This document shows, one piece after another, positions 1 through 64,000 of a stretch of DNA of 64,000 nt (the first letter of the stretch is position 1; each line of letters opens with the position of its first letter). Source of the stretch: an uncultured Carboxylicivirga sp. (GTDB lineage Bacteria > Bacteroidota > Bacteroidia > Bacteroidales > Marinilabiliaceae); contig CANNEA010000003.1 in NCBI GenBank assembly GCA_947503525.1, positions 496,001 to 560,000 on the forward strand. Reading direction: 5' to 3'. A model generated the notes under the pieces. The model was given only the letters and a program-made list of their open reading frames with translations, was not told where the DNA came from and did not search any database. The translations under genes were made by a program, and so were the position numbers.

Positions 1-732
1 GAAGGCTATGCCGAGATAGATGTGATTGAAAATGCCCGGGAGTACCTAGAGAAAAAAATGGAAAGTGGTGAGTTTTCGCTTCCTGCCGGTGTGAGTTACA
101 AATTTACCGGAAATTATGAAAATCAGATACGTGCCACGAAGCGCCTGATGCTTGTCATTCCGATAGCTTTAATTATCATTTTCCTGATACTGTATTTCCA
201 GTTCAGATCGCTTGTTTCAACTACATTGATTTTTTCAGGCATTATAGTGGCATTATCTGGCGGATTCATCATGTTATGGTTGTATGCTCAGCCTTGGTTT
301 ATGGATGCTTCAGTGGCTGGAATGAGTTTGCGAAACCTCTTTCAGATTAACACCATTAACCTGAGCGTTGCAGTTTGGGTTGGTTTTATAGCTCTTTTTG
401 GTGTGGCAACTGATGATGGTGTTTTAATCAGTACTTACATTAAACAGCTTCAGGATAAACGTCAACCAGAAACGATTCAAGAAGTAAGAGCTTTAGTTTT
501 GGAAGCAGGCTCAAAAAGAGTCCGCCCGGCCATTATGACCACAGCAACAACAATCATCGCACTATTACCCGTACTAACATCCACAGGAAAAGGCTCAGAT
601 ATAATGCTTCCAATGGCAATTCCCCTGTTTGGTGGTATGTGCATTGAGGTCTTAACCATGTTTGTGGTTCCGGTGCTTTACAGCATGTGGCAGGAAAGAA
701 AAGTAAAGAAGAATAACCCTGAAAAAGCTTAA
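1..732 (+). CDS. cusA: CusA/CzcA-type heavy-metal RND efflux pump, C-terminal part (truncated by window edge)
   Basis: The reading frame is open from base 1, so only the last 243 residues are present; the first in-frame GTG (base 22) is internal and not a real start. The fragment holds the last periplasmic stretch and the final transmembrane bundle of an inner-membrane RND pump, with hydrophobic helices and the segment GVATDDGVLISTY, typical of the CusA/CzcA heavy-metal branch rather than AcrB. In this family the trimer exports Cu(I)/Ag(I) or divalent metals by proton antiport. The stop lies 3 bases before the TolC-like gene, and a CusB-like adaptor follows, so this is one efflux operon. The metal cannot be named from sequence; the HMA and HMBD domains of the adaptor favour copper or silver. 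Confidence 0.9.
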   Translation, partial: EGYAEIDVIENAREYLEKKMESGEFSLPAGVSYKFTGNYENQIRATKRLMLVIPIALIIIFLILYFQFRSLVSTTLIFSGIIVALSGGFIMLWLYAQPWFMDASVAGMSLRNLFQINTINLSVAVWVGFIALFGVATDDGVLISTYIKQLQDKRQPETIQEVRALVLEAGSKRVRPAIMTTATTIIALLPVLTSTGKGSDIMLPMAIPLFGGMCIEVLTMFVVPVLYSMWQERKVKKNNPEKA

Positions 733-735
733 ATC

Positions 736-1968
736 ATGAAAAGTATTAAGATTTATCTATTAATTGTGTTATTAGCTTTGTCTGCTGTTTTACAGGCACA
801 GGATGATCTCAAGCACTATTTGCTTGAAGCCGCCGAGCATAATCCTGCTTTAAAAGCCGCCTTCAACAAATATTTGGCTGCCCTTGAAAAAGCGCCACAA
901 GTTGGTGCTTTACCCGATCCGCAATTGGCCTTTGCCTATTTTATACAACCAGTCGAAACCAGAAATGGTCCCCAGGAATTCAGGCTGTCAGCCACACAAA
1001 TGTTTCCCTGGTTCGGAACATTAAAGGCTAAAGAAAATGCCAGTATAGAAGAAGCCAAGGCCATGTATGAAGTGTTTGAAGAAAACAAGTCGAAACTGTT
1101 TAATGAGGTAAAAGCAAATTGGTACAATATGTATTTCAATAACAAGGCTACTATTATCACCTTGGAAAACATTGAGATACTGAACACCTTTAAAAAGCTG
1201 GCCATCGTTAAGGTTGAAGCCGATCTGGTATCGGCAGTTGATCAATACCGGATTGAGATGGAGATAAATGATTTGGAAAATCAACTGGCACTCTTGAGAG
1301 ATAAACAGGAAGTACTGGAAGTTTCCTTCAACAAGCTGCTGAACTCCGAGGATAAGAAAGTCATTACTTTCCCAAATGAACTGTGGTCGACAGATATTCT
1401 GTATACCAAGGATGCTGTATTGGATTCTATTCAATTAAAGAATCACCAGCTTCTTAGTATAGACCTGCAAAAAAGTGCGCTTGCATTTGAAAGGCAAGCG
1501 GCCAAAAAACAAGGTGCTCCCAGCTTTAGCCTTGGCATTGACTATATATCCATAGGAAAGGGCGATAATAATTTATCAGGTAAAGATGCCATTGCTTTCC
1601 CAAAGGTAGGATTAACTATTCCCTTGTATCGAAACAAATACAAGAGTATGGTTCAGGAAGTAATTTACCTGGAAACAGCCAAGGATTATGAACGTGTCAA
1701 CAAGACAAATGTACTAGAAACTATTTTTGAGAATTCCTGGAAAGATTATCGGGATGCCAGACGTCGAATTGATTTGTTTGGAAGACAATTGGATATTGCC
1801 CAAAAGTCCATGAGATTATTGGAAACAGAATATGCCTATGCCAATAAGAACTTTGAAGAAATACTAAGGATGGAAAGGCGCTTGCTAAAATACAATCTTG
1901 AATTAGAGAAGGCTCGAACGGATAAACAGGCGGCCATCGCCTTTATTCATTATTTAATGGGTAAATAA
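736..1968 (+). CDS. TolC-family outer-membrane efflux protein (CusC-like)
   Basis: 410 residues with a Sec signal peptide (residues 1-21, ending VLQA) followed by long amphipathic, charged helices and two short beta segments, the layout of the TolC/OEP family. It starts 3 bases after the CusA stop and is the natural outer-membrane channel for the pump. It is shorter than E. coli CusC (about 460 residues), which is usual for Bacteroidota metal-efflux OEPs. No lipobox is visible, unlike E. coli CusC. Function as the exit duct of the metal pump is inferred from operon position and family. Confidence 0.88.
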   Translation: MKSIKIYLLIVLLALSAVLQAQDDLKHYLLEAAEHNPALKAAFNKYLAALEKAPQVGALPDPQLAFAYFIQPVETRNGPQEFRLSATQMFPWFGTLKAKENASIEEAKAMYEVFEENKSKLFNEVKANWYNMYFNNKATIITLENIEILNTFKKLAIVKVEADLVSAVDQYRIEMEINDLENQLALLRDKQEVLEVSFNKLLNSEDKKVITFPNELWSTDILYTKDAVLDSIQLKNHQLLSIDLQKSALAFERQAAKKQGAPSFSLGIDYISIGKGDNNLSGKDAIAFPKVGLTIPLYRNKYKSMVQEVIYLETAKDYERVNKTNVLETIFENSWKDYRDARRRIDLFGRQLDIAQKSMRLLETEYAYANKNFEEILRMERRLLKYNLELEKARTDKQAAIAFIHYLMGK

Positions 1969-2008
1969 GTAAGATAATCATTAAGTTAAACGATTTAACT
2001 AAAGAGAA

Positions 2009-4129
2009 ATGCAAACCATATTTCAAAATATAAAAAGCAATTATAAACTGGTTCTGGCTGTCTTGATAACAGGCCTGGTAATAGGATGGATAATTGCACC
2101 ATCAGGCAATGTCAATGGCATTGGAGATAAACATGCAGACCATAGTCATGAAGAAGAAGTAAGTACCTGGACCTGTTCAATGCACCCTCAGATAAAACAG
2201 AATAAACCCGGTTTATGCCCAATTTGTGCCATGGATTTAATTCCCTTGGCATCTATGAGTGGTGGGGGTGATAATGCTGTTCCAAATGAAATTGTCATGA
2301 GTGAAAGTGCAGCAAAGCTGGCAGAGATACAGACCTTCATTGTGGCCAAAGGAGAGCCGCTTAAAACGATTTATCTGCAAGGAGAATTGCATGTGGATGA
2401 AAGGCGACTTGCAGAACTCACTGCTCGTTTTGGAGGGCGGATTGAGGAGCTGTTTGTCAATTTTACAGGACAAAAAGTAAGAAAAGGACAGAAATTAGCA
2501 ACTATATATTCTCCTGATTTAGTTAGTGCGCAGCGCGAAATAATTGAGGCTTCAAAATTTAAAGAAGATAACTCATCCTTATATAAAGCCGCAAGAGCCA
2601 AATTAAAAGCCTGGGATTTATCCGAGAGTCAGATTGATCAAATCATAGCCTCAGGGGAGCCTGATGTTAATTTTGATATTCTTTCGCCAATAAGCGGAAC
2701 CATAACTATGCGCCATGTTGCTCTGGGCGATTATGTGAAAGAAGGGACAGCTTTATTTAAAGTGGCTGATTTAACTAAATTGTGGGCTTTGTTTGATACT
2801 TATGAAACCGATTTGCCCTGGATAAAAACTGGTGACAAGGTGAGTTTTACATTGCAGGCTTTGCCTGGTGAAGAATTCAAAACCAAGCTTAGTTATATTG
2901 ATCCAATAATTGATTCTAAAACCAGAGTCGCTATGGCGAGAGCCGAAATCAATAATACGGACCTGCGACTAAAACCGGGAATGTTTATCAGAGGAGTATT
3001 GGAATCAAAGATAGCTGAAGACCAAAAGGTTTTAATGGTACCCAAAACAGCAGTACTATGGACAGGTAAAAGATCATTGGTATATACCAAAGTCAAGCAA
3101 CGTGAGTCTCCAACATTTTTATATAGAGAAATTGTATTAGGACCTGAAGCTGGTGCTTTCTATGTTGTGAATGAGGGATTGGAAGTCGGGGAGGAAATAG
3201 CAAGCAATGGAGTGTTTAAGATTGATGCTGCGGCTCAGTTAGTTGGTTTACCAAGCATGATGAATGCCCCAGAATCAAAGAATCTTAAAAAAGAGACGTT
3301 TACAGTTGCCGGTAATTGCGAGATGTGTCAATCACGAATAGAAAAAGCTGCCAGTACAGTATTTGGTGTTAGCTCGGCAAAGTGGGATGCCAATTCGCAG
3401 TCGCTAAGCATACAGTTTGATGCGTCAAAAACAAAACTTCAGGATGTACATCAAGCTGTGGCCAAATCTGGTCATGATACTCAGATGATTAAGACCGACG
3501 ATAAAGTGTATAATGACTTACCGGGATGCTGTTTATATGATAGAATGGATAATTCGATGAAAGGATCTTCCAATTCTACAGAGCATGCTAAAATACAAGT
3601 AGCCGGTAATTGTGACATGTGTAAAGAACGAATTGAGGATGCGGCATTATCTGTTGATGGTGTAAGTTCTGCTAATTGGAGTGCTGATAAACAAGAGTTA
3701 CATCTCAATTACCAATCAAACCTGAGCAATATAGACCAAGTACAATTGGCCATTGCTAAAGTTGGCCATGATACGGAAAGCTATAAAGCCAATGATGCCG
3801 TTTATGATGATTTACATGGCTGTTGTCAATATCCTCGATTGAAAAATCACCAAGAAGCTAGCGATAAGCAGCACGCTATGTTTATCGTTGGTGGCAACTG
3901 TGGTATGTGTAAGGACCGTATCGAGACTGCAGCATTAACTGTTGAGGGTGTAATTGAAGTTAACTGGAATAAAGAAAGCAAAAAGATACATGTTGACTTT
4001 ATAAGCCCGGCAAGTGAGGATCGTATTCAAAAGGCCATAGCAGAAGTTGGGCATGATACTGAAAAATACAAAGCTGATGATGCTGTTTATGATAATTTGC
4101 ATAGCTGTTGTAAATATCCAAGAAAATAA
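2009..4129 (+). CDS. cusB: CusB-like periplasmic adaptor with HMBD and three C-terminal HMA-like repeats
   Basis: 706 residues, far longer than ordinary CusB (about 400). Order: N-terminal membrane anchor (about 15-32); His-rich stretch; heavy-metal-binding domain around 52-80 with CSMHP and CPICAMDL; membrane-fusion core with barrel-sandwich and beta-barrel (about 115-410); then three repeats of about 97 residues starting near 435, 533 and 629. Each repeat begins GNCxMCxxRIE (an HMA-like metal loop) and ends with a double-cysteine motif (GCCLY, GCCQY, SCCKY). In the family, CusB passes metal to CusA; the extra domains probably capture or relay metal. It lies 40 bases downstream of the TolC-like gene, and a hairpin follows the stop. 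Confidence 0.9.
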   Translation: MQTIFQNIKSNYKLVLAVLITGLVIGWIIAPSGNVNGIGDKHADHSHEEEVSTWTCSMHPQIKQNKPGLCPICAMDLIPLASMSGGGDNAVPNEIVMSESAAKLAEIQTFIVAKGEPLKTIYLQGELHVDERRLAELTARFGGRIEELFVNFTGQKVRKGQKLATIYSPDLVSAQREIIEASKFKEDNSSLYKAARAKLKAWDLSESQIDQIIASGEPDVNFDILSPISGTITMRHVALGDYVKEGTALFKVADLTKLWALFDTYETDLPWIKTGDKVSFTLQALPGEEFKTKLSYIDPIIDSKTRVAMARAEINNTDLRLKPGMFIRGVLESKIAEDQKVLMVPKTAVLWTGKRSLVYTKVKQRESPTFLYREIVLGPEAGAFYVVNEGLEVGEEIASNGVFKIDAAAQLVGLPSMMNAPESKNLKKETFTVAGNCEMCQSRIEKAASTVFGVSSAKWDANSQSLSIQFDASKTKLQDVHQAVAKSGHDTQMIKTDDKVYNDLPGCCLYDRMDNSMKGSSNSTEHAKIQVAGNCDMCKERIEDAALSVDGVSSANWSADKQELHLNYQSNLSNIDQVQLAIAKVGHDTESYKANDAVYDDLHGCCQYPRLKNHQEASDKQHAMFIVGGNCGMCKDRIETAALTVEGVIEVNWNKESKKIHVDFISPASEDRIQKAIAEVGHDTEKYKADDAVYDNLHSCCKYPRK

Positions 4130-4137
4130 GAGCTAAG

Positions 4138-4162
4138 AAGGGGAGTCAGACTTGCTCCCTTT
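4138..4162 (+). terminator. Hairpin after the Cus operon
   Basis: An 8-bp imperfect stem (AAGGGGAG pairing with CTCCCTTT, one G-T pair) with a 9-base loop lies 8 bases after the cusB stop. The stem is GC-containing and ends in a short T run. It sits between convergent genes, so it is the likely end of the Cus transcript. Confidence 0.55.
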
Positions 4163-4173
4163 AACAATAGCGT

Positions 4174-4740
4174 TTAATGCATATACAAATGCTCAAATAA
4201 GATCTTTACTCCAAGAGCAATTAGTACCAAACCGCCAAAAACTTCGATGCTCTTATTTATTTTTTCACCTATTTGTTTGCCTAAATAAAAGCCTGCACCG
4301 GAAAATAAGAAGGTGATAAGCGCTATAATAAGCAGGATCAGATAGATATTATCTTCAATCAGTCCCAGGCCAATACCCAGTATCATGGCATCGATGCTGG
4401 TGGCCAATGCCATGCCAACAATAAGCAGATAATTATTGATATCTAATGCAGTCCGCTCTTCTTTGCCTTTACTCAGTCCATCGTAAATCAGTTTGCCACC
4501 AATAGCGGCCAATAGTATAAACGCAATCCAATGGTCATAATCTTCAACAATGCTCTTAAAACTGCTTCCTATTAACCAACCAATATAGGGCATCAGTCCC
4601 TGAAAAACGGCCATGATTGCAGCTGCTCTAAGCGCTTGCGAACGGCTAATTTGTTTAGCACAGGCACCGGCTGTAATACTTGCTGCCAGGCTGTCGATGG
4701 ATAATGCAATTCCGATTAGACAAATGGAAAATAAACTCAT
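4174..4740 (-). CDS. mntP: MntP-family manganese efflux pump
   Basis: 188 residues, the usual MntP length, with six hydrophobic segments in two pseudo-symmetric halves. Both halves carry the family signature aspartate in a small-residue context: ALSIDSLAAS (D16) and ATSIDAMILG. The family exports Mn(II) across the inner membrane. It is convergent with the Cus operon and transcribed away from the PurF-like gene, whose terminator lies about 120 bases upstream, so it is probably monocistronic. I see no yybP-ykoY-type riboswitch in the 120-base leader. Confidence 0.92.
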   Translation of the reverse strand: MSLFSICLIGIALSIDSLAASITAGACAKQISRSQALRAAAIMAVFQGLMPYIGWLIGSSFKSIVEDYDHWIAFILLAAIGGKLIYDGLSKGKEERTALDINNYLLIVGMALATSIDAMILGIGLGLIEDNIYLILLIIALITFLFSGAGFYLGKQIGEKINKSIEVFGGLVLIALGVKILFEHLYMH

Positions 4741-4862
4741 TCAAAATTTAATTAGCAGTGCAAAAATAAAAGTTCTGCCTTAGAAGCGTAATGATAAGGC
4801 TTATATGGAATGAGTCTGCTTAACTTTATTCTTTCCGTTCTAGTAATGCCTTCATAATATAA

Positions 4863-4890
4863 AAGGAGGAAATAATTATTTTTCCTCCTT
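4863..4890 (-). terminator. Intrinsic terminator of the PurF-like gene
   Basis: A perfect 10-bp stem (AAGGAGGAAA with TTTCCTCCTT) and an 8-base loop lie 27 bases after the minus-strand stop at 4918. On the minus strand the hairpin is followed by TTTTAT, as expected for an intrinsic terminator. Confidence 0.75.
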
Positions 4891-4917
4891 CAGGCTCTTT
4901 AAACGCTCTAAAACTCT

Positions 4918-6324
4918 TTAGAAATAGCTTGATCCATCCCAACAATGGGTACACAGCTTTTCCTTTGGCAAACCAATGGCTTCAACCAAATCATCCAACC
5001 TTTGGAATTTTAAGGTCGTTAAATCAAGTGTTTCTCGGATCTCTTCTATCATGGCTTTATACTTATCAGAGTCGCAGTCTGAATATTCTTTCATATCCAC
5101 ATCTTCGACACCCTCTAATTTGCTGGCCGCTTTTATGGTGGCCAAATCCATGTTTGAACGTGAACGGCTAAAGTTTAAAAACTCGCAGGGGTAGGTTAGA
5201 GGTGGACAAGCAATGCGCACATGAACTTCTTTAATTCCAGCTTTATGCAAGTCCTTAACATTATCTTTTAACTGAGTGCCGCGCACAATGGAATCATCCA
5301 AAAAGATACCACGCCCACCTTCGATTAAGGCCTTGTTGGGGAGCAACTTCATTTTAGCCACCAAATCACGTGTCTTTTGACTTTGGGGCATAAAACTGCG
5401 TGGCCATGTGGGTGTATATTTCGAATAGGGGCGCTTTAAAGGTACGCCTGTAGCATGACTATAGCCCATTGCATGACCTACGCCAGAATCAGGAATGCCG
5501 GCACAGAAATCGGCATCAGTACCATTTCGTTTGGCCAGGGCTGCTCCACAGCGATATCGGGTTTCATCAACATTAATGCCTTCGTAAAACGATGGCGGAT
5601 AACCATAATAAACCCAAAGGAAGGAGCAAACCTGCATCTTTTCGTTGGGTTTGCGAAGCTGCTCGTAACCATCGCTGGTGATTTTTACAATTTCACCCGG
5701 GCCCAGATATTTTTCTACTTCATAATCAAGATTAGAAAAAGCACAGGTTTCAAATGAAGCCGCATAGGCCCCTTCTTTTTTACCAAGAATAATAGGAGTT
5801 CGCCCCAGTTTATCTCTGGCAGCCAATAAACCATCTTCACTTAGTATCAACATTGAGCAGGAGCCCTTTATGCTGTTAAAAACATTTTCAATGCCTTCCT
5901 TAAATGTTTTACCTTCAGCGATAAGCATGGCTACCAATTCGGTTGGATTAATGCTGTTCTGACTGGTTTCGGAGAAGGTTCGGTGTTGCTTGATAAAGCG
6001 CTCTTCAAGCTCATCAATGTTAACGATTTTTGAAACTGTTGCCACGGCAAAACGTCCAAGGTTTGAAGTAACTATAATGGGTTGAGCTTCATTATCTGAT
6101 ATTACGCCAATACCGCTGTTGCCATCAAATCCTTCAATATCTGTTTCAAATTTATTTCTGAAATAGCCGTCTTCCAAACTATGGATGGCTCGTTGAAAAC
6201 CTTTTTCAGGATTTAAGAACGCTAAACCGGCACGTTTTGTGCCGAGGTGAGAATGATAGTCAGTTCCATAAAATACATCGGTTACGCAGTCTGTTTTTGA
6301 AATGCTGCCAAAAAATCCACTCAT
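4918..6324 (-). CDS. PurF-like amidophosphoribosyltransferase homologue lacking the catalytic cysteine
   Basis: 468 residues, full length for the Fe-S type of glutamine PRPP amidotransferase. The C-terminal phosphoribosyltransferase domain is well kept: the PRPP loop FLDDSIVRGT (341-350) and cysteines C233, C380, C458 and C461 at the places of the B. subtilis [4Fe-4S] ligands. The N-terminal Ntn glutaminase half is not: the protein starts MSGFFG, so residue 2 is Ser where the family has the nucleophilic Cys. The HRGQE-like glutamine motif reads HLGTKRAG, and the HNG oxyanion motif is replaced near TVSKIVN. No upstream in-frame Met-Cys start exists. It may be ammonia-dependent, work with another subunit, or be a regulatory paralogue; the orthodox PurF may be elsewhere. 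Confidence 0.85.
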   Translation of the reverse strand: MSGFFGSISKTDCVTDVFYGTDYHSHLGTKRAGLAFLNPEKGFQRAIHSLEDGYFRNKFETDIEGFDGNSGIGVISDNEAQPIIVTSNLGRFAVATVSKIVNIDELEERFIKQHRTFSETSQNSINPTELVAMLIAEGKTFKEGIENVFNSIKGSCSMLILSEDGLLAARDKLGRTPIILGKKEGAYAASFETCAFSNLDYEVEKYLGPGEIVKITSDGYEQLRKPNEKMQVCSFLWVYYGYPPSFYEGINVDETRYRCGAALAKRNGTDADFCAGIPDSGVGHAMGYSHATGVPLKRPYSKYTPTWPRSFMPQSQKTRDLVAKMKLLPNKALIEGGRGIFLDDSIVRGTQLKDNVKDLHKAGIKEVHVRIACPPLTYPCEFLNFSRSRSNMDLATIKAASKLEGVEDVDMKEYSDCDSDKYKAMIEEIRETLDLTTLKFQRLDDLVEAIGLPKEKLCTHCWDGSSYF

Positions 6325-7158
6325 TGTATAAAATTGTTTTTGTTATTGGGTTACAAGGCTGGCTAAATTAAAAATTTCATACAGAGAATTATCCGGGATA
6401 AGGGGCTTCATCACTATTTGTTTTCGTTCTAAATGTAAAGCGTAAAATATTATGATAGCGTGAAAGATATAGTTAATAGTAAGCATCAAGTTTTAAGTAA
6501 CGACCATTGGGTCTATACCAAGTGAGTGGATTGCTGATTTTTTTTTATTGTCCTTTGTGAACATAACTTACAAGCTTCAATTTCATCTAATGCAGCAAAG
6601 CCATAATTTAATTTAAGTGGATAAAAAGTAGGAAATGATAGCTGTTAAAACACCTCAGCTTTTTGATCGAAGCAACACAGAACGCTTACCCGAGTTTATG
6701 CTCAAGTACTGCATTGTTTTAAGGGAGTCTTTGTGACGACCTCGGAAAGCTTAAGCCTGATTTAGCCATTGACTGGTCCGTGATGTATTTCTTCCATTTT
6801 AGCTCAAACCACATTTTCCCGGAATTGATGTCAATATAGAGATAAGACTTACAAATTTCATATTCAAAAGAGACCCTGGCAAAAGCAATAAATTAAAATT
6901 TTAATTAAAAAAGTATTGGAATGGTTTTTGCTTTAGCCAGTTATGAAATCAATTCCCACTTTAATGAAAAACCAGTTTGTCTATAAGAAATCTTTACTAC
7001 TTTTATCTTTTAGGCAATCCAATGATACAATTGGTATAAAGCCATTGGCTTGCTGATTGCGAAAGTATAGATCTAATAATAGTTAATTTGGTATTTAAAG
7101 CATTAATACAAAAGGGGTACATCAAAGTGTTTTTTGCATTGTTAATGGCTAGTAAAGC
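6325..7158. other. 834-base non-coding stretch, possibly a decayed gene
   Basis: No convincing intact gene. Two short stop-bounded protein-like pieces occur on the plus strand: 33 codons from the ATG at 6635 (starts MIAVKTPQLFDRSNTERLPE) and a second in another frame at about 6736-6840 (contains GKLKPDLAIDWSV). They look like remnants of one frameshifted ORF, but I recognise no family. The stretch nearest 7158 must hold the promoter of the sigma gene, but no clear box was found. Confidence 0.4.
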
Positions 7159-7746
7159 ATGATTAAAGAAAAATCAAATAATGACGAAGATCTTGTTTAT
7201 GCATTGAAGCATGGAGATGTGGAGGCTTTTGACAAAATTTTTAAGAAATATTGCGATAAACTTTTCTACTTTGCTGAAGGAATATTAAAGTCAAAAAGCG
7301 ATGCCGAGGAAATAATTCAGCAGGTTTTCATAAAGGTTTGGGAGAAAAGAAGCGATATAAATGAATCTTTATCGTTTAAATCCTACTTATTCACAATTAC
7401 TCATAATACCATTATTAGCTTTTTTCGTAAACGGGCCAGTGAACAAGATTATTTAAATAATCTCAAAGCTAATTTTCAATTTAATCAAGCGACAACTGAT
7501 CATCTTCTTGAATTTAATGAGTTAAATGAGCTTGTTGATGCAGCCATTAGCAAATTGCCTCCAAAAAGAAAGTTAGTTTATGAATTAAGCCGAAAGAAAG
7601 GGCTGTCTAATCAGGAAATTGCAAAGCAACTAAACGTTTCAAAGAACACTGTGGAAAACCAGTTAACCCAGGCATTGAAGTTCTTACGGGAGCAATTACG
7701 AACACATTCATTGCCTGCACTGTTATTTTACGTCCTGTTTATTTGA
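7159..7746 (+). CDS. ECF-type RNA polymerase sigma factor (FecI-like, Bacteroidota PUL type)
   Basis: 195 residues with sigma-70 region 2 at about 28-95 (EEIIQQVFIKVWEKR and the FKSYLFTITHNTIISFFRKR stretch) and region 4 at about 125-180, with the helix-turn-helix LSNQEIAKQLNVSKNTVENQ. Length and order match ECF factors paired with FecR anti-sigmas in Bacteroidota. It is followed by a fecR gene and an STN-containing SusC, the standard trans-envelope loop: a loaded SusC signals to FecR, which frees the sigma factor to transcribe the transporter operon. The last 15 residues are hydrophobic (ALLFYVLFI), a feature seen in some members. Confidence 0.93.
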   Translation: MIKEKSNNDEDLVYALKHGDVEAFDKIFKKYCDKLFYFAEGILKSKSDAEEIIQQVFIKVWEKRSDINESLSFKSYLFTITHNTIISFFRKRASEQDYLNNLKANFQFNQATTDHLLEFNELNELVDAAISKLPPKRKLVYELSRKKGLSNQEIAKQLNVSKNTVENQLTQALKFLREQLRTHSLPALLFYVLFI

Positions 7747-7962
7747 TTGATCCATTCATATAATCATTCCTATTTTTTATATAAAATCCCTTCATTGACA
7801 AAGAGCATTCCAGGCAATGTTTAAGTTTTTTTAATGAAATTTTATACTTTTTTCACTTTAGAGTAGTAGTGATTTCATTCTTGTGCGTATTACAGATGTA
7901 ATTAGCGTTCGTTATAACTCAACTAGCGAAATAACATTTGACAAATACAGACTTGTAGAGGA

Positions 7963-9105
7963 ATGGAAATAGATCTGGAATTATTTGGTAAGTTTTTTAA
8001 CAACACCTGCACCGAACAGGAGCTGGAAAAAGTATTGCTTTGGTTGCAAGATCCTTCAAATGATGAAGAAATCAGGAGCCTGCTGACTAAGTATCAAGAT
8101 ACAATAGAGCCAACAGAATCACTTGATTACGAAAGTTTGTTGGATAAAATTCATCATAGATTAAATATTCAGCACTCAAGACAGCAAAAAACACAGAAGC
8201 ATCAACAAGTAGGTAGTAGTTTTGTTAACAGGTTTTATACGGCATTTTCAAGAATTGCAGCAATTCTAATATTGCCATTAATTCTGATTACTTTATTTTA
8301 TTTCTTAAATGATGAGCGCTTCTTTCAAAGTCATACAAAAGTAGCCTACTCCACCGTTGAATCCGTTCAAGGTTCAAAAACAAAACACGAATTACCTGAT
8401 GGATCGACTGTTTGGTTAAATGGAGGAACAAAAATTACCTACCCTTTAAATTTTTCGAAAAATGAAAGGTTAATCACATTAAGCGGAGAAGCATTTTTTG
8501 ATGTGGCAAAAGATAAACGCAGACCATTTATTGTGAAGGCTTCGGGTTTAAATATCAGAGCATTAGGAACCTCTTTTAATGTTAAGGCTTACGCTGATGA
8601 TAAGGCCATAGAAACCACCTTGGTAACCGGTGAGATTAGTATAGAGGGGGAAGGTTTTCGACTAGGTAAGGAGGGTAAGATAATTCTTAATCCAAATCAG
8701 AAAGCTCTATTTTATAAAAATAATGATTTAGCACTTAGCCAAACTGATAGTAAGAAAAAATCGAATACTGTTAAACGACTTGCACCTCAAAAAATAGAAG
8801 TAAGTTCTAAAATTGATACAGATATTGATGTTGGTTGGATAAATGGAAAGCTGATTTTAAAAAATGCTCCATTGGATGAGGTTGCCAAAAAACTTTCGAG
8901 ATGGTATAATGCAGATATTGAACTTCTGAATCCTGAACTTTCAAAAATCAGCTATACCGCAACGTTTACAGATGAAACACTTTTTCAGGTTTTGGAATTG
9001 CTAAAATTGGCAACACCCATTGAATATTCATATTCGGGAAGAAAAATGTTAGAAAACAATACATATACAAAAAGAACAGTAAAAATTGGAATTAGGGGAA
9101 ACTAG
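7963..9105 (+). CDS. FecR-family anti-sigma factor
   Basis: 380 residues: cytoplasmic N-terminal sigma-binding part (1-95), one transmembrane helix (about 98-115, ILILPLILITLFYF), periplasmic FecR domain (about 125-225, with GSKTKHELPDGSTVWLNGGT) and a C-terminal STN-like DUF4974 domain (about 290-370, LDEVAKKLSRWYN). It is an inner-membrane protein that senses the signalling domain of the neighbouring SusC and controls the ECF factor encoded 216 bases upstream. That gap may contain a separate promoter. Confidence 0.93.
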   Translation: MEIDLELFGKFFNNTCTEQELEKVLLWLQDPSNDEEIRSLLTKYQDTIEPTESLDYESLLDKIHHRLNIQHSRQQKTQKHQQVGSSFVNRFYTAFSRIAAILILPLILITLFYFLNDERFFQSHTKVAYSTVESVQGSKTKHELPDGSTVWLNGGTKITYPLNFSKNERLITLSGEAFFDVAKDKRRPFIVKASGLNIRALGTSFNVKAYADDKAIETTLVTGEISIEGEGFRLGKEGKIILNPNQKALFYKNNDLALSQTDSKKKSNTVKRLAPQKIEVSSKIDTDIDVGWINGKLILKNAPLDEVAKKLSRWYNADIELLNPELSKISYTATFTDETLFQVLELLKLATPIEYSYSGRKMLENNTYTKRTVKIGIRGN

Positions 9106-9161
9106 AATTTTAAATATATAATGGATAGTTAATAGTATTAGTTGCTTGAATTGTAAAAAAA

Positions 9162-9189
9162 ACAGGAAAGTGGTGGAGCACTTCCCTGT
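9162..9189 (+). promoter_or_regulatory. Hairpin between fecR and susC (possible attenuator)
   Basis: Arms ACAGGAAAGTG and CACTTCCCTGT pair at 10 of 11 positions around a 6-base loop, 57 bases after the fecR stop and 79 before the likely susC start. It lacks a good T run, so it is more likely a partial terminator or RNA-processing site that separates regulator and transporter expression than a full terminator. Confidence 0.4.
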
Positions 9190-9267
9190 CAGTCTTTTAA
9201 CAAATTCAACATGCTTTACCGGTTGGTAGGCAAGGATCATTTATTAAATACAAATCAGCATAAATTT

Positions 9268-12200
9268 ATGAAAAAAAATCGACTCACCATAAAGAGATAT
9301 CTTAGGTTGGTAGGCTCATTAAAAGTCATTCGAATTATGAAAATAAGTGTTTTTTTAATTCTCATAGGTGTATTCCAGGCATTTGCTGCGAGTTCTTATT
9401 CTCAAAACGAAAGGTTGTCTTTGGATCTGGAAAATGTCACCGTTAAACAGGTTCTTGATAATATAGAAGCACAAAGCGAGTACTTTTTTCTCTACAGTAG
9501 TAAGTTAGTTGATGTTGAACGACGTGTTGATGTCATTGTCAAGAATAAGCTAATAAGCGAAATACTGAAAAGCACATTTGATGGAACAGATGTAGAATAT
9601 GTAGTTATGGATAAACAGATTGTTCTTTCATCGAGAAAAAATCTGGAATCTGCATTACAGGAATCATTGCTTTCCAAAGCTGTTAAGGGTAAGGTCGTAG
9701 GTACTGATGGCCTAGGTATTCCGGGTGTCAATGTGTTTATAAAAGGTTCAACTACAGGTACAATTACTGATATTGATGGCAATTATTCAATTGAAGTAAG
9801 CAACGAAAATGCAATCCTTGTATTTTCCTTTATTGGTTATGATAATCAAGAGATTATAGTTGGAGGACAAAGTGAAATTAATGTTCAACTTGTCAGTAAT
9901 GTTGAAGCATTAAGTGAAGTAGTTATAACGGCTCTGAATATTTCGAGAGATAAAAACTCGCTTGGCTATTCTATTACCGAAGTTTCCAATGAGGAATTAA
10001 CTCAAGTGCGAGATAATAACCCCATTAATTCACTTAGTGGTAAAGTGGCCGGCTTGCAAATATCCGGCACGCCTTCCGGTGTTGATGGCTCCAGTCGTGT
10101 TGTATTGCGAGGCATTACTTCCATTCAAGGGAATAATAGACCTCTGGTGGTTATTGACGGGATGCCGGTTGATAACAGATCATATGGAGGGACTAATGTA
10201 GATGGTGGTACGGATATGGGAGATGCTTTATCAGATATTAATCCGGATGATATTGAATCAATGAGTGTACTTAAGGGAGCGGGTGCTGCAGCTGCCTATG
10301 GATCAAGGGGGGCTAATGGAGTTATACTCATTACTACAAAAAAAGGAAGTGGAAGAAAAGGTTTGGGAGTGTCTTTTAATTCAAGTTTTATTGTTGAAAG
10401 CCCTTATCTGTTTCCTGATCTTCAAAACTCATATGGGCAAGGGGCATTTGGACAACACCCAATGGAGCACTATGACAATATGGAGGATATTAAATGGACA
10501 GATCCTTGGATATGGAGTTGGGGTAGACCTATGGAAGGACAAATCTATGAAGATTGGTTAGGCAATGATTCACCTTATAATCCACAATCAAATCAAATTG
10601 AAGAGTTTTATCAGAATGGCAGTAGCTTTATCAATACACTTGCCTTAGATGCAGGTAATGGTGAAACTTCATTCAGAGCCTCCATTACAACCCAGAATAG
10701 TTCCGGTATTTATCCCGGAAATAAAATGAATAAGCAAACCATCAACTTGCGGGGATTTTCAAAAATAGGAAAGCGATTAGAATTTGATAGTAAGTTCGTA
10801 TATATCCACAGTAAGGTTGAAAACAGACCTTATTTAAACGAAGATCCGGGAAATCCGGTTTGGGCATTGGGTATAATGCCCAGAAATGTAACACTTGCCT
10901 CATTAAAGGATAACTCAGTTGACCAAAATGGATATGAAATGTGGTCATTTGAGAAATCAGTTAGTAATCCATATTGGATACTGAATAATAAAAGCAATGA
11001 AGATTATAAGCACAGGATGCAAAGCTTTTTATCACTAAAATATGATATAAGTTCGAAATTTGATTTAATAGTTCGTTCGGGAATTGATTTTACTTCAAGA
11101 AATACGAGGTCGTATGCTGGGGCAGGTAGTCGTAATCATACTATAAGGTATGAATACCAAGGCTATATGGCTCAGAATGCCAGCCATTATGTAGAGTGGA
11201 ATTCAGATTTCATGTTTACATATCAGCAGCCGATTGGTAATAACTTTAACCTTAATTTAAGCTTAGGCGGTAACCATAGGTATAACCAACAGAAAAGCAT
11301 ATCACAAAGAGGTTATTCATGGCAGGCACCCAACTTTTATCACATGAGTAATGTTGGAACATCAACCACTGGTGAAAGATTAGTTGAAAAAGAAGTTCTT
11401 TCTTTGTATGGCTTAGGGACCTTATCCTTTAAAGACTACTTGTATGCCGATTTTACCTATAGAAAGGATGCCTCATCCACACTTCCGGCAGGTAATATGT
11501 TCTACGATTTTTATTCAACTAATGTAAGTTTCTTGTTTACGGAAGCGCTTAAAATGAACTCCAATGTGCTATCGAAAGGTAAAATAAGAGGATCTGTTGC
11601 CAGAGTAGGTAACGATACCGATCCATACCGAACAGCCAACTATTATAGTATGAGTTCAACCAATCTTTCGTATCCAACAGGAAGTTTATCCTCTACATTA
11701 GCCATTGAAAATTTTAAGCCTGAAATAACAACATCGTGGGAAATTGGAACCGAATTGGGCTTATTCCGCAATGCAATTAATGTTGATTTAACCTACTATG
11801 AAGCCTCTACCAAAAATCAGATTTTAAGTGTTGAACTTGCACCTTCAAGTGCCTTTAGATATCAAATAATAAACGCAGGAGAGATTCGAAATCATGGTTT
11901 TGAAGGTTTAATTTCAGCTTCTCCAATACGTTCGCATAGAACTTTAAAATGGGATCTTTCCTTTAATGTGACTAAAAACATTAATGAGGTTATTACCCTT
12001 ACTGACAATTATGATCAAGCCTACATTGAACGCTCCGTATTTGGTTTTGCCTTTGTTAGTATGAAGGTTGGTGAAAGCTTTGGTAGTTTATATGGCTATG
12101 ATTACAAAAGGAATTCGGCAGGTCAAAAGTTAATTACAGATGGTGGTTTACCCATTAAATCAGATGAAATGGTTAAGTTGGGAGATATAAATCCTGACTT

Positions 12201-12780
12201 AAATGGAGGTTTAGCCAATAAGTTTACGTATAAGAACTTTAGTCTAAACTTTTTAATTGACTTCCAGCTTGGAGGCGATATTTTCTCACAAGGCGCACTG
12301 TATCGTGATTTATACGGAACATCAGAGGCTTCACTAGAAGGAAGGAAAGAATGGTACAGTACTCACGATGGACCACTATTTTCAAATGAAATTCCAGGCG
12401 TAATACCTAAAGGATATGTTGAAGATGGAGTGAATCTAAACACAGGACTAAAGAATGAAGTTCCGGTCCAACCCCTATATCGAAACTTTAATGTAATCTA
12501 TTTCGATAAAATAGTAGCTGATTATGTTTTAGATGCCAGTAATGTAAGGTTAAGAGAATTAACATTTGGGTTTAACCTGCCAAATCAATGGCTCACTAAA
12601 ACAAGCCTTACAAGGGCGAATGTTTCATTGGTAGGTCGTAACCTTTTCTTCTTTTATAATGCGGCTAATGACATTGATCCAGAGTCAGGCTATTCTGCAG
12701 GATCATTTGGAAATGCTTTTGAGATGAATGCGATGCCATCTACTCGAAGCTATGGTGTAAACTTATCATTAACCTTCTAA
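9268..12780 (+). CDS. SusC/RagA TonB-dependent transporter with N-terminal STN signalling domain
   Basis: 1170 residues from the ATG at 9268, which gives MKKNRLTIKR and a late hydrophobic signal (near residues 24-42); an ATG 57 bases further upstream adds an unlikely extension. Order: STN domain (about 50-115, LSLDLENVTVKQVL), carboxypeptidase-regulatory-like domain (about 135-210), plug with GLQISGTPSG and RGANGVILITTKKG, then a 22-strand barrel ending in SLTF. The STN domain marks it as a transducer that signals to FecR. It imports the oligosaccharide captured by the SusD partner, using TonB energy. First transporter of PUL1; its gene and the following susD are 111 bases apart by my start choice. 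Confidence 0.95.
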   Translation: MKKNRLTIKRYLRLVGSLKVIRIMKISVFLILIGVFQAFAASSYSQNERLSLDLENVTVKQVLDNIEAQSEYFFLYSSKLVDVERRVDVIVKNKLISEILKSTFDGTDVEYVVMDKQIVLSSRKNLESALQESLLSKAVKGKVVGTDGLGIPGVNVFIKGSTTGTITDIDGNYSIEVSNENAILVFSFIGYDNQEIIVGGQSEINVQLVSNVEALSEVVITALNISRDKNSLGYSITEVSNEELTQVRDNNPINSLSGKVAGLQISGTPSGVDGSSRVVLRGITSIQGNNRPLVVIDGMPVDNRSYGGTNVDGGTDMGDALSDINPDDIESMSVLKGAGAAAAYGSRGANGVILITTKKGSGRKGLGVSFNSSFIVESPYLFPDLQNSYGQGAFGQHPMEHYDNMEDIKWTDPWIWSWGRPMEGQIYEDWLGNDSPYNPQSNQIEEFYQNGSSFINTLALDAGNGETSFRASITTQNSSGIYPGNKMNKQTINLRGFSKIGKRLEFDSKFVYIHSKVENRPYLNEDPGNPVWALGIMPRNVTLASLKDNSVDQNGYEMWSFEKSVSNPYWILNNKSNEDYKHRMQSFLSLKYDISSKFDLIVRSGIDFTSRNTRSYAGAGSRNHTIRYEYQGYMAQNASHYVEWNSDFMFTYQQPIGNNFNLNLSLGGNHRYNQQKSISQRGYSWQAPNFYHMSNVGTSTTGERLVEKEVLSLYGLGTLSFKDYLYADFTYRKDASSTLPAGNMFYDFYSTNVSFLFTEALKMNSNVLSKGKIRGSVARVGNDTDPYRTANYYSMSSTNLSYPTGSLSSTLAIENFKPEITTSWEIGTELGLFRNAINVDLTYYEASTKNQILSVELAPSSAFRYQIINAGEIRNHGFEGLISASPIRSHRTLKWDLSFNVTKNINEVITLTDNYDQAYIERSVFGFAFVSMKVGESFGSLYGYDYKRNSAGQKLITDGGLPIKSDEMVKLGDINPDLNGGLANKFTYKNFSLNFLIDFQLGGDIFSQGALYRDLYGTSEASLEGRKEWYSTHDGPLFSNEIPGVIPKGYVEDGVNLNTGLKNEVPVQPLYRNFNVIYFDKIVADYVLDASNVRLRELTFGFNLPNQWLTKTSLTRANVSLVGRNLFFFYNAANDIDPESGYSAGSFGNAFEMNAMPSTRSYGVNLSLTF

Positions 12781-12891
12781 TTCATTTGCAAGATGATCAG
12801 AGATTCTAAAAACGATATTAAGCAAACTCAGATGGAGATTTCTCCGCTTGCAGATAAAATGTCGGTGAGAAGTATTAATAAATTACTGAAC

Positions 12892-14409
12892 ATGAAAACT
12901 ATAATAAAAAACTTATTTATTGGAAAATTCGCTGTAGTTGTTTTGATATCAGTATTGTCTGCATGTACCGAGAGGTGGGAAGAGATGAATACTAACCCAA
13001 ATAATTTACAGGATTTACCCGATGAGTATCTTTTCACAACGGCCATACGAACAACTTTTACCGATCAGTTAACCTATACGCATGTCACCCATGCAGGTCA
13101 GTATGCTCACATTATGCTGGGAGAGGTTAAATTCCGCGATATTGATAAGTATTATGGTACTGGTTCCGGCGATTATTCTGAAAGTATTTTCAGAGGTGTT
13201 TATGGTAACGCCATAAAAAACATTACTGAAGTGTTACAATTAACTTCTGATGGAAAATATAAAAACGAGTATCGAAATGCACAGGCACAGATTCTTGCTG
13301 TTGTTAATTTTGCCAAACTAACAGACTTGTTTGGAGATATCCCATATTCAGAGGCAGGTATGGGAAAATACGGAATAACGCTTCCAAAATATGACATGCA
13401 GGAAGAAATTTACAGCAATATGGTTGAACGCTTGAAAAACTCAATCGTAATATTAAAACAACCAGAGGCTGAGTCTAATATCTATCCGGAAGCATTTGAC
13501 CCTGTTTACTTTGCAGAAGTAGATAATTGGATTCGTTTCGCTAACTCTGTACGACTGCGTTTGGCCATGAGGGCCAGATTTGTTGATCCTCAAAAATACA
13601 ATGCGATTATTTCAGAATGCCTAATGGATGTTTTAATTGAAGAAAATGCGCAAAATCCCATTTTAGAGAATCAAGTGAGTGATGATCCTGTGTTGTATAA
13701 TTCGTGGTATGATTACGTAGTGGACTATGAGAATGGGGAATATTCATTTTTATGGAGTGAGAAATTTATAAATACACTTAGCAACTCCAATGATCCACGT
13801 TTATCATTTTTTGCAACTAAAAACAATGATGATGAATATTTGGGAATGCCTAATGGTTTAAGCGATACGGCGTTTCCTTCCTGGCCACAATCCAATACAT
13901 CCGCACCAACAGCTGAGTTTTTTGCAAAAGACCAGCCCTATTATTTAATAACGGCAGGAGAAATCTGGCTCTTACGTGCCGAAGCTGCATTATTTAGTAT
14001 CGCTACCGGAGATGCCAATGTGCTTTATCAAACCGGGGTTAGATTAGCAATGGAGCAATGGGCCATAAATAGTGAGAGTATTGCAAGCTTTTTTGCAGAT
14101 GAAGAAGAAGCAACATTGTACGGTGACACGGAAAACCAATTCCGTCAGATTGCCACCCAGCTTTGGATTGCGCCTTTGCCTAATACCTTGGAATCGTGGA
14201 ATACTATCAGAAGGACCGGTTATCCTGAGATACCCCAAAGAACAGGTTCTGATTATTCACAAGGAGTAACTAACGGGTATATGCCAACTCGTCTGTTTTA
14301 TCCAACTCAGGTTGAGCGAACCATAAATGGCGAGAATATGGAAGCTGCAATTGACCGAATGCCAGACGGAGACAAAATTGATTCACGTGTATGGTGGGAC
14401 CTTGAATAG
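12892..14409 (+). CDS. SusD/RagB-family outer-membrane lipoprotein
   Basis: 505 residues from the ATG at 12892, which places a lipobox (VLSAC, Cys about 25) after a normal hydrophobic signal; an in-frame ATG at 12793 would add 33 residues ahead of it. The body is helical with TPR-like repeats, typical of the SusD-like_2 type (starts TERWEEMNTNPN, and has WLLRAEAALF near the C-terminus). SusD proteins form the lid on the SusC barrel and bind the glycan at the cell surface. It pairs with the SusC directly upstream. Confidence 0.93.
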   Translation: MKTIIKNLFIGKFAVVVLISVLSACTERWEEMNTNPNNLQDLPDEYLFTTAIRTTFTDQLTYTHVTHAGQYAHIMLGEVKFRDIDKYYGTGSGDYSESIFRGVYGNAIKNITEVLQLTSDGKYKNEYRNAQAQILAVVNFAKLTDLFGDIPYSEAGMGKYGITLPKYDMQEEIYSNMVERLKNSIVILKQPEAESNIYPEAFDPVYFAEVDNWIRFANSVRLRLAMRARFVDPQKYNAIISECLMDVLIEENAQNPILENQVSDDPVLYNSWYDYVVDYENGEYSFLWSEKFINTLSNSNDPRLSFFATKNNDDEYLGMPNGLSDTAFPSWPQSNTSAPTAEFFAKDQPYYLITAGEIWLLRAEAALFSIATGDANVLYQTGVRLAMEQWAINSESIASFFADEEEATLYGDTENQFRQIATQLWIAPLPNTLESWNTIRRTGYPEIPQRTGSDYSQGVTNGYMPTRLFYPTQVERTINGENMEAAIDRMPDGDKIDSRVWWDLE

Positions 14410-14458
14410 AACAATATCGCACCAATTTTAATATAAGCTACAATTCAAATTAAAATTT

Positions 14459-15433
14459 ATGAACATGAAAAATTTATTCAGTATTTTTTTGACTTTGACA
14501 TTGGTTTTGGGAGTTATTTTCACAAGCTGTGAAGAAGATACACCAGCTCCAACAATTAATTTTATTGCTGAAGCAGATGGTTACGAGGTGACAATAACGG
14601 CCGAAGCAACCAATGCTACAACATGGGAATGGACCTATGGTGATGGCAGTATAGCTGCCGATGCAGGAAGCCACACTTATACTTATATGCAGTCAGGTGA
14701 ATATACAATTACCTGTAAGGTAAAAGGCGATGGTGGTGAAGCACTAAAGTCTGTTGATGTCACAATTGTGGCTTCAATAGAGGAGTTAATCTCCGGTGGA
14801 CCTGAAGCAGCAAATGGTAAAACATGGGTTGTTAATAAGCTTGCTACGGTTGGTAAAGATGGCGCAGGTATGGTGGATAATAATCTTGATATTCATCCTG
14901 ACTTTTCAACTGTACCTAATAATATGTTAGAAGTATTTGGTTTAGGAGTTGAGTACGACAATGAATATACTTTCCATCATGATGGAACTTACGAAATAGA
15001 TCCTGTTAATGGTCAGGTGATTGCCGGAATTATTCATGGCGTGGCTACTCAAACCATTACTATTCCGTCGACTTCTCCAACTATGTTGCCATTTTGCGCA
15101 GCTACTTATACAGCACCTGATAATGGTACATGGGCACTTTCAACAGATGATTATGTTATGGGTGGAATACTAGATTCAACAGTTGACCCTGATGCAGATC
15201 CTTATGAGGTCACTTTTACATTCCCAACGGATAATAAAATGGCAAGATTTAATTTATCTGCTGGTCAATTTTTAGGACTTTATGATGCCTTTATTGGTGA
15301 ACAAGGTTCAGTGACTATATTAAAGGAAATAAGTGCTGAAAAAATGCATATTATAATTCCAATTGCAACCAATGAAACTACACCACATTTAGCCTCATTG
15401 GCTTTCCATATTACATTAGTACCTAAGAATTAA
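14459..15433 (+). CDS. PKD-domain surface lipoprotein, probable SusE-position glycan-binding protein
   Basis: 324 residues with a lipobox (IFTSC) close after a short signal; the start may be the ATG at 14459 or 14465. Residues about 35-105 form a PKD/Ig-like domain (TWEWTYGDGS ... GEYTITCKVKG). The rest is a beta-rich domain with no recognised family, including HHDGTYEIDP. In PULs, genes right after susD often encode surface glycan-binding proteins that help hand substrate to SusCD; that role is inferred from position and lipidation. A strong terminator follows, closing the susC-susD-PKD transcript. Confidence 0.82.
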   Translation: MNMKNLFSIFLTLTLVLGVIFTSCEEDTPAPTINFIAEADGYEVTITAEATNATTWEWTYGDGSIAADAGSHTYTYMQSGEYTITCKVKGDGGEALKSVDVTIVASIEELISGGPEAANGKTWVVNKLATVGKDGAGMVDNNLDIHPDFSTVPNNMLEVFGLGVEYDNEYTFHHDGTYEIDPVNGQVIAGIIHGVATQTITIPSTSPTMLPFCAATYTAPDNGTWALSTDDYVMGGILDSTVDPDADPYEVTFTFPTDNKMARFNLSAGQFLGLYDAFIGEQGSVTILKEISAEKMHIIIPIATNETTPHLASLAFHITLVPKN

Positions 15434-15443
15434 TAGCATCAAA

Positions 15444-15478
15444 AATAACTGCCTGAAATTTTCAGGCAGTTATTGTTT
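15444..15478 (+). terminator. Strong intrinsic terminator after the PUL1 transport genes
   Basis: Nearly perfect inverted repeat with arms AATAACTGCCTGAA and TTCAGGCAGTTATT, beginning 11 bases after the stop, then GTTTAG. It separates the sigma-dependent transport operon from the enzyme genes downstream, which therefore probably have their own promoter. Confidence 0.8.
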
Positions 15479-15616
15479 AGCTTAACAATACTCTTCAAAT
15501 ACATTATAGTCAGTCTTAATTGATAAAACAGCACTCTCATAAATAAACACTTGAGAGCACGATTTGAAAAGTCTACAGAATATATTCCCGGCAAAAGACA
15601 GTTGAAAAATATTAGA

Positions 15617-16474
15617 ATGATCAAATACTTAATTCTACTCGTTTTTACTTGTACTTCAATATATGGATCAGCGCAAGTAAAGACCGATGTAAGCCTTTAT
15701 CTTAAGAAGGATAAAAATACTTATCTCGACGAAATATCTTCTGAATCCGGTAATCTTTTCAATAAGTTAGGGCATCACGGTCCGGCTATTGAAAATCAGT
15801 ATTTGGCCATTAGGGTTTATTTTAATAAAAAAGCGGCCATCGACATTTATTCTAAAGAAAAACCTGGTCTTGAACTTAAGGCAAAAAGATGGTATCCTTC
15901 AAAAAAGGACCAGCTTGCGGGTTATGGTGCTGATTATTATAAAGTAGGTAAAACTCTTGGCTTAGGTGGTGTTAGACTGTGGGATGGTGAAAATATTATA
16001 CCCTTGCATCCGGTAAGACAGCGAAGCGCCAAAGTGTTTACTCAGGCTGATTCCTCATACCTGGAAATGCTTTCTGAAGGTATTCCATACAGAGGCAAAA
16101 CGGTAGATATTTTAGTTAGGGTAAGTGTTTATGCAGATAAGCGTGAGGCAAAAGTTGAAGCGTATTCACTCAATGGAGAACCGGTACAGTTTGTAACAGG
16201 CATTAACTATTTTGACCAAATGAAAGTAGTTAAGGAGGAAAACTATATAGCCACCTGGGGAATCCATCCCGAAGATGTTGCGGCTGAGAAAGTGGAATTA
16301 GGGGCTGCCATTCTATTTAATAATGGTGATTTTGAAAAACAACTGAACGATGGAACACAGCACCTTTTAATTTCTAAACCAAGCCAATATTTAACAACTT
16401 GGATAACATCAGCCAATGCCAGAGAACTTGAAATAAATTCCTTTCAGAAGTTTATAAAATCGTTAATGAAATGA
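15617..16474 (+). CDS. DUF4861-family secreted protein
   Basis: 285 residues from the ATG at 15617, which begins a clean Sec signal peptide (MIKYLILLVF ... GSAQ); the longer frame from 15551 adds 22 charged residues ahead of it. The body has the DUF4861 features HHGPAIENQYLAIRVYF, KRWYPSKKDQLAGYGADYYKVG and LGLGGVRLWDG. The family is known mainly from polysaccharide loci and has no agreed reaction. Its stop overlaps the start of the next gene (ATGA), so the two are translationally coupled and probably act together. Predicted beta-sandwich; a periplasmic enzyme or binding protein are both possible. Confidence 0.78.
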   Translation: MIKYLILLVFTCTSIYGSAQVKTDVSLYLKKDKNTYLDEISSESGNLFNKLGHHGPAIENQYLAIRVYFNKKAAIDIYSKEKPGLELKAKRWYPSKKDQLAGYGADYYKVGKTLGLGGVRLWDGENIIPLHPVRQRSAKVFTQADSSYLEMLSEGIPYRGKTVDILVRVSVYADKREAKVEAYSLNGEPVQFVTGINYFDQMKVVKEENYIATWGIHPEDVAAEKVELGAAILFNNGDFEKQLNDGTQHLLISKPSQYLTTWITSANARELEINSFQKFIKSLMK

Positions 16475-18402
16475 GGAACATCAAGCTTAAACACTTCGTT
16501 TTTCTATTAATAGCATTTGTAATATCAACAATTATCATCGATGTAGTCCGCATTTCTGGCTATGACGTAATACCTGCAAAACCAAGTGTGAAAATTGATT
16601 GTAAACAAGATCAGGTTCAATATGACCTAGCGAATGGTGTAAGCGATATCAATTGGAATGATCTGGATGGTACCCTTGAATTTATAAGTCATGAATATGA
16701 CTGTTCAGATTTTAGATTAGTGAACCTTATCCGAATTATGTATGAAGCGGACAGCCTAATTCCAGATGATTATAGAGCTAAAATCGAAGACGTACTTTTA
16801 AATTTTCGTTACTGGTGGGATGAGCCAGGTGAAAACTCCATGTGCTACTGGAGTGAAAATCATCAGATACTTTTTATTTCGGCTGAATATCTTGTTGGAC
16901 AACTGTATCCCAACATTGTTTTTAAAAACAGTGGGTTAACAGGGAAACAACATATGGAAAAAGCGCGAAAAAGAGCCATGGATTGGTTTGAAATGCGCTG
17001 GAACTATGGTTTTATCGAATTCAATTCTGAAGTTTATTATAAAGAAGATATTGGTGCTCTTATCAATCTTATCGATTTTGCTCAGGATAAAGAAATGGTG
17101 AAAAAGAGCCAAATAATAATGGATTTACTTTTTTACGATGTTGCGGTTCATAACTTACAAACCATGTTTATATCTGCCACAGGCCGAGCCTATTCCAGAG
17201 GTCGTCAAGGTGGTCCTAATGCCAATCTGGGTGGTCTTACACGATACTATTGGGGCGATGGTAAAAAAATAAAGCCAAGCATGATGTATGGTTTGATGAC
17301 CACAGATAACTATGAATTACCATCGGTCTTAAGCGAAATTGCAAAAGATACTAATACGGTGATCATACAACAAAGTAATGGCCTCAACTTATCAGAGCTT
17401 AAAACTGAGGGCTATTATGGCACAAGTAACAGAAATATGATGATGCAGTGGGGAATGGAAGCTTTCTCAAATCCTGAGATCGTTCGGAATTCCTTATCAC
17501 ACGTAAGAAATCACATTTCTTTTAACAACGCCTTTGTTGCACCTTTTAGTACGCTTGACTTCTCCCTTATCAGGTGGCTGCATTTAGAGCCCCTTTTGAC
17601 TCGTATGATCAAGCCACAAACTAACGGTGTAGCTATTCAAAAGGGGAATACTTATACCTACAAGACTAAGGATTATTCGATGTATACGGCCCAGAATTAT
17701 CATCCCGGAACCTATGGTGATCAGCAACATGTATTTGGCCTTAATATCAAAAATCACTTTAGTGTTTTTCACACTCATCCAGCTTTGAAAAAGGGAAAAA
17801 AGCACCAATCGCCGAATTACCATGTAGGTTACGGACACCTACCTCATGCTGTTCAGGATAAAAACGTAAGTCTTGCTATTTATAATCTACCTGAAAAGAA
17901 AAGGCTTATGGAGATGCAACTATTAGACTTTACCCGTGCTCATTTTCCAATTGAAAAGTTTGATACAGCATTTGTTGATGGACGATACCTATTTGGAAAA
18001 AAGGGGGAAACGTACTGTGCTTTCATTGGCTTAAATAATTTCGAGTTCGTTGATAAGGAGAAAGATGATATCAAGCAAAATGGTAAAATTACATATTGGA
18101 TTACGGAGGCCGGTTCACTCACTGAAGATGGGCTGTTCAAAGATTTTATAAAGCGTATAAAATCCAATGAAGTGATATTTGATGCTAAGAATATGGAGCT
18201 TTGTTACCAATCCAATGCTAAGACCTATGAATTGTCCTATGGAGCAGGATTTTTGGTCAATAAACAAAATATTTGCACCAATTATCAGCGTTATACATCA
18301 CCTTATGTAAATGCTAAACAAAAAGATAAAACACTCACATTTGAATTTAATGGCAAGAAGCTATTTCTTGATTTTGACCATTTAATACGTGAGTTCAACT
18401 AA
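16471..18402 (+). CDS. Uncharacterised alpha/alpha-toroid protein, putative polysaccharide lyase (PUL1 copy)
   Basis: 643 residues with an N-terminal signal/anchor helix (about 8-25). The first half is helical with Trp/Tyr-rich motifs like an (alpha/alpha) toroid; the second half (from about 400) is beta-rich, the two-domain layout of PL8/PL21/heparinase-type lyases. Candidate catalytic motifs: SENHQIL (ENH at 129-131), GFIEFNSEVYY (183-190) and GRAYSRGRQGG. The same ENH and EFNS..Y motifs, in the same order, occur in the protein at 55556-57190. I recognise no named CAZy family. The start overlaps the DUF4861 stop by 4 bases, and GH105 follows 16 bases later; a GH105 partner fits a lyase that makes unsaturated uronic acid ends. 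Confidence 0.6.
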   Translation: MRNIKLKHFVFLLIAFVISTIIIDVVRISGYDVIPAKPSVKIDCKQDQVQYDLANGVSDINWNDLDGTLEFISHEYDCSDFRLVNLIRIMYEADSLIPDDYRAKIEDVLLNFRYWWDEPGENSMCYWSENHQILFISAEYLVGQLYPNIVFKNSGLTGKQHMEKARKRAMDWFEMRWNYGFIEFNSEVYYKEDIGALINLIDFAQDKEMVKKSQIIMDLLFYDVAVHNLQTMFISATGRAYSRGRQGGPNANLGGLTRYYWGDGKKIKPSMMYGLMTTDNYELPSVLSEIAKDTNTVIIQQSNGLNLSELKTEGYYGTSNRNMMMQWGMEAFSNPEIVRNSLSHVRNHISFNNAFVAPFSTLDFSLIRWLHLEPLLTRMIKPQTNGVAIQKGNTYTYKTKDYSMYTAQNYHPGTYGDQQHVFGLNIKNHFSVFHTHPALKKGKKHQSPNYHVGYGHLPHAVQDKNVSLAIYNLPEKKRLMEMQLLDFTRAHFPIEKFDTAFVDGRYLFGKKGETYCAFIGLNNFEFVDKEKDDIKQNGKITYWITEAGSLTEDGLFKDFIKRIKSNEVIFDAKNMELCYQSNAKTYELSYGAGFLVNKQNICTNYQRYTSPYVNAKQKDKTLTFEFNGKKLFLDFDHLIREFN

Positions 18403-18418
18403 TTAATCAATTATTAAA

Positions 18419-19495
18419 ATGATAAAAAATACACCCTCTGTGGTTCTGATAGCTGTGTTTACCATCTTATCTTTTTCGGTAAATGGTCAAGGTAAAAGTG
18501 GGAAAGCACTTCAGCTAAAAGTAGAGCCCGTAGAAATAGGGAATAAGATTGTTGACAACCTTGTAAACAGAAGGTTTGGGTGGCGTTATCAAAAAGTATG
18601 TAGCTTTTATGGTGCCTTAATATTTGCAGATGTCACTTCCAATAAGGAAATTTTGAATGAAATAGAAAATGGGTATCAACCCTATTTGTCGGGTAAGCGC
18701 AAACCACGAACCGATCATGTTGATTTTAATGTTTTTGGTATCTGGCCCTTGGAAATGTATCGTCAAACAGGGAAAGACGAATATCTTAAAATGGGGCAAT
18801 TCATGGCAGATGAAGAATATAAAACGCCACGTGAAGATGGTTTAAGCTATTTAAGTCGTTTTTGGATTGATGATATGTATATGGTTGCCTCATTGCAGGT
18901 GCAGGCCTATAAATCAACAAAGGATGAAAAATATTTGGATCGGGCTGCATTGCAATTAATGGCTTATGTTGATAGTCTCCAAAAACCCAATGGTTTGTTT
19001 TTCCATCGTCATGATGCACCCTTTTATTGGGGGCGTGGCAATGGATGGGCAGCAGCGGCTATGGCCGAGTTGTTTCAGGTTTTACCAGAGGAGCATAAAT
19101 ACTATAATGATCTTTTAATAGCCTATAAAAAAATGATGAGTTCTCTAAAAACTTATCAAGGTAAATCCGGGATGTGGCATCAACTGCTTGATGATCCTGA
19201 TAGTTTTGTTGAACCATCATGCACAGGCATGTTTTTATACGCCATTGCAACAGGTGTTAACATGGGGGTCTTACCTGAAAAGGACTATTTTCCAATCATT
19301 GAGAAAGGCTGGAATACTTTAGCCAGCGATTTTATTAATGAAAAAGGTGAAGTAATAGATGTTTGTATGTGGACCAATGCGAAAAAGCGTGAGAACTACT
19401 ATCATCGCAGACCAAAGATAACAGGTGATTATCATGGACAAGCTGCTGTATTGTGGGCTGCTACTGCCATAACAAAGCTAAATTCTTCACATTAA
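18419..19495 (+). CDS. GH105 unsaturated glucuronyl/galacturonyl hydrolase (YteR-like)
   Basis: 358 residues with a Sec signal peptide (ends VNGQ), so probably periplasmic. The whole mature part is one (alpha/alpha)6 barrel. Family marks: HVDFNVFGIWPLEMY (D102), FWIDDMYM with D151 at the position of the YteR catalytic Asp143, HRHDAPFYWGRGNGW (197-210), and a C-terminal GDYHGQAAVLWA. The reaction hydrates the vinyl ether of delta-4,5-unsaturated uronic acids left by lyases. It is the third gene of a tight cluster with DUF4861 and the toroid protein, so the substrate is probably made by one of them. GH88 is less likely given length and motifs. Confidence 0.88.
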   Translation: MIKNTPSVVLIAVFTILSFSVNGQGKSGKALQLKVEPVEIGNKIVDNLVNRRFGWRYQKVCSFYGALIFADVTSNKEILNEIENGYQPYLSGKRKPRTDHVDFNVFGIWPLEMYRQTGKDEYLKMGQFMADEEYKTPREDGLSYLSRFWIDDMYMVASLQVQAYKSTKDEKYLDRAALQLMAYVDSLQKPNGLFFHRHDAPFYWGRGNGWAAAAMAELFQVLPEEHKYYNDLLIAYKKMMSSLKTYQGKSGMWHQLLDDPDSFVEPSCTGMFLYAIATGVNMGVLPEKDYFPIIEKGWNTLASDFINEKGEVIDVCMWTNAKKRENYYHRRPKITGDYHGQAAVLWAATAITKLNSSH

Positions 19496-19625
19496 TTGAA
19501 GAATTTAATAACTATCTGATGAAATTTATTGATGCAAAAAACAACTATATTATTAAAAATGCTTTTCAACTGGTATATTTAAATCCTATTAAATATTGAA
19601 ATGCCTTTCTTTACATTGCGTTCCA

Positions 19626-19648
19626 TTGTGAACCGTAATGTTTCACAA
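19626..19648. promoter_or_regulatory. Inverted repeat upstream of the GH78 gene, possible operator
   Basis: Perfect 7-base arms TTGTGAA and TTCACAA separated by 9 bases, about 50 bases before the chosen GH78 start. The size and symmetry suit a dimeric regulator, but no cognate protein is identified. Confidence 0.3.
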
Positions 19649-19697
19649 GGATTAATTGAGTTTAGGAGGTTTAAAATATCGAATAAGAAGTTTACAT

Positions 19698-21983
19698 ATG
19701 GATTTAATAAAATTTAAGTTGTTATTATTTTTTAGTGTTATTTGTTTTTGGGGCTGTGAAGGTCATTCTAAAAATAGCATTGATCCTCCTAAAGGATTAC
19801 TGTGCGAGCTAATGAACAGTCCCGAAAAGGCATTAATAACAGATCAATCTCCTGAATTTGGATGGATCCTTGATAATAAAATTAAGGAACAAACTTCTTA
19901 TCGAATTCTTGTGGCTTCTTCCATTGACTTACTGAGCGAACAAGATGCTGACGTATGGGATAGTGAAAAAGTGAATAGTAAGCAATCCATAAATGTTGAT
20001 TATAATGGAAACGCTTTGGCTGAAAACAGCTCATATTGGTGGAAAGTAAAAATATGGGATGCGGCTGGTAATGAAAGTGATTATAGTCAGGCTCAGCAAT
20101 TTTATACTTCTCTCTTTAACAGAGATGATAATAAATGGCCAGGCGAAAGTCATTTTGTGCAGTTACCTAATGGGACGTGGGTGTCGGAGAATAGACAAAC
20201 GGCAGAATTTGAGAGGATAAACCCCATTCTTTTCGAGCAAATTACCCCAGGTAACTGGATTGCTGATTTTGGAAAAGCAGCATTTGGAACACTTGAATTA
20301 ACAGTGAGCACAACAGAAAGCAATGCAGGTCTTCAAATATTTCTGGGCGAACGGATGAACAAAAGTCTAGGGGTGAATAAAAAACCAGGCCATTCAAATA
20401 TTGGTTTTAAAGAGATTAGCTTGGAGCTTAAGAAAGGAACTCATACTTATCAGATAGAAATTCCTCAACACTTCTCAAATTCTCCTCATACTCAAAAATT
20501 AGCTCCATTCTATCCCGAAGTATTGCCTTTTAGGTATGTGGAAATACATGGTAACAATGCTGAACTTAGCAAGCCTACTCAGCTTGCTTTATTTTATCCT
20601 TTTAATGATGATGCAGCACACTTTTATTCTTCAGATCATAATTTGAATAAAGTTTGGGAGCTCTGTAAATATACCTTGAAAGCCACGCCTTTTCTGGGCT
20701 TATACGCTGATGGTAATCGTGAACGAATGCCCTACGAGGCAGATGCTTTTATTCAACAACTAGGGCATACGTCTGTCGACCGCGAATACGCTGTTGCCCG
20801 TTATACTGCGGATTTTTTAATCTATCATTCATCGTGGCCAAGCGAATGGCAAATGCATTCTGTTTTAATGGCCTGGGAAGATTATATACAAACAGGCAAT
20901 CGCGAGTTATTAGTGGCCAGATATGATGACCTGAAGGCAAAAACGCTTATCGCTTTAGCCGAAAATAATGGATTAATAAGTGCCCGAAAGGATAAGCTAT
21001 CTGATGAGTTTTATGAGAGTATCCATTTTTCCGGTGGGAAGTTTAGAGACATAGTTGACTGGCCAAAAGGAACTCCAGAAGGAAAGAAACAGGCTAGAAA
21101 CGCAGGAGCAAGGCCTGAAGGAGAGAGAGATGGATATGTGTTTACTGATTTTAATACAGTAGTCAATGCCTTTCATTACAAAGCATTGCTTTTAATGTCG
21201 GAAATTGCAGCCGTAAGCAATATGGACGATGATATAGAATTTTTTACTCAGCAAGCATCAAAGGTCAAATTAAGTTTCCAATCTAGTTTTTTTGATGCCG
21301 AAAGAGGAGTATATACAGATGGTATTGGTACCAGTCATGCCAGTTTGCATGCCAATATGTTTCCTTTGGCCTTTGGCCTGGTTGCCGATGAAAATATAAA
21401 ATCGGTGCTTGAACATATAAAAAGCAGAGGGATGGCTTGTAGTGTATATGGTGCACAATATTTACTTGATGCCCTGTTTAATGTGGGAGAGGTTGATTAT
21501 GCATTATCACTAATGAACTCTGATAGCAAACGTAGCTGGTTAAACATGATTCGGGTTGGTTCAACAATGACCACTGAAGCCTGGGATGAATATTACAAAC
21601 CCAACTTAACCTGGAATCATGCCTGGGGTTCTGCACCGGCCAATATTATTGCCCGACGCTTAATGGGAGTGCAAGCTTTGGAGCCAGCCTTTCGTAAGAT
21701 GAGTATATGCCCACAGCTGGGATCTTTGCAAGAAGCAAAGCTTACAATGCCAACAATCAGAGGAACGGTTGGAATTGATATAAAAAAGGACGACAATGAA
21801 TGTAATCTGGAAATTGTAATTCCGGGTAATACGGCGGCTGAACTATGTTTACCTTCATCATTCTCAGACGTTATTATCGATTCAGAAAAAATACAAGCAT
21901 CTAAGAAAAAACATATTGCGGGGAAAGAACACAATATATTTGTTTTACAAAGTGGGACACACTCTATTGTAGCAAAGCAATAA
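19698..21983 (+). CDS. GH78 alpha-L-rhamnosidase, lipoprotein
   Basis: 761 residues from the ATG at 19698, which puts a lipobox (FWGC) after a short signal; the longer frame from 19656 adds 14 residues. N-terminal fibronectin-like domain (about 30-140), beta-sandwich, then the (alpha/alpha)6 catalytic domain with DGNRERMPYEAD (338-349, place of the general acid) and MTTEAWDEYYKPNLTWNHAW (E627 region, place of the general base), and a C-terminal beta domain. It removes terminal alpha-L-rhamnose. The 202-base gap after GH105 suggests its own promoter. Together with GH105 this suggests rhamnose and uronic acid in the PUL1 substrate. Confidence 0.9.
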   Translation: MDLIKFKLLLFFSVICFWGCEGHSKNSIDPPKGLLCELMNSPEKALITDQSPEFGWILDNKIKEQTSYRILVASSIDLLSEQDADVWDSEKVNSKQSINVDYNGNALAENSSYWWKVKIWDAAGNESDYSQAQQFYTSLFNRDDNKWPGESHFVQLPNGTWVSENRQTAEFERINPILFEQITPGNWIADFGKAAFGTLELTVSTTESNAGLQIFLGERMNKSLGVNKKPGHSNIGFKEISLELKKGTHTYQIEIPQHFSNSPHTQKLAPFYPEVLPFRYVEIHGNNAELSKPTQLALFYPFNDDAAHFYSSDHNLNKVWELCKYTLKATPFLGLYADGNRERMPYEADAFIQQLGHTSVDREYAVARYTADFLIYHSSWPSEWQMHSVLMAWEDYIQTGNRELLVARYDDLKAKTLIALAENNGLISARKDKLSDEFYESIHFSGGKFRDIVDWPKGTPEGKKQARNAGARPEGERDGYVFTDFNTVVNAFHYKALLLMSEIAAVSNMDDDIEFFTQQASKVKLSFQSSFFDAERGVYTDGIGTSHASLHANMFPLAFGLVADENIKSVLEHIKSRGMACSVYGAQYLLDALFNVGEVDYALSLMNSDSKRSWLNMIRVGSTMTTEAWDEYYKPNLTWNHAWGSAPANIIARRLMGVQALEPAFRKMSICPQLGSLQEAKLTMPTIRGTVGIDIKKDDNECNLEIVIPGNTAAELCLPSSFSDVIIDSEKIQASKKKHIAGKEHNIFVLQSGTHSIVAKQ

Positions 21984-22026
21984 AATTAGAATAGTTGAGA
22001 TGTAGAGATATAGAGCTCGAATTGAT

Positions 22027-22058
22027 ATTACAAGTTGGTATGCATACCAACTTGTAAT
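22027..22058. terminator. 32-bp perfect palindrome between convergent genes (bidirectional terminator)
   Basis: Arms ATTACAAGTTGGTATG and CATACCAACTTGTAAT are exact reverse complements with no spacer. It lies 44 bases after the GH78 stop and 23 bases from the stop of the minus-strand Crp/Fnr gene, the right place for a shared bidirectional terminator. Confidence 0.7.
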
Positions 22059-22080
22059 GCATTAATTCCTTGGATCGGGC

Positions 22081-22647
22081 TTATTTTATTTTTCGTACTC
22101 TGCTTAATGTTTCTGGCGAAATACCCAGGAAGGAGGCAATGTAGTGGAGAGGAACAGTTTTTATAACTTCAGGGAATTCATAAAAGAATTCAGTATATCG
22201 TTCGTGCGCTGATTGACTTTGAAGTGATATGGAGCGCTGTTCCATTTTTATATAATAATTCTCAATTAATACTCTGCCAGCCTGCTGCCATTTCCAGTCT
22301 TCCTGGTATAATGTTTCCAGATCTTTTCGTTTTACGGTAATAAGTGTTGAATCTTGTAAAGCTTGTATGTTTTCAATGGCTGGTTTATTTTGCAAAAAGC
22401 TTAATAATGCAACTGCAACGGAATTTTCAGTTAAAAAGAAGGTAGTTGTTTCCTTATCCTTTATGGAATAAAACGAACGTAATAGGCCATCAACAACAAA
22501 TCCAAGTCGGTCAGAAACTCTACCAGCCTTACTAAAATAATCACCTTTTCTTAATTCCTCCGTTTTAAAATAGGGTAAAGCACGCTCAAAATCACTTTGG
22601 TCAAAAGGGGCTAATGAGAGCATAAACGGTTTTAAAGCATCCAGCAT
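22081..22647 (-). CDS. Crp/Fnr-family transcriptional regulator
   Basis: 188 residues: cyclic-nucleotide-binding-fold domain (about 10-125, with LRKGDYFSKAGRVSDRLGFVVDG) and a short C-terminal helix-turn-helix (PLHYIASFLGISPETLSRVRK). It has no cysteine cluster at the N-terminus, so it is not an Fnr-type iron-sulfur sensor. The type is abundant in Bacteroidota and its ligand is usually unknown. It is transcribed in the same direction as the lyase/SCP2/transketolase operon, 169 bases behind it. A TTGAC-N4-ATCAA box lies ahead of that operon, so it is a candidate regulator. Confidence 0.88.
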   Translation of the reverse strand: MLDALKPFMLSLAPFDQSDFERALPYFKTEELRKGDYFSKAGRVSDRLGFVVDGLLRSFYSIKDKETTTFFLTENSVAVALLSFLQNKPAIENIQALQDSTLITVKRKDLETLYQEDWKWQQAGRVLIENYYIKMEQRSISLQSQSAHERYTEFFYEFPEVIKTVPLHYIASFLGISPETLSRVRKIK

Positions 22648-22816
22648 GTTTTCATAATTATTGATTAAGATAAAGGTAATTCGTTTATTAAATCAATAAA
22701 ACTTCTGAATGGAAAAATGAACTTTAGGCTACATTATTTTTGCCCGGTTGTATCGGATTATCTATCACGTCCGCATAAATATTCGGAAGTGAGAGCATTG
22801 TAGCTTTATTCAATAC

Positions 22817-23968
22817 TTAATCCTCTGTATATCCGGTCAAGGTACCCCAAGATGTCATGGATGATGTAAATCCTTCAGGCCTTATCTGTTGGATGACCTG
22901 TTTGGTATAGGGCATGGGTATATTTTTTCTTATGGCATAATGATGATAAACCCGCTCGTAAATTGGGGCAAACTTTCCACGTCCCTTCTCGGATATCAGC
23001 CCCTTAAATTTATAATACATATTGTAATACGGAACCTCATGCCCCAGGTTGTACCTGGCCGTATATTCGAAGCCATGTAATAGTCGATTATCAAGATAAG
23101 AATATAAATCAATGCCTTGTTTCCATGCTATTTCACTTATTGCACCAAGGTAACCCAATCCCATTTGTGTATGTCCCTGGTCACGACCACTTTCCTGGCA
23201 CTGACCACTAAGCGAATCGATGTAAGCCGAATAAGTTGAGTAAGGTTGAAAGTTAGTGCCCATAACATGCCTTAGCGCTCCATTAAACATAGCCGTGTCA
23301 TTGCAAAAAATGCTGATTGCCATTACAGAATTAACCATCGATAGTCCCCAGTTTCCATTTGAATGCATACTATTGGTATAAAAGTTATCGATCAGCGGAT
23401 AAAAAACAGTGAGCAAGATGTTTTCAAATTGTTTAATCTCATCTGCCGGCCAGTTCTTATAAGTATAACGGATGATTTCGGCTGCATTGCAGTATTTTTG
23501 AGCGGTCATACCGGCCAATAAGTTATCATCTTTACCGGTAATGCTCTGTAAAGTACTTGCCCAGGCATTCAATATTTCAATGGCCTTTTCAGCATGTAAG
23601 GTGTCTTCTGTAATATACCATTGCAGTGCATGTGAATAAGCGGCTTCACCATCATTTGAAATAGCAGGATCGCCAAGCCTGTTTTTTCCATAACTATCAC
23701 GATGAACTCTTTCAAATGGAGTAGGGGCCCAATTCAAAGATGATCCCTTCCATGATCGCATTTCCTTATATGCTTCAATCCAGGGTTCTTCTTTATTAAC
23801 TACTTTTGATTTGATGAAATTTAACTCATCCAAATTGTGTAATATACCGGGATGAGTAAAGCCATCAACTGTATAGTTTTTCTCATTGCTATCCGATTGA
23901 ACGCAAGAAGTGCTGAGTTGTGCAATAATCAATAGAATGGATGCTGAAAATAGTTTAGGAATTGTCAT
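22817..23968 (-). CDS. Alginate-lyase-fold lipoprotein (PL5/PL38-like)
   Basis: 383 residues with a lipobox (LSTSC) after the signal. The mature part is an alpha/alpha toroid of the Pfam alginate_lyase type: early WxxAYKEMRSW helix, TAQKYCNAAEIIRYT, the conserved NSMHSNGNWG loop and QESGRDQGHTQMGLG. Asn, His and Tyr/Arg in these loops are the usual beta-elimination residues. The family includes mannuronate and glucuronan lyases, so a poly-uronic substrate is likely; the exact one is not visible. It sits 35 bases downstream of an SCP2-like gene on the same strand, so it may be co-transcribed with a metabolic operon rather than with a PUL. Confidence 0.8.
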   Translation of the reverse strand: MTIPKLFSASILLIIAQLSTSCVQSDSNEKNYTVDGFTHPGILHNLDELNFIKSKVVNKEEPWIEAYKEMRSWKGSSLNWAPTPFERVHRDSYGKNRLGDPAISNDGEAAYSHALQWYITEDTLHAEKAIEILNAWASTLQSITGKDDNLLAGMTAQKYCNAAEIIRYTYKNWPADEIKQFENILLTVFYPLIDNFYTNSMHSNGNWGLSMVNSVMAISIFCNDTAMFNGALRHVMGTNFQPYSTYSAYIDSLSGQCQESGRDQGHTQMGLGYLGAISEIAWKQGIDLYSYLDNRLLHGFEYTARYNLGHEVPYYNMYYKFKGLISEKGRGKFAPIYERVYHHYAIRKNIPMPYTKQVIQQIRPEGFTSSMTSWGTLTGYTED

Positions 23969-24003
23969 TGCTTATTAAGTCGTTTTTTTACTTTTCGTAT
24001 TTA

Positions 24004-24780
24004 TTAAGTGGTTAATGCCTGAATCCGCATCATATAATCATTTAAATTATTAGCATATTCTGGCGAACCTTCAATGCTAATGTGATTCTTATCCACCCCA
24101 TCTACAAATTCAACATCTTTTAATAATATATTTAAGGCACCGTCAATGCCATTGAATTTCATATGTACAAAGGGGCGTTTACGTTTGTAAAAACCTCTTC
24201 CTGATTTTGTTTTACCTGCCTTAACGCGAAGATAGGTCGCAATATCTGTTCCTTCAACAGATAACTGATATATACGGTCTGGTTGCCTGCTAGTCCACGC
24301 AAGCATGTCCGGATCACCACTTTTGTTTAACTTACTTAAGGCTGTACATACCATGTATAAAGCCATTTTTACTTTCAAATATCTTTTAAGCTCATTCTTT
24401 GGTCGAGCATTGGGCATCATTAGTTTTAGCAACAATAACATGGAAACAAAACTGCCTAGTAGCCTGAAATTAAATAAACCTTTAATAGAGGGAAGCGCCA
24501 TGCCACCTGATAAAAAGGCATTCATTTTTTTAACGGTACTAAAGGTAAAAATTAAGTCGCCTTTATCCAGATTATCTTCTTCAATTGTTATTTCACCTTT
24601 GTTAAAGGTAAAGTGTGCTCCCAGGTAGCCCTCATTATGTCGTGCCCGTATAATTACATTTGCTGAAATGTCTTTAAAATTCTTAGCAGTCTTGGGATCA
24701 TCTTTTAATAATACTTTGAAGACCGGAAAAACGGCTTTTATATAGAGTTCAGCAACGAGTAAATCATTGTTAGTTGTCAT
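24004..24780 (-). CDS. SCP2-like (sterol carrier protein 2 fold) protein B
   Basis: 258 residues, no signal peptide, so cytoplasmic. The first half (about 1-115) has the SCP2 pattern of alternating strands followed by an ...AFLSGGMALPSIKG... loop; the second half (about 165-255) repeats a similar pattern (VHMKFNGIDGALNILLKD ... ISIEGSPEYANNLNDYM). SCP2 folds have a hydrophobic tunnel for lipids or acyl chains. It is the last metabolic gene of the operon, 41 bases after the transketolase C-terminal subunit, and is a distant paralogue of the protein at 27968-28729. Assignment to the fold is by pattern, not by close similarity. Confidence 0.65.
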   Translation of the reverse strand: MTTNNDLLVAELYIKAVFPVFKVLLKDDPKTAKNFKDISANVIIRARHNEGYLGAHFTFNKGEITIEEDNLDKGDLIFTFSTVKKMNAFLSGGMALPSIKGLFNFRLLGSFVSMLLLLKLMMPNARPKNELKRYLKVKMALYMVCTALSKLNKSGDPDMLAWTSRQPDRIYQLSVEGTDIATYLRVKAGKTKSGRGFYKRKRPFVHMKFNGIDGALNILLKDVEFVDGVDKNHISIEGSPEYANNLNDYMMRIQALTT

Positions 24781-24821
24781 AAATAATAACTATTAATATA
24801 GTTTAACTTTAAGCATAAGGG

Positions 24822-25841
24822 CTAGTACTCATCTTCCCAATTGTCATCTTCCTCGAAATCTTTCCCCATAATTTCACGAACATTTTCAATAATACCATCA
24901 GCATTCAGCTTATAATGGGCGTATAAATCTTCGGGATATCCGATCTCAGCAAATTCATCTTGCAGGCCTACTTTAGAAAAAGCACATCCTTTTCCACTCT
25001 CGGCAATCACATCGGCCACAGCTGTTCCTAAACCACCAATTGTACTATGTTCCTCTACAGTTAACAGACGTCTGGTTTCTGTTACAGCTTTTAAAATAGC
25101 TTCTTTGTCAATGGGTTTAATGGTATGAATATTAATAACTCTAACACTTAAGCCATCATTCTCGGCAAGAAAATCAGCTGCTTCTGCCGCTTGAAGTACA
25201 GTAATTCCAGTGGCAATAATTGTGATATCTGTACCCTGGCGGATTTCGATGGATTTACCAATTTGAAAGTCGTAGTTTTCATCTTTATAGTACGAAGGTT
25301 CAAAACCTCTACCAATGCGGATATACACTGGACCTGGATATTTTACAGCCGCTTTAACAGCTTTGGCAGTTTCAATACCATCAGCTGGCACTATTACAGT
25401 CATATTGGCAAACGATCGCATGATGGCAATATCTTCTGTGGCCTGATGAGTTGTTCCGGCAGAGGCAAATGCAACTCCACCATGCGTGGCAATGATTTTT
25501 ACATTTAATTTTTGATAACAGATATCGGTACGAATTTGCTCGGCAGCTCTCAATGAGGCAAAAACAGCCATGGTAGAAACAAAAGGTTTTAAGCCTGTTT
25601 TGGCCATCCCGGCAGCAATCCCAAACATGTTTTGCTCTGCAATGCCTACATTAACAAATCGTTCGGGAAATTTCTCCTGAAATAAACCAATTTTAGTGGA
25701 CTTCGCTAAATCAGCAGAAAGACCCACTATTTCAGAATGCTCATCCCCTAAATCGCACAATACTTGTCCATATATTTCGGCTTGTGTCAGTTTATTTGCA
25801 TCATAAACATTCCAAGTTGTTCCTGTTACTTTTTTACTCAT
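24822..25841 (-). CDS. Split transketolase, C-terminal (pyrimidine/transketolase-C) subunit
   Basis: 339 residues: pyrimidine-binding domain with the catalytic glutamate E69 in VNVGIAEQNMFGIAAGMA, the HGGVAFASAGTTHQATEDIA segment, and a C-terminal transketolase-C domain ending in an acidic tail (EEDDNWEDEY). It forms the ThDP active site with the N-terminal subunit encoded 17 bases upstream. Split transketolases occur in pathways with unusual acceptors, for example apulose 4-phosphate or sulfosugars, besides ordinary pentose metabolism. Here the gene sits next to a class III aminotransferase and SCP2-like proteins, so a special substrate is likely. Confidence 0.9.
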   Translation of the reverse strand: MSKKVTGTTWNVYDANKLTQAEIYGQVLCDLGDEHSEIVGLSADLAKSTKIGLFQEKFPERFVNVGIAEQNMFGIAAGMAKTGLKPFVSTMAVFASLRAAEQIRTDICYQKLNVKIIATHGGVAFASAGTTHQATEDIAIMRSFANMTVIVPADGIETAKAVKAAVKYPGPVYIRIGRGFEPSYYKDENYDFQIGKSIEIRQGTDITIIATGITVLQAAEAADFLAENDGLSVRVINIHTIKPIDKEAILKAVTETRRLLTVEEHSTIGGLGTAVADVIAESGKGCAFSKVGLQDEFAEIGYPEDLYAHYKLNADGIIENVREIMGKDFEEDDNWEDEY

Positions 25842-25858
25842 GTTTTTAAGATTTTGAT

Positions 25859-26704
25859 TTAAATTCCCAGGTCAGCGTACATCTTATCGACTGAAAGATG
25901 GGCTTGCTTTCCTTTTTCAGAATCAATAGCTCCATAATGCCATTTGGTTTGATCTTCCATAAAATCAACCCCTTTGCCTTTAATGGTTTTTGCTATAAGC
26001 ACTGTGGGTTTACCCTTAATCTCCAAGGCATAGTCTATGGCCTTTGAAAGTTCAATCATATCATGTCCATCTATCTCAAGGGTTTCCCAGCCAAAAGCCT
26101 TCCACTTATCTGCCAGAGGTTCTAGACCCATTATTTGTTCAACAGGCCCATCAATCATTTGCATATTGCGATCAACAAAAAGGATTAGGTTATCTGCCTT
26201 ATGATGAGCTGCGGCCATGGCTGCTTCCCAGTTGGATCCTTCATTGAGTTCTCCATCGCCAACAATGCAATAAGTGTTAAAATCCTTTTTTTGCATTTTT
26301 GCTCCCAAAGCCATTCCTAAAGCCATTGGCAAACCATGACCTAATGAACCGGTAGATGCATCACAGCCTTTAATTTTCAGGCTGTCAGGGTGCATTCCAA
26401 AAGGGGATTTAAATTTATTAAATGTGTCCAATAAGGCCTTGTCGAAATAACCTCGCTCAGCTAAAGTGGGCACATAGCCAATAGCTCCATGTCCCTTACT
26501 TAAGATAAATCGGTCACGATGTGGATCATCCGGATTTGAAGGATCAATATTCAGGTATTTAAAATATAAGATGACCAGTATATCGAGCATACTTAAACCA
26601 CCTCCAATATGCGCGCCACCAGCTTTCATGGTAGTGTCAATAATGGAATGTCTAATGGTTCGGGCCGTCTCCAGTAGTTTTTTATGTTCGTCAGTAGTCA
26701 GCAT
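25859..26704 (-). CDS. Split transketolase, N-terminal (ThDP-binding) subunit
   Basis: 281 residues, a lone transketolase PP domain. ThDP/Mg motif: GDG at 149-151 through N180 (GDGELNEGSNWEAA ... FVDRN). Also SKGHG (69-73) and GSLGHGLPMALGMA (119-132). With the C-terminal subunit downstream it transfers a two-carbon ketol unit. The reading frame starts 8 bases after the aminotransferase stop, indicating tight co-expression. Confidence 0.92.
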   Translation of the reverse strand: MLTTDEHKKLLETARTIRHSIIDTTMKAGGAHIGGGLSMLDILVILYFKYLNIDPSNPDDPHRDRFILSKGHGAIGYVPTLAERGYFDKALLDTFNKFKSPFGMHPDSLKIKGCDASTGSLGHGLPMALGMALGAKMQKKDFNTYCIVGDGELNEGSNWEAAMAAAHHKADNLILFVDRNMQMIDGPVEQIMGLEPLADKWKAFGWETLEIDGHDMIELSKAIDYALEIKGKPTVLIAKTIKGKGVDFMEDQTKWHYGAIDSEKGKQAHLSVDKMYADLGI

Positions 26705-26712
26705 AATTGTAT

Positions 26713-27954
26713 CTATTTTGTATTGTTTTTGATTGCTTTAAATGCCTCATCCGCAATTTTCAAGGTTAATTCAATATCTTCATTGGTATGAGCTGCAGAA
26801 ACAAACCAATTGTGATGCGATGTGAAATATGCTCCGCGCTTGGTAGCTTCTCCACACCATTTTTGATGTAACACAAGACTTGGATCGTCCACCAACCTGT
26901 ATGAGGCCATGGATGGATGTCCCGTAATTTTCATGGTGTAACCATGATCCTTAGCCAGATCAATTAAGCCCGAATTAAGCTTGGTGCCGATGTCAAACAT
27001 TTTTTGAACACTATTGGTCTTCTTCATTTCGCGTATGGTAGCCAGGGCGGCTGCCATTGGCTCAGCTGAAAACCAATAACTACCAGTATGAAAAACATTA
27101 CTGGCAGCACTTAATACATCTTTTGTTCCAACCAAAGATGAAATAGGATACCCATTACCAATGGCTTTACAAAAGGCAATTAAATCAGGTTTAAATCCAA
27201 AAAACTCGTTTGATCCTCCCATATCCATTCTAAATCCGGCACGAACATCATCAATGATTAAAAGGATGCCTTCGTTTTTGCATAAATTTTCTACTTTTTG
27301 CCAATAACCTTCGTCAGGATACTCGCTATCAGCAAAGGTTGGATGATGATAAGGGGTTGAAATGATGCCTGCTATTTTTCCCTTATTAGCATGAACATAT
27401 TTCTCCAAAGCCTCATAATTGTTCCATTCACCAACTATGATATCCTTTGCATCGTTAAAAGTTATGCCATGATGATCGGGCGATTGAGACCATGGAGCAG
27501 TGCCATGGTAACCTCCTTTTAGTCTGATGATCTTATCACGACCCGTATGAGCGCGAGCTATCATCAACGAAAAAGTGGTCATATCGGCCCCATTTTTGGC
27601 GAAAAAGGCCCAATCTGCGATGGGGATAGTATCTACCATTTCTTGAGCCAGCTCAACCATTACTTCGGCCGGTCCACTGGCACAGTTAGCCTTTTTGCGC
27701 TGAGCATCAGCAGCAGCATCCACAGTCGGATTATTATAGCCTAAAACCATTGGTCCATAGGCACACATGTAATCAATAAACTCATTGCCATCTATGTCCC
27801 AAAAACGTGATCCTTCAGCTTTTTCAACATAAAATGGATAGTCCGTGACAGGTATTAATGGAGCCGGACTAAAATGTCCATATATACCGCATGGTATGAT
27901 ATCAGCAGCCTTTTTAAACAGTTCTTGAGATTTATGATAGGTATATGTTTTCAT
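26713..27954 (-). CDS. Class III PLP aminotransferase (glutamate-1-semialdehyde aminomutase-like)
   Basis: 413 residues, fold type I. PLP lysine K263 in FCKAIGNGYPISS; cofactor aspartate D235 in IIDDVRAGFRMD, where the family usually has DEV; phosphate-binding NGADMTTFSLMIARAHTGR around 121-139. Length and motifs resemble GSA aminomutases, but the surroundings contain no haem genes, and HemL proteins have a different pattern around 20-60. Likely transaminates an aldehyde or ketone made or used by the transketolase. Located 13 bases after an SCP2-like gene and 8 bases before the transketolase N-subunit. Substrate unknown. Confidence 0.85.
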   Translation of the reverse strand: MKTYTYHKSQELFKKAADIIPCGIYGHFSPAPLIPVTDYPFYVEKAEGSRFWDIDGNEFIDYMCAYGPMVLGYNNPTVDAAADAQRKKANCASGPAEVMVELAQEMVDTIPIADWAFFAKNGADMTTFSLMIARAHTGRDKIIRLKGGYHGTAPWSQSPDHHGITFNDAKDIIVGEWNNYEALEKYVHANKGKIAGIISTPYHHPTFADSEYPDEGYWQKVENLCKNEGILLIIDDVRAGFRMDMGGSNEFFGFKPDLIAFCKAIGNGYPISSLVGTKDVLSAASNVFHTGSYWFSAEPMAAALATIREMKKTNSVQKMFDIGTKLNSGLIDLAKDHGYTMKITGHPSMASYRLVDDPSLVLHQKWCGEATKRGAYFTSHHNWFVSAAHTNEDIELTLKIADEAFKAIKNNTK

Positions 27955-27967
27955 ATTTAAGCTAAAT

Positions 27968-28729
27968 TTATGATACGTATTGGTTCACTTTGTCGAGTAT
28001 AAGGCTGAGATTATCCAGCATTGGAATCTGACCTTTAATCATGACTTCGCCACTGGCAATGGCTTTAAATGGATTTGACTTACCATTTAAGAAAGCATTG
28101 GCTGTTTCAAAATTGCTCATTTCCATTATAGCATCAGGATTTTCAGTAACCCCTTTATTTGCCACTAATTCTCCATCTTTAATGACTATATAAACCGATG
28201 GACCATCTGGTAATACTTGAAGTTGAATTTTACCATTACGTGTATGACTAGCTGTTATATTTGCCTTTTTATCGTATCTGGCAATTTCAGGTAAAGCAAA
28301 AGCAGCAACGGTTAAAGTAAATTGTGTATTTATTTTAATGTACTCTTTCGAGGGCTTCTCGACTTCTTCTGGCTTCAGATAGTATTCCAGTATTTTTGTA
28401 ATCTGTGTGAATTCGTTTTTCAGAAAGCCAAGTTTTGTGAAGCCTTTTAATGGAATGGGATTGGCTTTACCATCAAACATCTTATTAAGGTGTTCCGGCG
28501 ATGTAAACCAAAGCTTAATTGATGCTGATTTAAGTCTACCCTGGCCAACGAGGCATTGACCATTTTTAAAACTTAACCATGCTTTAGGTCCGTTTTTTAC
28601 CAAAAACTGAACAGATAAAGTTTTGCCTTTTATTAATTCCTGACACTTTGAGTCAAGACCTATGAGCTCCTCAAGGTTCTTTAATATTGCATAAAGATTT
28701 ATTCCTGCTTTTATGATCTGATACGCCAT
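27968..28729 (-). CDS. SCP2-like protein A, first gene of the operon
   Basis: 253 residues, no signal peptide. Two SCP2-like halves: about 1-115 (SVQFLVKNGPKAWLSFKNGQ ... LNKMFDGKANPIPLKG) and about 140-253 (GPSVYIVIKDGELVANKG ... NAFLNGKSNPFKAIASGEVMIKG), the second being the clearer match to the SCP2 consensus (strand-strand, a ...LNGK.. loop, then a G..i.G strand). Probably binds a hydrophobic or CoA-linked molecule. It leads the five-gene operon with the aminotransferase, split transketolase and a second SCP2-like protein. No reported function for this arrangement is known to me. Confidence 0.72.
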   Translation of the reverse strand: MAYQIIKAGINLYAILKNLEELIGLDSKCQELIKGKTLSVQFLVKNGPKAWLSFKNGQCLVGQGRLKSASIKLWFTSPEHLNKMFDGKANPIPLKGFTKLGFLKNEFTQITKILEYYLKPEEVEKPSKEYIKINTQFTLTVAAFALPEIARYDKKANITASHTRNGKIQLQVLPDGPSVYIVIKDGELVANKGVTENPDAIMEMSNFETANAFLNGKSNPFKAIASGEVMIKGQIPMLDNLSLILDKVNQYVS

Positions 28730-29064
28730 ATTAGATATTGATTATTGTTCAGATAAAAATACCAGAATATGGTGCAGGTGATCTTGACATATATCAAGAA
28801 ATGCAACTTTCATAATTATGATAAAAGTAATTTTTGATAATTGCCAAGCCCTTTGGTAATGGGGTGTCTGTGATGTGAGGATGAATATATTTTTAAAGTG
28901 TCAGCTAAAAAACGGATGTGTTAATAGTATCAAATTAACTATATTCATCAAGCTGATAATTTAAAAAAGATCCAATAAATGTTATCAGTTCAAATATTGA
29001 GCAAACTTTAAAATAAACACAAATAGGAAAACTCAGGTGACCTTTTGTTTAAATCAAGTACACT
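28730..29064. other. 335-base divergent promoter region
   Basis: Lies between the minus-strand SCP2/transketolase operon and the plus-strand aldehyde dehydrogenase. It holds a Crp/Fnr-type box (28784-28797) and a TAttTTTa-like sequence read on the minus strand at 28752-28761. Nothing else recognisable in the ALDH-proximal part. Confidence 0.5.
28784..28797. promoter_or_regulatory. Crp/Fnr-type operator upstream of the SCP2/transketolase operon
   Basis: TTGAC-ATAT-ATCAA matches the TTGAT-N4-ATCAA consensus at 9 of 10 fixed positions. Its centre (28790.5) is about 41 bases upstream of the start site expected from the minus-strand TAttTTTa box, the class II activator position. A Crp/Fnr-family gene lies at the other end of the same gene block. 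Confidence 0.5.
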
Positions 29065-30435
29065 ATGAAATTTGAGGAAATCATTGAGCAACAACGCTTC
29101 TTTTTTAATTCAAATCATACGAAAGACCTTAATTTTAGAATTGATACTTTAAAGAAGATACTGTTTCTACTAAAAGAAAATGAACACCTTTTGTATAAAG
29201 CGGTGTATGATGATTTTGGAAAATCAGAGTTCGAAACTTACACCACTGAATTTTCATTAATATACCACGAAATCAAGCTTGCCATAAAAAAGTTAAAGAG
29301 CTGGAGCAAAAGAATAAAGGTAAGAACCGGATTTGCCAATTTTCCTGCTAAAAGTTACATTATACCAGAGCCTTTGGGCACAACCTTGATTATTGGAGCA
29401 TGGAATTATCCTTATCAATTATCCTTATTGCCAGCCATATACTCTCTTGCTGCAGGAAATACAGTTATTTTAAAACCAAGTGAGCTGTCGTCAAAAGCCT
29501 CCAGGGCAATGGCTACATTAATTAATTCTAATTTTGAGAGTAATTATTTCCATGTTGTGGAAGGTGGGGTTTCAGAAACCACAGCACTTTTGGAACATCG
29601 TTTTGATAAGATATTCTTTACGGGTAGTATTCCTGTTGGCCGATTGATTTATCAAGCTGCAGCGAAGCATTTAACACCTGTAACTCTTGAACTCGGTGGG
29701 AAAAGTCCGGCTTTTATTTTCGCTGACTGTGATATGAAAACAACAGCCAAGCGTATCGTATGGGCCAAGTTTATTAATGCTGGTCAAACCTGTGTTGCTC
29801 CTGATTATATTTTAGTAGAAAAGGGAGCTGAAGAAAAACTCTTAAAGGCTTTATATAAGGAACTCGAAAAATACCCTAAAACCTTTCAGGAATTTTCAGA
29901 TCATTACATGCAAATTGTTAACACAAAGAATTTTGATCGTTTAAATCAACTGATTGATGAAAGTAAGGTTTGCTTTGGAGGTACCAGAGATAGAGATGCC
30001 CGTTTTATTAGCCCAACAGTTCTTAAAGATGTGAGTTTTGAGGATAGCATAATGGAAGATGAAATATTTGGCCCAATTTTACCAATTCTTACATTTTCTG
30101 ACTTGGATAATGCCATTCATCAGGTAAAGAGTAGAGCAAAACCACTTGCGTGCTATATTTATTCACGTAATACCACAAGCATAAATAAATTATTATCAGA
30201 ATTGTCATTTGGAGGCGGTGCCGTGAACGATAGTGTAATGCACTTATCCAATAGTAATTTACCATTTGGTGGAGTAGGGTTCAGTGGAATCGGGAGTTAC
30301 CATGGTAAGGCAGGGTTTGATGCCTTTTCTCATTTTAAAAGCATTTTGCATAAGCCATTTTGGTTTGAATCTCATTTTAAATATGCGCCTTATTCGGCAA
30401 GTAAATTGAAATGGATTAAAAGAATAATGGAATAG
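29065..30435 (+). CDS. Aldehyde dehydrogenase (ALDH3-like)
   Basis: 456 residues, the short form typical of class 3 ALDHs. Motifs: PLGTTLIIGAWNYPYQLSLLP (103-123), FFTGS (184-188), catalytic E209 in TLELGGKSP, nucleophile C243 in NAGQTCVAPDY and PFGGVGFSG near the C-terminus. Oxidises medium- or long-chain fatty or aromatic aldehydes with NAD(P). Hydrophobic residues at the C-terminal end are few, so membrane anchoring is doubtful. It is divergent from the SCP2 operon and shares its promoter region, so it may act on the same hydrophobic metabolite; this link is inference. Confidence 0.92.
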   Translation: MKFEEIIEQQRFFFNSNHTKDLNFRIDTLKKILFLLKENEHLLYKAVYDDFGKSEFETYTTEFSLIYHEIKLAIKKLKSWSKRIKVRTGFANFPAKSYIIPEPLGTTLIIGAWNYPYQLSLLPAIYSLAAGNTVILKPSELSSKASRAMATLINSNFESNYFHVVEGGVSETTALLEHRFDKIFFTGSIPVGRLIYQAAAKHLTPVTLELGGKSPAFIFADCDMKTTAKRIVWAKFINAGQTCVAPDYILVEKGAEEKLLKALYKELEKYPKTFQEFSDHYMQIVNTKNFDRLNQLIDESKVCFGGTRDRDARFISPTVLKDVSFEDSIMEDEIFGPILPILTFSDLDNAIHQVKSRAKPLACYIYSRNTTSINKLLSELSFGGGAVNDSVMHLSNSNLPFGGVGFSGIGSYHGKAGFDAFSHFKSILHKPFWFESHFKYAPYSASKLKWIKRIME

Positions 30436-30508
30436 CTGATAGTCGTTTATGAATCAAATTGATGAGACTCATTGAAGGAATGGATACTTAGACCGGTGTT
30501 TAATTTAA

Positions 30509-31552
30509 TTATAGCAAAGGAATCCGAACGGTGAAATAATTATCCGATTTTATAACCGCAACTTTTATGTCGGCAAGTAACTGGTATTGCTGAATTAAGG
30601 ATTGTAAGCCGGTGTGTGTTGAGTAGGTACTTTCTTTTAAATTCAGATTGTTTCTAACATTTAGAATATTCTCTTTTGAGAATATTTGAATTTTCAGGGG
30701 ATGTAAGGTGTTACATATATTGTGTTTAATTGCATTTTCAACCAATAGTTGTAAGGTCATTGGTGGAATTTTCTTTTGAACAAGAGCTTCATCAATCTGG
30801 ATACTAATTTTCAGCCCTTCACCAATTCGTTCCTGATGAAGCGCAATATATGACTCCAGAAACTTGAGTTCCTTTTGTAGGGTAACAGTCTTGTCGTTAT
30901 GACTATCTAAGAGATAACGATATACATTGGTGAAGTTCTGTGTGAATCCTTCCGCTGCATCTGGATTATATTTAATTAGTGACTTTAATACACTCAGGTT
31001 ATTAAATAGAAAATGAGGATTTAGCCGATCCTTTAGTGAATTATAATCGCTTATTAATTTGGCTTGTTTTAATTCCTCAAGCTCTTTCCTATTTTTCATC
31101 CACTCATTTGTAATATTTGAAATTGCTGTGAGTAATAGATGAATAATAAGAACAAGCCATCCTATAATTAATACTATCTGGGTCGCCTTGTACTTGAGAA
31201 TATTATCATCGCCTAATGTTTTTTCAGCAATCATAACCCAGAAATAGTTGCAAAAAATAGTAATAGCCAGTATTGTAAGAAGTTGTATGTAAATATTCTT
31301 ACTCCATTTTGAACGGCCAAATAATTTGATTATAAATAGGTTTAGTTCGGTAATACTGTTAAAAGCAAGAATGACTAAAACATAGGCCCTGTCTATGCGA
31401 TTCTCATCTATATCTGGTACTGTTGAGATAAATTTAGTTATAAAAACAAGAACAAAGGCTACAAGAGAGATGATCGCTACGCGTATCAAAAAGTTTTTAG
31501 GTTTATGCGAGCTGAGTTTACTTAGCAGGTCAATTTGTTTTTCATCAATCAT
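30509..31552 (-). CDS. LytS-type sensor histidine kinase
   Basis: 347 residues: four to five hydrophobic segments in 1-150, short linker, then the His_kinase domain with phospho-acceptor H180 in RLNPHFLFNNLSVLKSL, N-box QLLVENAIKHN, and a short ATPase end. No separate periplasmic sensor domain. It is the last gene of the efflux operon, 7 bases after the response-regulator stop. Such pairs usually control envelope or efflux genes. Confidence 0.9.
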   Translation of the reverse strand: MIDEKQIDLLSKLSSHKPKNFLIRVAIISLVAFVLVFITKFISTVPDIDENRIDRAYVLVILAFNSITELNLFIIKLFGRSKWSKNIYIQLLTILAITIFCNYFWVMIAEKTLGDDNILKYKATQIVLIIGWLVLIIHLLLTAISNITNEWMKNRKELEELKQAKLISDYNSLKDRLNPHFLFNNLSVLKSLIKYNPDAAEGFTQNFTNVYRYLLDSHNDKTVTLQKELKFLESYIALHQERIGEGLKISIQIDEALVQKKIPPMTLQLLVENAIKHNICNTLHPLKIQIFSKENILNVRNNLNLKESTYSTHTGLQSLIQQYQLLADIKVAVIKSDNYFTVRIPLL

Positions 31553-31559
31553 TGGCTAA

Positions 31560-32357
31560 TTATTTTCCCATCCATTGTTTAAATTCAGCTGATTTCAGCC
31601 GACTAACAGTAATCTCAAACCTTGATTTTGGAAGTGTTTCTATGTTTAGTTTCCCTCCCAAATCGATCATTATTTTACTAACTGACTCAACATTAAGAAT
31701 GACTTTACGATTGGCTCTGAAAAAATCGTTTGGATTGAGCTCCGATTCCAGTTGTTCCAGTGTATAATCCAGGGTATGTTCAACATTATCAAAGTCAACT
31801 GCAAAGCTTAATTTGTTTTCGCTATAGAAGTAGGCAATCTTATTGGTTTCAATCTTTTTATAAGAATTGACTCCGGAGATCAGGAAACGTGTTCTGTATT
31901 CTTTTTTCTCTTGTAATATTGAATTTAAAAGATTTTTATAGTCTATCTCGTTGGATTGAAAAGAATCATTCTTTATGAGTTCTTCAAATTTCAGGAAAGC
32001 GTTTTTTAATGCATCCTTCTCAATGGGTTTTAGCAAATAATCGATGCTGTTTACTTTAAAGGCTTTAATGGCATACTCATCATATGCTGTTGTAAAAATG
32101 ATTCGACAAGAAGAGGGCAATTTAACTTTATCAAATATGGCAAAGCAATCTCCATCGGAGAGTTGAATATCCATCAGAAGGAGATCTGGAGCCTTATGCG
32201 AATTTAACCATGCAACACTCTCCTCAATACTCTCTAGAACAGCCTCAACTTTCCAGTTTGGACGTAAATCTTTTATCAGGCCCTGAAGCAATCGACTATT
32301 ATGAGCTTCATCTTCTACAATAACTAATTGTATGTCATTTACCAGAGTATTCTGCAT
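31560..32357 (-). CDS. LytTR-family response regulator
   Basis: 265 residues from the ATG at 32357; a TTG start at 32366 would add three residues and is less likely. Receiver domain (about 8-125, VIVEDEAHNS, DLLLMDIQLSDGD with the phospho-Asp, and the Lys in YLLKPIE) and C-terminal LytTR DNA-binding domain (about 165-262, GVNSYKKIETNKIAYFYSENK). Partner of the histidine kinase encoded next. Probable regulator of the efflux operon in which it lies. Confidence 0.92.
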   Translation of the reverse strand: MQNTLVNDIQLVIVEDEAHNSRLLQGLIKDLRPNWKVEAVLESIEESVAWLNSHKAPDLLLMDIQLSDGDCFAIFDKVKLPSSCRIIFTTAYDEYAIKAFKVNSIDYLLKPIEKDALKNAFLKFEELIKNDSFQSNEIDYKNLLNSILQEKKEYRTRFLISGVNSYKKIETNKIAYFYSENKLSFAVDFDNVEHTLDYTLEQLESELNPNDFFRANRKVILNVESVSKIMIDLGGKLNIETLPKSRFEITVSRLKSAEFKQWMGK

Positions 32358-32390
32358 ATAAAACAAAAGTATATATTTGAGTTGACTCTC

Positions 32391-33815
32391 TTACCTTAAT
32401 TGCTTTGATATTCTAAGTAAGTTACTTTCTGAGACCTTAAAGCGGGTCAAGGCATCTATTTTATTAGCGTACGCTTTTTGCCATAATGCTTTTGCTTCCA
32501 GTGTGTTTGCTATTGTTTCCATGCCCAGAGCATAGTTATCATCACTAATGCGCATATTCTCAGTAGCCTGATCTAATGAGAAATGGGTCATTTCAAGTTG
32601 GGTATATGCATTTACATAGTGTAGTCGGGCCTGCTCAATTTCAAGTTGAAGATAATCTGAGTTTTGAGCAAGTTCCAGCTGTTTGATGTTATATTCAGCT
32701 TTAGCCGATTTAACTTTCCCCTTTTTTTCACCAAAATTTGTAATTGGTATTTTAATGCTGGCCATGGCACTATAACCATGTTGATCATAGTTATTTCTAT
32801 CTTTAAGCCCCATTGTTAGGTAGTTGTAGCCAAAGGATATGCCAATAGTGGGCATAAAATCCCCTCTTGTCATTTTAATGTTTTGCTCTGCCATTTGTAC
32901 TTGATTTTCCAATAGTTCGTACTCCGTTCGTTCGCCTGCATAAAGGTCGCTGAAACCGTTAATGCTATATTCAACGTTTGAAATACTGTCGTTAATAACT
33001 ACCGGAGTATATAAATCAACACCTATTATACTGCATAGCGACATTTGTGATAAAGCTAAACCATTTTCAGCTTGCTGAACCTGTAAAGCGGCTTCGTTGT
33101 TTTGTACCTGTACTTTTAAAAGCTCATTTCGGTTTGTCATACCGGTTTCATAACTATTGTTGACCATTCTAACCAATTCCTCCAAAAGGTATTGATACTT
33201 TTTAGCAAGTTTAACTTTTTCTTTTACTGAAAGGTATTGATAATAATATTGATCGGTTTGAAATATTAACTCAGCTTGTTTAAGCTCTTTATTGGCTAAA
33301 GCCATTGTTTCGGCAATTTTGGCCATTTTATTGCCGGCAATAATTTTACCACCAGCATAGATCGGCTGCTGAGCTGACACACCTGCTATGGCTCCACCGT
33401 AAATGGTCAAATCAATAGGCATAAAAGCATAAGTGTTAAATACCGGATTTCCATCAGGGCCAATTATGGGTTGCCCGCCAGGATCTAAAGCGATATTAGG
33501 AACAAGTTCTCCGGTAACCGGATTAAATACTTTCGTTGGTGATAATAGTTCCTGTTGGATTTCTTGCTTAAAGTAAATACCTGTTGCGTTAAGTGCAATA
33601 TTTGGAAACCAGGCTGATTTAGCAGCCATTTTCGCACCTTGCGCCTTAGCTATATTTTCGTCAGCAATTTTAACGATTTCGCTATTTTCTATGGCCATCT
33701 TACGGCATTGGTTTAACGAAATCAACAATGTGTCTTGCCCATTAGTGTTTGAAAAGCCAAATAGAAATAGCGAAAAAACAAGCGTTGCTTTTATGAAATA
33801 TATATTTGTTGTCAT
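32391..33815 (-). CDS. TolC-family outer-membrane efflux protein
   Basis: 474 residues with a Sec signal (ends FSNTNGQ) and the helical OEP pattern: two OEP repeats, SLNQCRKMAIENSEI at the N-terminal side and LELAQNSDYLQLEIEQARLHYVNAYTQLE near the end. Third component of the RND system. It begins 6 bases after the permease stop. Confidence 0.92.
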   Translation of the reverse strand: MTTNIYFIKATLVFSLFLFGFSNTNGQDTLLISLNQCRKMAIENSEIVKIADENIAKAQGAKMAAKSAWFPNIALNATGIYFKQEIQQELLSPTKVFNPVTGELVPNIALDPGGQPIIGPDGNPVFNTYAFMPIDLTIYGGAIAGVSAQQPIYAGGKIIAGNKMAKIAETMALANKELKQAELIFQTDQYYYQYLSVKEKVKLAKKYQYLLEELVRMVNNSYETGMTNRNELLKVQVQNNEAALQVQQAENGLALSQMSLCSIIGVDLYTPVVINDSISNVEYSINGFSDLYAGERTEYELLENQVQMAEQNIKMTRGDFMPTIGISFGYNYLTMGLKDRNNYDQHGYSAMASIKIPITNFGEKKGKVKSAKAEYNIKQLELAQNSDYLQLEIEQARLHYVNAYTQLEMTHFSLDQATENMRISDDNYALGMETIANTLEAKALWQKAYANKIDALTRFKVSESNLLRISKQLR

Positions 33816-33821
33816 TACTTT

Positions 33822-36800
33822 TTATTTGTCGATTTTAACACCAAAAAATGTTGAATAAAGGATGGGAACAAAAAACAATGTTACAAGTGTCCCGACTAGT
33901 AAACCGGTAATAATGGCTACAGCCATGGAGGCATACATAGGGTCTGTCAATAAGGGAATCATTCCTAAAATTGTAGTTAAGGATGCCATCATTACCGGGC
34001 GTACCCTTGAAATAGTGGCATCAACAACAGCCTGATAGGCCGATTCGCTGGTCTTAAGCCGGACTTGTATTTCATCAAGCAGTACAATAGCATTTTTAAT
34101 AATCATTCCCGACAAGCCAACTACGCCAACTATGGCAATGAATGAAAAGGGCTGACCAGATATAATTAATCCAGGTACAATACCAATAATGGCCAGGGGT
34201 AAGCATAATACAATAATCAGAGGTCGGCGGTAATCATTAAACAGGAGCAATAAAACCAATAAAATAATTCCGAAAGCTAGTGGCATAAAACTCAATATAC
34301 CTTTTAAACCATCCTTCTTCAGTTCAGACTCTCCAACCCAGATGTAGTCATATCCATATGGCAAATCAAAGTTTTTCACCAACTTATCAAGTTCATTCTG
34401 AACTTGTGCAGGACTGACACCTTCCACCGGTTCGCATTGAGCCTGAATACAACGCTTGCCATTCAATCGCCTTACAACAGGTTCTTCCCATGCGAGTTTG
34501 AGGCCATTTGTTACCGTACTTAATGGAACAGCTGTAATGGTTTCACTGATCAGATTCTCGGTGTTTGTTGCCCCTGTGTATAATTCCATTATGCAATTTT
34601 GATTGAGGCTGGCTCCAATATTTGGAATGGTGTTCCATACCGGGATGTCGTTAAGATCTTCTATTCGCTTTCCATGTTTATCCCTCACTCTAAATCGCAC
34701 AGGATATCGTTTTTCGCCTTGATAAATGTTGGCAATTGGTAAACCATCCGTAGCCGATAAAATGGCATTGCTAATATCGTTTCGGCTTGTGCCAGAACGA
34801 TTCGCCGCTATCGGGTTGTAAATAACATTCATGGTCCTGGATTTGGGCTCCCAGTCATTGCAAATGGAATACTTATCCACATTAGGATTAAGCAACATCA
34901 GCTGTTCAACACTGTCGCTTAACTGCTTTAAAATGGCAGGGTCGGGGCCCGTAAATTGTGCTTCGACCGAATGGGTTGCTTTTACCGATAGATTATATCT
35001 ACGTATTCGGCTGACTGCCTCAGGGTATTCTTCTCGAAGATACTTGTACAATATAGGTCGCATCTTCATCATTGTTTCATAGTCCTTAAAGTTTACGATC
35101 AATTCACCATAATTGTCTGAATTTTCATTCATCATACCCCTGACCAGACAATAGCGCATCGGTGTCATACCATGACTGCTAACCACCATATCAACTTCCG
35201 GGAAAGTAATAAAGTGTTTGGAGATTTCGCTTAAATCTTCATTCACCTTTTCAGGCGAACTACCTTTGGGTAAGTTGTATTCGATGTAACATTGGTTATA
35301 ATTGAAATCTGGAAAGAATGTCTTATCAACCTTATCAAAATTTAAACTAACTATCAATAAAACAACAAATGCCAGGGTAATACTAACAAAGCGATTGCCT
35401 AAACCCAATACCAAAAACCTTCTAAAATAAACATACAAAGCATTGTTGTAGGTTTCTTCTGATGACTTGTTCTTCTTGCTGGTTTTGCGAAAAAAGATAG
35501 CGGCAAACAAAGGGACTTGTGTTAAGGCTAAAATCCAACTAATAGATAAGGAAATGGCTAAAACGATAAATAAGTCGCGCACGTAGGTTCCGGCGGTATC
35601 TGGAGAAAGATAGACCGGAAAGAATGCTATAATTGCTATTACCGTAGCTCCGAGAAGCGGTACTGCAGTTTGCCTGGCTGTTTTTACATATACTTTTTTG
35701 CCTTTTTTGCCATTGTTTTTCTCAATCAAAATACCATCCAATACCACTATAGCATTGTCAACAAGCATCCCCATTGCCACAATAAATGCTCCCAGAGAAA
35801 TTCGCTGTAAGGTGCCATCTGCAGTAAGGAGTAATGGAAAGGTGGCCAGGATTGTTAATACCAATCCACTACCAATTATCAGTCCACTTCGAAAACCCAT
35901 GGTAAACATGAGAACTACTATTACAATAAGAACTGAGAACATTAGGTTGAGCATGAAGCCATCTATCGAAGCACTAACTTTTTCCGGTTGAAAAAAGACC
36001 TTTTCGAATTTTATTCCAGCGGGGATTTGAGACTTTAATTCTTCCAGTTTTTTCTCAACACGTTCGCCTACCACTATAATGTTTTCACCACTCTCCATTG
36101 ACATACCAATGCCAATTGCTTTATGATTATTCACAAACATAGTATTACGTAAGGGGGCTTTATAGCCCATTTCAATATTGGCCATATCGCCAAGCTTAAA
36201 AGAGGCTCCACCAATACTTGTAATTAATATATTGCGAATGTCATCAAGTGAGCTAGTTTTTTTGTCGATTGTAATCCTTAATTGCTGGTCGCCTGATTGA
36301 AGTTTTCCTGCGTAAAGTTCTTTGGTATGTTCATCAATTGCTTTAAAGACTTGTAAAGGCATTACACCCATTTCACTCATTTTATCAGCTGAAATGGTAA
36401 TGAGTACTTCGGGAGATTGTTCGCCATAAATGCTTGCTTTTTTAACGCCTTCTACACTGAGCATATTCTGTTTTACAAAATCGGCATAATCACTCATTTG
36501 ATCATAGGTATAACCTTCATCAGCTACCATGGCGTAGAACATACCATATACATCACCAATATCATCGATAACTATTGGTTTCTGTGTGCCTTGTGGCAGG
36601 TGACGTGTAGCTAAATCTAACTTCCGTCGTAAAAATTCCCATCGTTGAGGTATCTCTTTTTGGGGGACTGTCATCTTTAGCTCAACCTGGATAATGGAAA
36701 CATTAGCTTCCGATCGGGACATGATTTTGTTTAAGTCCGATAATGCTGATATTTCATCCTCCAACACATTGGTGACTTGCATTTCTACATCATGGGCAGA

Positions 36801-36962
36801 TGCTCCCGGATAAACTGTTATCACATTAGCAATCATAATGGTAATCTCGGGATCTTCAAGTTTACTTAACTTCGAAAAAGAGAAGACTCCGCCAATAATA
36901 ATGGCCAACAAAAAGAAATAAAAGGTTTTCTTCTTTTTAAAAACTAACTCTGAGATATGCAT
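33822..36962 (-). CDS. RND multidrug-type efflux permease (HAE1 family)
   Basis: 1046 residues, full length, with 12 transmembrane helices and two large periplasmic loops (AcrB layout). The TM4 motif reads GMLVDNAIVVLDG: the AcrB D407 equivalent is present, but D408 is Asn. The TM10 Lys is kept (GMIIKNAIVLLDE). Many HAE1 pumps of Bacteroidota have this VDN form, so activity is still expected. Exports hydrophobic or amphipathic compounds; the substrate is unknown. Tightly packed between adaptor (11 bases) and TolC gene. Confidence 0.95.
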   Translation of the reverse strand: MHISELVFKKKKTFYFFLLAIIIGGVFSFSKLSKLEDPEITIMIANVITVYPGASAHDVEMQVTNVLEDEISALSDLNKIMSRSEANVSIIQVELKMTVPQKEIPQRWEFLRRKLDLATRHLPQGTQKPIVIDDIGDVYGMFYAMVADEGYTYDQMSDYADFVKQNMLSVEGVKKASIYGEQSPEVLITISADKMSEMGVMPLQVFKAIDEHTKELYAGKLQSGDQQLRITIDKKTSSLDDIRNILITSIGGASFKLGDMANIEMGYKAPLRNTMFVNNHKAIGIGMSMESGENIIVVGERVEKKLEELKSQIPAGIKFEKVFFQPEKVSASIDGFMLNLMFSVLIVIVVLMFTMGFRSGLIIGSGLVLTILATFPLLLTADGTLQRISLGAFIVAMGMLVDNAIVVLDGILIEKNNGKKGKKVYVKTARQTAVPLLGATVIAIIAFFPVYLSPDTAGTYVRDLFIVLAISLSISWILALTQVPLFAAIFFRKTSKKNKSSEETYNNALYVYFRRFLVLGLGNRFVSITLAFVVLLIVSLNFDKVDKTFFPDFNYNQCYIEYNLPKGSSPEKVNEDLSEISKHFITFPEVDMVVSSHGMTPMRYCLVRGMMNENSDNYGELIVNFKDYETMMKMRPILYKYLREEYPEAVSRIRRYNLSVKATHSVEAQFTGPDPAILKQLSDSVEQLMLLNPNVDKYSICNDWEPKSRTMNVIYNPIAANRSGTSRNDISNAILSATDGLPIANIYQGEKRYPVRFRVRDKHGKRIEDLNDIPVWNTIPNIGASLNQNCIMELYTGATNTENLISETITAVPLSTVTNGLKLAWEEPVVRRLNGKRCIQAQCEPVEGVSPAQVQNELDKLVKNFDLPYGYDYIWVGESELKKDGLKGILSFMPLAFGIILLVLLLLFNDYRRPLIIVLCLPLAIIGIVPGLIISGQPFSFIAIVGVVGLSGMIIKNAIVLLDEIQVRLKTSESAYQAVVDATISRVRPVMMASLTTILGMIPLLTDPMYASMAVAIITGLLVGTLVTLFFVPILYSTFFGVKIDK

Positions 36963-36973
36963 ACTAGATTGTT

Positions 36974-38062
36974 TTAAAGAAGATTACCAATGTTCGTTTT
37001 GCTCTGTGCTTTTACTATGCGTATTGTGTCGCCTTCAGATAGTAAATTCAATCCGCCAATAACAACTTCATCACCTTTGTTTAAGCCCTCAATTATTCCA
37101 ATATTTCCTTTTGAAATTAGGCTGTTCGTTTTAATCTGCCTGGAGCTTACCATATTGTTATTCACTAGCCAAACAAAACTATTTTCATCCTTTTCAAACA
37201 CCGCATTTATAGGAAGGCTCAGTATTGGATTATTATGAGCCACGTAATTAATATTTACAGACACATTCATACCAGGTGCAAGTTTTGATTTGGTTTGAGG
37301 TTTATGGTATAAATAGAGCTTATATAAGCCATTGTTATTGGCCTTTATATTATTGGCATATAAAGTCATGGGAAAGGTAGCGTTGGGTAAATTATCCTGT
37401 GTACACTCAATATTTGTAATAGCATCTATTTTAATGTACATCGAAGCAGGGACGAAGATTTCTGCTTTCAAAAGACTTACGTCGATTAATGAAACAATTG
37501 GAGTGCCATGGTTAACCACTTCACCTGCATCAAATAAACGCTTGGTGATATAACCCGAAAATGGAGCGTAAAGCTTGGTGTCGTTCAATTGATCCATGGC
37601 ATTCTTAAGTTTTGCTTCTGCCATTTCTTTCCCAGCCTTCATTTTTTCGTAATCGTTATCAGAAACACTTTTTCGCTTTTTTAATTCTTCAACTCTACTA
37701 TATTCCGACTGTATTTGAGTTACTTGGGCCTCGATAGCTCTTTTTTGAACTTCGTAGTCACGTTTATCTATTTCGGCAATCAACTCACCTTTCTTCACAA
37801 ATTGGCCTTCATTTACATAAATTTTATGGATAGGACCAGCCACGCGAAATGCAAGGTTAACCTCTTCTGTTTCTTCCAGTATAGCAGGAAACTGTTTTTG
37901 CACTATTGTAGAAACCTCAATAGCTTTTGCTGTTTTTACAAGCTTGAGGTATCCATCAGCATTATTTTCATTATTTATGCTACATGCTGTGAGGACAATG
38001 AAACAAAATATTATAGTAAGAAGGATGAATAATTTGCCTGTAAATAAGCGTTTGACATACAT
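36974..38062 (-). CDS. RND periplasmic adaptor (membrane-fusion) lipoprotein
   Basis: 362 residues with a lipobox (IVLTAC). Lipoyl/barrel-sandwich (about 70-100 and 160-195), an alpha-hairpin of heptads between (EVQKRAIEAQVTQIQSEYSR ... QLNDTK), beta-barrel and membrane-proximal domain at the end. Links the permease to TolC. First gene of a five-gene operon: adaptor, permease, TolC, LytTR regulator and LytS kinase. Confidence 0.93.
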   Translation of the reverse strand: MYVKRLFTGKLFILLTIIFCFIVLTACSINNENNADGYLKLVKTAKAIEVSTIVQKQFPAILEETEEVNLAFRVAGPIHKIYVNEGQFVKKGELIAEIDKRDYEVQKRAIEAQVTQIQSEYSRVEELKKRKSVSDNDYEKMKAGKEMAEAKLKNAMDQLNDTKLYAPFSGYITKRLFDAGEVVNHGTPIVSLIDVSLLKAEIFVPASMYIKIDAITNIECTQDNLPNATFPMTLYANNIKANNNGLYKLYLYHKPQTKSKLAPGMNVSVNINYVAHNNPILSLPINAVFEKDENSFVWLVNNNMVSSRQIKTNSLISKGNIGIIEGLNKGDEVVIGGLNLLSEGDTIRIVKAQSKTNIGNLL

Positions 38063-38476
38063 ATTATAGATGTTTTTAGATAATTATTAGGTTTCTAGTT
38101 TTTTAAAAATATATCTAAAACATTGTCTTCTCTTATTTTAGCAATGACGTCTTACTCAAGTGTTGAAAATTGGGAGTCAAATGTTTAAATGTGTTCCTGA
38201 ATAATAACATTTGACTTAAAGTGTGAGAGGAATAGTAAAGGTTTTATTAATGTAATTGGTCTTCGCTTCTCTACCATTTCATCTAATTTATATGAGATTC
38301 TAAGCTTAGATTGAAGTAAAAAAAAATACTTATCTTTTGCTGTTGTTTCAATAGGATTTGATATTAATACAAACAAGACTCAGATGATCATTGTGCTGAT
38401 AACGTGTGTTTTAAGTTTTAATATGAAGTATTCGTGATATCAAAGTATTGTAATAGACTATATTTAGCCTTCAATT
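38063..38476. other. 414-base divergent promoter region with an inverted repeat
   Basis: Between the efflux operon (minus) and the HTCS gene (plus). Contains an 11-bp perfect inverted repeat, described separately. The remainder is AT-rich with no recognised gene or RNA. Confidence 0.5.
38175..38216. promoter_or_regulatory. 11-bp inverted repeat in the divergent region, possible operator
   Basis: Arms AGTCAAATGTT (38175-38185) and AACATTTGACT (38206-38216) are exact reverse complements 20 bases apart. It lies 113-154 bases upstream of the efflux adaptor start. Both flanking genes start away from it, so it is not a terminator. It may bind the LytTR regulator encoded in the operon; LytTR sites are usually direct repeats, so another regulator is also possible. 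Confidence 0.4.
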
Positions 38477-41400
38477 ATGAAAAAATACTATATCAAATGC
38501 CTTGCTATTATAACATTAACATTGAATAGTAGCTTGGGGTATTCCCATTCTTTTAATAAGATTATTACGCAAGAAGGAGAAACTAATTTAAGTGTACGGC
38601 AAATAATACAAGATAAACAAGGATTCTTATGGCTGGCAACATTTAGTGGTCTTTATATTTATAAAGGAGATGATTATTTAATACAATTCAATAAAAATAA
38701 TGAGATTGATTCTGACATTACGGCATTAGCGCAGGATCATGTTGGTAATATTTGGATTGGCACAAATAATGGGTTGGCCAGATATAATCCTTTAACAGAA
38801 GAGCTATATCATTACCATCATGATGAGAAAGATTCACTCTCAATTAGTGATCAAAAAATTCGTTGTTTAGCGGTAGATTTAAAGGGTAAAGTTTGGGTCG
38901 GAACCAGAGAAGGTGGTTTGAACCTTTATACTCCTGAAAACGATGCCTTCACCTCAGTTAGGATTGCTAACAGTGAAGAAGTTGTTGGATATATAAAGAG
39001 TATTTTAGTTGCTAAAAATGGGGATATTTGGCTAGGTACCTGGCAAAATGGAGTATACTGTTTGTCTTCTGGAGATGCCATGCAGAAGGTTGGGGAAAAT
39101 TACCGTTCAGATAATCAAGGTGTGGGTTTGTCGCACAATCATGTCTATTGTCTTTATGAGGATGACAATGGTAATATTATTGCAGGAACGAGAAATGGAT
39201 TAAATGTAATTGATCCGAAGGAGAAAACGATTAAACGTTTTCTTACTGATTCAAAGGTGTCTCAAGGTAGGTTAATCAACTATATTCGATCGATTAATAA
39301 AGATAAGAACAATAAAATATGGATTGGTACTTGGGGGGGCTTGGTTCTTTGTGATCAATTTACAGATTTAGAGACTGAAAATATTGAACTTATCTATCAC
39401 GATAGTAAGTATGCCCAATCCATATCCAATAATCAAATAATGGATGTTTTTCATGATAATTCAGGAAGTGTGTGGATTGGAACGGAAAATGGATTAAATA
39501 CTTATGATCCTTATCAAAACCAGTTTAAGCCTATTAAAGAGGGCGTGGTTTCTGACCTTCAGGAGCAAACTGCTACCGCTTTTTACCCATATGAGGATGG
39601 ACTGCTTCTCATGACCCTATCTCACGGTATTGTTTTTAAGAATGAAAAGACGAGTTGGCACATTCCAACTGACAATCAATTTGCCAATTTTAATGAAAAA
39701 CTATATGCATTATTAGTTGATTCAGAAAATAATGTGTGGGCCGGTACATTTAATGGTTTGCTGATCAAAATGGATTGCAGAGATCAAACTGTTACTTCCT
39801 ATAAACATTCGGACAATGATACACCTATATATGCTTTGGCGGAAACATCTGACGGTAATATTTTAGTTGGAACAAACGGAGAAGGGATGAAGCTCTTTGA
39901 TCGGAATACAAATGCATTTGAAAATTGCATTGGAATACCCGACCAAATTGAAATCAATGATATCAAACTGGATCACGAAAATACCACATGGGTAACCACA
40001 CAGTTCGGGGTCTACAGACGAAAAGATGAACAGACATTTTTCGATCATTATTTACCGGAAAGCAATAAAGACTATACTACTCCAAATGTATTTACGTCTA
40101 TTGAGATTTCGAGAGAAGGTGAATTGTTTTTTGGAGGACGGAATGGTTTCTATCAATTTGATAAAAGTCTTAACCGATTCATGAGCTTAGATTTTGGACA
40201 ATCAGAACCCTTATGGGTTACAAACATACAGACGGATTCTAAAGATAATATATGGTTAAATCTGAATTTTAATCGGATTGCTAAAGTTGATACTAGTCTA
40301 AAAGAAATACAGTTTTTTAATGTAAATAACGGAATAAGAAGTAGTCAGTATAATAGGCGTGGTTTTTATATTGATAAGCATGATGAGCTTTATTTTAGTG
40401 GTTTTGATCATATTTACCGGTTTACTACATCTGATCCAATGGTTAACAATTATTCGCCTGCCCCGGTCTTCTCCTCTTTAACGGTTAACAACACAGTGGT
40501 CAATGTTGGAACTAAAATAAATAATCAAATCATACTAGATCAAACTATAAATGATCAGAAAGAGATTATCCTGAATCATAGTAATAAAGATTTCACCATA
40601 GCATTTACGTCTACTTCCTATCTTAATAAAGACAAAAATAAATACAAATATATTCTTCGTGGATATGATAAGGACTGGCGTGTCGGAACTCAACGGAAGG
40701 TCAATTATACGAATTTACCAACTGGTAAGTACACCTTTGAAGTTTATGGTGCCAACAACGACGGTTATTGGAGCAAGAACGCAGCGATACTCTCAATACG
40801 TGTAAAACCGTCCCCTTTACTTAGTACATGGGCCATTGTTTTATATGTTGTGTTGATTGGGCTATTGATTTATCAAATTCGAAGCGTAATTATGACCAGA
40901 TTGCGACTAAAGAATGATTTACTTATTGAGCGTGTTAAACGCGAAAAAGAAGAAAAATTTCATCAGGAAAGGCTAAAGTTTTACACCAATATATCCCATG
41001 AATTAAGAACGCCACTTACTTTAATTATGGGGCCAATAAGGCAGCTTATTGATTATAAAATGAAAGAAGACGAACGAAGTCGTCTTCAACAATTAATATT
41101 AAATAACACAAGTCGTTTATTAAACCTAGTTAACCAGATTCTGGATTTTCGGAAGTCACTATATGATGGAATGAAATTGAAAGTGACTCATTCTGATATA
41201 GTATCAATAATAAAGGCAAGTCTTGAAGCTTTCGAATACATGTCGAAAGAAAAATCAATAAGTACAGAATTTCTGCATGAAAAGGAGATGATTAAAGGAT
41301 GGTTTGATCAGGAGAAGTTAGATGTTATTCTATTTAACTTGTTGTCAAACGCCTATAAATACACTCCAAAATCAGGGGAAGTAACAGTTGAATTAAAGGT

Positions 41401-42541
41401 TTTGGCATCGGGTACAACGGCCACTGTTCAAGAAGTTGAGATCAGGATTACGAATACAGGTAAAGGAGTAGAACAGCACCTGTATGAAAAGGTATTCGAT
41501 CGATTTTATCAGGTTGATGATGAATTTAAATCAACCGGAACAGGTATTGGACTAGCACTCGTGAAAAATTTAGTAGAACTGCATCATGGAACGGTGAAAA
41601 TCGATAGCCAATTAGGTAAATCAACAAGTTTTACTGTATGCCTGCCGCTTACAAAACAACTGTTTAAAGAAGAGGAGATATTTGATTTGCAGGGTGATTC
41701 CAATAAGCAAATGAGGCAAGTTATTAATTACTCGGATAGCTCACCAAAGAATGAGAAAAGCACCGTTAATAGTGACAAACAGAAAATTGTTGTTGTTGAG
41801 GATAATTATGAATTACGCGAATTTTTATATGGTTTTTTGTCTGAAGATTATCTTGTATTTACGGCTAACGATGGGGTAGAGGGCCTGAAGGTTTGTGAAG
41901 AACAAAATCCACATTTGATTATTTCCGATATTATGATGGAAAAGATGGATGGCCTGGAGCTTTGCAAAAAAATAAAGTCAAATTCTGAAATAAGCCATAT
42001 TCCTGTAATTTTGATGACTGCTCTTGCTTCAAATGATAACAAGATGGACGGATATAAAACAGGTGCAGAAGATTATATAACCAAGCCATTTGAACCCCAA
42101 TTGTTAAAGGTTAGGATACAAAATTTACTACGTAAACTTGAGCATGTTAAAAGTGACTTTAAACATAATTTCAGTATCACTCCTAAAGAGCTAACCATTT
42201 CTAAATTAGATGAAGAGTTGCTGAATAAGGTGCATGAGTTGGTTGAGGAAAACCTTGATAACTCAGATTATAATAATGAAATATTGTGTCAGGATCTTGG
42301 TGTAAGCTATTCCTATTTATACCGAAAAGTTAAAAGCATTACCGGAACATCTCCAAGTGATTTTGTCCAAACATTTCGATTAAAGAAGGCTGCTCTAATG
42401 TTAATCGAAACAGATGATAATATATCTGAAGTTGCATTTAAAGTAGGATACAATGATGCATTGTATTTTAGTAAGTGTTTTAAAAAGCATTTTGGTGAAT
42501 CTCCTAGTGTTTTTCTTAAAAGAAGCAAAGTAGAAAGTTAA
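38477..42541 (+). CDS. Hybrid two-component system (HTCS) regulator of PUL2
   Basis: 1354 residues: signal peptide (1-23), periplasmic two-part beta-propeller of Reg_prop repeats (about 30-680, repeated WIGT..GL units), Y_Y_Y domain (about 690-775), one transmembrane helix (about 785-803), HisKA with H841 (ISHELRTPL), HATPase (NLLSNAYKYTP and GTGIGLALVKNL), receiver with phospho-Asp D1151, and C-terminal AraC-type DNA-binding domain (about 1250-1350). All sensor-to-DNA steps are in one chain, the standard oligosaccharide sensor of Bacteroidota. The ligand normally binds between the propeller and Y_Y_Y domains. The neighbouring susC promoters carry a common repeat likely to be its binding site. 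Confidence 0.97.
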   Translation: MKKYYIKCLAIITLTLNSSLGYSHSFNKIITQEGETNLSVRQIIQDKQGFLWLATFSGLYIYKGDDYLIQFNKNNEIDSDITALAQDHVGNIWIGTNNGLARYNPLTEELYHYHHDEKDSLSISDQKIRCLAVDLKGKVWVGTREGGLNLYTPENDAFTSVRIANSEEVVGYIKSILVAKNGDIWLGTWQNGVYCLSSGDAMQKVGENYRSDNQGVGLSHNHVYCLYEDDNGNIIAGTRNGLNVIDPKEKTIKRFLTDSKVSQGRLINYIRSINKDKNNKIWIGTWGGLVLCDQFTDLETENIELIYHDSKYAQSISNNQIMDVFHDNSGSVWIGTENGLNTYDPYQNQFKPIKEGVVSDLQEQTATAFYPYEDGLLLMTLSHGIVFKNEKTSWHIPTDNQFANFNEKLYALLVDSENNVWAGTFNGLLIKMDCRDQTVTSYKHSDNDTPIYALAETSDGNILVGTNGEGMKLFDRNTNAFENCIGIPDQIEINDIKLDHENTTWVTTQFGVYRRKDEQTFFDHYLPESNKDYTTPNVFTSIEISREGELFFGGRNGFYQFDKSLNRFMSLDFGQSEPLWVTNIQTDSKDNIWLNLNFNRIAKVDTSLKEIQFFNVNNGIRSSQYNRRGFYIDKHDELYFSGFDHIYRFTTSDPMVNNYSPAPVFSSLTVNNTVVNVGTKINNQIILDQTINDQKEIILNHSNKDFTIAFTSTSYLNKDKNKYKYILRGYDKDWRVGTQRKVNYTNLPTGKYTFEVYGANNDGYWSKNAAILSIRVKPSPLLSTWAIVLYVVLIGLLIYQIRSVIMTRLRLKNDLLIERVKREKEEKFHQERLKFYTNISHELRTPLTLIMGPIRQLIDYKMKEDERSRLQQLILNNTSRLLNLVNQILDFRKSLYDGMKLKVTHSDIVSIIKASLEAFEYMSKEKSISTEFLHEKEMIKGWFDQEKLDVILFNLLSNAYKYTPKSGEVTVELKVLASGTTATVQEVEIRITNTGKGVEQHLYEKVFDRFYQVDDEFKSTGTGIGLALVKNLVELHHGTVKIDSQLGKSTSFTVCLPLTKQLFKEEEIFDLQGDSNKQMRQVINYSDSSPKNEKSTVNSDKQKIVVVEDNYELREFLYGFLSEDYLVFTANDGVEGLKVCEEQNPHLIISDIMMEKMDGLELCKKIKSNSEISHIPVILMTALASNDNKMDGYKTGAEDYITKPFEPQLLKVRIQNLLRKLEHVKSDFKHNFSITPKELTISKLDEELLNKVHELVEENLDNSDYNNEILCQDLGVSYSYLYRKVKSITGTSPSDFVQTFRLKKAALMLIETDDNISEVAFKVGYNDALYFSKCFKKHFGESPSVFLKRSKVES

Positions 42542-42717
42542 TAACTTATCAATGGGTGATTTTAACTTTATAAGCTTTATTTGAATCGTTTCATCTACCG
42601 GTTAAAATCAAAGCAAATACAGCTCTTAAATTTGGTGAGTTTGGCATTTCTGTAAATATTCAAGCATACATTTTTAATGTTATAAAAAAGTTTTGATTTA
42701 AGCCTTGAGATTAAATT

Positions 42718-42746
42718 TTACATGTAATAGATTAAATATTACATAT
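42718..42746 (+). promoter_or_regulatory. Probable HTCS operator 1
   Basis: A 29-bp element, 26 of 29 bases identical to the one at 48382-48410. It contains TTACAT at 42718 and again at 42739, a direct repeat with 21-bp spacing (two helical turns), as expected for an AraC-type dimer. It begins exactly 48 bp upstream of the TAnnTTTG box, as in the second copy. Confidence 0.7.
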
Positions 42747-42765
42747 TCCCGCTATTCCTTCTATT

Positions 42766-42773
42766 TATGTTTG
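42766..42773 (+). promoter_or_regulatory. Bacteroidota -7 promoter box (TATGTTTG) for susC 2
   Basis: TATGTTTG fits the TAnnTTTG -7 consensus of Bacteroidota sigma-ABfr. Its distance from the operator equals that in the other PUL2 susC promoter. A clear -33 box was not found; activation by the HTCS would make up for that. Confidence 0.6.
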
Positions 42774-42899
42774 TTATAGTAAAATTTAACAAATATTTAC
42801 AATTAGAATGTTCTATGAAAAAGCCAAAATAGATGACATTCTAGAATACTAATCACATTCTCGATTCAATCAAAACGACTTGAAAATAATCCAGATTCT

Positions 42900-45800
42900 A
42901 TGAAAATTCTATCCAGAATATGTAGTACACTTTTTCTATTATCTATAGCTTGGACTACAATTTATGCCCAACAAATAAAAGTATCAGGAAAGGTGGTTGA
43001 TGACACTAATGAAATGTTACCTGGTGTAACCATTTCAATTAAGGGAACAACAGTGGGAACAATTACCGGAAATAATGGTGTCTATTCATTAACTGTGCCT
43101 GACAAATCTGCAATTCTTGTTTTTTCCTTCATTGGGTTTAAAAATCAGGAAGTGTTGGTAGGAGATCAAAGTGTAATTAATATTCAACTTGAACCAACAA
43201 TTTTAAACCTGGATGAGGTAATAGCAGTGGGGTATGGAACACAAAAGAAAAGCGATATTACAGGTGCCGTTGCTTCTCTTGATCTGAAAACTCTTGAAGA
43301 AAGACCTCAAACCAACCTAACTCAGGCGCTTCAGGGCAATATTGCAGGTGTAAATGTTACTACATCTGCTGCTTCGGCGGAAGACAACGCTAGCATTCTA
43401 ATTCGCGGACAGAATTCTATAACCGCTAGTAATAATCCATTAATTGTACTTGACGGTATACCATATAGCGGTGGCTTAGGTAGCATTTCACCAAATGATG
43501 TTGCTTCTATAGAGATCTTGAAAGATGCTTCCTCTTCCGCAATTTATGGTGCCAGAGGTGCTAACGGTGTCATTCTTGTGAGTACGAAGCAAGGCAAAAA
43601 GGGTAAAACCAAGTTATCTTATAATGGTATTTATAGTTTTGATGAAATTGCTCACCTGCCTGATATGCAGGATGCAAGCGATTTTTGGGCCTACCGATGG
43701 GAAAGAGGAGTGACAAACCCTACCCATATATTAGGTATTAGTTCGCATGAAACGCTTGCATCGCGTATATCACAGGCATTTTCTGGTAATGAAACTAACA
43801 ATACGATGATCAATGCTTTTATGCAAGGATATCCTGGTCAGACTTGGGACAGCGTTGTTAATGGCATTATTTCAAAATACGATCCTTATACAACAGATTA
43901 TGAGACTTTAAAACAAATAGCGGCTGAGTTTGCGTTTCCGGCAGGAGGACGAAATACGGATTGGGTTGATTTAGCAACCCGCTTGGGTCATAAACAAAGG
44001 CATAATGTTGCTTTATCCGGAGGTACAGAACAAGCCAATTACTATACATCGGTAGATTATAATAATGTTGAAGGAATTGCTGTTGGAGATGACTATAAAA
44101 GCGTTGTTTTTAGGATAAATCTAAACCTTAAGATTAGGAATTGGATTAAATTCGGCACAAATACACATATTGGTTTTTATGACCGAAGTGGATCTGCGGC
44201 ATCCTTTGGAGGTAGTGGAGGTGCTTTTCTTGCTGATCCTACTTACTTCTCGCATAATGAAGATGGCTCCATTTCTTCAAATCCAGATCCGGAAAATGTT
44301 AATACTGTTAGTCCATTAGAGCCATTATTGTATGATAACTCCGATCTTCAAAAAAGAATAACTACCAATAACTTTTTAGATATAGACATTCCCTTTATTA
44401 AAAACCTTCAATACAGGCTTAATACAGGTTATTTATGGTCAAATCGCCAAAAGAGAAGCTACAAAGACTTTAATACTGTAGCCGGAAGAAAAGTTGGCGG
44501 TCTGTCTTCTTTAGGAGATAATACAGGTCATAACTGGACAATTGAAAATGTATTAACCTATAAGAAAGAGCTTGGGCTTCATAATATTTTTGCAACAGCA
44601 CTTTATTCAGCACAGGAGTCATTAAGCGAATCCGGTACCTTTACAGGTAAAGGTTATGCCAATGATGTTAGATCGTGGTATCAATATAATGATGCTGAAA
44701 CCAAGACAGCAAGTCAAGGCTATTCAAAGAGTAGTCACCTGTCTCAAATGATACGTTTAAACTATGGGTATAACAGTCGTTATCTTTTAACTGCTACCGC
44801 TCGAAGAGATGGCTATTCTGCCTTCGGTGATTCTAAAAAATTCGGGGTTTTTCCTTCAGTCGCCTTAGGTTGGAACATCGCCAATGAGAGTTTTGCGAAA
44901 AATTGGGATGTTATTGACGTTCTCAAACTGAGAGCGAGTTGGGGTATAAATGGTAATGAGGCAGTTAGCGCCTATTCTACACTGCCAACAATGGCGGGCA
45001 GAAATTATATTGATGAATTTGGGAATGTGCTTTATGGATATTATCCAAGCAAACTTCAAAATCCTGATTTAGGTTGGGAAACTACTGAATCGTATAATCT
45101 AGGTTTAGATTTTGCTTTGATTAGAGGTAGGATTAGAGGGGCTCTGGAAACCTATAAGTCAGCTACGAGTGATTTATTACTTAATGAAACCATTTCGGCC
45201 ATTAACGGAACAACAAAAATTACAAGAAATATTGGAGAAACCAGTAATTATGGAATTGAACTCCAATTATCGACTGTGAATATTGATAATCGCACTTTTT
45301 CTTGGAGAACAGACTTTAACTGTTCAACCTTTAATACAGAGATTGTTAATGTAGGTTTATATGACGAAGAAGGTAATCCAATGGATGATATTGCAAGTGG
45401 TTGGTTTATTGGCCATCCTGTTGCAACCAATTACGATTATGTTTTTGATAGAGTGTTGCAAAAAAGTGATTTTGTAACCGATGAAAACGGTGATTATGTT
45501 TTAAACATATATCAGGCTTACCAACTGCGTGAAGAGGTAGCAAATGAGGTGGTTAGCTATCAAGCGCCCTTCCCGGGTAAACCAATCGTAAAAGATATTG
45601 ATGGAAATGGCATAATTGACGGTGACGACAGGCAGATAATAGGTGATAGAATGCCTGATTTTATTGCTGGTTTGACCAATACCTTTAAGTATAAAAATTT
45701 AACGTTCAGTTTTTTCTTAAACGGAGTGTGGGGGATAACAAGAAGAAATGACATGTTAAATGTTTTGCAGTACGGCGGCACACGTAGGATGGGAGGTGTT

Positions 45801-46103
45801 GAATTTTGGACTCCAGAAAATGGAGCTACTGATATGCCGGGAGTTAATTTAACAGGTACAGTAGGTCAAAATTTATATGTGTACCAAAAAGCCAACTATG
45901 TTCGCATACAAGACATCACATTAAGTTACGATTTGCCGCAACGCTGGTTGTCTGCAATAGCCTTTAATGATTTAACTGCATTTGTAAACATAAAGAACGC
46001 ACATACATTTACAGAATGGGATGGACTTGATCCGGAATACTCGGGTGTAGCTGGTATTCCACGAGCCAGAAGTTATGTGTTGGGACTTAGATTTTCTTTT
46101 TAA
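42900..46103 (+). CDS. SusC/RagA TonB-dependent transporter (PUL2, first)
   Basis: 1067 residues with a Sec signal (ends TTIYAQ), carboxypeptidase-regulatory-like domain (about 25-105), TonB box/plug (NLDEVIAVGYGTQKK to RGANGVILVSTKQGK) and a long barrel ending in GLRFSF. No STN domain, consistent with HTCS control. Pairs with the SusD encoded next. The N-terminal 110 residues are strikingly similar to those of the susC product at 48553, the rest much less so. Confidence 0.95.
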   Translation: MKILSRICSTLFLLSIAWTTIYAQQIKVSGKVVDDTNEMLPGVTISIKGTTVGTITGNNGVYSLTVPDKSAILVFSFIGFKNQEVLVGDQSVINIQLEPTILNLDEVIAVGYGTQKKSDITGAVASLDLKTLEERPQTNLTQALQGNIAGVNVTTSAASAEDNASILIRGQNSITASNNPLIVLDGIPYSGGLGSISPNDVASIEILKDASSSAIYGARGANGVILVSTKQGKKGKTKLSYNGIYSFDEIAHLPDMQDASDFWAYRWERGVTNPTHILGISSHETLASRISQAFSGNETNNTMINAFMQGYPGQTWDSVVNGIISKYDPYTTDYETLKQIAAEFAFPAGGRNTDWVDLATRLGHKQRHNVALSGGTEQANYYTSVDYNNVEGIAVGDDYKSVVFRINLNLKIRNWIKFGTNTHIGFYDRSGSAASFGGSGGAFLADPTYFSHNEDGSISSNPDPENVNTVSPLEPLLYDNSDLQKRITTNNFLDIDIPFIKNLQYRLNTGYLWSNRQKRSYKDFNTVAGRKVGGLSSLGDNTGHNWTIENVLTYKKELGLHNIFATALYSAQESLSESGTFTGKGYANDVRSWYQYNDAETKTASQGYSKSSHLSQMIRLNYGYNSRYLLTATARRDGYSAFGDSKKFGVFPSVALGWNIANESFAKNWDVIDVLKLRASWGINGNEAVSAYSTLPTMAGRNYIDEFGNVLYGYYPSKLQNPDLGWETTESYNLGLDFALIRGRIRGALETYKSATSDLLLNETISAINGTTKITRNIGETSNYGIELQLSTVNIDNRTFSWRTDFNCSTFNTEIVNVGLYDEEGNPMDDIASGWFIGHPVATNYDYVFDRVLQKSDFVTDENGDYVLNIYQAYQLREEVANEVVSYQAPFPGKPIVKDIDGNGIIDGDDRQIIGDRMPDFIAGLTNTFKYKNLTFSFFLNGVWGITRRNDMLNVLQYGGTRRMGGVEFWTPENGATDMPGVNLTGTVGQNLYVYQKANYVRIQDITLSYDLPQRWLSAIAFNDLTAFVNIKNAHTFTEWDGLDPEYSGVAGIPRARSYVLGLRFSF

Positions 46104-46229
46104 CAAGGTAAAATGAAATCGATGAAGCCAAAAAAATATACTCTTTCTCATACAGGTATAATGACAATGATAGCAAGTTTCACATCAATGCTGGCCATCA
46201 GGTTATGTGGAAATTTAATAAATAAACCC

Positions 46230-48119
46230 ATGAAAAAACATATAAAAATTTTTACGTTCTTATCACTTCTTTTGTTCATTAGCTGTAATGAAGATACCTT
46301 TTTGAAAGAAGATCCGAAAGCTGCTTTATATGCAACAAATATATATGATACCTATACCGGATTTAGATCAAGCATGAATTCAGTTTATTCTCAAATGCGA
46401 AGGATAAATGGTGAAAGTGTACGAACTTGGGCTCAATTATGGCAACAGAATACCGATAACGTGATGACTCGTACACACAGTATTAACCAATTTGCCGATT
46501 ATACACCAACATTTAGTATTGCCAAGGATTGTTACAATTGGCTCTATATCATAGTTAATACAAGTAATATGATTATTTACAGAGCCGAAAATGATGCCTC
46601 TGTTAATTGGGAAGGAACTAACGAAGAAGAGAATAATAAGAAGCGTAAGATAATTATTGGAGAAGCAAGGGCGGCAAGGGCTTGGGCATATCGACTTCTT
46701 ATTTATGCATTTGGCCCTGTGCCTCTTAGTGCAGCTGAAATAACAGGCAGTAATTATAGTAATGCTTGGGAACGTGATCCAATTGGAGTGATTAAAGCTC
46801 AAATGAAAGAAGACTTACTAATTGCAGTCGAAAATTTAGATATGATTGGAGAAACCCAGATTTATATCAATCAGGCGTTTGCCAGGCATTACCTGGGGGA
46901 ACTTTATCTTTCACTTGGCGAGTTTGACAAGGCAATTGAGGTTTTAAAGCCGCTCTGCGAATCAAAAGACTATTCTCTTGTGAATAGTCGCTTTGGACGA
47001 ACAGCTGAGCGAGAAGATGGTAATTACTTTATGGATATGTTTCGTAATCCATACCGAAAAGATGGTAACACCGAATCTATTTTTGTGTTTGCCAATGGTG
47101 TTGGAGATCTGTTTCCCGGATATTTCAAAACCTATGTTAAAACTGCATATACAGGAGATTATCGGGATTTCGCCAGGAATAACAAAACGGAAGAGGAATA
47201 TACATTATGGGGAGGGAAATCACGAGGTCGATGTCATAATACACCATTTTCAATGTTTAATGAAGAGGATTATAATCGCTATAAAAAATTCAAAGATTTA
47301 GATGAAGAAGGAATGGTTGATCCTCTAAGAAATCCGTACTTAATAAAGTATTGGTTATGGGAGCACAACGATGGTAGGGATAATTTTATGTACGAGAATG
47401 AAGATATAAGAGGGCAACATACATCAGTACGTAGGTTTTTTGCTTATGATTGGACTAAAGATGGCGAGATTTCAGCTAAGTCCATATCACTTGATGAAGC
47501 CATACCACGACATGAAGACCCCTATCAGGATAAATATCCAGACTCAGATATCTTTGTGGGAGATACGGTTTACACCTTCTTTCTTTTTCAACCCTCAGCT
47601 CAGGGGTATTTAGCCTGGTTTAAAAAGCATTTGTATACATATACACGAAAGTGGGAAGCGGAACTTGGTTATTCAACAGATAATGTTTTTGTAGAAAATT
47701 GTACGCAAACAATTGTTCATTTGCGTTTAGCTGATTCGTACTTACTACTTGCGGAAGCCTATATGATGAATGGCTCAAATAATGATGCTGCAACATGGAT
47801 TAATAAAGTACGTGAACGTGCTGGTGCATCAATGATTAGTGCAGATAAGCTAAGTCTTGATTTTGTGCTGGATGAAAGAAGTAGAGAGCTCGTAACTGAG
47901 GAATTACGTAAAATTACACTTTTACGCACAGGTAAGTTTATTGAGCGAACTAATTTATATAACCCGCTTTCCATGGGTTACGTGAAAGATTACCATAAAC
48001 TTGCTCCTTTCCCACAAGCAACTATTGATGCTAATAAGGATAAAGCAATGGATCAGAATTTAGGGTATGGGGGAAGTACAACTTGTGATTTTACGCCGGC
48101 AGGTTACCCTGATGAATAA
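46230..48119 (+). CDS. SusD/RagB-family lipoprotein (PUL2, first)
   Basis: 629 residues from the ATG at 46230, which gives a clean lipobox (LFISC). An in-frame ATG at 46113 would add 39 residues, hydrophobic but lacking a cleavage site. Helical TPR-type SusD body with SusD-N (TFLKEDPKAALY) and RagB-type C-terminus (RERAGASMISADKLSLDFVLDERSREL in part). The SusC partner is directly upstream; a terminator hairpin follows. Confidence 0.92.
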   Translation: MKKHIKIFTFLSLLLFISCNEDTFLKEDPKAALYATNIYDTYTGFRSSMNSVYSQMRRINGESVRTWAQLWQQNTDNVMTRTHSINQFADYTPTFSIAKDCYNWLYIIVNTSNMIIYRAENDASVNWEGTNEEENNKKRKIIIGEARAARAWAYRLLIYAFGPVPLSAAEITGSNYSNAWERDPIGVIKAQMKEDLLIAVENLDMIGETQIYINQAFARHYLGELYLSLGEFDKAIEVLKPLCESKDYSLVNSRFGRTAEREDGNYFMDMFRNPYRKDGNTESIFVFANGVGDLFPGYFKTYVKTAYTGDYRDFARNNKTEEEYTLWGGKSRGRCHNTPFSMFNEEDYNRYKKFKDLDEEGMVDPLRNPYLIKYWLWEHNDGRDNFMYENEDIRGQHTSVRRFFAYDWTKDGEISAKSISLDEAIPRHEDPYQDKYPDSDIFVGDTVYTFFLFQPSAQGYLAWFKKHLYTYTRKWEAELGYSTDNVFVENCTQTIVHLRLADSYLLLAEAYMMNGSNNDAATWINKVRERAGASMISADKLSLDFVLDERSRELVTEELRKITLLRTGKFIERTNLYNPLSMGYVKDYHKLAPFPQATIDANKDKAMDQNLGYGGSTTCDFTPAGYPDE

Positions 48120-48163
48120 GTAAATTTTTTTAAATTAGATTTTTCGATAGAAGTTAAAGTGAC

Positions 48164-48208
48164 ACTGGGGCTATTTTAAATACAATTTATTGTTTTGATA
48201 GCTCCAGT
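48164..48208 (+). terminator. Hairpin after the first PUL2 susCD pair
   Basis: Arms ACTGGGGCTAT and ATAGCTCCAGT pair over 11 positions (one G-T) around a 23-base loop, 45 bases after the susD stop. No T run follows, so strength is uncertain. Confidence 0.45.
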
Positions 48209-48381
48209 TGCTTAAATAATTATCCAAAAGGAAAATCAAATGTTTACGGCTAAACAAACCATCTATTAAGTCATTTATAGGCTATTAAATATTGAAATTA
48301 TGATGGAAATAAGCTATTTTCTTATTTAAGATAGTGATTAAAGGTGCAGAATATGAGTAAGTTGTGGCTATGTGTTAAATC

Positions 48382-48410
48382 TTACATGTATTAGATTAAA
48401 AATTACATGT
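48382..48410 (+). promoter_or_regulatory. Probable HTCS operator 2
   Basis: Second copy of the 29-bp element. Differs from 42718-42746 at 3 of 29 bases; keeps both TTACAT units (48382 and 48403) at 21-bp spacing and the exact 48-bp offset to the promoter box. Confidence 0.7.
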
Positions 48411-48429
48411 CACCGATACTCCAAGTTCT

Positions 48430-48437
48430 TAAGTTTG
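48430..48437 (+). promoter_or_regulatory. Bacteroidota -7 promoter box (TAAGTTTG) for susC 3
   Basis: Matches TAnnTTTG and lies 48 bp from the operator start, the same geometry as at the first PUL2 susC. Confidence 0.6.
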
Positions 48438-48552
48438 CTAATGTTTTAACAAATATTTACAAATTTTTATGCCTATGATAAAACTAATAATCAGTAGAAC
48501 TTATCAGAAAAAAGTAAAAAAAACGTATTGTAACGATTAAATCTAAGACCTT

Positions 48553-51500
48553 ATGAAAATTAATCTATATTTTATGAAACACCTACCTAGGATAATATTT
48601 ACCTTTCTTTTATTAGTAAGTTGGTCGTCATTATATGCTCAACAAATTAATATATCGGGAAAGGTTATTGATGAAACTAACCAAGCATTACCTGGTGTCA
48701 GCATTACCATTAAAGGAACTACTATTGGTACAATAACAGGTATCGATGGATCCTATTCATTAAGTGTACCTGACAAATCTGCTACACTTGTTTTTTCTTT
48801 TATTGGCTTTGAAGATCAGGAAATAGTTGTTGGCGACCAAAGTTCGATTAATATTCAGTTAGTGCCCTCTATTCATAATCTGGATGAGGTAGTAGCTATT
48901 GGATATGGAGCTGTTAAAAGAAAAGATTTAACGGGTGCAGTAGCTTCTCTAAATTCGAAAAATATAACTGAACAAAAGAAAGTTGATCTTGGTCAGGCCT
49001 TGCAAGGACGTGTTGCCGGTGTTGACGTTAGATTTAATAATAATAAGCCAGGGGCACCTATGTCAATCGATATTAGGGGTAATACGGTTATTCAAAACAC
49101 TAATGAAACCAGGGATGGGATAAGTGATGATTTAGATAATGACCTTTCTAAACCTCTGTATGTAGTTGATGGAGTATTCTTTGATGATATTAATATTTTA
49201 AATCCTGCTGATATTCAGCAAATGGATATACTAAAAGATGCTTCGGCTACAGCAATATATGGAGCAAGAGGCGCTAATGGAGTGGTTATCATCTCTACTA
49301 AAAATGGTGTTGAAGGCAAAACAATATTTACCTACGACGGTACAATTGGTGTAAATTCAGTAGCCAATAAACCCGATATGTTTTCGGGTGATGAGTATGT
49401 TGCTTTTGTTGAAGATGTATTAAGGAGCAGAGAATGGCAGGGTATGTTTGATTTTAATACACCTTATTATCCAACTGTTGATGACTACAATAATGTAGAA
49501 GTGGATTTTTCTGGTGAATTCAGGTCGACAAATGAAGAAGCAGATAATGTGGCCAACCGTCGTTATACCAATTGGCAAGATGATTACTTAAAAACAGGTA
49601 TTCAAACCAGCCATACTCTTGGTATGTCAGGTGGAAGCAATGGATTAACCTATAATGGATCTATCGGCTATTTGCGTAACGAAGGCATAATGGGAAATCA
49701 AATGTTTGAGCGCTACAATTTAAGTACTGCAATTACTAAAAAAGTTTCAGATAAGTTCACAGTAGGTTTAAAAGCTTATTTGTCATTGTCAGAACGTGAA
49801 ACGGGTAGTAATGAGCTATTCCGTAGCACCTTACGCTTAGCTCCAACAGTAAATCCTCGTGATCCTGAAGGCAACCTTATATTGTTCCCTGATGATCAGG
49901 ATGGTCGTTTTTTAAACCCATGGTACGAAGCTAACGAAGAGTCATGGTTAAATAATACCAGAACATTAGATGTAATAGCTAACGTTTTCTTAAACTATCA
50001 ACCTGCAAAATGGATTAGTTTAAAAACACAACTAGCACCTAACTTGCGAACCAGACGTCATGGGCAGCAATTTGGATTATACACAAAGTCAGCAAGAAAT
50101 GAGGAGCCTCGTACACGTGCCTATTATGATGCGTTTTTTAATACTGCTTACACATGGGATAATATTGCAGATTTTAATTTTGATATAGCTCAAGGACACA
50201 ACTTAAAAGCTACCTTAATTTCTTCAGTGTATTATAGACAAGATGAGGGCAGTATGATTGAAACCAGAAACTTTGATACTGATGTTTATAAATACTATAA
50301 TACAGCAGCAGGATTAGATGTTCGTAATTATTCAACAGGCTTTGAAAAAGAAACTTTAGCATCATTTGCAGCCAGGATTAACTATAATATTCAGGAGAAA
50401 TATTTATTCACCTTTACAGGAAGATACGATGGGTCTTCTAAACTAGCAGTTGATCATGAGTGGGCATTTTTTCCATCTGCAGCATTTGCCTGGAGAGCTA
50501 AAGAAGAAGCTTTCTTAAAAGATGTCAATTGGCTTAGCAACCTTAAATTACGTTTAAGTTATGGAGAATCAGGTAACGATAGCCCGGTACGTCCATATCA
50601 ATCTTTAGCGTTTTTGATTGGAGCTGACTATCCTTATGGAGCCGATCATGTAAATGGAGTACATGTAGCCGGATTGGCTAACTACGATTTAACCTGGGAG
50701 CGCTCAAAAGAGTTAAATTTAGGGGTCGATTTAGGTGTGCTAAATAATAGAATTCGTTTAGGTTTAGAAGTTTACAATAAAAAGACGGTTGATGCCATTT
50801 TAGGAAAATCCTTATCAGCAATTACAGGTTATAGTTCGGCTGTTGGTAATTATGGATCAGTTAGCAATAAGGGTGTTGAGATTACCCTGAATACCGTAAA
50901 TGTTCAAACTACTAATTTTAGATGGACAACCAGCTTAAACTATGCTCGAAACAAGAACGAAATTTTGGAGCTTGATGGCGATTTAGATAAAGTCCCTTAT
51001 GGAAACCATGGTGTGCGCCAAATTGGTGAACCTGTTGATGCAATTTATAATTACCAGATAGTAGGTATTTGGCAATTGGATGAGGCTGCTCTTGCACATC
51101 AATATAATAGTTATCCAGGAAAATGGAAATATGCCGACCTTAATAACGATGGTGTTTTAAATGAAGATGATAAAACTGTAATTGGATCAATCTCTCCTGA
51201 TTGGATTGGGGGTATGACCAATACATTTACCTATAGAAATTTCGATTTAAATGTGCAAATGCATACAAGACAAGGTTCTTATGGGCATTCAGAGTTTTAT
51301 AACAATTTTGCACCATGGCAAAACGATAGAGCTAAGTTTAATAAGGTAGATTTAGATTATTGGTCGCCTAATAATCAGGGTGCTGAATTTCCTGCGGCTC
51401 AGTATGCAAGTACCGGAAACGATTACTATGTCAATTATGACTTTGTTAAAATAAGCAATATAGGTGTAGGTTATAATGCTTCACAAGGGGTGTTGAATAA

Positions 51501-51657
51501 GTTAAAGTTGTCGAGTCTTAGATTAACTCTGGATGTTCAAAATCCATTTACGTTTACCGATTACGCAGGACCAGACCCAGAAACCGGATTAAATAATACA
51601 TATAACGCTGGTTATATGATGAAAACAGTATTATTCGGACTTAAGTTATCGTACTAA
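48553..51657 (+). CDS. SusC/RagA TonB-dependent transporter (PUL2, second)
   Basis: 1034 residues; a start at the second Met (48574) is equally possible and gives a more usual 24-residue signal peptide (ends SSLYAQ). Order: carboxypeptidase-regulatory-like domain, plug (NLDEVVAIGYGAVKR to RGANGVVIISTKNGV), barrel ending in GLKLSY. No STN domain. The first domain resembles that of the transporter at 42900, suggesting duplication followed by barrel divergence, so the two may import different oligosaccharides of one glycan. Confidence 0.95.
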   Translation: MKINLYFMKHLPRIIFTFLLLVSWSSLYAQQINISGKVIDETNQALPGVSITIKGTTIGTITGIDGSYSLSVPDKSATLVFSFIGFEDQEIVVGDQSSINIQLVPSIHNLDEVVAIGYGAVKRKDLTGAVASLNSKNITEQKKVDLGQALQGRVAGVDVRFNNNKPGAPMSIDIRGNTVIQNTNETRDGISDDLDNDLSKPLYVVDGVFFDDINILNPADIQQMDILKDASATAIYGARGANGVVIISTKNGVEGKTIFTYDGTIGVNSVANKPDMFSGDEYVAFVEDVLRSREWQGMFDFNTPYYPTVDDYNNVEVDFSGEFRSTNEEADNVANRRYTNWQDDYLKTGIQTSHTLGMSGGSNGLTYNGSIGYLRNEGIMGNQMFERYNLSTAITKKVSDKFTVGLKAYLSLSERETGSNELFRSTLRLAPTVNPRDPEGNLILFPDDQDGRFLNPWYEANEESWLNNTRTLDVIANVFLNYQPAKWISLKTQLAPNLRTRRHGQQFGLYTKSARNEEPRTRAYYDAFFNTAYTWDNIADFNFDIAQGHNLKATLISSVYYRQDEGSMIETRNFDTDVYKYYNTAAGLDVRNYSTGFEKETLASFAARINYNIQEKYLFTFTGRYDGSSKLAVDHEWAFFPSAAFAWRAKEEAFLKDVNWLSNLKLRLSYGESGNDSPVRPYQSLAFLIGADYPYGADHVNGVHVAGLANYDLTWERSKELNLGVDLGVLNNRIRLGLEVYNKKTVDAILGKSLSAITGYSSAVGNYGSVSNKGVEITLNTVNVQTTNFRWTTSLNYARNKNEILELDGDLDKVPYGNHGVRQIGEPVDAIYNYQIVGIWQLDEAALAHQYNSYPGKWKYADLNNDGVLNEDDKTVIGSISPDWIGGMTNTFTYRNFDLNVQMHTRQGSYGHSEFYNNFAPWQNDRAKFNKVDLDYWSPNNQGAEFPAAQYASTGNDYYVNYDFVKISNIGVGYNASQGVLNKLKLSSLRLTLDVQNPFTFTDYAGPDPETGLNNTYNAGYMMKTVLFGLKLSY

Positions 51658-51675
51658 TTTTTAAATAAATTAAAG

Positions 51676-53322
51676 ATGAAAAAATATAAAAACATAAGAC
51701 CAATATTAGGCTTACTTATTCTTACAATGCTGTTTAGTGCCTGTAATGACTTTATTCAGGAAGATGTTTATTCATCAGTAACAAGTGAAAACTTTATTAC
51801 TGAAGATAATGCTGACCAATTAGTGGTAGGTGTTTATACAGCAACTAGAGGAGTTTACCGAAATCACGGCTATAAATTTGCGGGAACTGATCTGTTTACT
51901 ACAAAAAGTGAAATATTTTCGTTCAGCCCCGAAAATGATTACAATAATTTTGTGGCGCCAACAACCAATGGTGTTTGGAGTAGTAACTATAATGTTATAG
52001 CAAAAGCCAGTACAGCAATTAATCGTTATCAAACTCAAATTAGTTGGAGTGAGATTAACCTTGAGGCTAAAGCTTATGGCATAGCTCAATCACGTGCATT
52101 ACGCGCTTTGGCATTTTTTAATTTGGTTGTACAATATGGTGGTGTGGCATTGGAACTTGAAGAACCTTTAAGCATTCGGAATGATTATACGCGTTCTACA
52201 GAAGAAGAAACCTTTTCGCTCATTATACGTGAACTGGAAGATGCTATTCCTGATCTTGTAGATGATCCACAAGTGGGACGTTTTTCTAAAAGAGCTGCAC
52301 AACACCTTTTAGCAGAAGTGTATTTAACACGTGCATACAAAAGTTATGCTTCAAGTAGCGATTTTCAAACAGCAGCTGATTTAGCTGTTCAGGCTATAGG
52401 TTCCTACGATATAAGAACCCAAACTTTTGCGGAAGTGTTTGATTACAATAATCAGATAAACCCAGAAATTTTGTTTGCAGCCCATTGGGAGAATAACGGC
52501 TTCTCGGAAGATAGAAATAACAATAAGCATGGCTTATTTATGTATGGTATACAAGATATAGCTGGAATAAGCCGTACAAACCAATATGGTAAGCAAGGCG
52601 ATGGCTTAATGATGACGCCATATTTTTATTCCTTATTTGCAGATAACGATACGCGTGAAGATGTAACTATGCATCGCGTACTTTATGCTGACGAAGAAGC
52701 AGGATGGGTTGATGATGTAATTGTACCAGGAGATACTGTTGTGTATTTTCCAAAACATGCACTCGATATGGATGAGCTTAGTGATAGATTAGATCGATAT
52801 TGGGTATATCAACCAGACCAATATTTATATGGGAAACCTGATGATATACCAGGAGTTAACTACCAGTACTCGGCAAGTCCGTTTTTTGTCAACTTTCCTA
52901 TTATGAAAAAGTTTGATGATGAAGTGTTTAATGATGAAAACGGAGGTGCACGAGATGCATTTATCTTTAGAGTAGCAGGATCGCACCTCCTTGCAGCCGA
53001 AGCATTTTTGGGAGCTTCTAATTCAACGCAAGCTTTGTTTCATCTTAACAGAGTTAGAGAACGCGCTACAGGAGAGGTTGATCACTATAGTGCAATTGAC
53101 TTAGATACGATTTTGGAAGAACGAGCCATGGAGTTGGCAGGAGAAACCAACCGTTGGGCTACATTAAAACGTATGGGTAAACTGGAAGAAAGGATTAAAA
53201 TGTATAATCCTCATGTAATAGACCATGGCGCTTTTGATGCAGCAAAACACTTATTACGTCCAATTCCAATAAGAGAATTGGAGTTGTCACCAAGCACAAT
53301 GACGCAAAACCCTAATTATTAG
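51676..53322 (+). CDS. SusD/RagB-family lipoprotein (PUL2, second)
   Basis: 548 residues with a lipobox (LFSAC, Cys 23). RagB-type SusD: N-terminal QEDVYSSVTSENF, TPR helices around 110-230, and C-terminal RERATGEVDHY / LDTILEERAMELAGE. Begins 18 bases after the second susC. Followed by a strong hairpin, so the enzyme genes beyond form another transcript or depend on read-through. Confidence 0.94.
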   Translation: MKKYKNIRPILGLLILTMLFSACNDFIQEDVYSSVTSENFITEDNADQLVVGVYTATRGVYRNHGYKFAGTDLFTTKSEIFSFSPENDYNNFVAPTTNGVWSSNYNVIAKASTAINRYQTQISWSEINLEAKAYGIAQSRALRALAFFNLVVQYGGVALELEEPLSIRNDYTRSTEEETFSLIIRELEDAIPDLVDDPQVGRFSKRAAQHLLAEVYLTRAYKSYASSSDFQTAADLAVQAIGSYDIRTQTFAEVFDYNNQINPEILFAAHWENNGFSEDRNNNKHGLFMYGIQDIAGISRTNQYGKQGDGLMMTPYFYSLFADNDTREDVTMHRVLYADEEAGWVDDVIVPGDTVVYFPKHALDMDELSDRLDRYWVYQPDQYLYGKPDDIPGVNYQYSASPFFVNFPIMKKFDDEVFNDENGGARDAFIFRVAGSHLLAAEAFLGASNSTQALFHLNRVRERATGEVDHYSAIDLDTILEERAMELAGETNRWATLKRMGKLEERIKMYNPHVIDHGAFDAAKHLLRPIPIRELELSPSTMTQNPNY

Positions 53323-53371
53323 TAGCTAATTCTTGTTTTTGATTCTTCAATAAACCGGATTTTCTTGGATA

Positions 53372-53405
53372 TTCCCGGATGAATAATTTTTCATTCATCC
53401 GGGAA
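53372..53405 (+). terminator. Stable hairpin after the second PUL2 susCD pair
   Basis: Perfect 13-bp arms TTCCCGGATGAAT and ATTCATCCGGGAA around an 8-base loop, 50 bases after the susD stop. It may cap or attenuate the transport transcript before the glycosidase genes. Confidence 0.7.
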
Positions 53406-53472
53406 AAATCCGAGAACAGGCATAAGATTAACAGGTTTTCAAATTACTTATCTTAATATTCTCAGGTATAAT

Positions 53473-55515
53473 ATGAAAAAAGCGAACTCAATTTTTAGAG
53501 GGATTTTGCAAATTGCATTAATCTTTATTACGGTTTCGTGTCAAAACATTAAAGAAATCTATATCATTTCAGGCGACGATTTATCAACAACAGAGACTCT
53601 AACCATACATCAATTACAAAATGATTTGCATCGAGTAAGTGGGCAAATGATTCACGTCTTAAATGTCACCGATCCACTTCCGCCAAATGGCACTTTTATT
53701 CTTGTTGGTACGCGCTCTTCAAATCGTATTATTGATGACTTGGCTACGAACAATGCAATCGTATTAACAGAAGAACTACCGGGTAAACGTGGTGGTATCT
53801 GGGCCAAGGCAACTTTAAAAAATGGAGTAGAAGCCATGGTTATTGCAGGATCAGACCAACAGGGCATGCAATATGCCATATACGATTACTGTAAGGATGT
53901 TTTGGGAATCGATCCATATGAATACTGGACTGGAAAAGAGCCAAATCAGCAGAAAGAATTTAATCCTTATTTCACAGAAAATAGGGTAATTAGTCCTCCA
54001 GAGATACCCATTTTATGCTATTTTGAAAACGATGTTGATGAGTTGGCAAATTTAAAAACACCTTGGTTGGAGTACGATTGGGAATCGTATACCGAGATGA
54101 TCAATTCTCTGGTGAGACTGAGGTACAATGCCATTCACTTGTTTGATATGCTTGGTAGACCAGAATTTTTTCTTCGAGAAGAATATAAAAAGATTAGGCC
54201 AAACTATGACATACGCATATCATATATTGATAGTTTGATAACTTATGCACAAGACATGGGAATGATGGTGCAGATTGATTTGGCTTTGGGATATAAAATC
54301 AAACCCATGGATCAGCAAAAAGCTGATTGTTGGAGAGAGAATAAGGAAGACTGGTTAGCAGCCTGGCGTTATTATTTCGAAAATACACCATTGGGTAAAG
54401 CTGATATATTTGCTTTGCGACCACGTAACCAGGTGTGGGATTGGGAATACAAAAGTTCATGTGGAGAAGACAAAATTGAGGTGTTTAATGAGGTATATGC
54501 CGAACTAGGGACTTTAATTGAAGAGTATAAACCTGAAGCAAAAAAAGTGCTGGTTTGCTATTCAGATGCAATGGAAATGTTTAACCAGGGATTTAGCCCG
54601 CCCAAGGATTGGATTATTGCCTGGTCGGATGATGGTTGGGGAGGATTTAAATACCTTCCGAACAGCACAAAAGATTACGAATTTGGAACGTATATGCATG
54701 CCGGTTATTGGTTGAATCATACTGTACACGATCCTTATCCGGAGAAAATAGATAGTGTAATGACTTCTTTTATAGAAAGCTATGGGGCTGATAAATATTG
54801 TGTGGTTAACGGTCAGCAATTCAGACCATTTCTGTTGAATATTGAGGCCTTTTCTGAATTCGCAAAGAATCACCACAGCTTTGATGGTGAAAAATTCTAT
54901 CAAGAGTGGACAGAACGGTACTTTGGCAATGAAGCATCTGATTATGCCATAAGATCAATGAAAAAATTACACGAATTACATTTTAATCGTACAGGTTACG
55001 TATTGCACCTGTGGGAAGTTGGTGAAGCATTAGCTTATTTAAGTAATTCACCAATTATTCGCCCTGGGAAGCCTTCTATTCCATATAATTATGAGGCGGT
55101 TGAAACGGATTATGAACATGTTGAGAAACGCATGAGTCTGATTGAACAGGCCATTGAAATGGCAGATGAAGGAGCCGTTTTCGTTGATGAAAATAAAACC
55201 TTTTATTATGATTATATACAACTGCCGCTTTATTTATACAAAGATTTATTAACCTTTGAGAATTATCTTCATCAAATGGCCAGGCAGAAAAGAAAGTTTG
55301 AATTAAATGGTGATAAAGCACATTTAAAAAAGACTTTAGTACTTCTCGAAAAGGCTCGGGAGAGTCTAAAAATAGTTTACGAAAGACGTTTGGAAGGAGA
55401 CAAGAATCCGAAATGGAAAGGTTGGTATGATCCTATTAAGCGTCGACCGAATAATGGATTTCCAACCTTAGAAATGTTGAATTCTGTTGAAAACAATATT
55501 GTTGATCTAATTTAA
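53473..55515 (+). CDS. GH115-like glycosidase (probable alpha-glucuronidase), short form, lipoprotein
   Basis: 680 residues with a lipobox (FITVSC). N-terminal domain (about 30-165) has the GH67/GH115 N-terminal pattern (TIHQLQNDLHRVSG, FILVGT, VIAGSDQQGMQYAIYDYCKDVLGIDPYEYW). The central part (about 180-500) looks like a TIM barrel with LVRLRYNAIHLFDM and WIIAWSDDGWGGF. GH115 enzymes release alpha-1,2-linked (methyl)glucuronic acid but are usually 800 or more residues with a C-terminal domain that is missing here. The assignment is to the superfamily; sugar specificity is not certain. Start of the PUL2 enzyme gene row. Confidence 0.7.
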   Translation: MKKANSIFRGILQIALIFITVSCQNIKEIYIISGDDLSTTETLTIHQLQNDLHRVSGQMIHVLNVTDPLPPNGTFILVGTRSSNRIIDDLATNNAIVLTEELPGKRGGIWAKATLKNGVEAMVIAGSDQQGMQYAIYDYCKDVLGIDPYEYWTGKEPNQQKEFNPYFTENRVISPPEIPILCYFENDVDELANLKTPWLEYDWESYTEMINSLVRLRYNAIHLFDMLGRPEFFLREEYKKIRPNYDIRISYIDSLITYAQDMGMMVQIDLALGYKIKPMDQQKADCWRENKEDWLAAWRYYFENTPLGKADIFALRPRNQVWDWEYKSSCGEDKIEVFNEVYAELGTLIEEYKPEAKKVLVCYSDAMEMFNQGFSPPKDWIIAWSDDGWGGFKYLPNSTKDYEFGTYMHAGYWLNHTVHDPYPEKIDSVMTSFIESYGADKYCVVNGQQFRPFLLNIEAFSEFAKNHHSFDGEKFYQEWTERYFGNEASDYAIRSMKKLHELHFNRTGYVLHLWEVGEALAYLSNSPIIRPGKPSIPYNYEAVETDYEHVEKRMSLIEQAIEMADEGAVFVDENKTFYYDYIQLPLYLYKDLLTFENYLHQMARQKRKFELNGDKAHLKKTLVLLEKARESLKIVYERRLEGDKNPKWKGWYDPIKRRPNNGFPTLEMLNSVENNIVDLI

Positions 55516-55555
55516 TATGAATAGTTTTAAGTAAACGAAATTGTCAACTTGATAA

Positions 55556-57190
55556 ATGGGCATGAAAAGTAAAATTCAGATTTTAATAATCATCTTATCA
55601 ATTATAATTTTTGGTTCATTTATTGTCAAAACAGGATGTGGTAAAGCTGCTATTAATTCCGGGACAGTGGCAGTACCATCTGAGCGCAATATTCAATGGA
55701 ATGAAACCTCAGTTTTCTACGATTGGATTACAAACATATGGTCCAAGCAAACCATAAAATACGGTAAAGCAGGAAGTAAGGTTAATGCTCCTCGAATTTT
55801 ATTAGCACGCTTTCATCGGCAGAAAGATTTGGCCGAAACAAACCGGCTCTTAATGGCTATGAAAGTTTGGGGTGTTTCCGGGTCAGCGTGGGCCTTAAAT
55901 AAAAAGGGTGATTATGATTTTACATCTACGGTGTTAACGACCATATTGTGGCAATTTGGTGATAAGCCTGATATTCTATATCCCGAGACGCGAGACTACT
56001 TGTTAAATGTTTTACTGGTAGAGGATGGTGATAAGTTTAGATCAACTGCTCCCCGAACATTGGGACTCTTTCCCGAAACGGAAAATCATATTTTAATGAC
56101 CGAAGGATCGCGTTACCTCAAAAACAAGTGGCTGGCAAGCCATGGGAACAGTGACCCGCTTTACAATAATGAGCAAAATGGCATGGAGAAAAAACTTCTT
56201 TCTGTGTTAAAAGATATGAATGCGAATGGCTTATATGAATTTAATTCAATGCCATATATTGGCTATACCTTAACTGCCTTGCTTAATCTCGAAGCTTATG
56301 CTTCAGATAAAGTAAGTAAGGAAGCTAGAAAAGTATTAGATTACCTGAATTTTTGCTATGCCTTAGGCACTTATAACTATCAACATTTTCCGCCGATTCG
56401 ACGTAGGTACGAAAGAGCCAATTGGCATGAACTTACAACCGATTATCACTCCGTGTTTTTTAAAGCCTGGATGAGTTTTTTACCTGGATTGAATTCCAAT
56501 TTTCAGATTGGTACGGCTAAGGCACATGCCTTAATGGGGGCTTGTATGCCTTACCGACCGGCTGATAAAGCTGTTGAACTGCTGCTAAAAAAGAAGCAAG
56601 GTTATTTTTTTAGCCTGGGTCATGGTAAGAAGGCAAGTCCTGAAATTTATTCGGCAGGAATGCATTTCTTGCTTTCGGCAGGCGGTGTAAACCGAGGACA
56701 AAAATCACATATTGTAGCTCGCCCTATTTGCCTCTTTATTGATAATGATGCTAGTCATCTTAATGATGTTTTTCATTTGGCTGGCCCAGGATCAGATTTT
56801 AAAAAATGGAATAATACCGGGGTATATAAACACTTTGCTTGTGCTGCCGGACCAGTTTTTGTGCCAAAGGGGTTTGAGCCGCTTATTAAAGATGGTAATT
56901 GGGCAGTATATCAGCTACATTCTAATTTGGTTTTGATGGCGTATTCCACTAATGAATTGGGTATTATGGCCCTTTTTGAACAAGGTAATTATAAGCAAAT
57001 TATGAGTGATGTTAGCAAAGTAAACAGTAATGAGGAAAGCTTGATGACACAATTTCAATTCCCAGGAGGTACATTGATAGAATTCGATGTAAATTCACCC
57101 AAAGATAAATGGGTAATAAAAAGTGTGGAAGGAAAAGAAGTTAATCGTGAATATGATAGTTGGCCATTGATCAATGGAAGTTTTAACTGA
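55556..57190 (+). CDS. Uncharacterised alpha/alpha-toroid protein, putative polysaccharide lyase (PUL2 copy)
   Basis: 544 residues, N-terminal signal helix; a weak lipobox-like TGC at 26-28. Helical toroid in about 45-330, then a beta-rich part. Motifs ETENHILM (ENH at 176-178), GLYEFNSMPYIGYTLTALLNL (225-245) and IRRRYERANWHE line up in order with SENHQIL, GFIEFNSEVYY and GRAYSRGR of the PUL1 protein at 16471-18402, so the two are homologues. Asn, His, Tyr and Arg in such loops are the usual catalytic set of toroid lyases. I know no named family. Lies 40 bases after the GH115-like gene and 15 bases before GH92. Confidence 0.6.
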   Translation: MGMKSKIQILIIILSIIIFGSFIVKTGCGKAAINSGTVAVPSERNIQWNETSVFYDWITNIWSKQTIKYGKAGSKVNAPRILLARFHRQKDLAETNRLLMAMKVWGVSGSAWALNKKGDYDFTSTVLTTILWQFGDKPDILYPETRDYLLNVLLVEDGDKFRSTAPRTLGLFPETENHILMTEGSRYLKNKWLASHGNSDPLYNNEQNGMEKKLLSVLKDMNANGLYEFNSMPYIGYTLTALLNLEAYASDKVSKEARKVLDYLNFCYALGTYNYQHFPPIRRRYERANWHELTTDYHSVFFKAWMSFLPGLNSNFQIGTAKAHALMGACMPYRPADKAVELLLKKKQGYFFSLGHGKKASPEIYSAGMHFLLSAGGVNRGQKSHIVARPICLFIDNDASHLNDVFHLAGPGSDFKKWNNTGVYKHFACAAGPVFVPKGFEPLIKDGNWAVYQLHSNLVLMAYSTNELGIMALFEQGNYKQIMSDVSKVNSNEESLMTQFQFPGGTLIEFDVNSPKDKWVIKSVEGKEVNREYDSWPLINGSFN

Positions 57191-57205
57191 TAATAATAAA
57201 GTAGT

Positions 57206-59509
57206 ATGAAAAAACAGCTCGCCTTTTCTTTCTTGTTGATATTAATAATATTTTCTGCTTGTAATCCAAAGCCTTCTGTTAAAGATAGCTCTGATAATGT
57301 TGTGAAAAAACCGGTTGATTTGGTCTATCCGCTTTTGGATACCGAGAATTCTCGCTGGTTCTTTTTTTCGTCAGCATGTCGACCATTTGGAATGGTTAAC
57401 CTGAGTCCAGATACTCAGATAGGGGGTGCATGGGGAAGTGGGTATCGTTATAAAACCGATACGATTAAAGGTTTTAGTCATGTACACGCCTGGCAACTTT
57501 CTGGACTATCGTTAATGCCGGTTATGCCCGAATCAGCTAGTAACATATATGCCGATTTCTATTCGAAATTCAGTCATCAAACAGAAAAAGTAAGTCCGGG
57601 ATATCAGTATGTTGACTTGGATAGATATAATTTAGAGGTTGAAATCACTAGTACTAAAAGGGTAGGGTTTCATCGCTATAAATATAATGATGCCGGCACC
57701 AGAGCACTACTGGTAAATTTAAATACCATTTTGGGGCCCTGTCACAATGTTGATGGTGTTTTAAATCGTAAAGATAAACATACAGTAACAGGTGAATTAA
57801 CCAATACACCAACACGTCGCAGACCTAAAGCAACGAAATTATATTTTCAGATAGCGGCAAATTGCGAAATACATAATATTGAGAAAGATCCCAAAACCGG
57901 TAACTACCTTTTGTTTTTTGATCCAAAAGTAGATCAGGTCCTATTAAAGGTAGGTATCTCTTATACTTCGGTTAAGAACGCCGAAAAAAATATGCTGACT
58001 GAACTATCACATTGGGATTTTGATAAAGTTGTAAATGAATCCAGGGACGAATGGGACTCTTACCTCAGTCGTATTGAAATTGAAGGAGGAACACCTGTTC
58101 AGCAACGCCGCTTTTATACTGATTTATGGCATGCCCTGCAAGGTCGTAGAATTATCAGCGATGTAAACGGAAGTTATCCCGATTACACAGGTAAGGAGTT
58201 TCGGATTGGCCAAATTCCTTTGGCTGAAAATGGAAAGCCACTATTTAATCATTACAACTCTGATGCTTTTTGGGGAGCGCAATGGACTCTTAATACATTG
58301 TGGGGTTTGGCGTATCCCGAAATTTATAAAGAGTTTGTTCAATCATTAATGCTTTATTATCAAGATGGAGGGATGGTTCCACGAGGCCCGTCAGGTGGTA
58401 ATTATACCTACGTAATGACAGGGGCAACATCAACCCCCTTTATTGTAAGTGCTATTCAAAAAGGCATCATTCAGGAAAATATCCCCGAAATTTATGAAGC
58501 TTTAAAAAAGAATCACATGGCTGGTGGTATAATGTCTAAAGCAGGATACGAGCATGATACCCAGCTGGGAGGTGGACTGGATTATTATATTAAAAATGGT
58601 TACGTGCCATATCCCATACCCGAAGGTAAGTTTGGTTACCACCAGGATGGCGCCAGTTTAACAATGGAATATGCTTATCAGGATTGGACATTGGCGCAGT
58701 TGGCTAAAAAGCTGAACCATCAGGATGATTATAATTATTTTATGGAGCGTTCCTTGAATTTTGCAAATGTATATGATTCCGAATCTACCTGGATACGTCC
58801 CAAAGATGCCGCTGGAAACTGGTTAAGCGATTTTGATCCCTACAATTACGAAAACGGTTTTAACGAGTCGAACGGTGCTCAATCAACCTGGTTTGTGCCG
58901 CATAATTTAAGGCATTTGGCTGAGCTAATGGGTGGCAAAGAACAGGCAATTAAAAAACTTAACCAGCAATTTAAAGATGCAGAGTATTTAGGGTTTACTT
59001 CCGGAAAAGCACATGACAGAGAGCAGCACCCCGAATATCGACGTGTTCCAATTAATTATGGAAATCAACCCTCTATTCAAACCGCATTTGTTTTTCATCA
59101 ATTGGATCGTGCGGATTTAACGCACTTTTGGTCAAGGCAAGTCGTGGATAAAGCTTTTTCAGGACTCTCTCCATCATCAGGTTATAATGGTGATGAAGAC
59201 CAGGGCTTAATGGGAAGCTTAGCCGTATTACTAAAAGTAGGCTTATTTCAAATGAATGGCGGAACTGATAAAGATGCTGAATACCAGATTGGCAGTCCTG
59301 TATTTGATAGAGTAAGTATTCATTTAAATAAGGACTTTTATAAAGGAAAGCAATTTGTTATTGAAACCATTAACAATAGTCCTGAAAATGTTTATATCGA
59401 TAAAATGACCTTAAACAATCAGGACATAGACAAGCATACGCTTCTTCATAAGCACATTGTTAATGGAGGCGAATTAAAGCTTTACATGTCACAAGATCAG
59501 ATGAAATAA
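57206..59509 (+). CDS. GH92-family exo-glycosidase (alpha-mannosidase family), divergent, lipoprotein
   Basis: 767 residues with a lipobox (FSAC, Cys 19). N-terminal beta-sandwich with the GH92 entry (RPFGMVNLSPDTQIGGAWGSGYRY, GFSHVHAWQLSGL) and a C-terminal (alpha/alpha)6 domain. Catalytic places kept: E554 in ESNGAQ (place of the general acid) and D663/D665 in GDEDQG (general base pair). Several sugar-binding motifs differ from typical alpha-1,2-mannosidases: SDAFWGAQWTLNTLW replaces the common SLWDTFRT stretch, and FVPHN replaces FVPHD. GH92 enzymes are calcium-dependent inverting mannosidases; the sugar here may not be ordinary mannose. Confidence 0.85.
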   Translation: MKKQLAFSFLLILIIFSACNPKPSVKDSSDNVVKKPVDLVYPLLDTENSRWFFFSSACRPFGMVNLSPDTQIGGAWGSGYRYKTDTIKGFSHVHAWQLSGLSLMPVMPESASNIYADFYSKFSHQTEKVSPGYQYVDLDRYNLEVEITSTKRVGFHRYKYNDAGTRALLVNLNTILGPCHNVDGVLNRKDKHTVTGELTNTPTRRRPKATKLYFQIAANCEIHNIEKDPKTGNYLLFFDPKVDQVLLKVGISYTSVKNAEKNMLTELSHWDFDKVVNESRDEWDSYLSRIEIEGGTPVQQRRFYTDLWHALQGRRIISDVNGSYPDYTGKEFRIGQIPLAENGKPLFNHYNSDAFWGAQWTLNTLWGLAYPEIYKEFVQSLMLYYQDGGMVPRGPSGGNYTYVMTGATSTPFIVSAIQKGIIQENIPEIYEALKKNHMAGGIMSKAGYEHDTQLGGGLDYYIKNGYVPYPIPEGKFGYHQDGASLTMEYAYQDWTLAQLAKKLNHQDDYNYFMERSLNFANVYDSESTWIRPKDAAGNWLSDFDPYNYENGFNESNGAQSTWFVPHNLRHLAELMGGKEQAIKKLNQQFKDAEYLGFTSGKAHDREQHPEYRRVPINYGNQPSIQTAFVFHQLDRADLTHFWSRQVVDKAFSGLSPSSGYNGDEDQGLMGSLAVLLKVGLFQMNGGTDKDAEYQIGSPVFDRVSIHLNKDFYKGKQFVIETINNSPENVYIDKMTLNNQDIDKHTLLHKHIVNGGELKLYMSQDQMK

Positions 59510-59602
59510 GCAGGCACTGAGACACATTTTTTGTATATATAAAATATCGAGTAAGTTGAGATAATAGGCCCTCTAAGGCTTATCTATTAAAATATATGAA
59601 GC

Positions 59603-60910
59603 ATGAGTAAACACAAGACTTATACAATAGCAATTCTTATTAGTTTAATTAGTTTGTCGGCTTTTGGCCAGCTTAAAAACAAACCTCCTCTTGAAGAGAA
59701 GTTTATGGATATGGGTTTTGGTATTTTTATCCATTGGAGTTTCGATTCTCAATTGGGGAGTGTCATAAGTCACACAATGGTTGGAGCTTCTGAGGAATAT
59801 ATTGACAAGTATATGAACGAGCTTCCAAAAACTTTTTATCCTGATAAGTTTGATCCGGATGAATGGGCACGTTTGTTTAAAGTAATAGGGGCAGAGTATG
59901 TTGTTTTTACAACCAAGCACCACAATGGTTTTTGTATGTGGGATACCAAAACCACGGAATTTAATATAATGAATACGCCCTATGGCAAAGATATTGTGGG
60001 CATGCTTGTTGAATCCTTGCGAAAATACGAACTAAAGGTTGGCTTCTATTATTCACCTGAAGATTTCAGTTTCTTGCATAAACAAGACAAAGTAATTTCA
60101 AGGAAAGGTGAAGGAACTCAGGTGACCGACAATCCTGAGTTATTGGAATATTCCAAAAAGCAGTTAGATGAATTATTCAATAACTACGGCGCTATTGATA
60201 TGGCTTTTTTCGATTCGTTTAGTAAAAAGCCATTGATGCAATGGGTACATAAAAACTATCCCGATATTGTGATAACCAGAGGTGAAATGCAAACACCGGA
60301 GCAAAAAATCCCCAATGGCCCTATGCCGGGTCCATGGGAAACATGCATGACTATGGGTACACAGTGGCAATACAAGCCCACTAATGAAAACTACAAAAGT
60401 GGAACGGACATTATCAATAAACTCATTGAAATAAGGGCTAAAGGTGGAAATTTCTTGTTAAATGTTGGTCCTAAACCCAATGGCGAAATTCCGATTGAGC
60501 AGGAAGAACGTCTGCGCGAAGTGGGGCTTTGGATGTTTGTAAATGACGAAGCGGTAAAAGAGATAAGACCAGTTTCAGGTATGATTAAAGATGGTGATAT
60601 TTGGTTTACGCAAAATGAAAAAGAAAAAGCAGTATATGTTTTTATCACAGAAGAGAAAGATTGGTTTAAAGGATTTCGTCGAAATTTTCTATTAAAAAAT
60701 TTGAAAGCTACGGATAAAACAGAAATATCTGTTGTAGGGCAGAATGATTTGGTGGTTGAATATTGGCCTGATAACGACCCAAAATCAACCTTTGTTCAAC
60801 ACGAAAATGTGCTGGAAATTTCCATTTCAAGAGCACACCGCTTGTACAACAATAAAGTATGGCCAAATGCCGTGGTGGTTAAATTAACAAACGTAGAGTT
60901 CATCAAATAA
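59603..60910 (+). CDS. GH29 alpha-L-fucosidase
   Basis: 435 residues with a Sec signal (ends SLSAFGQ). TIM barrel with MGFGIFIHW (37-45), TTKHHNGFCMWD (103-114), nucleophile D204 in DMAFFDSF and E246 in GPWETCMT as acid/base candidate; the NGFCMWDTKTTEFNIMNTPYGKDIV stretch is characteristic. The C-terminal beta-sandwich is present. Removes alpha-linked L-fucose, or alpha-L-galactose in some members. Fourth enzyme in the PUL2 row; 93 bases after the GH92 gene. Confidence 0.92.
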   Translation: MSKHKTYTIAILISLISLSAFGQLKNKPPLEEKFMDMGFGIFIHWSFDSQLGSVISHTMVGASEEYIDKYMNELPKTFYPDKFDPDEWARLFKVIGAEYVVFTTKHHNGFCMWDTKTTEFNIMNTPYGKDIVGMLVESLRKYELKVGFYYSPEDFSFLHKQDKVISRKGEGTQVTDNPELLEYSKKQLDELFNNYGAIDMAFFDSFSKKPLMQWVHKNYPDIVITRGEMQTPEQKIPNGPMPGPWETCMTMGTQWQYKPTNENYKSGTDIINKLIEIRAKGGNFLLNVGPKPNGEIPIEQEERLREVGLWMFVNDEAVKEIRPVSGMIKDGDIWFTQNEKEKAVYVFITEEKDWFKGFRRNFLLKNLKATDKTEISVVGQNDLVVEYWPDNDPKSTFVQHENVLEISISRAHRLYNNKVWPNAVVVKLTNVEFIK

Positions 60911-60920
60911 TATCAGCATT

Positions 60921-62315
60921 ATGAATAAAAGCAAATATCTATTTATGGTAGCATTGGCATTGTTTTCAATGGCATGCAAAATCGATAAAAATAAACCGCA
61001 TAAGGATTATAAATCTCTTTTCACTGGAAAAGATCTAAGCGGCTGGGAAATTAAGAATGGATCTGCTCCATTTGAAGCTATAGATAATGAGATAGTAGGA
61101 ACCAACGTGCCAGGTACACCTAATACCTTTCTGTGTACTAAAGAAAAGTACAGTGATTTTATTTTAAGTTTTGATGCTTTATTTGGAGAAGGAAACTCAG
61201 GTGTAATGTTTAGGGCACAAAGTACTTCAGAATATAAAGATGGGCGTGTACATGGATATCAAATGGAAATGGACCCTTCAGTGAGAGGCTGGACAGGAGG
61301 AATATATGATGAAGCGCGCAGAAAATGGCTTTATAATATGGAATATAACGCGCAGGCAAAATCTGCATTTAAAAAGGGGGATTGGAATAATTATCGTATT
61401 GAAGCCATCGGCAACCGCCTTAGAACTTATGTGAATGGAGTCCAAATGACAGATCTGATAGATGACGTGGATGCTGCCGGTTTTATCGGATTGCAGGTTC
61501 ATAGTATTAAAAGTCAGGAATTGGAAGGAGAGCAAGTACGATTTAAAAATATGTATATCTGTACTACCAATCTGGATGATCATAAAATGCCTGAACAAGA
61601 TAATGTTATTCAAGTCAGTTATTTAACCAATAGCTTATCTGCCAATGAAAAACAGGATGGTTGGAAATTATTATGGGATGGCAAAACTTCAAAGGGTTGG
61701 AGAGGTGCTAAGTTGAATGATTTCCCAACAACTGGATGGCACATCAAAAATGGTGAGTTAATGGTAGAATCAGCCGGTGGTGGTGAAGCTCGAAATGGAG
61801 GTGATATTGTTACGACTGAAGCATACGAAAACTTTATACTTGAGTTAGATTTTAAATTTACCAAAGCTGGAAATAGCGGAATTAAATATTTTGTAAATAC
61901 CGACCTTAATAAAGGGGAAGGTTCCAGTATTGGCTGTGAGTTTCAAATATTAGATGATGATTTCCACCCGGATGCAAAAAAAGGTAAGAACGGTAATAGA
62001 ACAGTTGGTTCATTATATGATTTGATACCTGCAAATGCACAAAACTTCAACCCGGATCTACCCAATAAAAAGCGTGTGAACAAATATGAGTGGAACAGGG
62101 CAAGAGTAGTTGTTAAGGGCAATGATGTTGAACATTACTTGAATGGCATTTTGGTTGTGAAATATACCAGAGGTAACCAGAAATGGAAAGATTTAGTAGC
62201 TGGTAGTAAATATCATATATGGCCAAATTTTGGTGAAAGCAAGAAAGGATTAATTCTTTTGCAAGATCATGGAGATGAGATATACTTTAAGAATATAAAA
62301 ATAAAAGAACTATAA
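60921..62315 (+). CDS. Tandem DUF1080 (3-keto-glycoside hydrolase family) lipoprotein
   Basis: 464 residues, lipobox (SMAC). Two DUF1080 domains: about 33-210 (SLFTGKDLSGWEIKNG) and about 235-462 (LLWDGKTSKGWRGAK ... IKNGELMVES). Members cleave or eliminate 3-keto-glycosides after a dehydrogenase has oxidised C3. Most members have one domain; here the first may bind or serve a partner role. Its stop is 2 bases before a Gfo/Idh/MocA oxidoreductase start, the expected partner. Ten bases separate it from the fucosidase gene. Confidence 0.88.
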   Translation: MNKSKYLFMVALALFSMACKIDKNKPHKDYKSLFTGKDLSGWEIKNGSAPFEAIDNEIVGTNVPGTPNTFLCTKEKYSDFILSFDALFGEGNSGVMFRAQSTSEYKDGRVHGYQMEMDPSVRGWTGGIYDEARRKWLYNMEYNAQAKSAFKKGDWNNYRIEAIGNRLRTYVNGVQMTDLIDDVDAAGFIGLQVHSIKSQELEGEQVRFKNMYICTTNLDDHKMPEQDNVIQVSYLTNSLSANEKQDGWKLLWDGKTSKGWRGAKLNDFPTTGWHIKNGELMVESAGGGEARNGGDIVTTEAYENFILELDFKFTKAGNSGIKYFVNTDLNKGEGSSIGCEFQILDDDFHPDAKKGKNGNRTVGSLYDLIPANAQNFNPDLPNKKRVNKYEWNRARVVVKGNDVEHYLNGILVVKYTRGNQKWKDLVAGSKYHIWPNFGESKKGLILLQDHGDEIYFKNIKIKEL

Positions 62316-62317
62316 CT

Positions 62318-63652
62318 ATGGCAAATACGCGAAGAGAATTTATTAAAAAAACATCATTGGGAGCTGCCGGACTGATCGCGGGTAGTGGATTATTATCTGC
62401 CGCCAGTTACAAACGAGTTATGGGAGCTAACGATCGAATTAATGTGGCAGTTATTGGCCTTGGTAGGCGATTAGAGGCTTTTGTTGATCCAATTTGTAAT
62501 TCGTCGAACAATATAAGATTAAGCCATTTATGTGATGTAATGCCAAGTCAAATAAAAAAGGCCGGAAAAGTATTTGCGAATAAAATCGATTACAAACCAT
62601 TGCTAGAAAAAGACATTCGTAAGGTCTTAGAAAATAAAGAAATAGATGCTATTTTTAATTTAACTCCAGATCATTGGCATGCACCTGGTTCCATAATGGC
62701 CATGCAGGCTGGTAAACATGTATATGTTGAGAAGCCTTGTAGTCACAACATGAATGAAAATGAGCTGATTGTGCAAGCGGCGAAGAAGTATGACAGGGTA
62801 GTGCAAATGGGTAACCAGCAACGTTCTTCTGCGCATACCATTAATCTTATACGAGAAATACATAATGGTTTGATAGGTGAACCCTACAGGGCCGTTGCTT
62901 TCTACACCAATAAACGAGGTCGTGTTCCTAACCAAAAGGCGGCAGATATTCCTGGTGGATTGGATTGGGATTTGTTTCAAGGGCCTGCTCCCCGACGTTC
63001 GTATACTTCCGAAACATGGAACTATAATTGGCATTGGTATGGTTGGGATTTTGGAACAGCAGAGGCCGGAAATAACGGAACTCATGAAATGGATATAGCG
63101 CGATGGGCATTACAGGTTGAATTTCCCAATAGAGTAGATGTAAATGCTATGAAAGGTCATTTTAAAGATGATGGCTGGGAAATGTATGATTCTATGGAGG
63201 CAACATTTAAGTTCGACAACGATAAATCAATTAAATGGGATGGACAAAGTCGTAATGGTTATAGTACATACGGAGGTGGACGTGGTACTATAATTTATGG
63301 TAGTGATGGAACTGTTTTTGTTGATCGAAATAAGTATATAGTATACGATAGAGCAGGTAAAGTTGTTAAAAAATTCGATTCGGATAGTAAGGAGTCAGGT
63401 ATTGGATTAGGTGGAGGAGGGACTACATCTTCTAACCATGCTGTCAATTTCTTTAATTCAATCAGAGGGAAAGAAACATTAGCTGCTCCCATTGATGATG
63501 CTTCAGTGAGTATGTCTATGGTGCATTATGCTAATGTGGCATATCGCATCAACAGTGGCTTTGATATCGACAGAAATGGTAAAATGCTTGATGAACATGC
63601 TATGAAATTATGGGGCAGGGAATATCAACCTGGCTGGGAAGTGCGATTATGA
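62318..63652 (+). CDS. Tat-exported Gfo/Idh/MocA-family oxidoreductase
   Basis: 444 residues with a twin-arginine signal (TRREFIKK, then LGAAGLIAGSG), so exported folded with bound cofactor. Rossmann start INVAVIGLGR (41-50), catalytic VEKPCSHN (EKP 138-140), and TPDHWHAP (116-123). C-terminal beta-sheet domain with HEMDIARWALQVEFP. Family members oxidise sugar hydroxyls with NAD(P); exported members retain tightly bound NAD. Next to a DUF1080 protein it is likely the C3 dehydrogenase of a 3-keto-glycoside pathway. Last gene of PUL2, with a terminator after it. Confidence 0.92.
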   Translation: MANTRREFIKKTSLGAAGLIAGSGLLSAASYKRVMGANDRINVAVIGLGRRLEAFVDPICNSSNNIRLSHLCDVMPSQIKKAGKVFANKIDYKPLLEKDIRKVLENKEIDAIFNLTPDHWHAPGSIMAMQAGKHVYVEKPCSHNMNENELIVQAAKKYDRVVQMGNQQRSSAHTINLIREIHNGLIGEPYRAVAFYTNKRGRVPNQKAADIPGGLDWDLFQGPAPRRSYTSETWNYNWHWYGWDFGTAEAGNNGTHEMDIARWALQVEFPNRVDVNAMKGHFKDDGWEMYDSMEATFKFDNDKSIKWDGQSRNGYSTYGGGRGTIIYGSDGTVFVDRNKYIVYDRAGKVVKKFDSDSKESGIGLGGGGTTSSNHAVNFFNSIRGKETLAAPIDDASVSMSMVHYANVAYRINSGFDIDRNGKMLDEHAMKLWGREYQPGWEVRL

Positions 63653-64000
63653 TTTTAATAATCGACAAAATATTTAATTCCTGCAATTGCAGGAATTAAA
63701 TATTTATAGCACATTCAAACAGTACTGTTACAGTTTGGATTAGTGCATCTAAATAATAGTTTAGAGGGTATTCGTAAAAATGACGGCACACTGGTATATG
63801 ATGAAGAAATGTGTAACTTTTGCACTGATAATTCGAGCCAGCGTTTTTTACTTAACTTATGTTTGATGTTAAGCGGATTGATTAGGGAGATAAAATTGAT
63901 GCCCCAATTCAAATAAAAGATTTAACCATCATTCTTCAGATTGGGCTTAGATTGAACTATGGAAAGTTTAAGCTTAATATAGCCATTGTTCCAGTTCGTG
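63653..64000. other. 348-base end region: terminator then unrecognised sequence
   Basis: After the terminator palindrome the plus strand has a start-less open stretch (about 63722-63919, contains NDGTLVYDEEMCNFCTD) ending in a stop. It resembles no family I know and may be a decayed piece. The last 40 bases resemble 6744-6783 (24 of the first 28 bases match). Confidence 0.35.
63668..63705 (+). terminator. 38-bp perfect palindrome, terminator of PUL2
   Basis: Arms AAATATTTAATTCCTGCAA and TTGCAGGAATTAAATATTT are exact reverse complements with no spacer, 15 bases after the oxidoreductase stop. The AT-rich outer stem serves as T run on both strands. Confidence 0.75.

What the first reader, a model, noticed from the sequence alone, without database searches (positions are those of the whole stretch)
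24004..28729. SCP2-aminotransferase-split transketolase-SCP2 operon of unknown purpose
Five minus-strand genes with 8-41 base gaps: SCP2-like A, class III PLP aminotransferase, transketolase N-subunit, transketolase C-subunit, SCP2-like B. Enzymes of C2 transfer and amination are sandwiched by two double-SCP2-fold proteins, which in known biology hold lipids or acyl chains. The catalytic residues (K263; GDG-N180; E69) are intact. No described pathway that I know has this set. Hypotheses: making an amino-polyol head group on a hydrophobic carrier, or handling an unusual aldehyde acceptor. The set being bracketed by SCP2-like genes suggests they are structural partners rather than passengers.
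Basis: partly seen in the sequence, partly recalled or inferred. Interest (0 to 1): 0.75.

Follow-up and report, generated by a model that had tools for sequence, protein, structure and literature searches.

The report
Lipid-handling transaminase and transketolase operon
Five neighbouring genes appear to build a two-enzyme line that takes apart long-chain amino lipids such as the backbone of sphingolipids, using a transketolase that seems to have been refitted from sugars to greasy molecules, with each enzyme accompanied by its own lipid-holding protein.

Summary
In detail: five minus-strand genes (24004-28729) encode SCP2-B, a class III aminotransferase, split transketolase N and C, and SCP2-A; both SCP2 proteins are predicted tandem SCP2 folds. 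The set recurs in Bacteroidota, spirochaetes and Desulfobacterota as two modules: SCP2-A follows transketolase C in 46 of 47 loci, SCP2-B precedes the aminotransferase in 39 of 39. Even apart they co-occur (spirochaete sample: both in 23, one in 4, neither in 269 of 296 genomes). The aminotransferase's nearest solved relative acts on hydrolysed fumonisin, a sphinganine analogue. The transketolase keeps its catalytic residues but has lost three acceptor-site residues (E. coli R358, R91, D469). Some loci add an aldehyde oxidoreductase or alanine dehydrogenase. Neutral ceramidase is enriched in spirochaete carriers (11 of 27 against 5 of 90), but the window's genome has none. Best reading (0.5): breakdown of sphingoid-type bases. 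Transamination gives a 1,3-dihydroxy-2-ketone, transketolase removes the C2 ketol, the fatty aldehyde is oxidised, and the SCP2 proteins present the lipid. Substrate, chemistry and direction are inferred. Ten searches of the open library found no description.

The parts
27968..28729 (-). SCP2-B: tandem SCP2-fold protein, partner of the aminotransferase
   Evidence: PF02036 1.3e-13; model pLDDT 94.7, folds like SdsA1 SCP2 domain, UbiJ and human MFE-2 SCP2 domain; AT directly downstream in 39 of 39 loci, window included
26713..27954 (-). Class III PLP aminotransferase, FumI-like (proposed long-chain 2-amino-1,3-diol : 2-oxoacid aminotransferase)
   Evidence: Nearest solved structure 6hbs 'Aminopentol aminotransferase' E 2.5e-99, next best GSAM 5.8e-51; 40.5% identical to FumI, 29.6% to GSAM, one clade with FumI in a tree
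25859..26704 (-). Split transketolase N subunit (ThDP binding)
   Evidence: Transketolase_N 1.4e-46; nearest solved 6yak split transketolase 1.6e-77; E. coli R91 position is Asn in 42 of 43 module rows, the other being masked
24822..25841 (-). Split transketolase C subunit with a conserved acidic C-terminal tail (EEDxxWEDE-type)
   Evidence: catalytic Glu kept in 44 of 44; E. coli R358 position Ala in 41 of 44, D469 position Ala in 44 of 44; tail W[EDAQ]D[EDGN] in 44 of 44; the tails of four fetched transketolases without SCP2-A lack it
24004..24780 (-). SCP2-A: tandem SCP2-fold protein, basic, partner of the transketolase
   Evidence: No Pfam hit over cut-off; model pLDDT 94.1, same SCP2 folds; TK-C directly upstream in 46 of 47 loci, window included
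29065..30435 (+). ALDH3-class aldehyde dehydrogenase, divergent here; probable last step (fatty aldehyde to fatty acid)
   Evidence: PDB matches: 6k0z aldehyde dehydrogenase 7.8e-134, 1ad3 class 3 ALDH 4.2e-123, 4qgk fatty aldehyde dehydrogenase 7.2e-121; the orthologue (63-66%) lies directly after SCP2-A on the same strand in L009 and L010
22081..22647 (-). Crp/Fnr-type regulator, possible regulator of the operon
   Evidence: cNMP_binding 5e-10; a 62% identical gene lies directly upstream, divergent, of the operon in Draconibacterium L009

Best explanation
A catabolic pathway for long-chain 2-amino-1,3-diols (sphingoid-type bases) that needs neither oxygen nor a sphingoid-1-phosphate. Step 1: the FumI-like aminotransferase moves the C2 amino group to a 2-oxoacid (probably pyruvate, giving alanine), leaving a 1,3-dihydroxy-2-ketone. 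That product carries CH2OH-CO-CH(OH)-R, the donor motif of transketolases. Step 2: the split transketolase cleaves C2-C3, passes the two-carbon ketol to a sugar-phosphate acceptor, and releases a fatty aldehyde. Step 3: an ALDH3-class dehydrogenase, or in some relatives possibly an aldehyde:ferredoxin oxidoreductase, oxidises the aldehyde to a fatty acid. SCP2-B serves the aminotransferase and SCP2-A the transketolase, each holding the alkyl chain and presenting the polar head; SCP2-A may dock on the acidic tail of the C subunit. Shown here: gene order, module pairing, co-occurrence, SCP2 folds (predicted), kinship to FumI, remodelled transketolase site. Inferred: substrate, reactions, direction and physical complexes.
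For: Conservation of the five-gene order across phyla. SCP2-A next to TK-C in 46 of 47 loci, SCP2-B next to AT in 39 of 39. Co-occurrence of the two modules: spirochaete sample both 23, A only 2, B only 2, neither 269 of 296; Desulfobacterota sample both 13, A only 2, B only 3, neither 377 of 395 (Fisher 8e-30 and 8e-20). AT: FumI is the nearest solved relative by 48 orders of magnitude in E-value; FumI deaminates hydrolysed fumonisin B1 with pyruvate, giving alanine (PMC2933618, passages), and an alanine dehydrogenase lies near a transketolase or aminotransferase module in 5 Desulfobacterota loci (L015, L125, L132, L135, L144; three of the five scanned, all over the TIGR00518 cut-off). Transketolase: catalytic residues kept, but R358->A in 41 of 44, D469->A in 44 of 44, R91->N in 42 of 43; D469T was the first of three changes by which the E. 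coli enzyme was evolved to take aromatic aldehydes that the wild type did not use (PMC5073344, passages). S385 (43 of 44), H461 and R520 (44 of 44) equivalents are kept, as a phosphorylated acceptor would need. ALDH3 neighbours in window, L009, L010 and L115; aldehyde:ferredoxin oxidoreductase neighbour in L109, L112, L149. Neutral ceramidase in 11 of 27 spirochaete carriers against 5 of 90 sampled non-carriers, Fisher 3e-5. SCP2 folds resemble those of SdsA1 alkylsulfatase and UbiJ.
Against: No biochemistry. The window's own genome has no PF04734 match, 16 of 27 spirochaete carriers have none, and in 8 of 90 spirochaete non-carriers (5 strongly) it is present without the modules; relatedness of genomes was not controlled. 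R358 is retained in 2 of 44. AT is only 40% identical to FumI, and FumI-like enzymes sit in other contexts. ALDH or AOR is adjacent in only a minority of loci, and the flanking genes scanned are mostly unrelated to lipids. The host also carries an SPT or cysteate-acyltransferase-like synthase, so it may make such bases itself. One SCP2-A (L014, Phycisphaerae) stands without a transketolase gene beside it, and the SCP2B-AT-TKN set of the same genome (L146) shows no TK-C or SCP2-A in the fetched stretch.
Confidence: 0.5

Rival explanations
1. Biosynthetic direction: the transketolase adds a C2 ketol to a fatty aldehyde and the aminotransferase aminates the product, giving a sphingoid-like 2-amino-1,3-diol without serine palmitoyltransferase.
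For: Both reactions are reversible in principle, and transketolase-transaminase cascades making 2-amino-1,3-diols are known in biocatalysis (recalled; only lists papers holding these words, such as PMC5073344). An SPT-like synthase was found in 0 of 16 Desulfobacterota module genomes at E 1e-60.
Against: 5 of 5 Bacteroidota carriers have an SPT/CFAT-like synthase. ALDH/AOR, alanine dehydrogenase, ceramidase enrichment and FumI's known direction favour breakdown.
Confidence: 0.15
2. Same pathway logic on a different hydrophobic amino compound (another long-chain amino alcohol, an amino-hopanoid or an unusual aminolipid), not sphingoid bases.
For: SCP2 folds are found in proteins serving diverse hydrophobic substrates. 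Ceramidase is absent from the host and from 16 of 27 spirochaete carriers. FumI itself acts on a polyol chain, not a true sphingoid.
Against: Ceramidase enrichment in spirochaete carriers; fumonisins are described as structurally like sphingosine and sphinganine.
Confidence: 0.2
3. Soluble amino-polyol or amino-sugar catabolism: the AT makes a ketose that the transketolase splits; SCP2-like proteins are mere scaffolds without lipid.
For: Paralogous split transketolases in carriers sit beside genes that look like sugar transporters, a glycerol-kinase-family kinase and an isomerase (L155, L159). A FumI-like AT sits beside a class II aldolase and sugar kinase in Novosphingobium. S385/H461/R520 positions are kept.
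Against: No sugar transporter, isomerase or kinase family recurred among the clusters and neighbours that I looked at beside the modules. R91, D469 and R358 are lost; two dedicated SCP2 proteins.
Confidence: 0.12

Closest known systems
FumI, aminopentol aminotransferase of fumonisin degradation (PDB 6hbs)
   Same: Nearest solved relative of the AT; acts on the C2 amine of a long-chain sphinganine-like compound with pyruvate as acceptor (PMC2933618, passages)
   Different: 40.5% identical; the three FumI-group genes looked at have no SCP2 or transketolase annotated within 8 kb, though L163 has an 'alpha-ketoacid dehydrogenase subunit alpha/beta' (also a ThDP enzyme) nearby
Split transketolase of Carboxydothermus hydrogenoformans (6yak, 6yaj)
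   Same: Two-chain ThDP transketolase; nearest solved relative of both subunits
   Different: It keeps the Arg and Asp equivalents of E. coli R358, R91 and D469, which nearly all module enzymes have lost; an SCP2 partner is not named in the listing
UbiJ (SCP2 accessory protein of the ubiquinone complex) and the SCP2 domain of alkylsulfatase SdsA1
   Same: SCP2 folds serving enzymes that act on hydrophobic substrates (fold matches; UbiJ abstract PMC9499169 seen in search listing)
   Different: Here two tandem SCP2 proteins, each paired with a different soluble enzyme family; fold matches are partial (TM by query about 0.3; single-domain matches cover one half)
Sphingosine-1-phosphate lyase and Pseudomonas SphBC sphingosine metabolism
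   Same: Bacterial breakdown of sphingoid bases (PMC5234717 search listing; PMC11893366 passages)
   Different: Lyase on a phosphorylated base, or periplasmic oxidase plus cytochrome c; no transketolase or SCP2 in the passages seen

Membership tests
FumI-type aminopentol/sphingoid aminotransferase | Groups with FumI and not with GSAM or other class III aminotransferases | tested here: met
   E-values; tree and identities (module ATs 36-45% to FumI, 24-31% to GSAM; outgroups limited to one GSAM and seven other class III enzymes from the fetched loci)
FumI-type aminopentol/sphingoid aminotransferase | Deaminates a long-chain 2-amino alcohol with pyruvate | not testable with these tools
   Needs enzyme assay
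Transketolase | ThDP site (GDG...N), catalytic Glu and active-site histidines | tested here: met
   Glu 44 of 44, Asp 43 of 43, Asn 43 of 43, His (EcH66, H261) 43 of 43, EcH26 42 of 43 (one Ser), EcH100 42 of 43 (one masked)
Ordinary sugar-phosphate transketolase | Full acceptor/phosphate site (EcR91, R358, S385, H461, D469, R520) | tested here: not met
   R91, R358 and D469 positions changed in the window and nearly all relatives; S385, H461 and R520 positions kept
SCP2 fold proteins | SCP2 fold | tested here: met
   SCP2-B by PF02036; both by AlphaFold2 model and Foldseek
SCP2 fold proteins | Binds lipid | not testable with these tools
   Model coordinates were not among the files available to scripts; no pocket measured
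Sphingoid base catabolism | Co-occurs with ceramidase | tested here: inconclusive
   Spirochaetes 11 of 27 against 5 of 90, Fisher 3e-5; Desulfobacterota 5 of 16 against 0 of 10, p 0.12; the window's genome has none

The most novel reading that the evidence does not exclude
A transketolase holoenzyme dedicated to lipids: a split transketolase with a remodelled acceptor site and an SCP2 lipid-presenting subunit docked on its acidic tail, working after a FumI-type aminotransferase with its own SCP2 subunit. It would cut (or, in reverse, build without serine palmitoyltransferase) the sphingoid backbone, a third chemistry beside sphingosine-1-phosphate lyase and periplasmic oxidation, and usable without oxygen.
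Probability: 0.5. Interest if true: 0.87.

Novelty: new variant of a known kind. Interest (0 to 1): 0.73.

Why it matters
If right, transketolase chemistry, known from sugar phosphates, has a natural lipid branch, and bacteria of several phyla can use sphingoid-type lipids without oxygen and without first phosphorylating them. It would give a role to two unassigned SCP2-fold families, provide a natural counterpart of the transketolase-transaminase cascades used in biocatalysis (recalled), and offer enzymes for removing sphingoid-like toxins. It turns the fate of sphingolipids in sediments and anaerobic guts into a directly testable question.

Tried and rejected
Sole-transketolase idea: rejected, the host has a separate 677-aa transketolase frame. 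Sulfosugar or apiose-type split transketolase pathways: recalled as possibilities. Among the clusters and the neighbours scanned, no sugar isomerase, kinase or transporter family recurred beside the modules, whereas paralogous split transketolases in L155 and L159 do sit by such genes, including a weak relative of sulfoquinovose isomerase (101 bits, cut-off 700). Hopanoid amination: considered, not tested (no genome searches left). Polysaccharide link: the window's alginate-lyase-like gene has no counterpart in the five relatives compared (L009, L010, L156, L158, L155), while the heparinase-like gene is syntenic in L010 only and the GH88 gene has its close counterpart there; I read this as neighbourhood rather than function. 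Plasmid relatives of the AT gave diverse contexts and no single pathway. Pfam scans of 30 neighbours showed mostly genes with no evident link to the pathway. VIA-align was not available.

Rows and choices: from the fetched loci I left out L148 and L147 as duplicates of L011 and L016, and matches under 55 bits. The 47 and 39 rows include the window and sometimes two loci of one genome; L146 was fetched for its transketolase hit, the others for an SCP2 hit. In one search transketolase C rows of 250 aa or less were dropped (L010 and L013) and L014 has none, so 44 of 47 SCP2-A loci are counted. In the ceramidase tests the 33 non-carriers were mostly the first-listed negatives, and the 74 are 74 of the 253 remaining spirochaete non-carriers drawn at random with a fixed seed. 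Co-occurrence counts were read by me (E below 1e-50 for both families). G362's partial SCP2-B match (2.7e-29) was counted as present; without it the spirochaete count is 22 both and 3 A-only. My own ORF caller is crude and misplaces genes in G+C-rich loci. 'Spirochaete' and 'Desulfobacterota' samples are the phyla of the genomes behind L011 and L015, named from those record titles.


Full report
What is there. Five minus-strand ORFs lie at 24004-28729 with gaps of 8 to 41 bases. In transcription order they encode SCP2-B, a class III aminotransferase (AT), transketolase N, transketolase C and SCP2-A. Pfam recognises four of the five; SCP2-A has no match over cut-off. AlphaFold2 models from alignments of 41 and 33 relatives are confident (mean pLDDT 94.1 and 94.7). 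Foldseek matches each to single SCP2 domains and to alkylsulfatases that carry such a domain, with SdsA1, UbiJ-SCP2 and human SCP2-type domains among the matches. Catalytic residues of the enzymes are intact.

Distribution. In the host's order the SCP2-A family was found in 1 of 149 genomes, the host itself. In its family an SCP2-B match was seen in 4 of 71 genomes: the host, two strong (G172, G175), and one weak that turned out to be SCP2-A of a module (G174). A scan of named genomes found SCP2-A in Draconibacterium, another Prolixibacteraceae MAG, a Spirochaetia MAG, a Treponema MAG, three Desulfobacterota/Deltaproteobacteria MAGs and a Phycisphaerae MAG. The same five-gene order is present in the Draconibacterium, Spirochaetia and Desulfobacterales loci. 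The SCP2-A profile matched in 27 of 296 spirochaete-phylum genomes and 28 of 395 Desulfobacterota genomes, some of these being SCP2-B or weak hits. The operon has 38.6% G+C, its window 36.9%.

Two modules. In the loci examined, SCP2-A lies directly after transketolase C in 46 of 47 cases (window included), and transketolase N was found before it in 42. Of the other five, four (L010, L012, L013, L158) are cut by a contig end or lack a match, and one is L014, which has no transketolase gene beside it. SCP2-B lies directly before the AT in 39 of 39. All these loci but L146 were chosen by SCP2 hits, not by the enzymes. AT and transketolase N are joined in 21 loci; elsewhere the two modules lie on different contigs or far apart in the same genome, or only one was found. 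Even so they occur together: in the spirochaete sample both in 23 genomes, SCP2-A only in 2, SCP2-B only in 2, neither in 269; in Desulfobacterota 13, 2, 3 and 377 (read; Fisher 8e-30 and 8e-20; relatedness not corrected). Each SCP2 protein thus belongs to one enzyme, and the two enzymes belong to one process.

What the aminotransferase is. The nearest solved structure is 6hbs, 'Aminopentol aminotransferase' (FumI), E 2.5e-99; the next is a glutamate-1-semialdehyde aminomutase at 5.8e-51. Module ATs are 36-45% identical to FumI and form one clade with it in a tree that includes a GSAM and seven other class III enzymes from the same loci. FumI removes the C2 amino group of hydrolysed fumonisin B1, passing it to pyruvate and giving alanine (PMC2933618, passages read). 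Fumonisins resemble sphingosine and sphinganine (PMC9858248, passages). An alanine dehydrogenase family occurs near a module in five Desulfobacterota loci (L015, L125, L132, L135, L144). Three of its members were scanned and all pass the TIGR00518 cut-off. A pyruvate-dependent catabolic transaminase would want such a neighbour.

What the transketolase has become. Both subunits are closest to the split transketolase of Carboxydothermus. Against human and Carboxydothermus enzymes, the position of E. coli Arg358 is Ala in 41 of 44 module sequences (Val 1, Arg 2), that of Asp469 is Ala in 44 of 44, and that of Arg91 is Asn in 42 of 43, one being masked. The mapping of E. coli to human numbers, and that Arg358 contacts the phosphate, are recalled. 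Asp469 and Arg91 form a salt bridge in the E. coli enzyme, D469T was the first of three changes that let it take aromatic aldehydes, and Ser385 is known to interact with substrate phosphate (PMC5073344, passages). Ser385 (43 of 44), His461 and Arg520 (44 of 44) positions are kept, so a phosphorylated second substrate remains possible. The module C subunits end in an acidic tail with W[EDAQ]D[EDGN] in 44 of 44; the last 18 residues of four fetched transketolases not linked to SCP2-A lack it. SCP2-A is basic (median net charge +11 of 47) and C subunits acidic (median -16 of 49 rows, a few paralogues included). A docking role for the tail is inference.

Neighbours. The ALDH of the window (29065-30435) is of class 3; PDB matches include 6k0z at 7.8e-134 and fatty aldehyde dehydrogenase 4qgk at 7.2e-121. 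Orthologues follow SCP2-A directly in L009 and L010, and an ALDH3 is convergent with the operon in a spirochaete (L115). An aldehyde:ferredoxin oxidoreductase stands beside transketolase N in L109, L112 and L149 (one cluster, two members scanned). A TetR-type regulator family occurs in 12 fetched loci, one of them (L148) a duplicate. A Crp/Fnr-like regulator is shared by the window and L009 (62%). Most of the other neighbours scanned have no evident link to the pathway.

Genome context. Neutral ceramidase (PF04734) was found in 17 of 44 module genomes (12 with E below 1e-25) and 0 of 33 non-module genomes. A second call with six more module genomes (5 positive) and 74 random spirochaete non-carriers (8 positive, 5 strongly) weakened this to an enrichment. 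In spirochaetes it is 11 of 27 against 5 of 90 at E below 1e-19 (Fisher 3e-5; 11 of 27 against 8 of 90 if weak hits count, 3e-4), and in Desulfobacterota 5 of 16 against 0 of 10 (p 0.12). The host has none. The host has a synthase whose best PDB matches are a '7-keto-8-aminopelargonate synthetase-like enzyme', a cysteate-C-fatty acyltransferase and serine palmitoyltransferase. Such a gene is strong in 5 of 5 Bacteroidota carriers, present at 31-36% identity in 10 of 21 spirochaete carriers, and absent at E 1e-60 from 16 of 16 Desulfobacterota carriers. The host also has another transketolase.

Mechanism. A 2-amino-1,3-diol such as a sphingoid base becomes, on transamination, a 1,3-dihydroxy-2-ketone. 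That is precisely the ketol donor that transketolases cleave (established enzymology), so the two enzymes fit each other chemically, and the released chain is a fatty aldehyde, which fits ALDH3 and perhaps AOR. The SCP2 proteins would hold the chain. I put the whole scheme, in the breakdown direction and for sphingoid-type bases, at 0.5. The reverse, biosynthetic direction, another hydrophobic amine, or a soluble amine remain as rivals.

Literature. Ten searches of the open library showed no description of a transketolase-based sphingoid pathway or of SCP2 partners of transketolase in the papers listed. Known bacterial routes seen are sphingosine-1-phosphate lyase (PMC5234717, listing) and Pseudomonas SphBC (PMC11893366, passages). 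Most subscription papers and all bioRxiv preprints are outside that library.

Noticed in passing
L164 (Novosphingobium capsulatum plasmid) 7098-10242: A FumI-like aminotransferase (61% to FumI) sits between a class II aldolase and a carbohydrate kinase, with an aldehyde dehydrogenase nearby: possibly the same transaminate-then-cleave logic with kinase and aldolase instead of transketolase.
   Followed up: partly
L154, L155, L159: Paralogous split transketolases in Draconibacterium (L154, L155) and another Prolixibacteraceae genome (L159) lack the acidic tail and SCP2-A. In L155 and L159 they lie beside sugar-type ABC transporter genes (by eye), a glycerol-kinase-family kinase and a weak relative of sulfoquinovose isomerase.
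   Followed up: partly
window 15551-19495 and L010 3629-7581: A GH88, heparinase-like (by eye) and further gene block near the operon is syntenic (61-65% identical) in another Prolixibacteraceae MAG that also carries part of the operon at a contig end.
   Followed up: no
L116 and L117 (G409 and G490, genomes of about 2 Mb): Operon followed by a glyoxalase-fold protein and a sulfatase; each of these small genomes also holds two ceramidase genes.
   Followed up: no
L132, L135, L144: Transketolase-SCP2A module near amino acid permeases, alanine dehydrogenase, two subunits related to (R)-2-hydroxyacyl-CoA dehydratases (below NCBIfam cut-offs) and other class III aminotransferases.
   Followed up: no
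L099, L100, L123: Genes related to the alpha and beta subunits of NAD(P) transhydrogenase (below NCBIfam cut-offs, one member of each scanned) lie near the operon in three spirochaete genomes.
   Followed up: no
L133 and L136: An enoyl-CoA hydratase gene lies upstream of SCP2B-AT on the same strand in two Desulfobacterota genomes.
   Followed up: no
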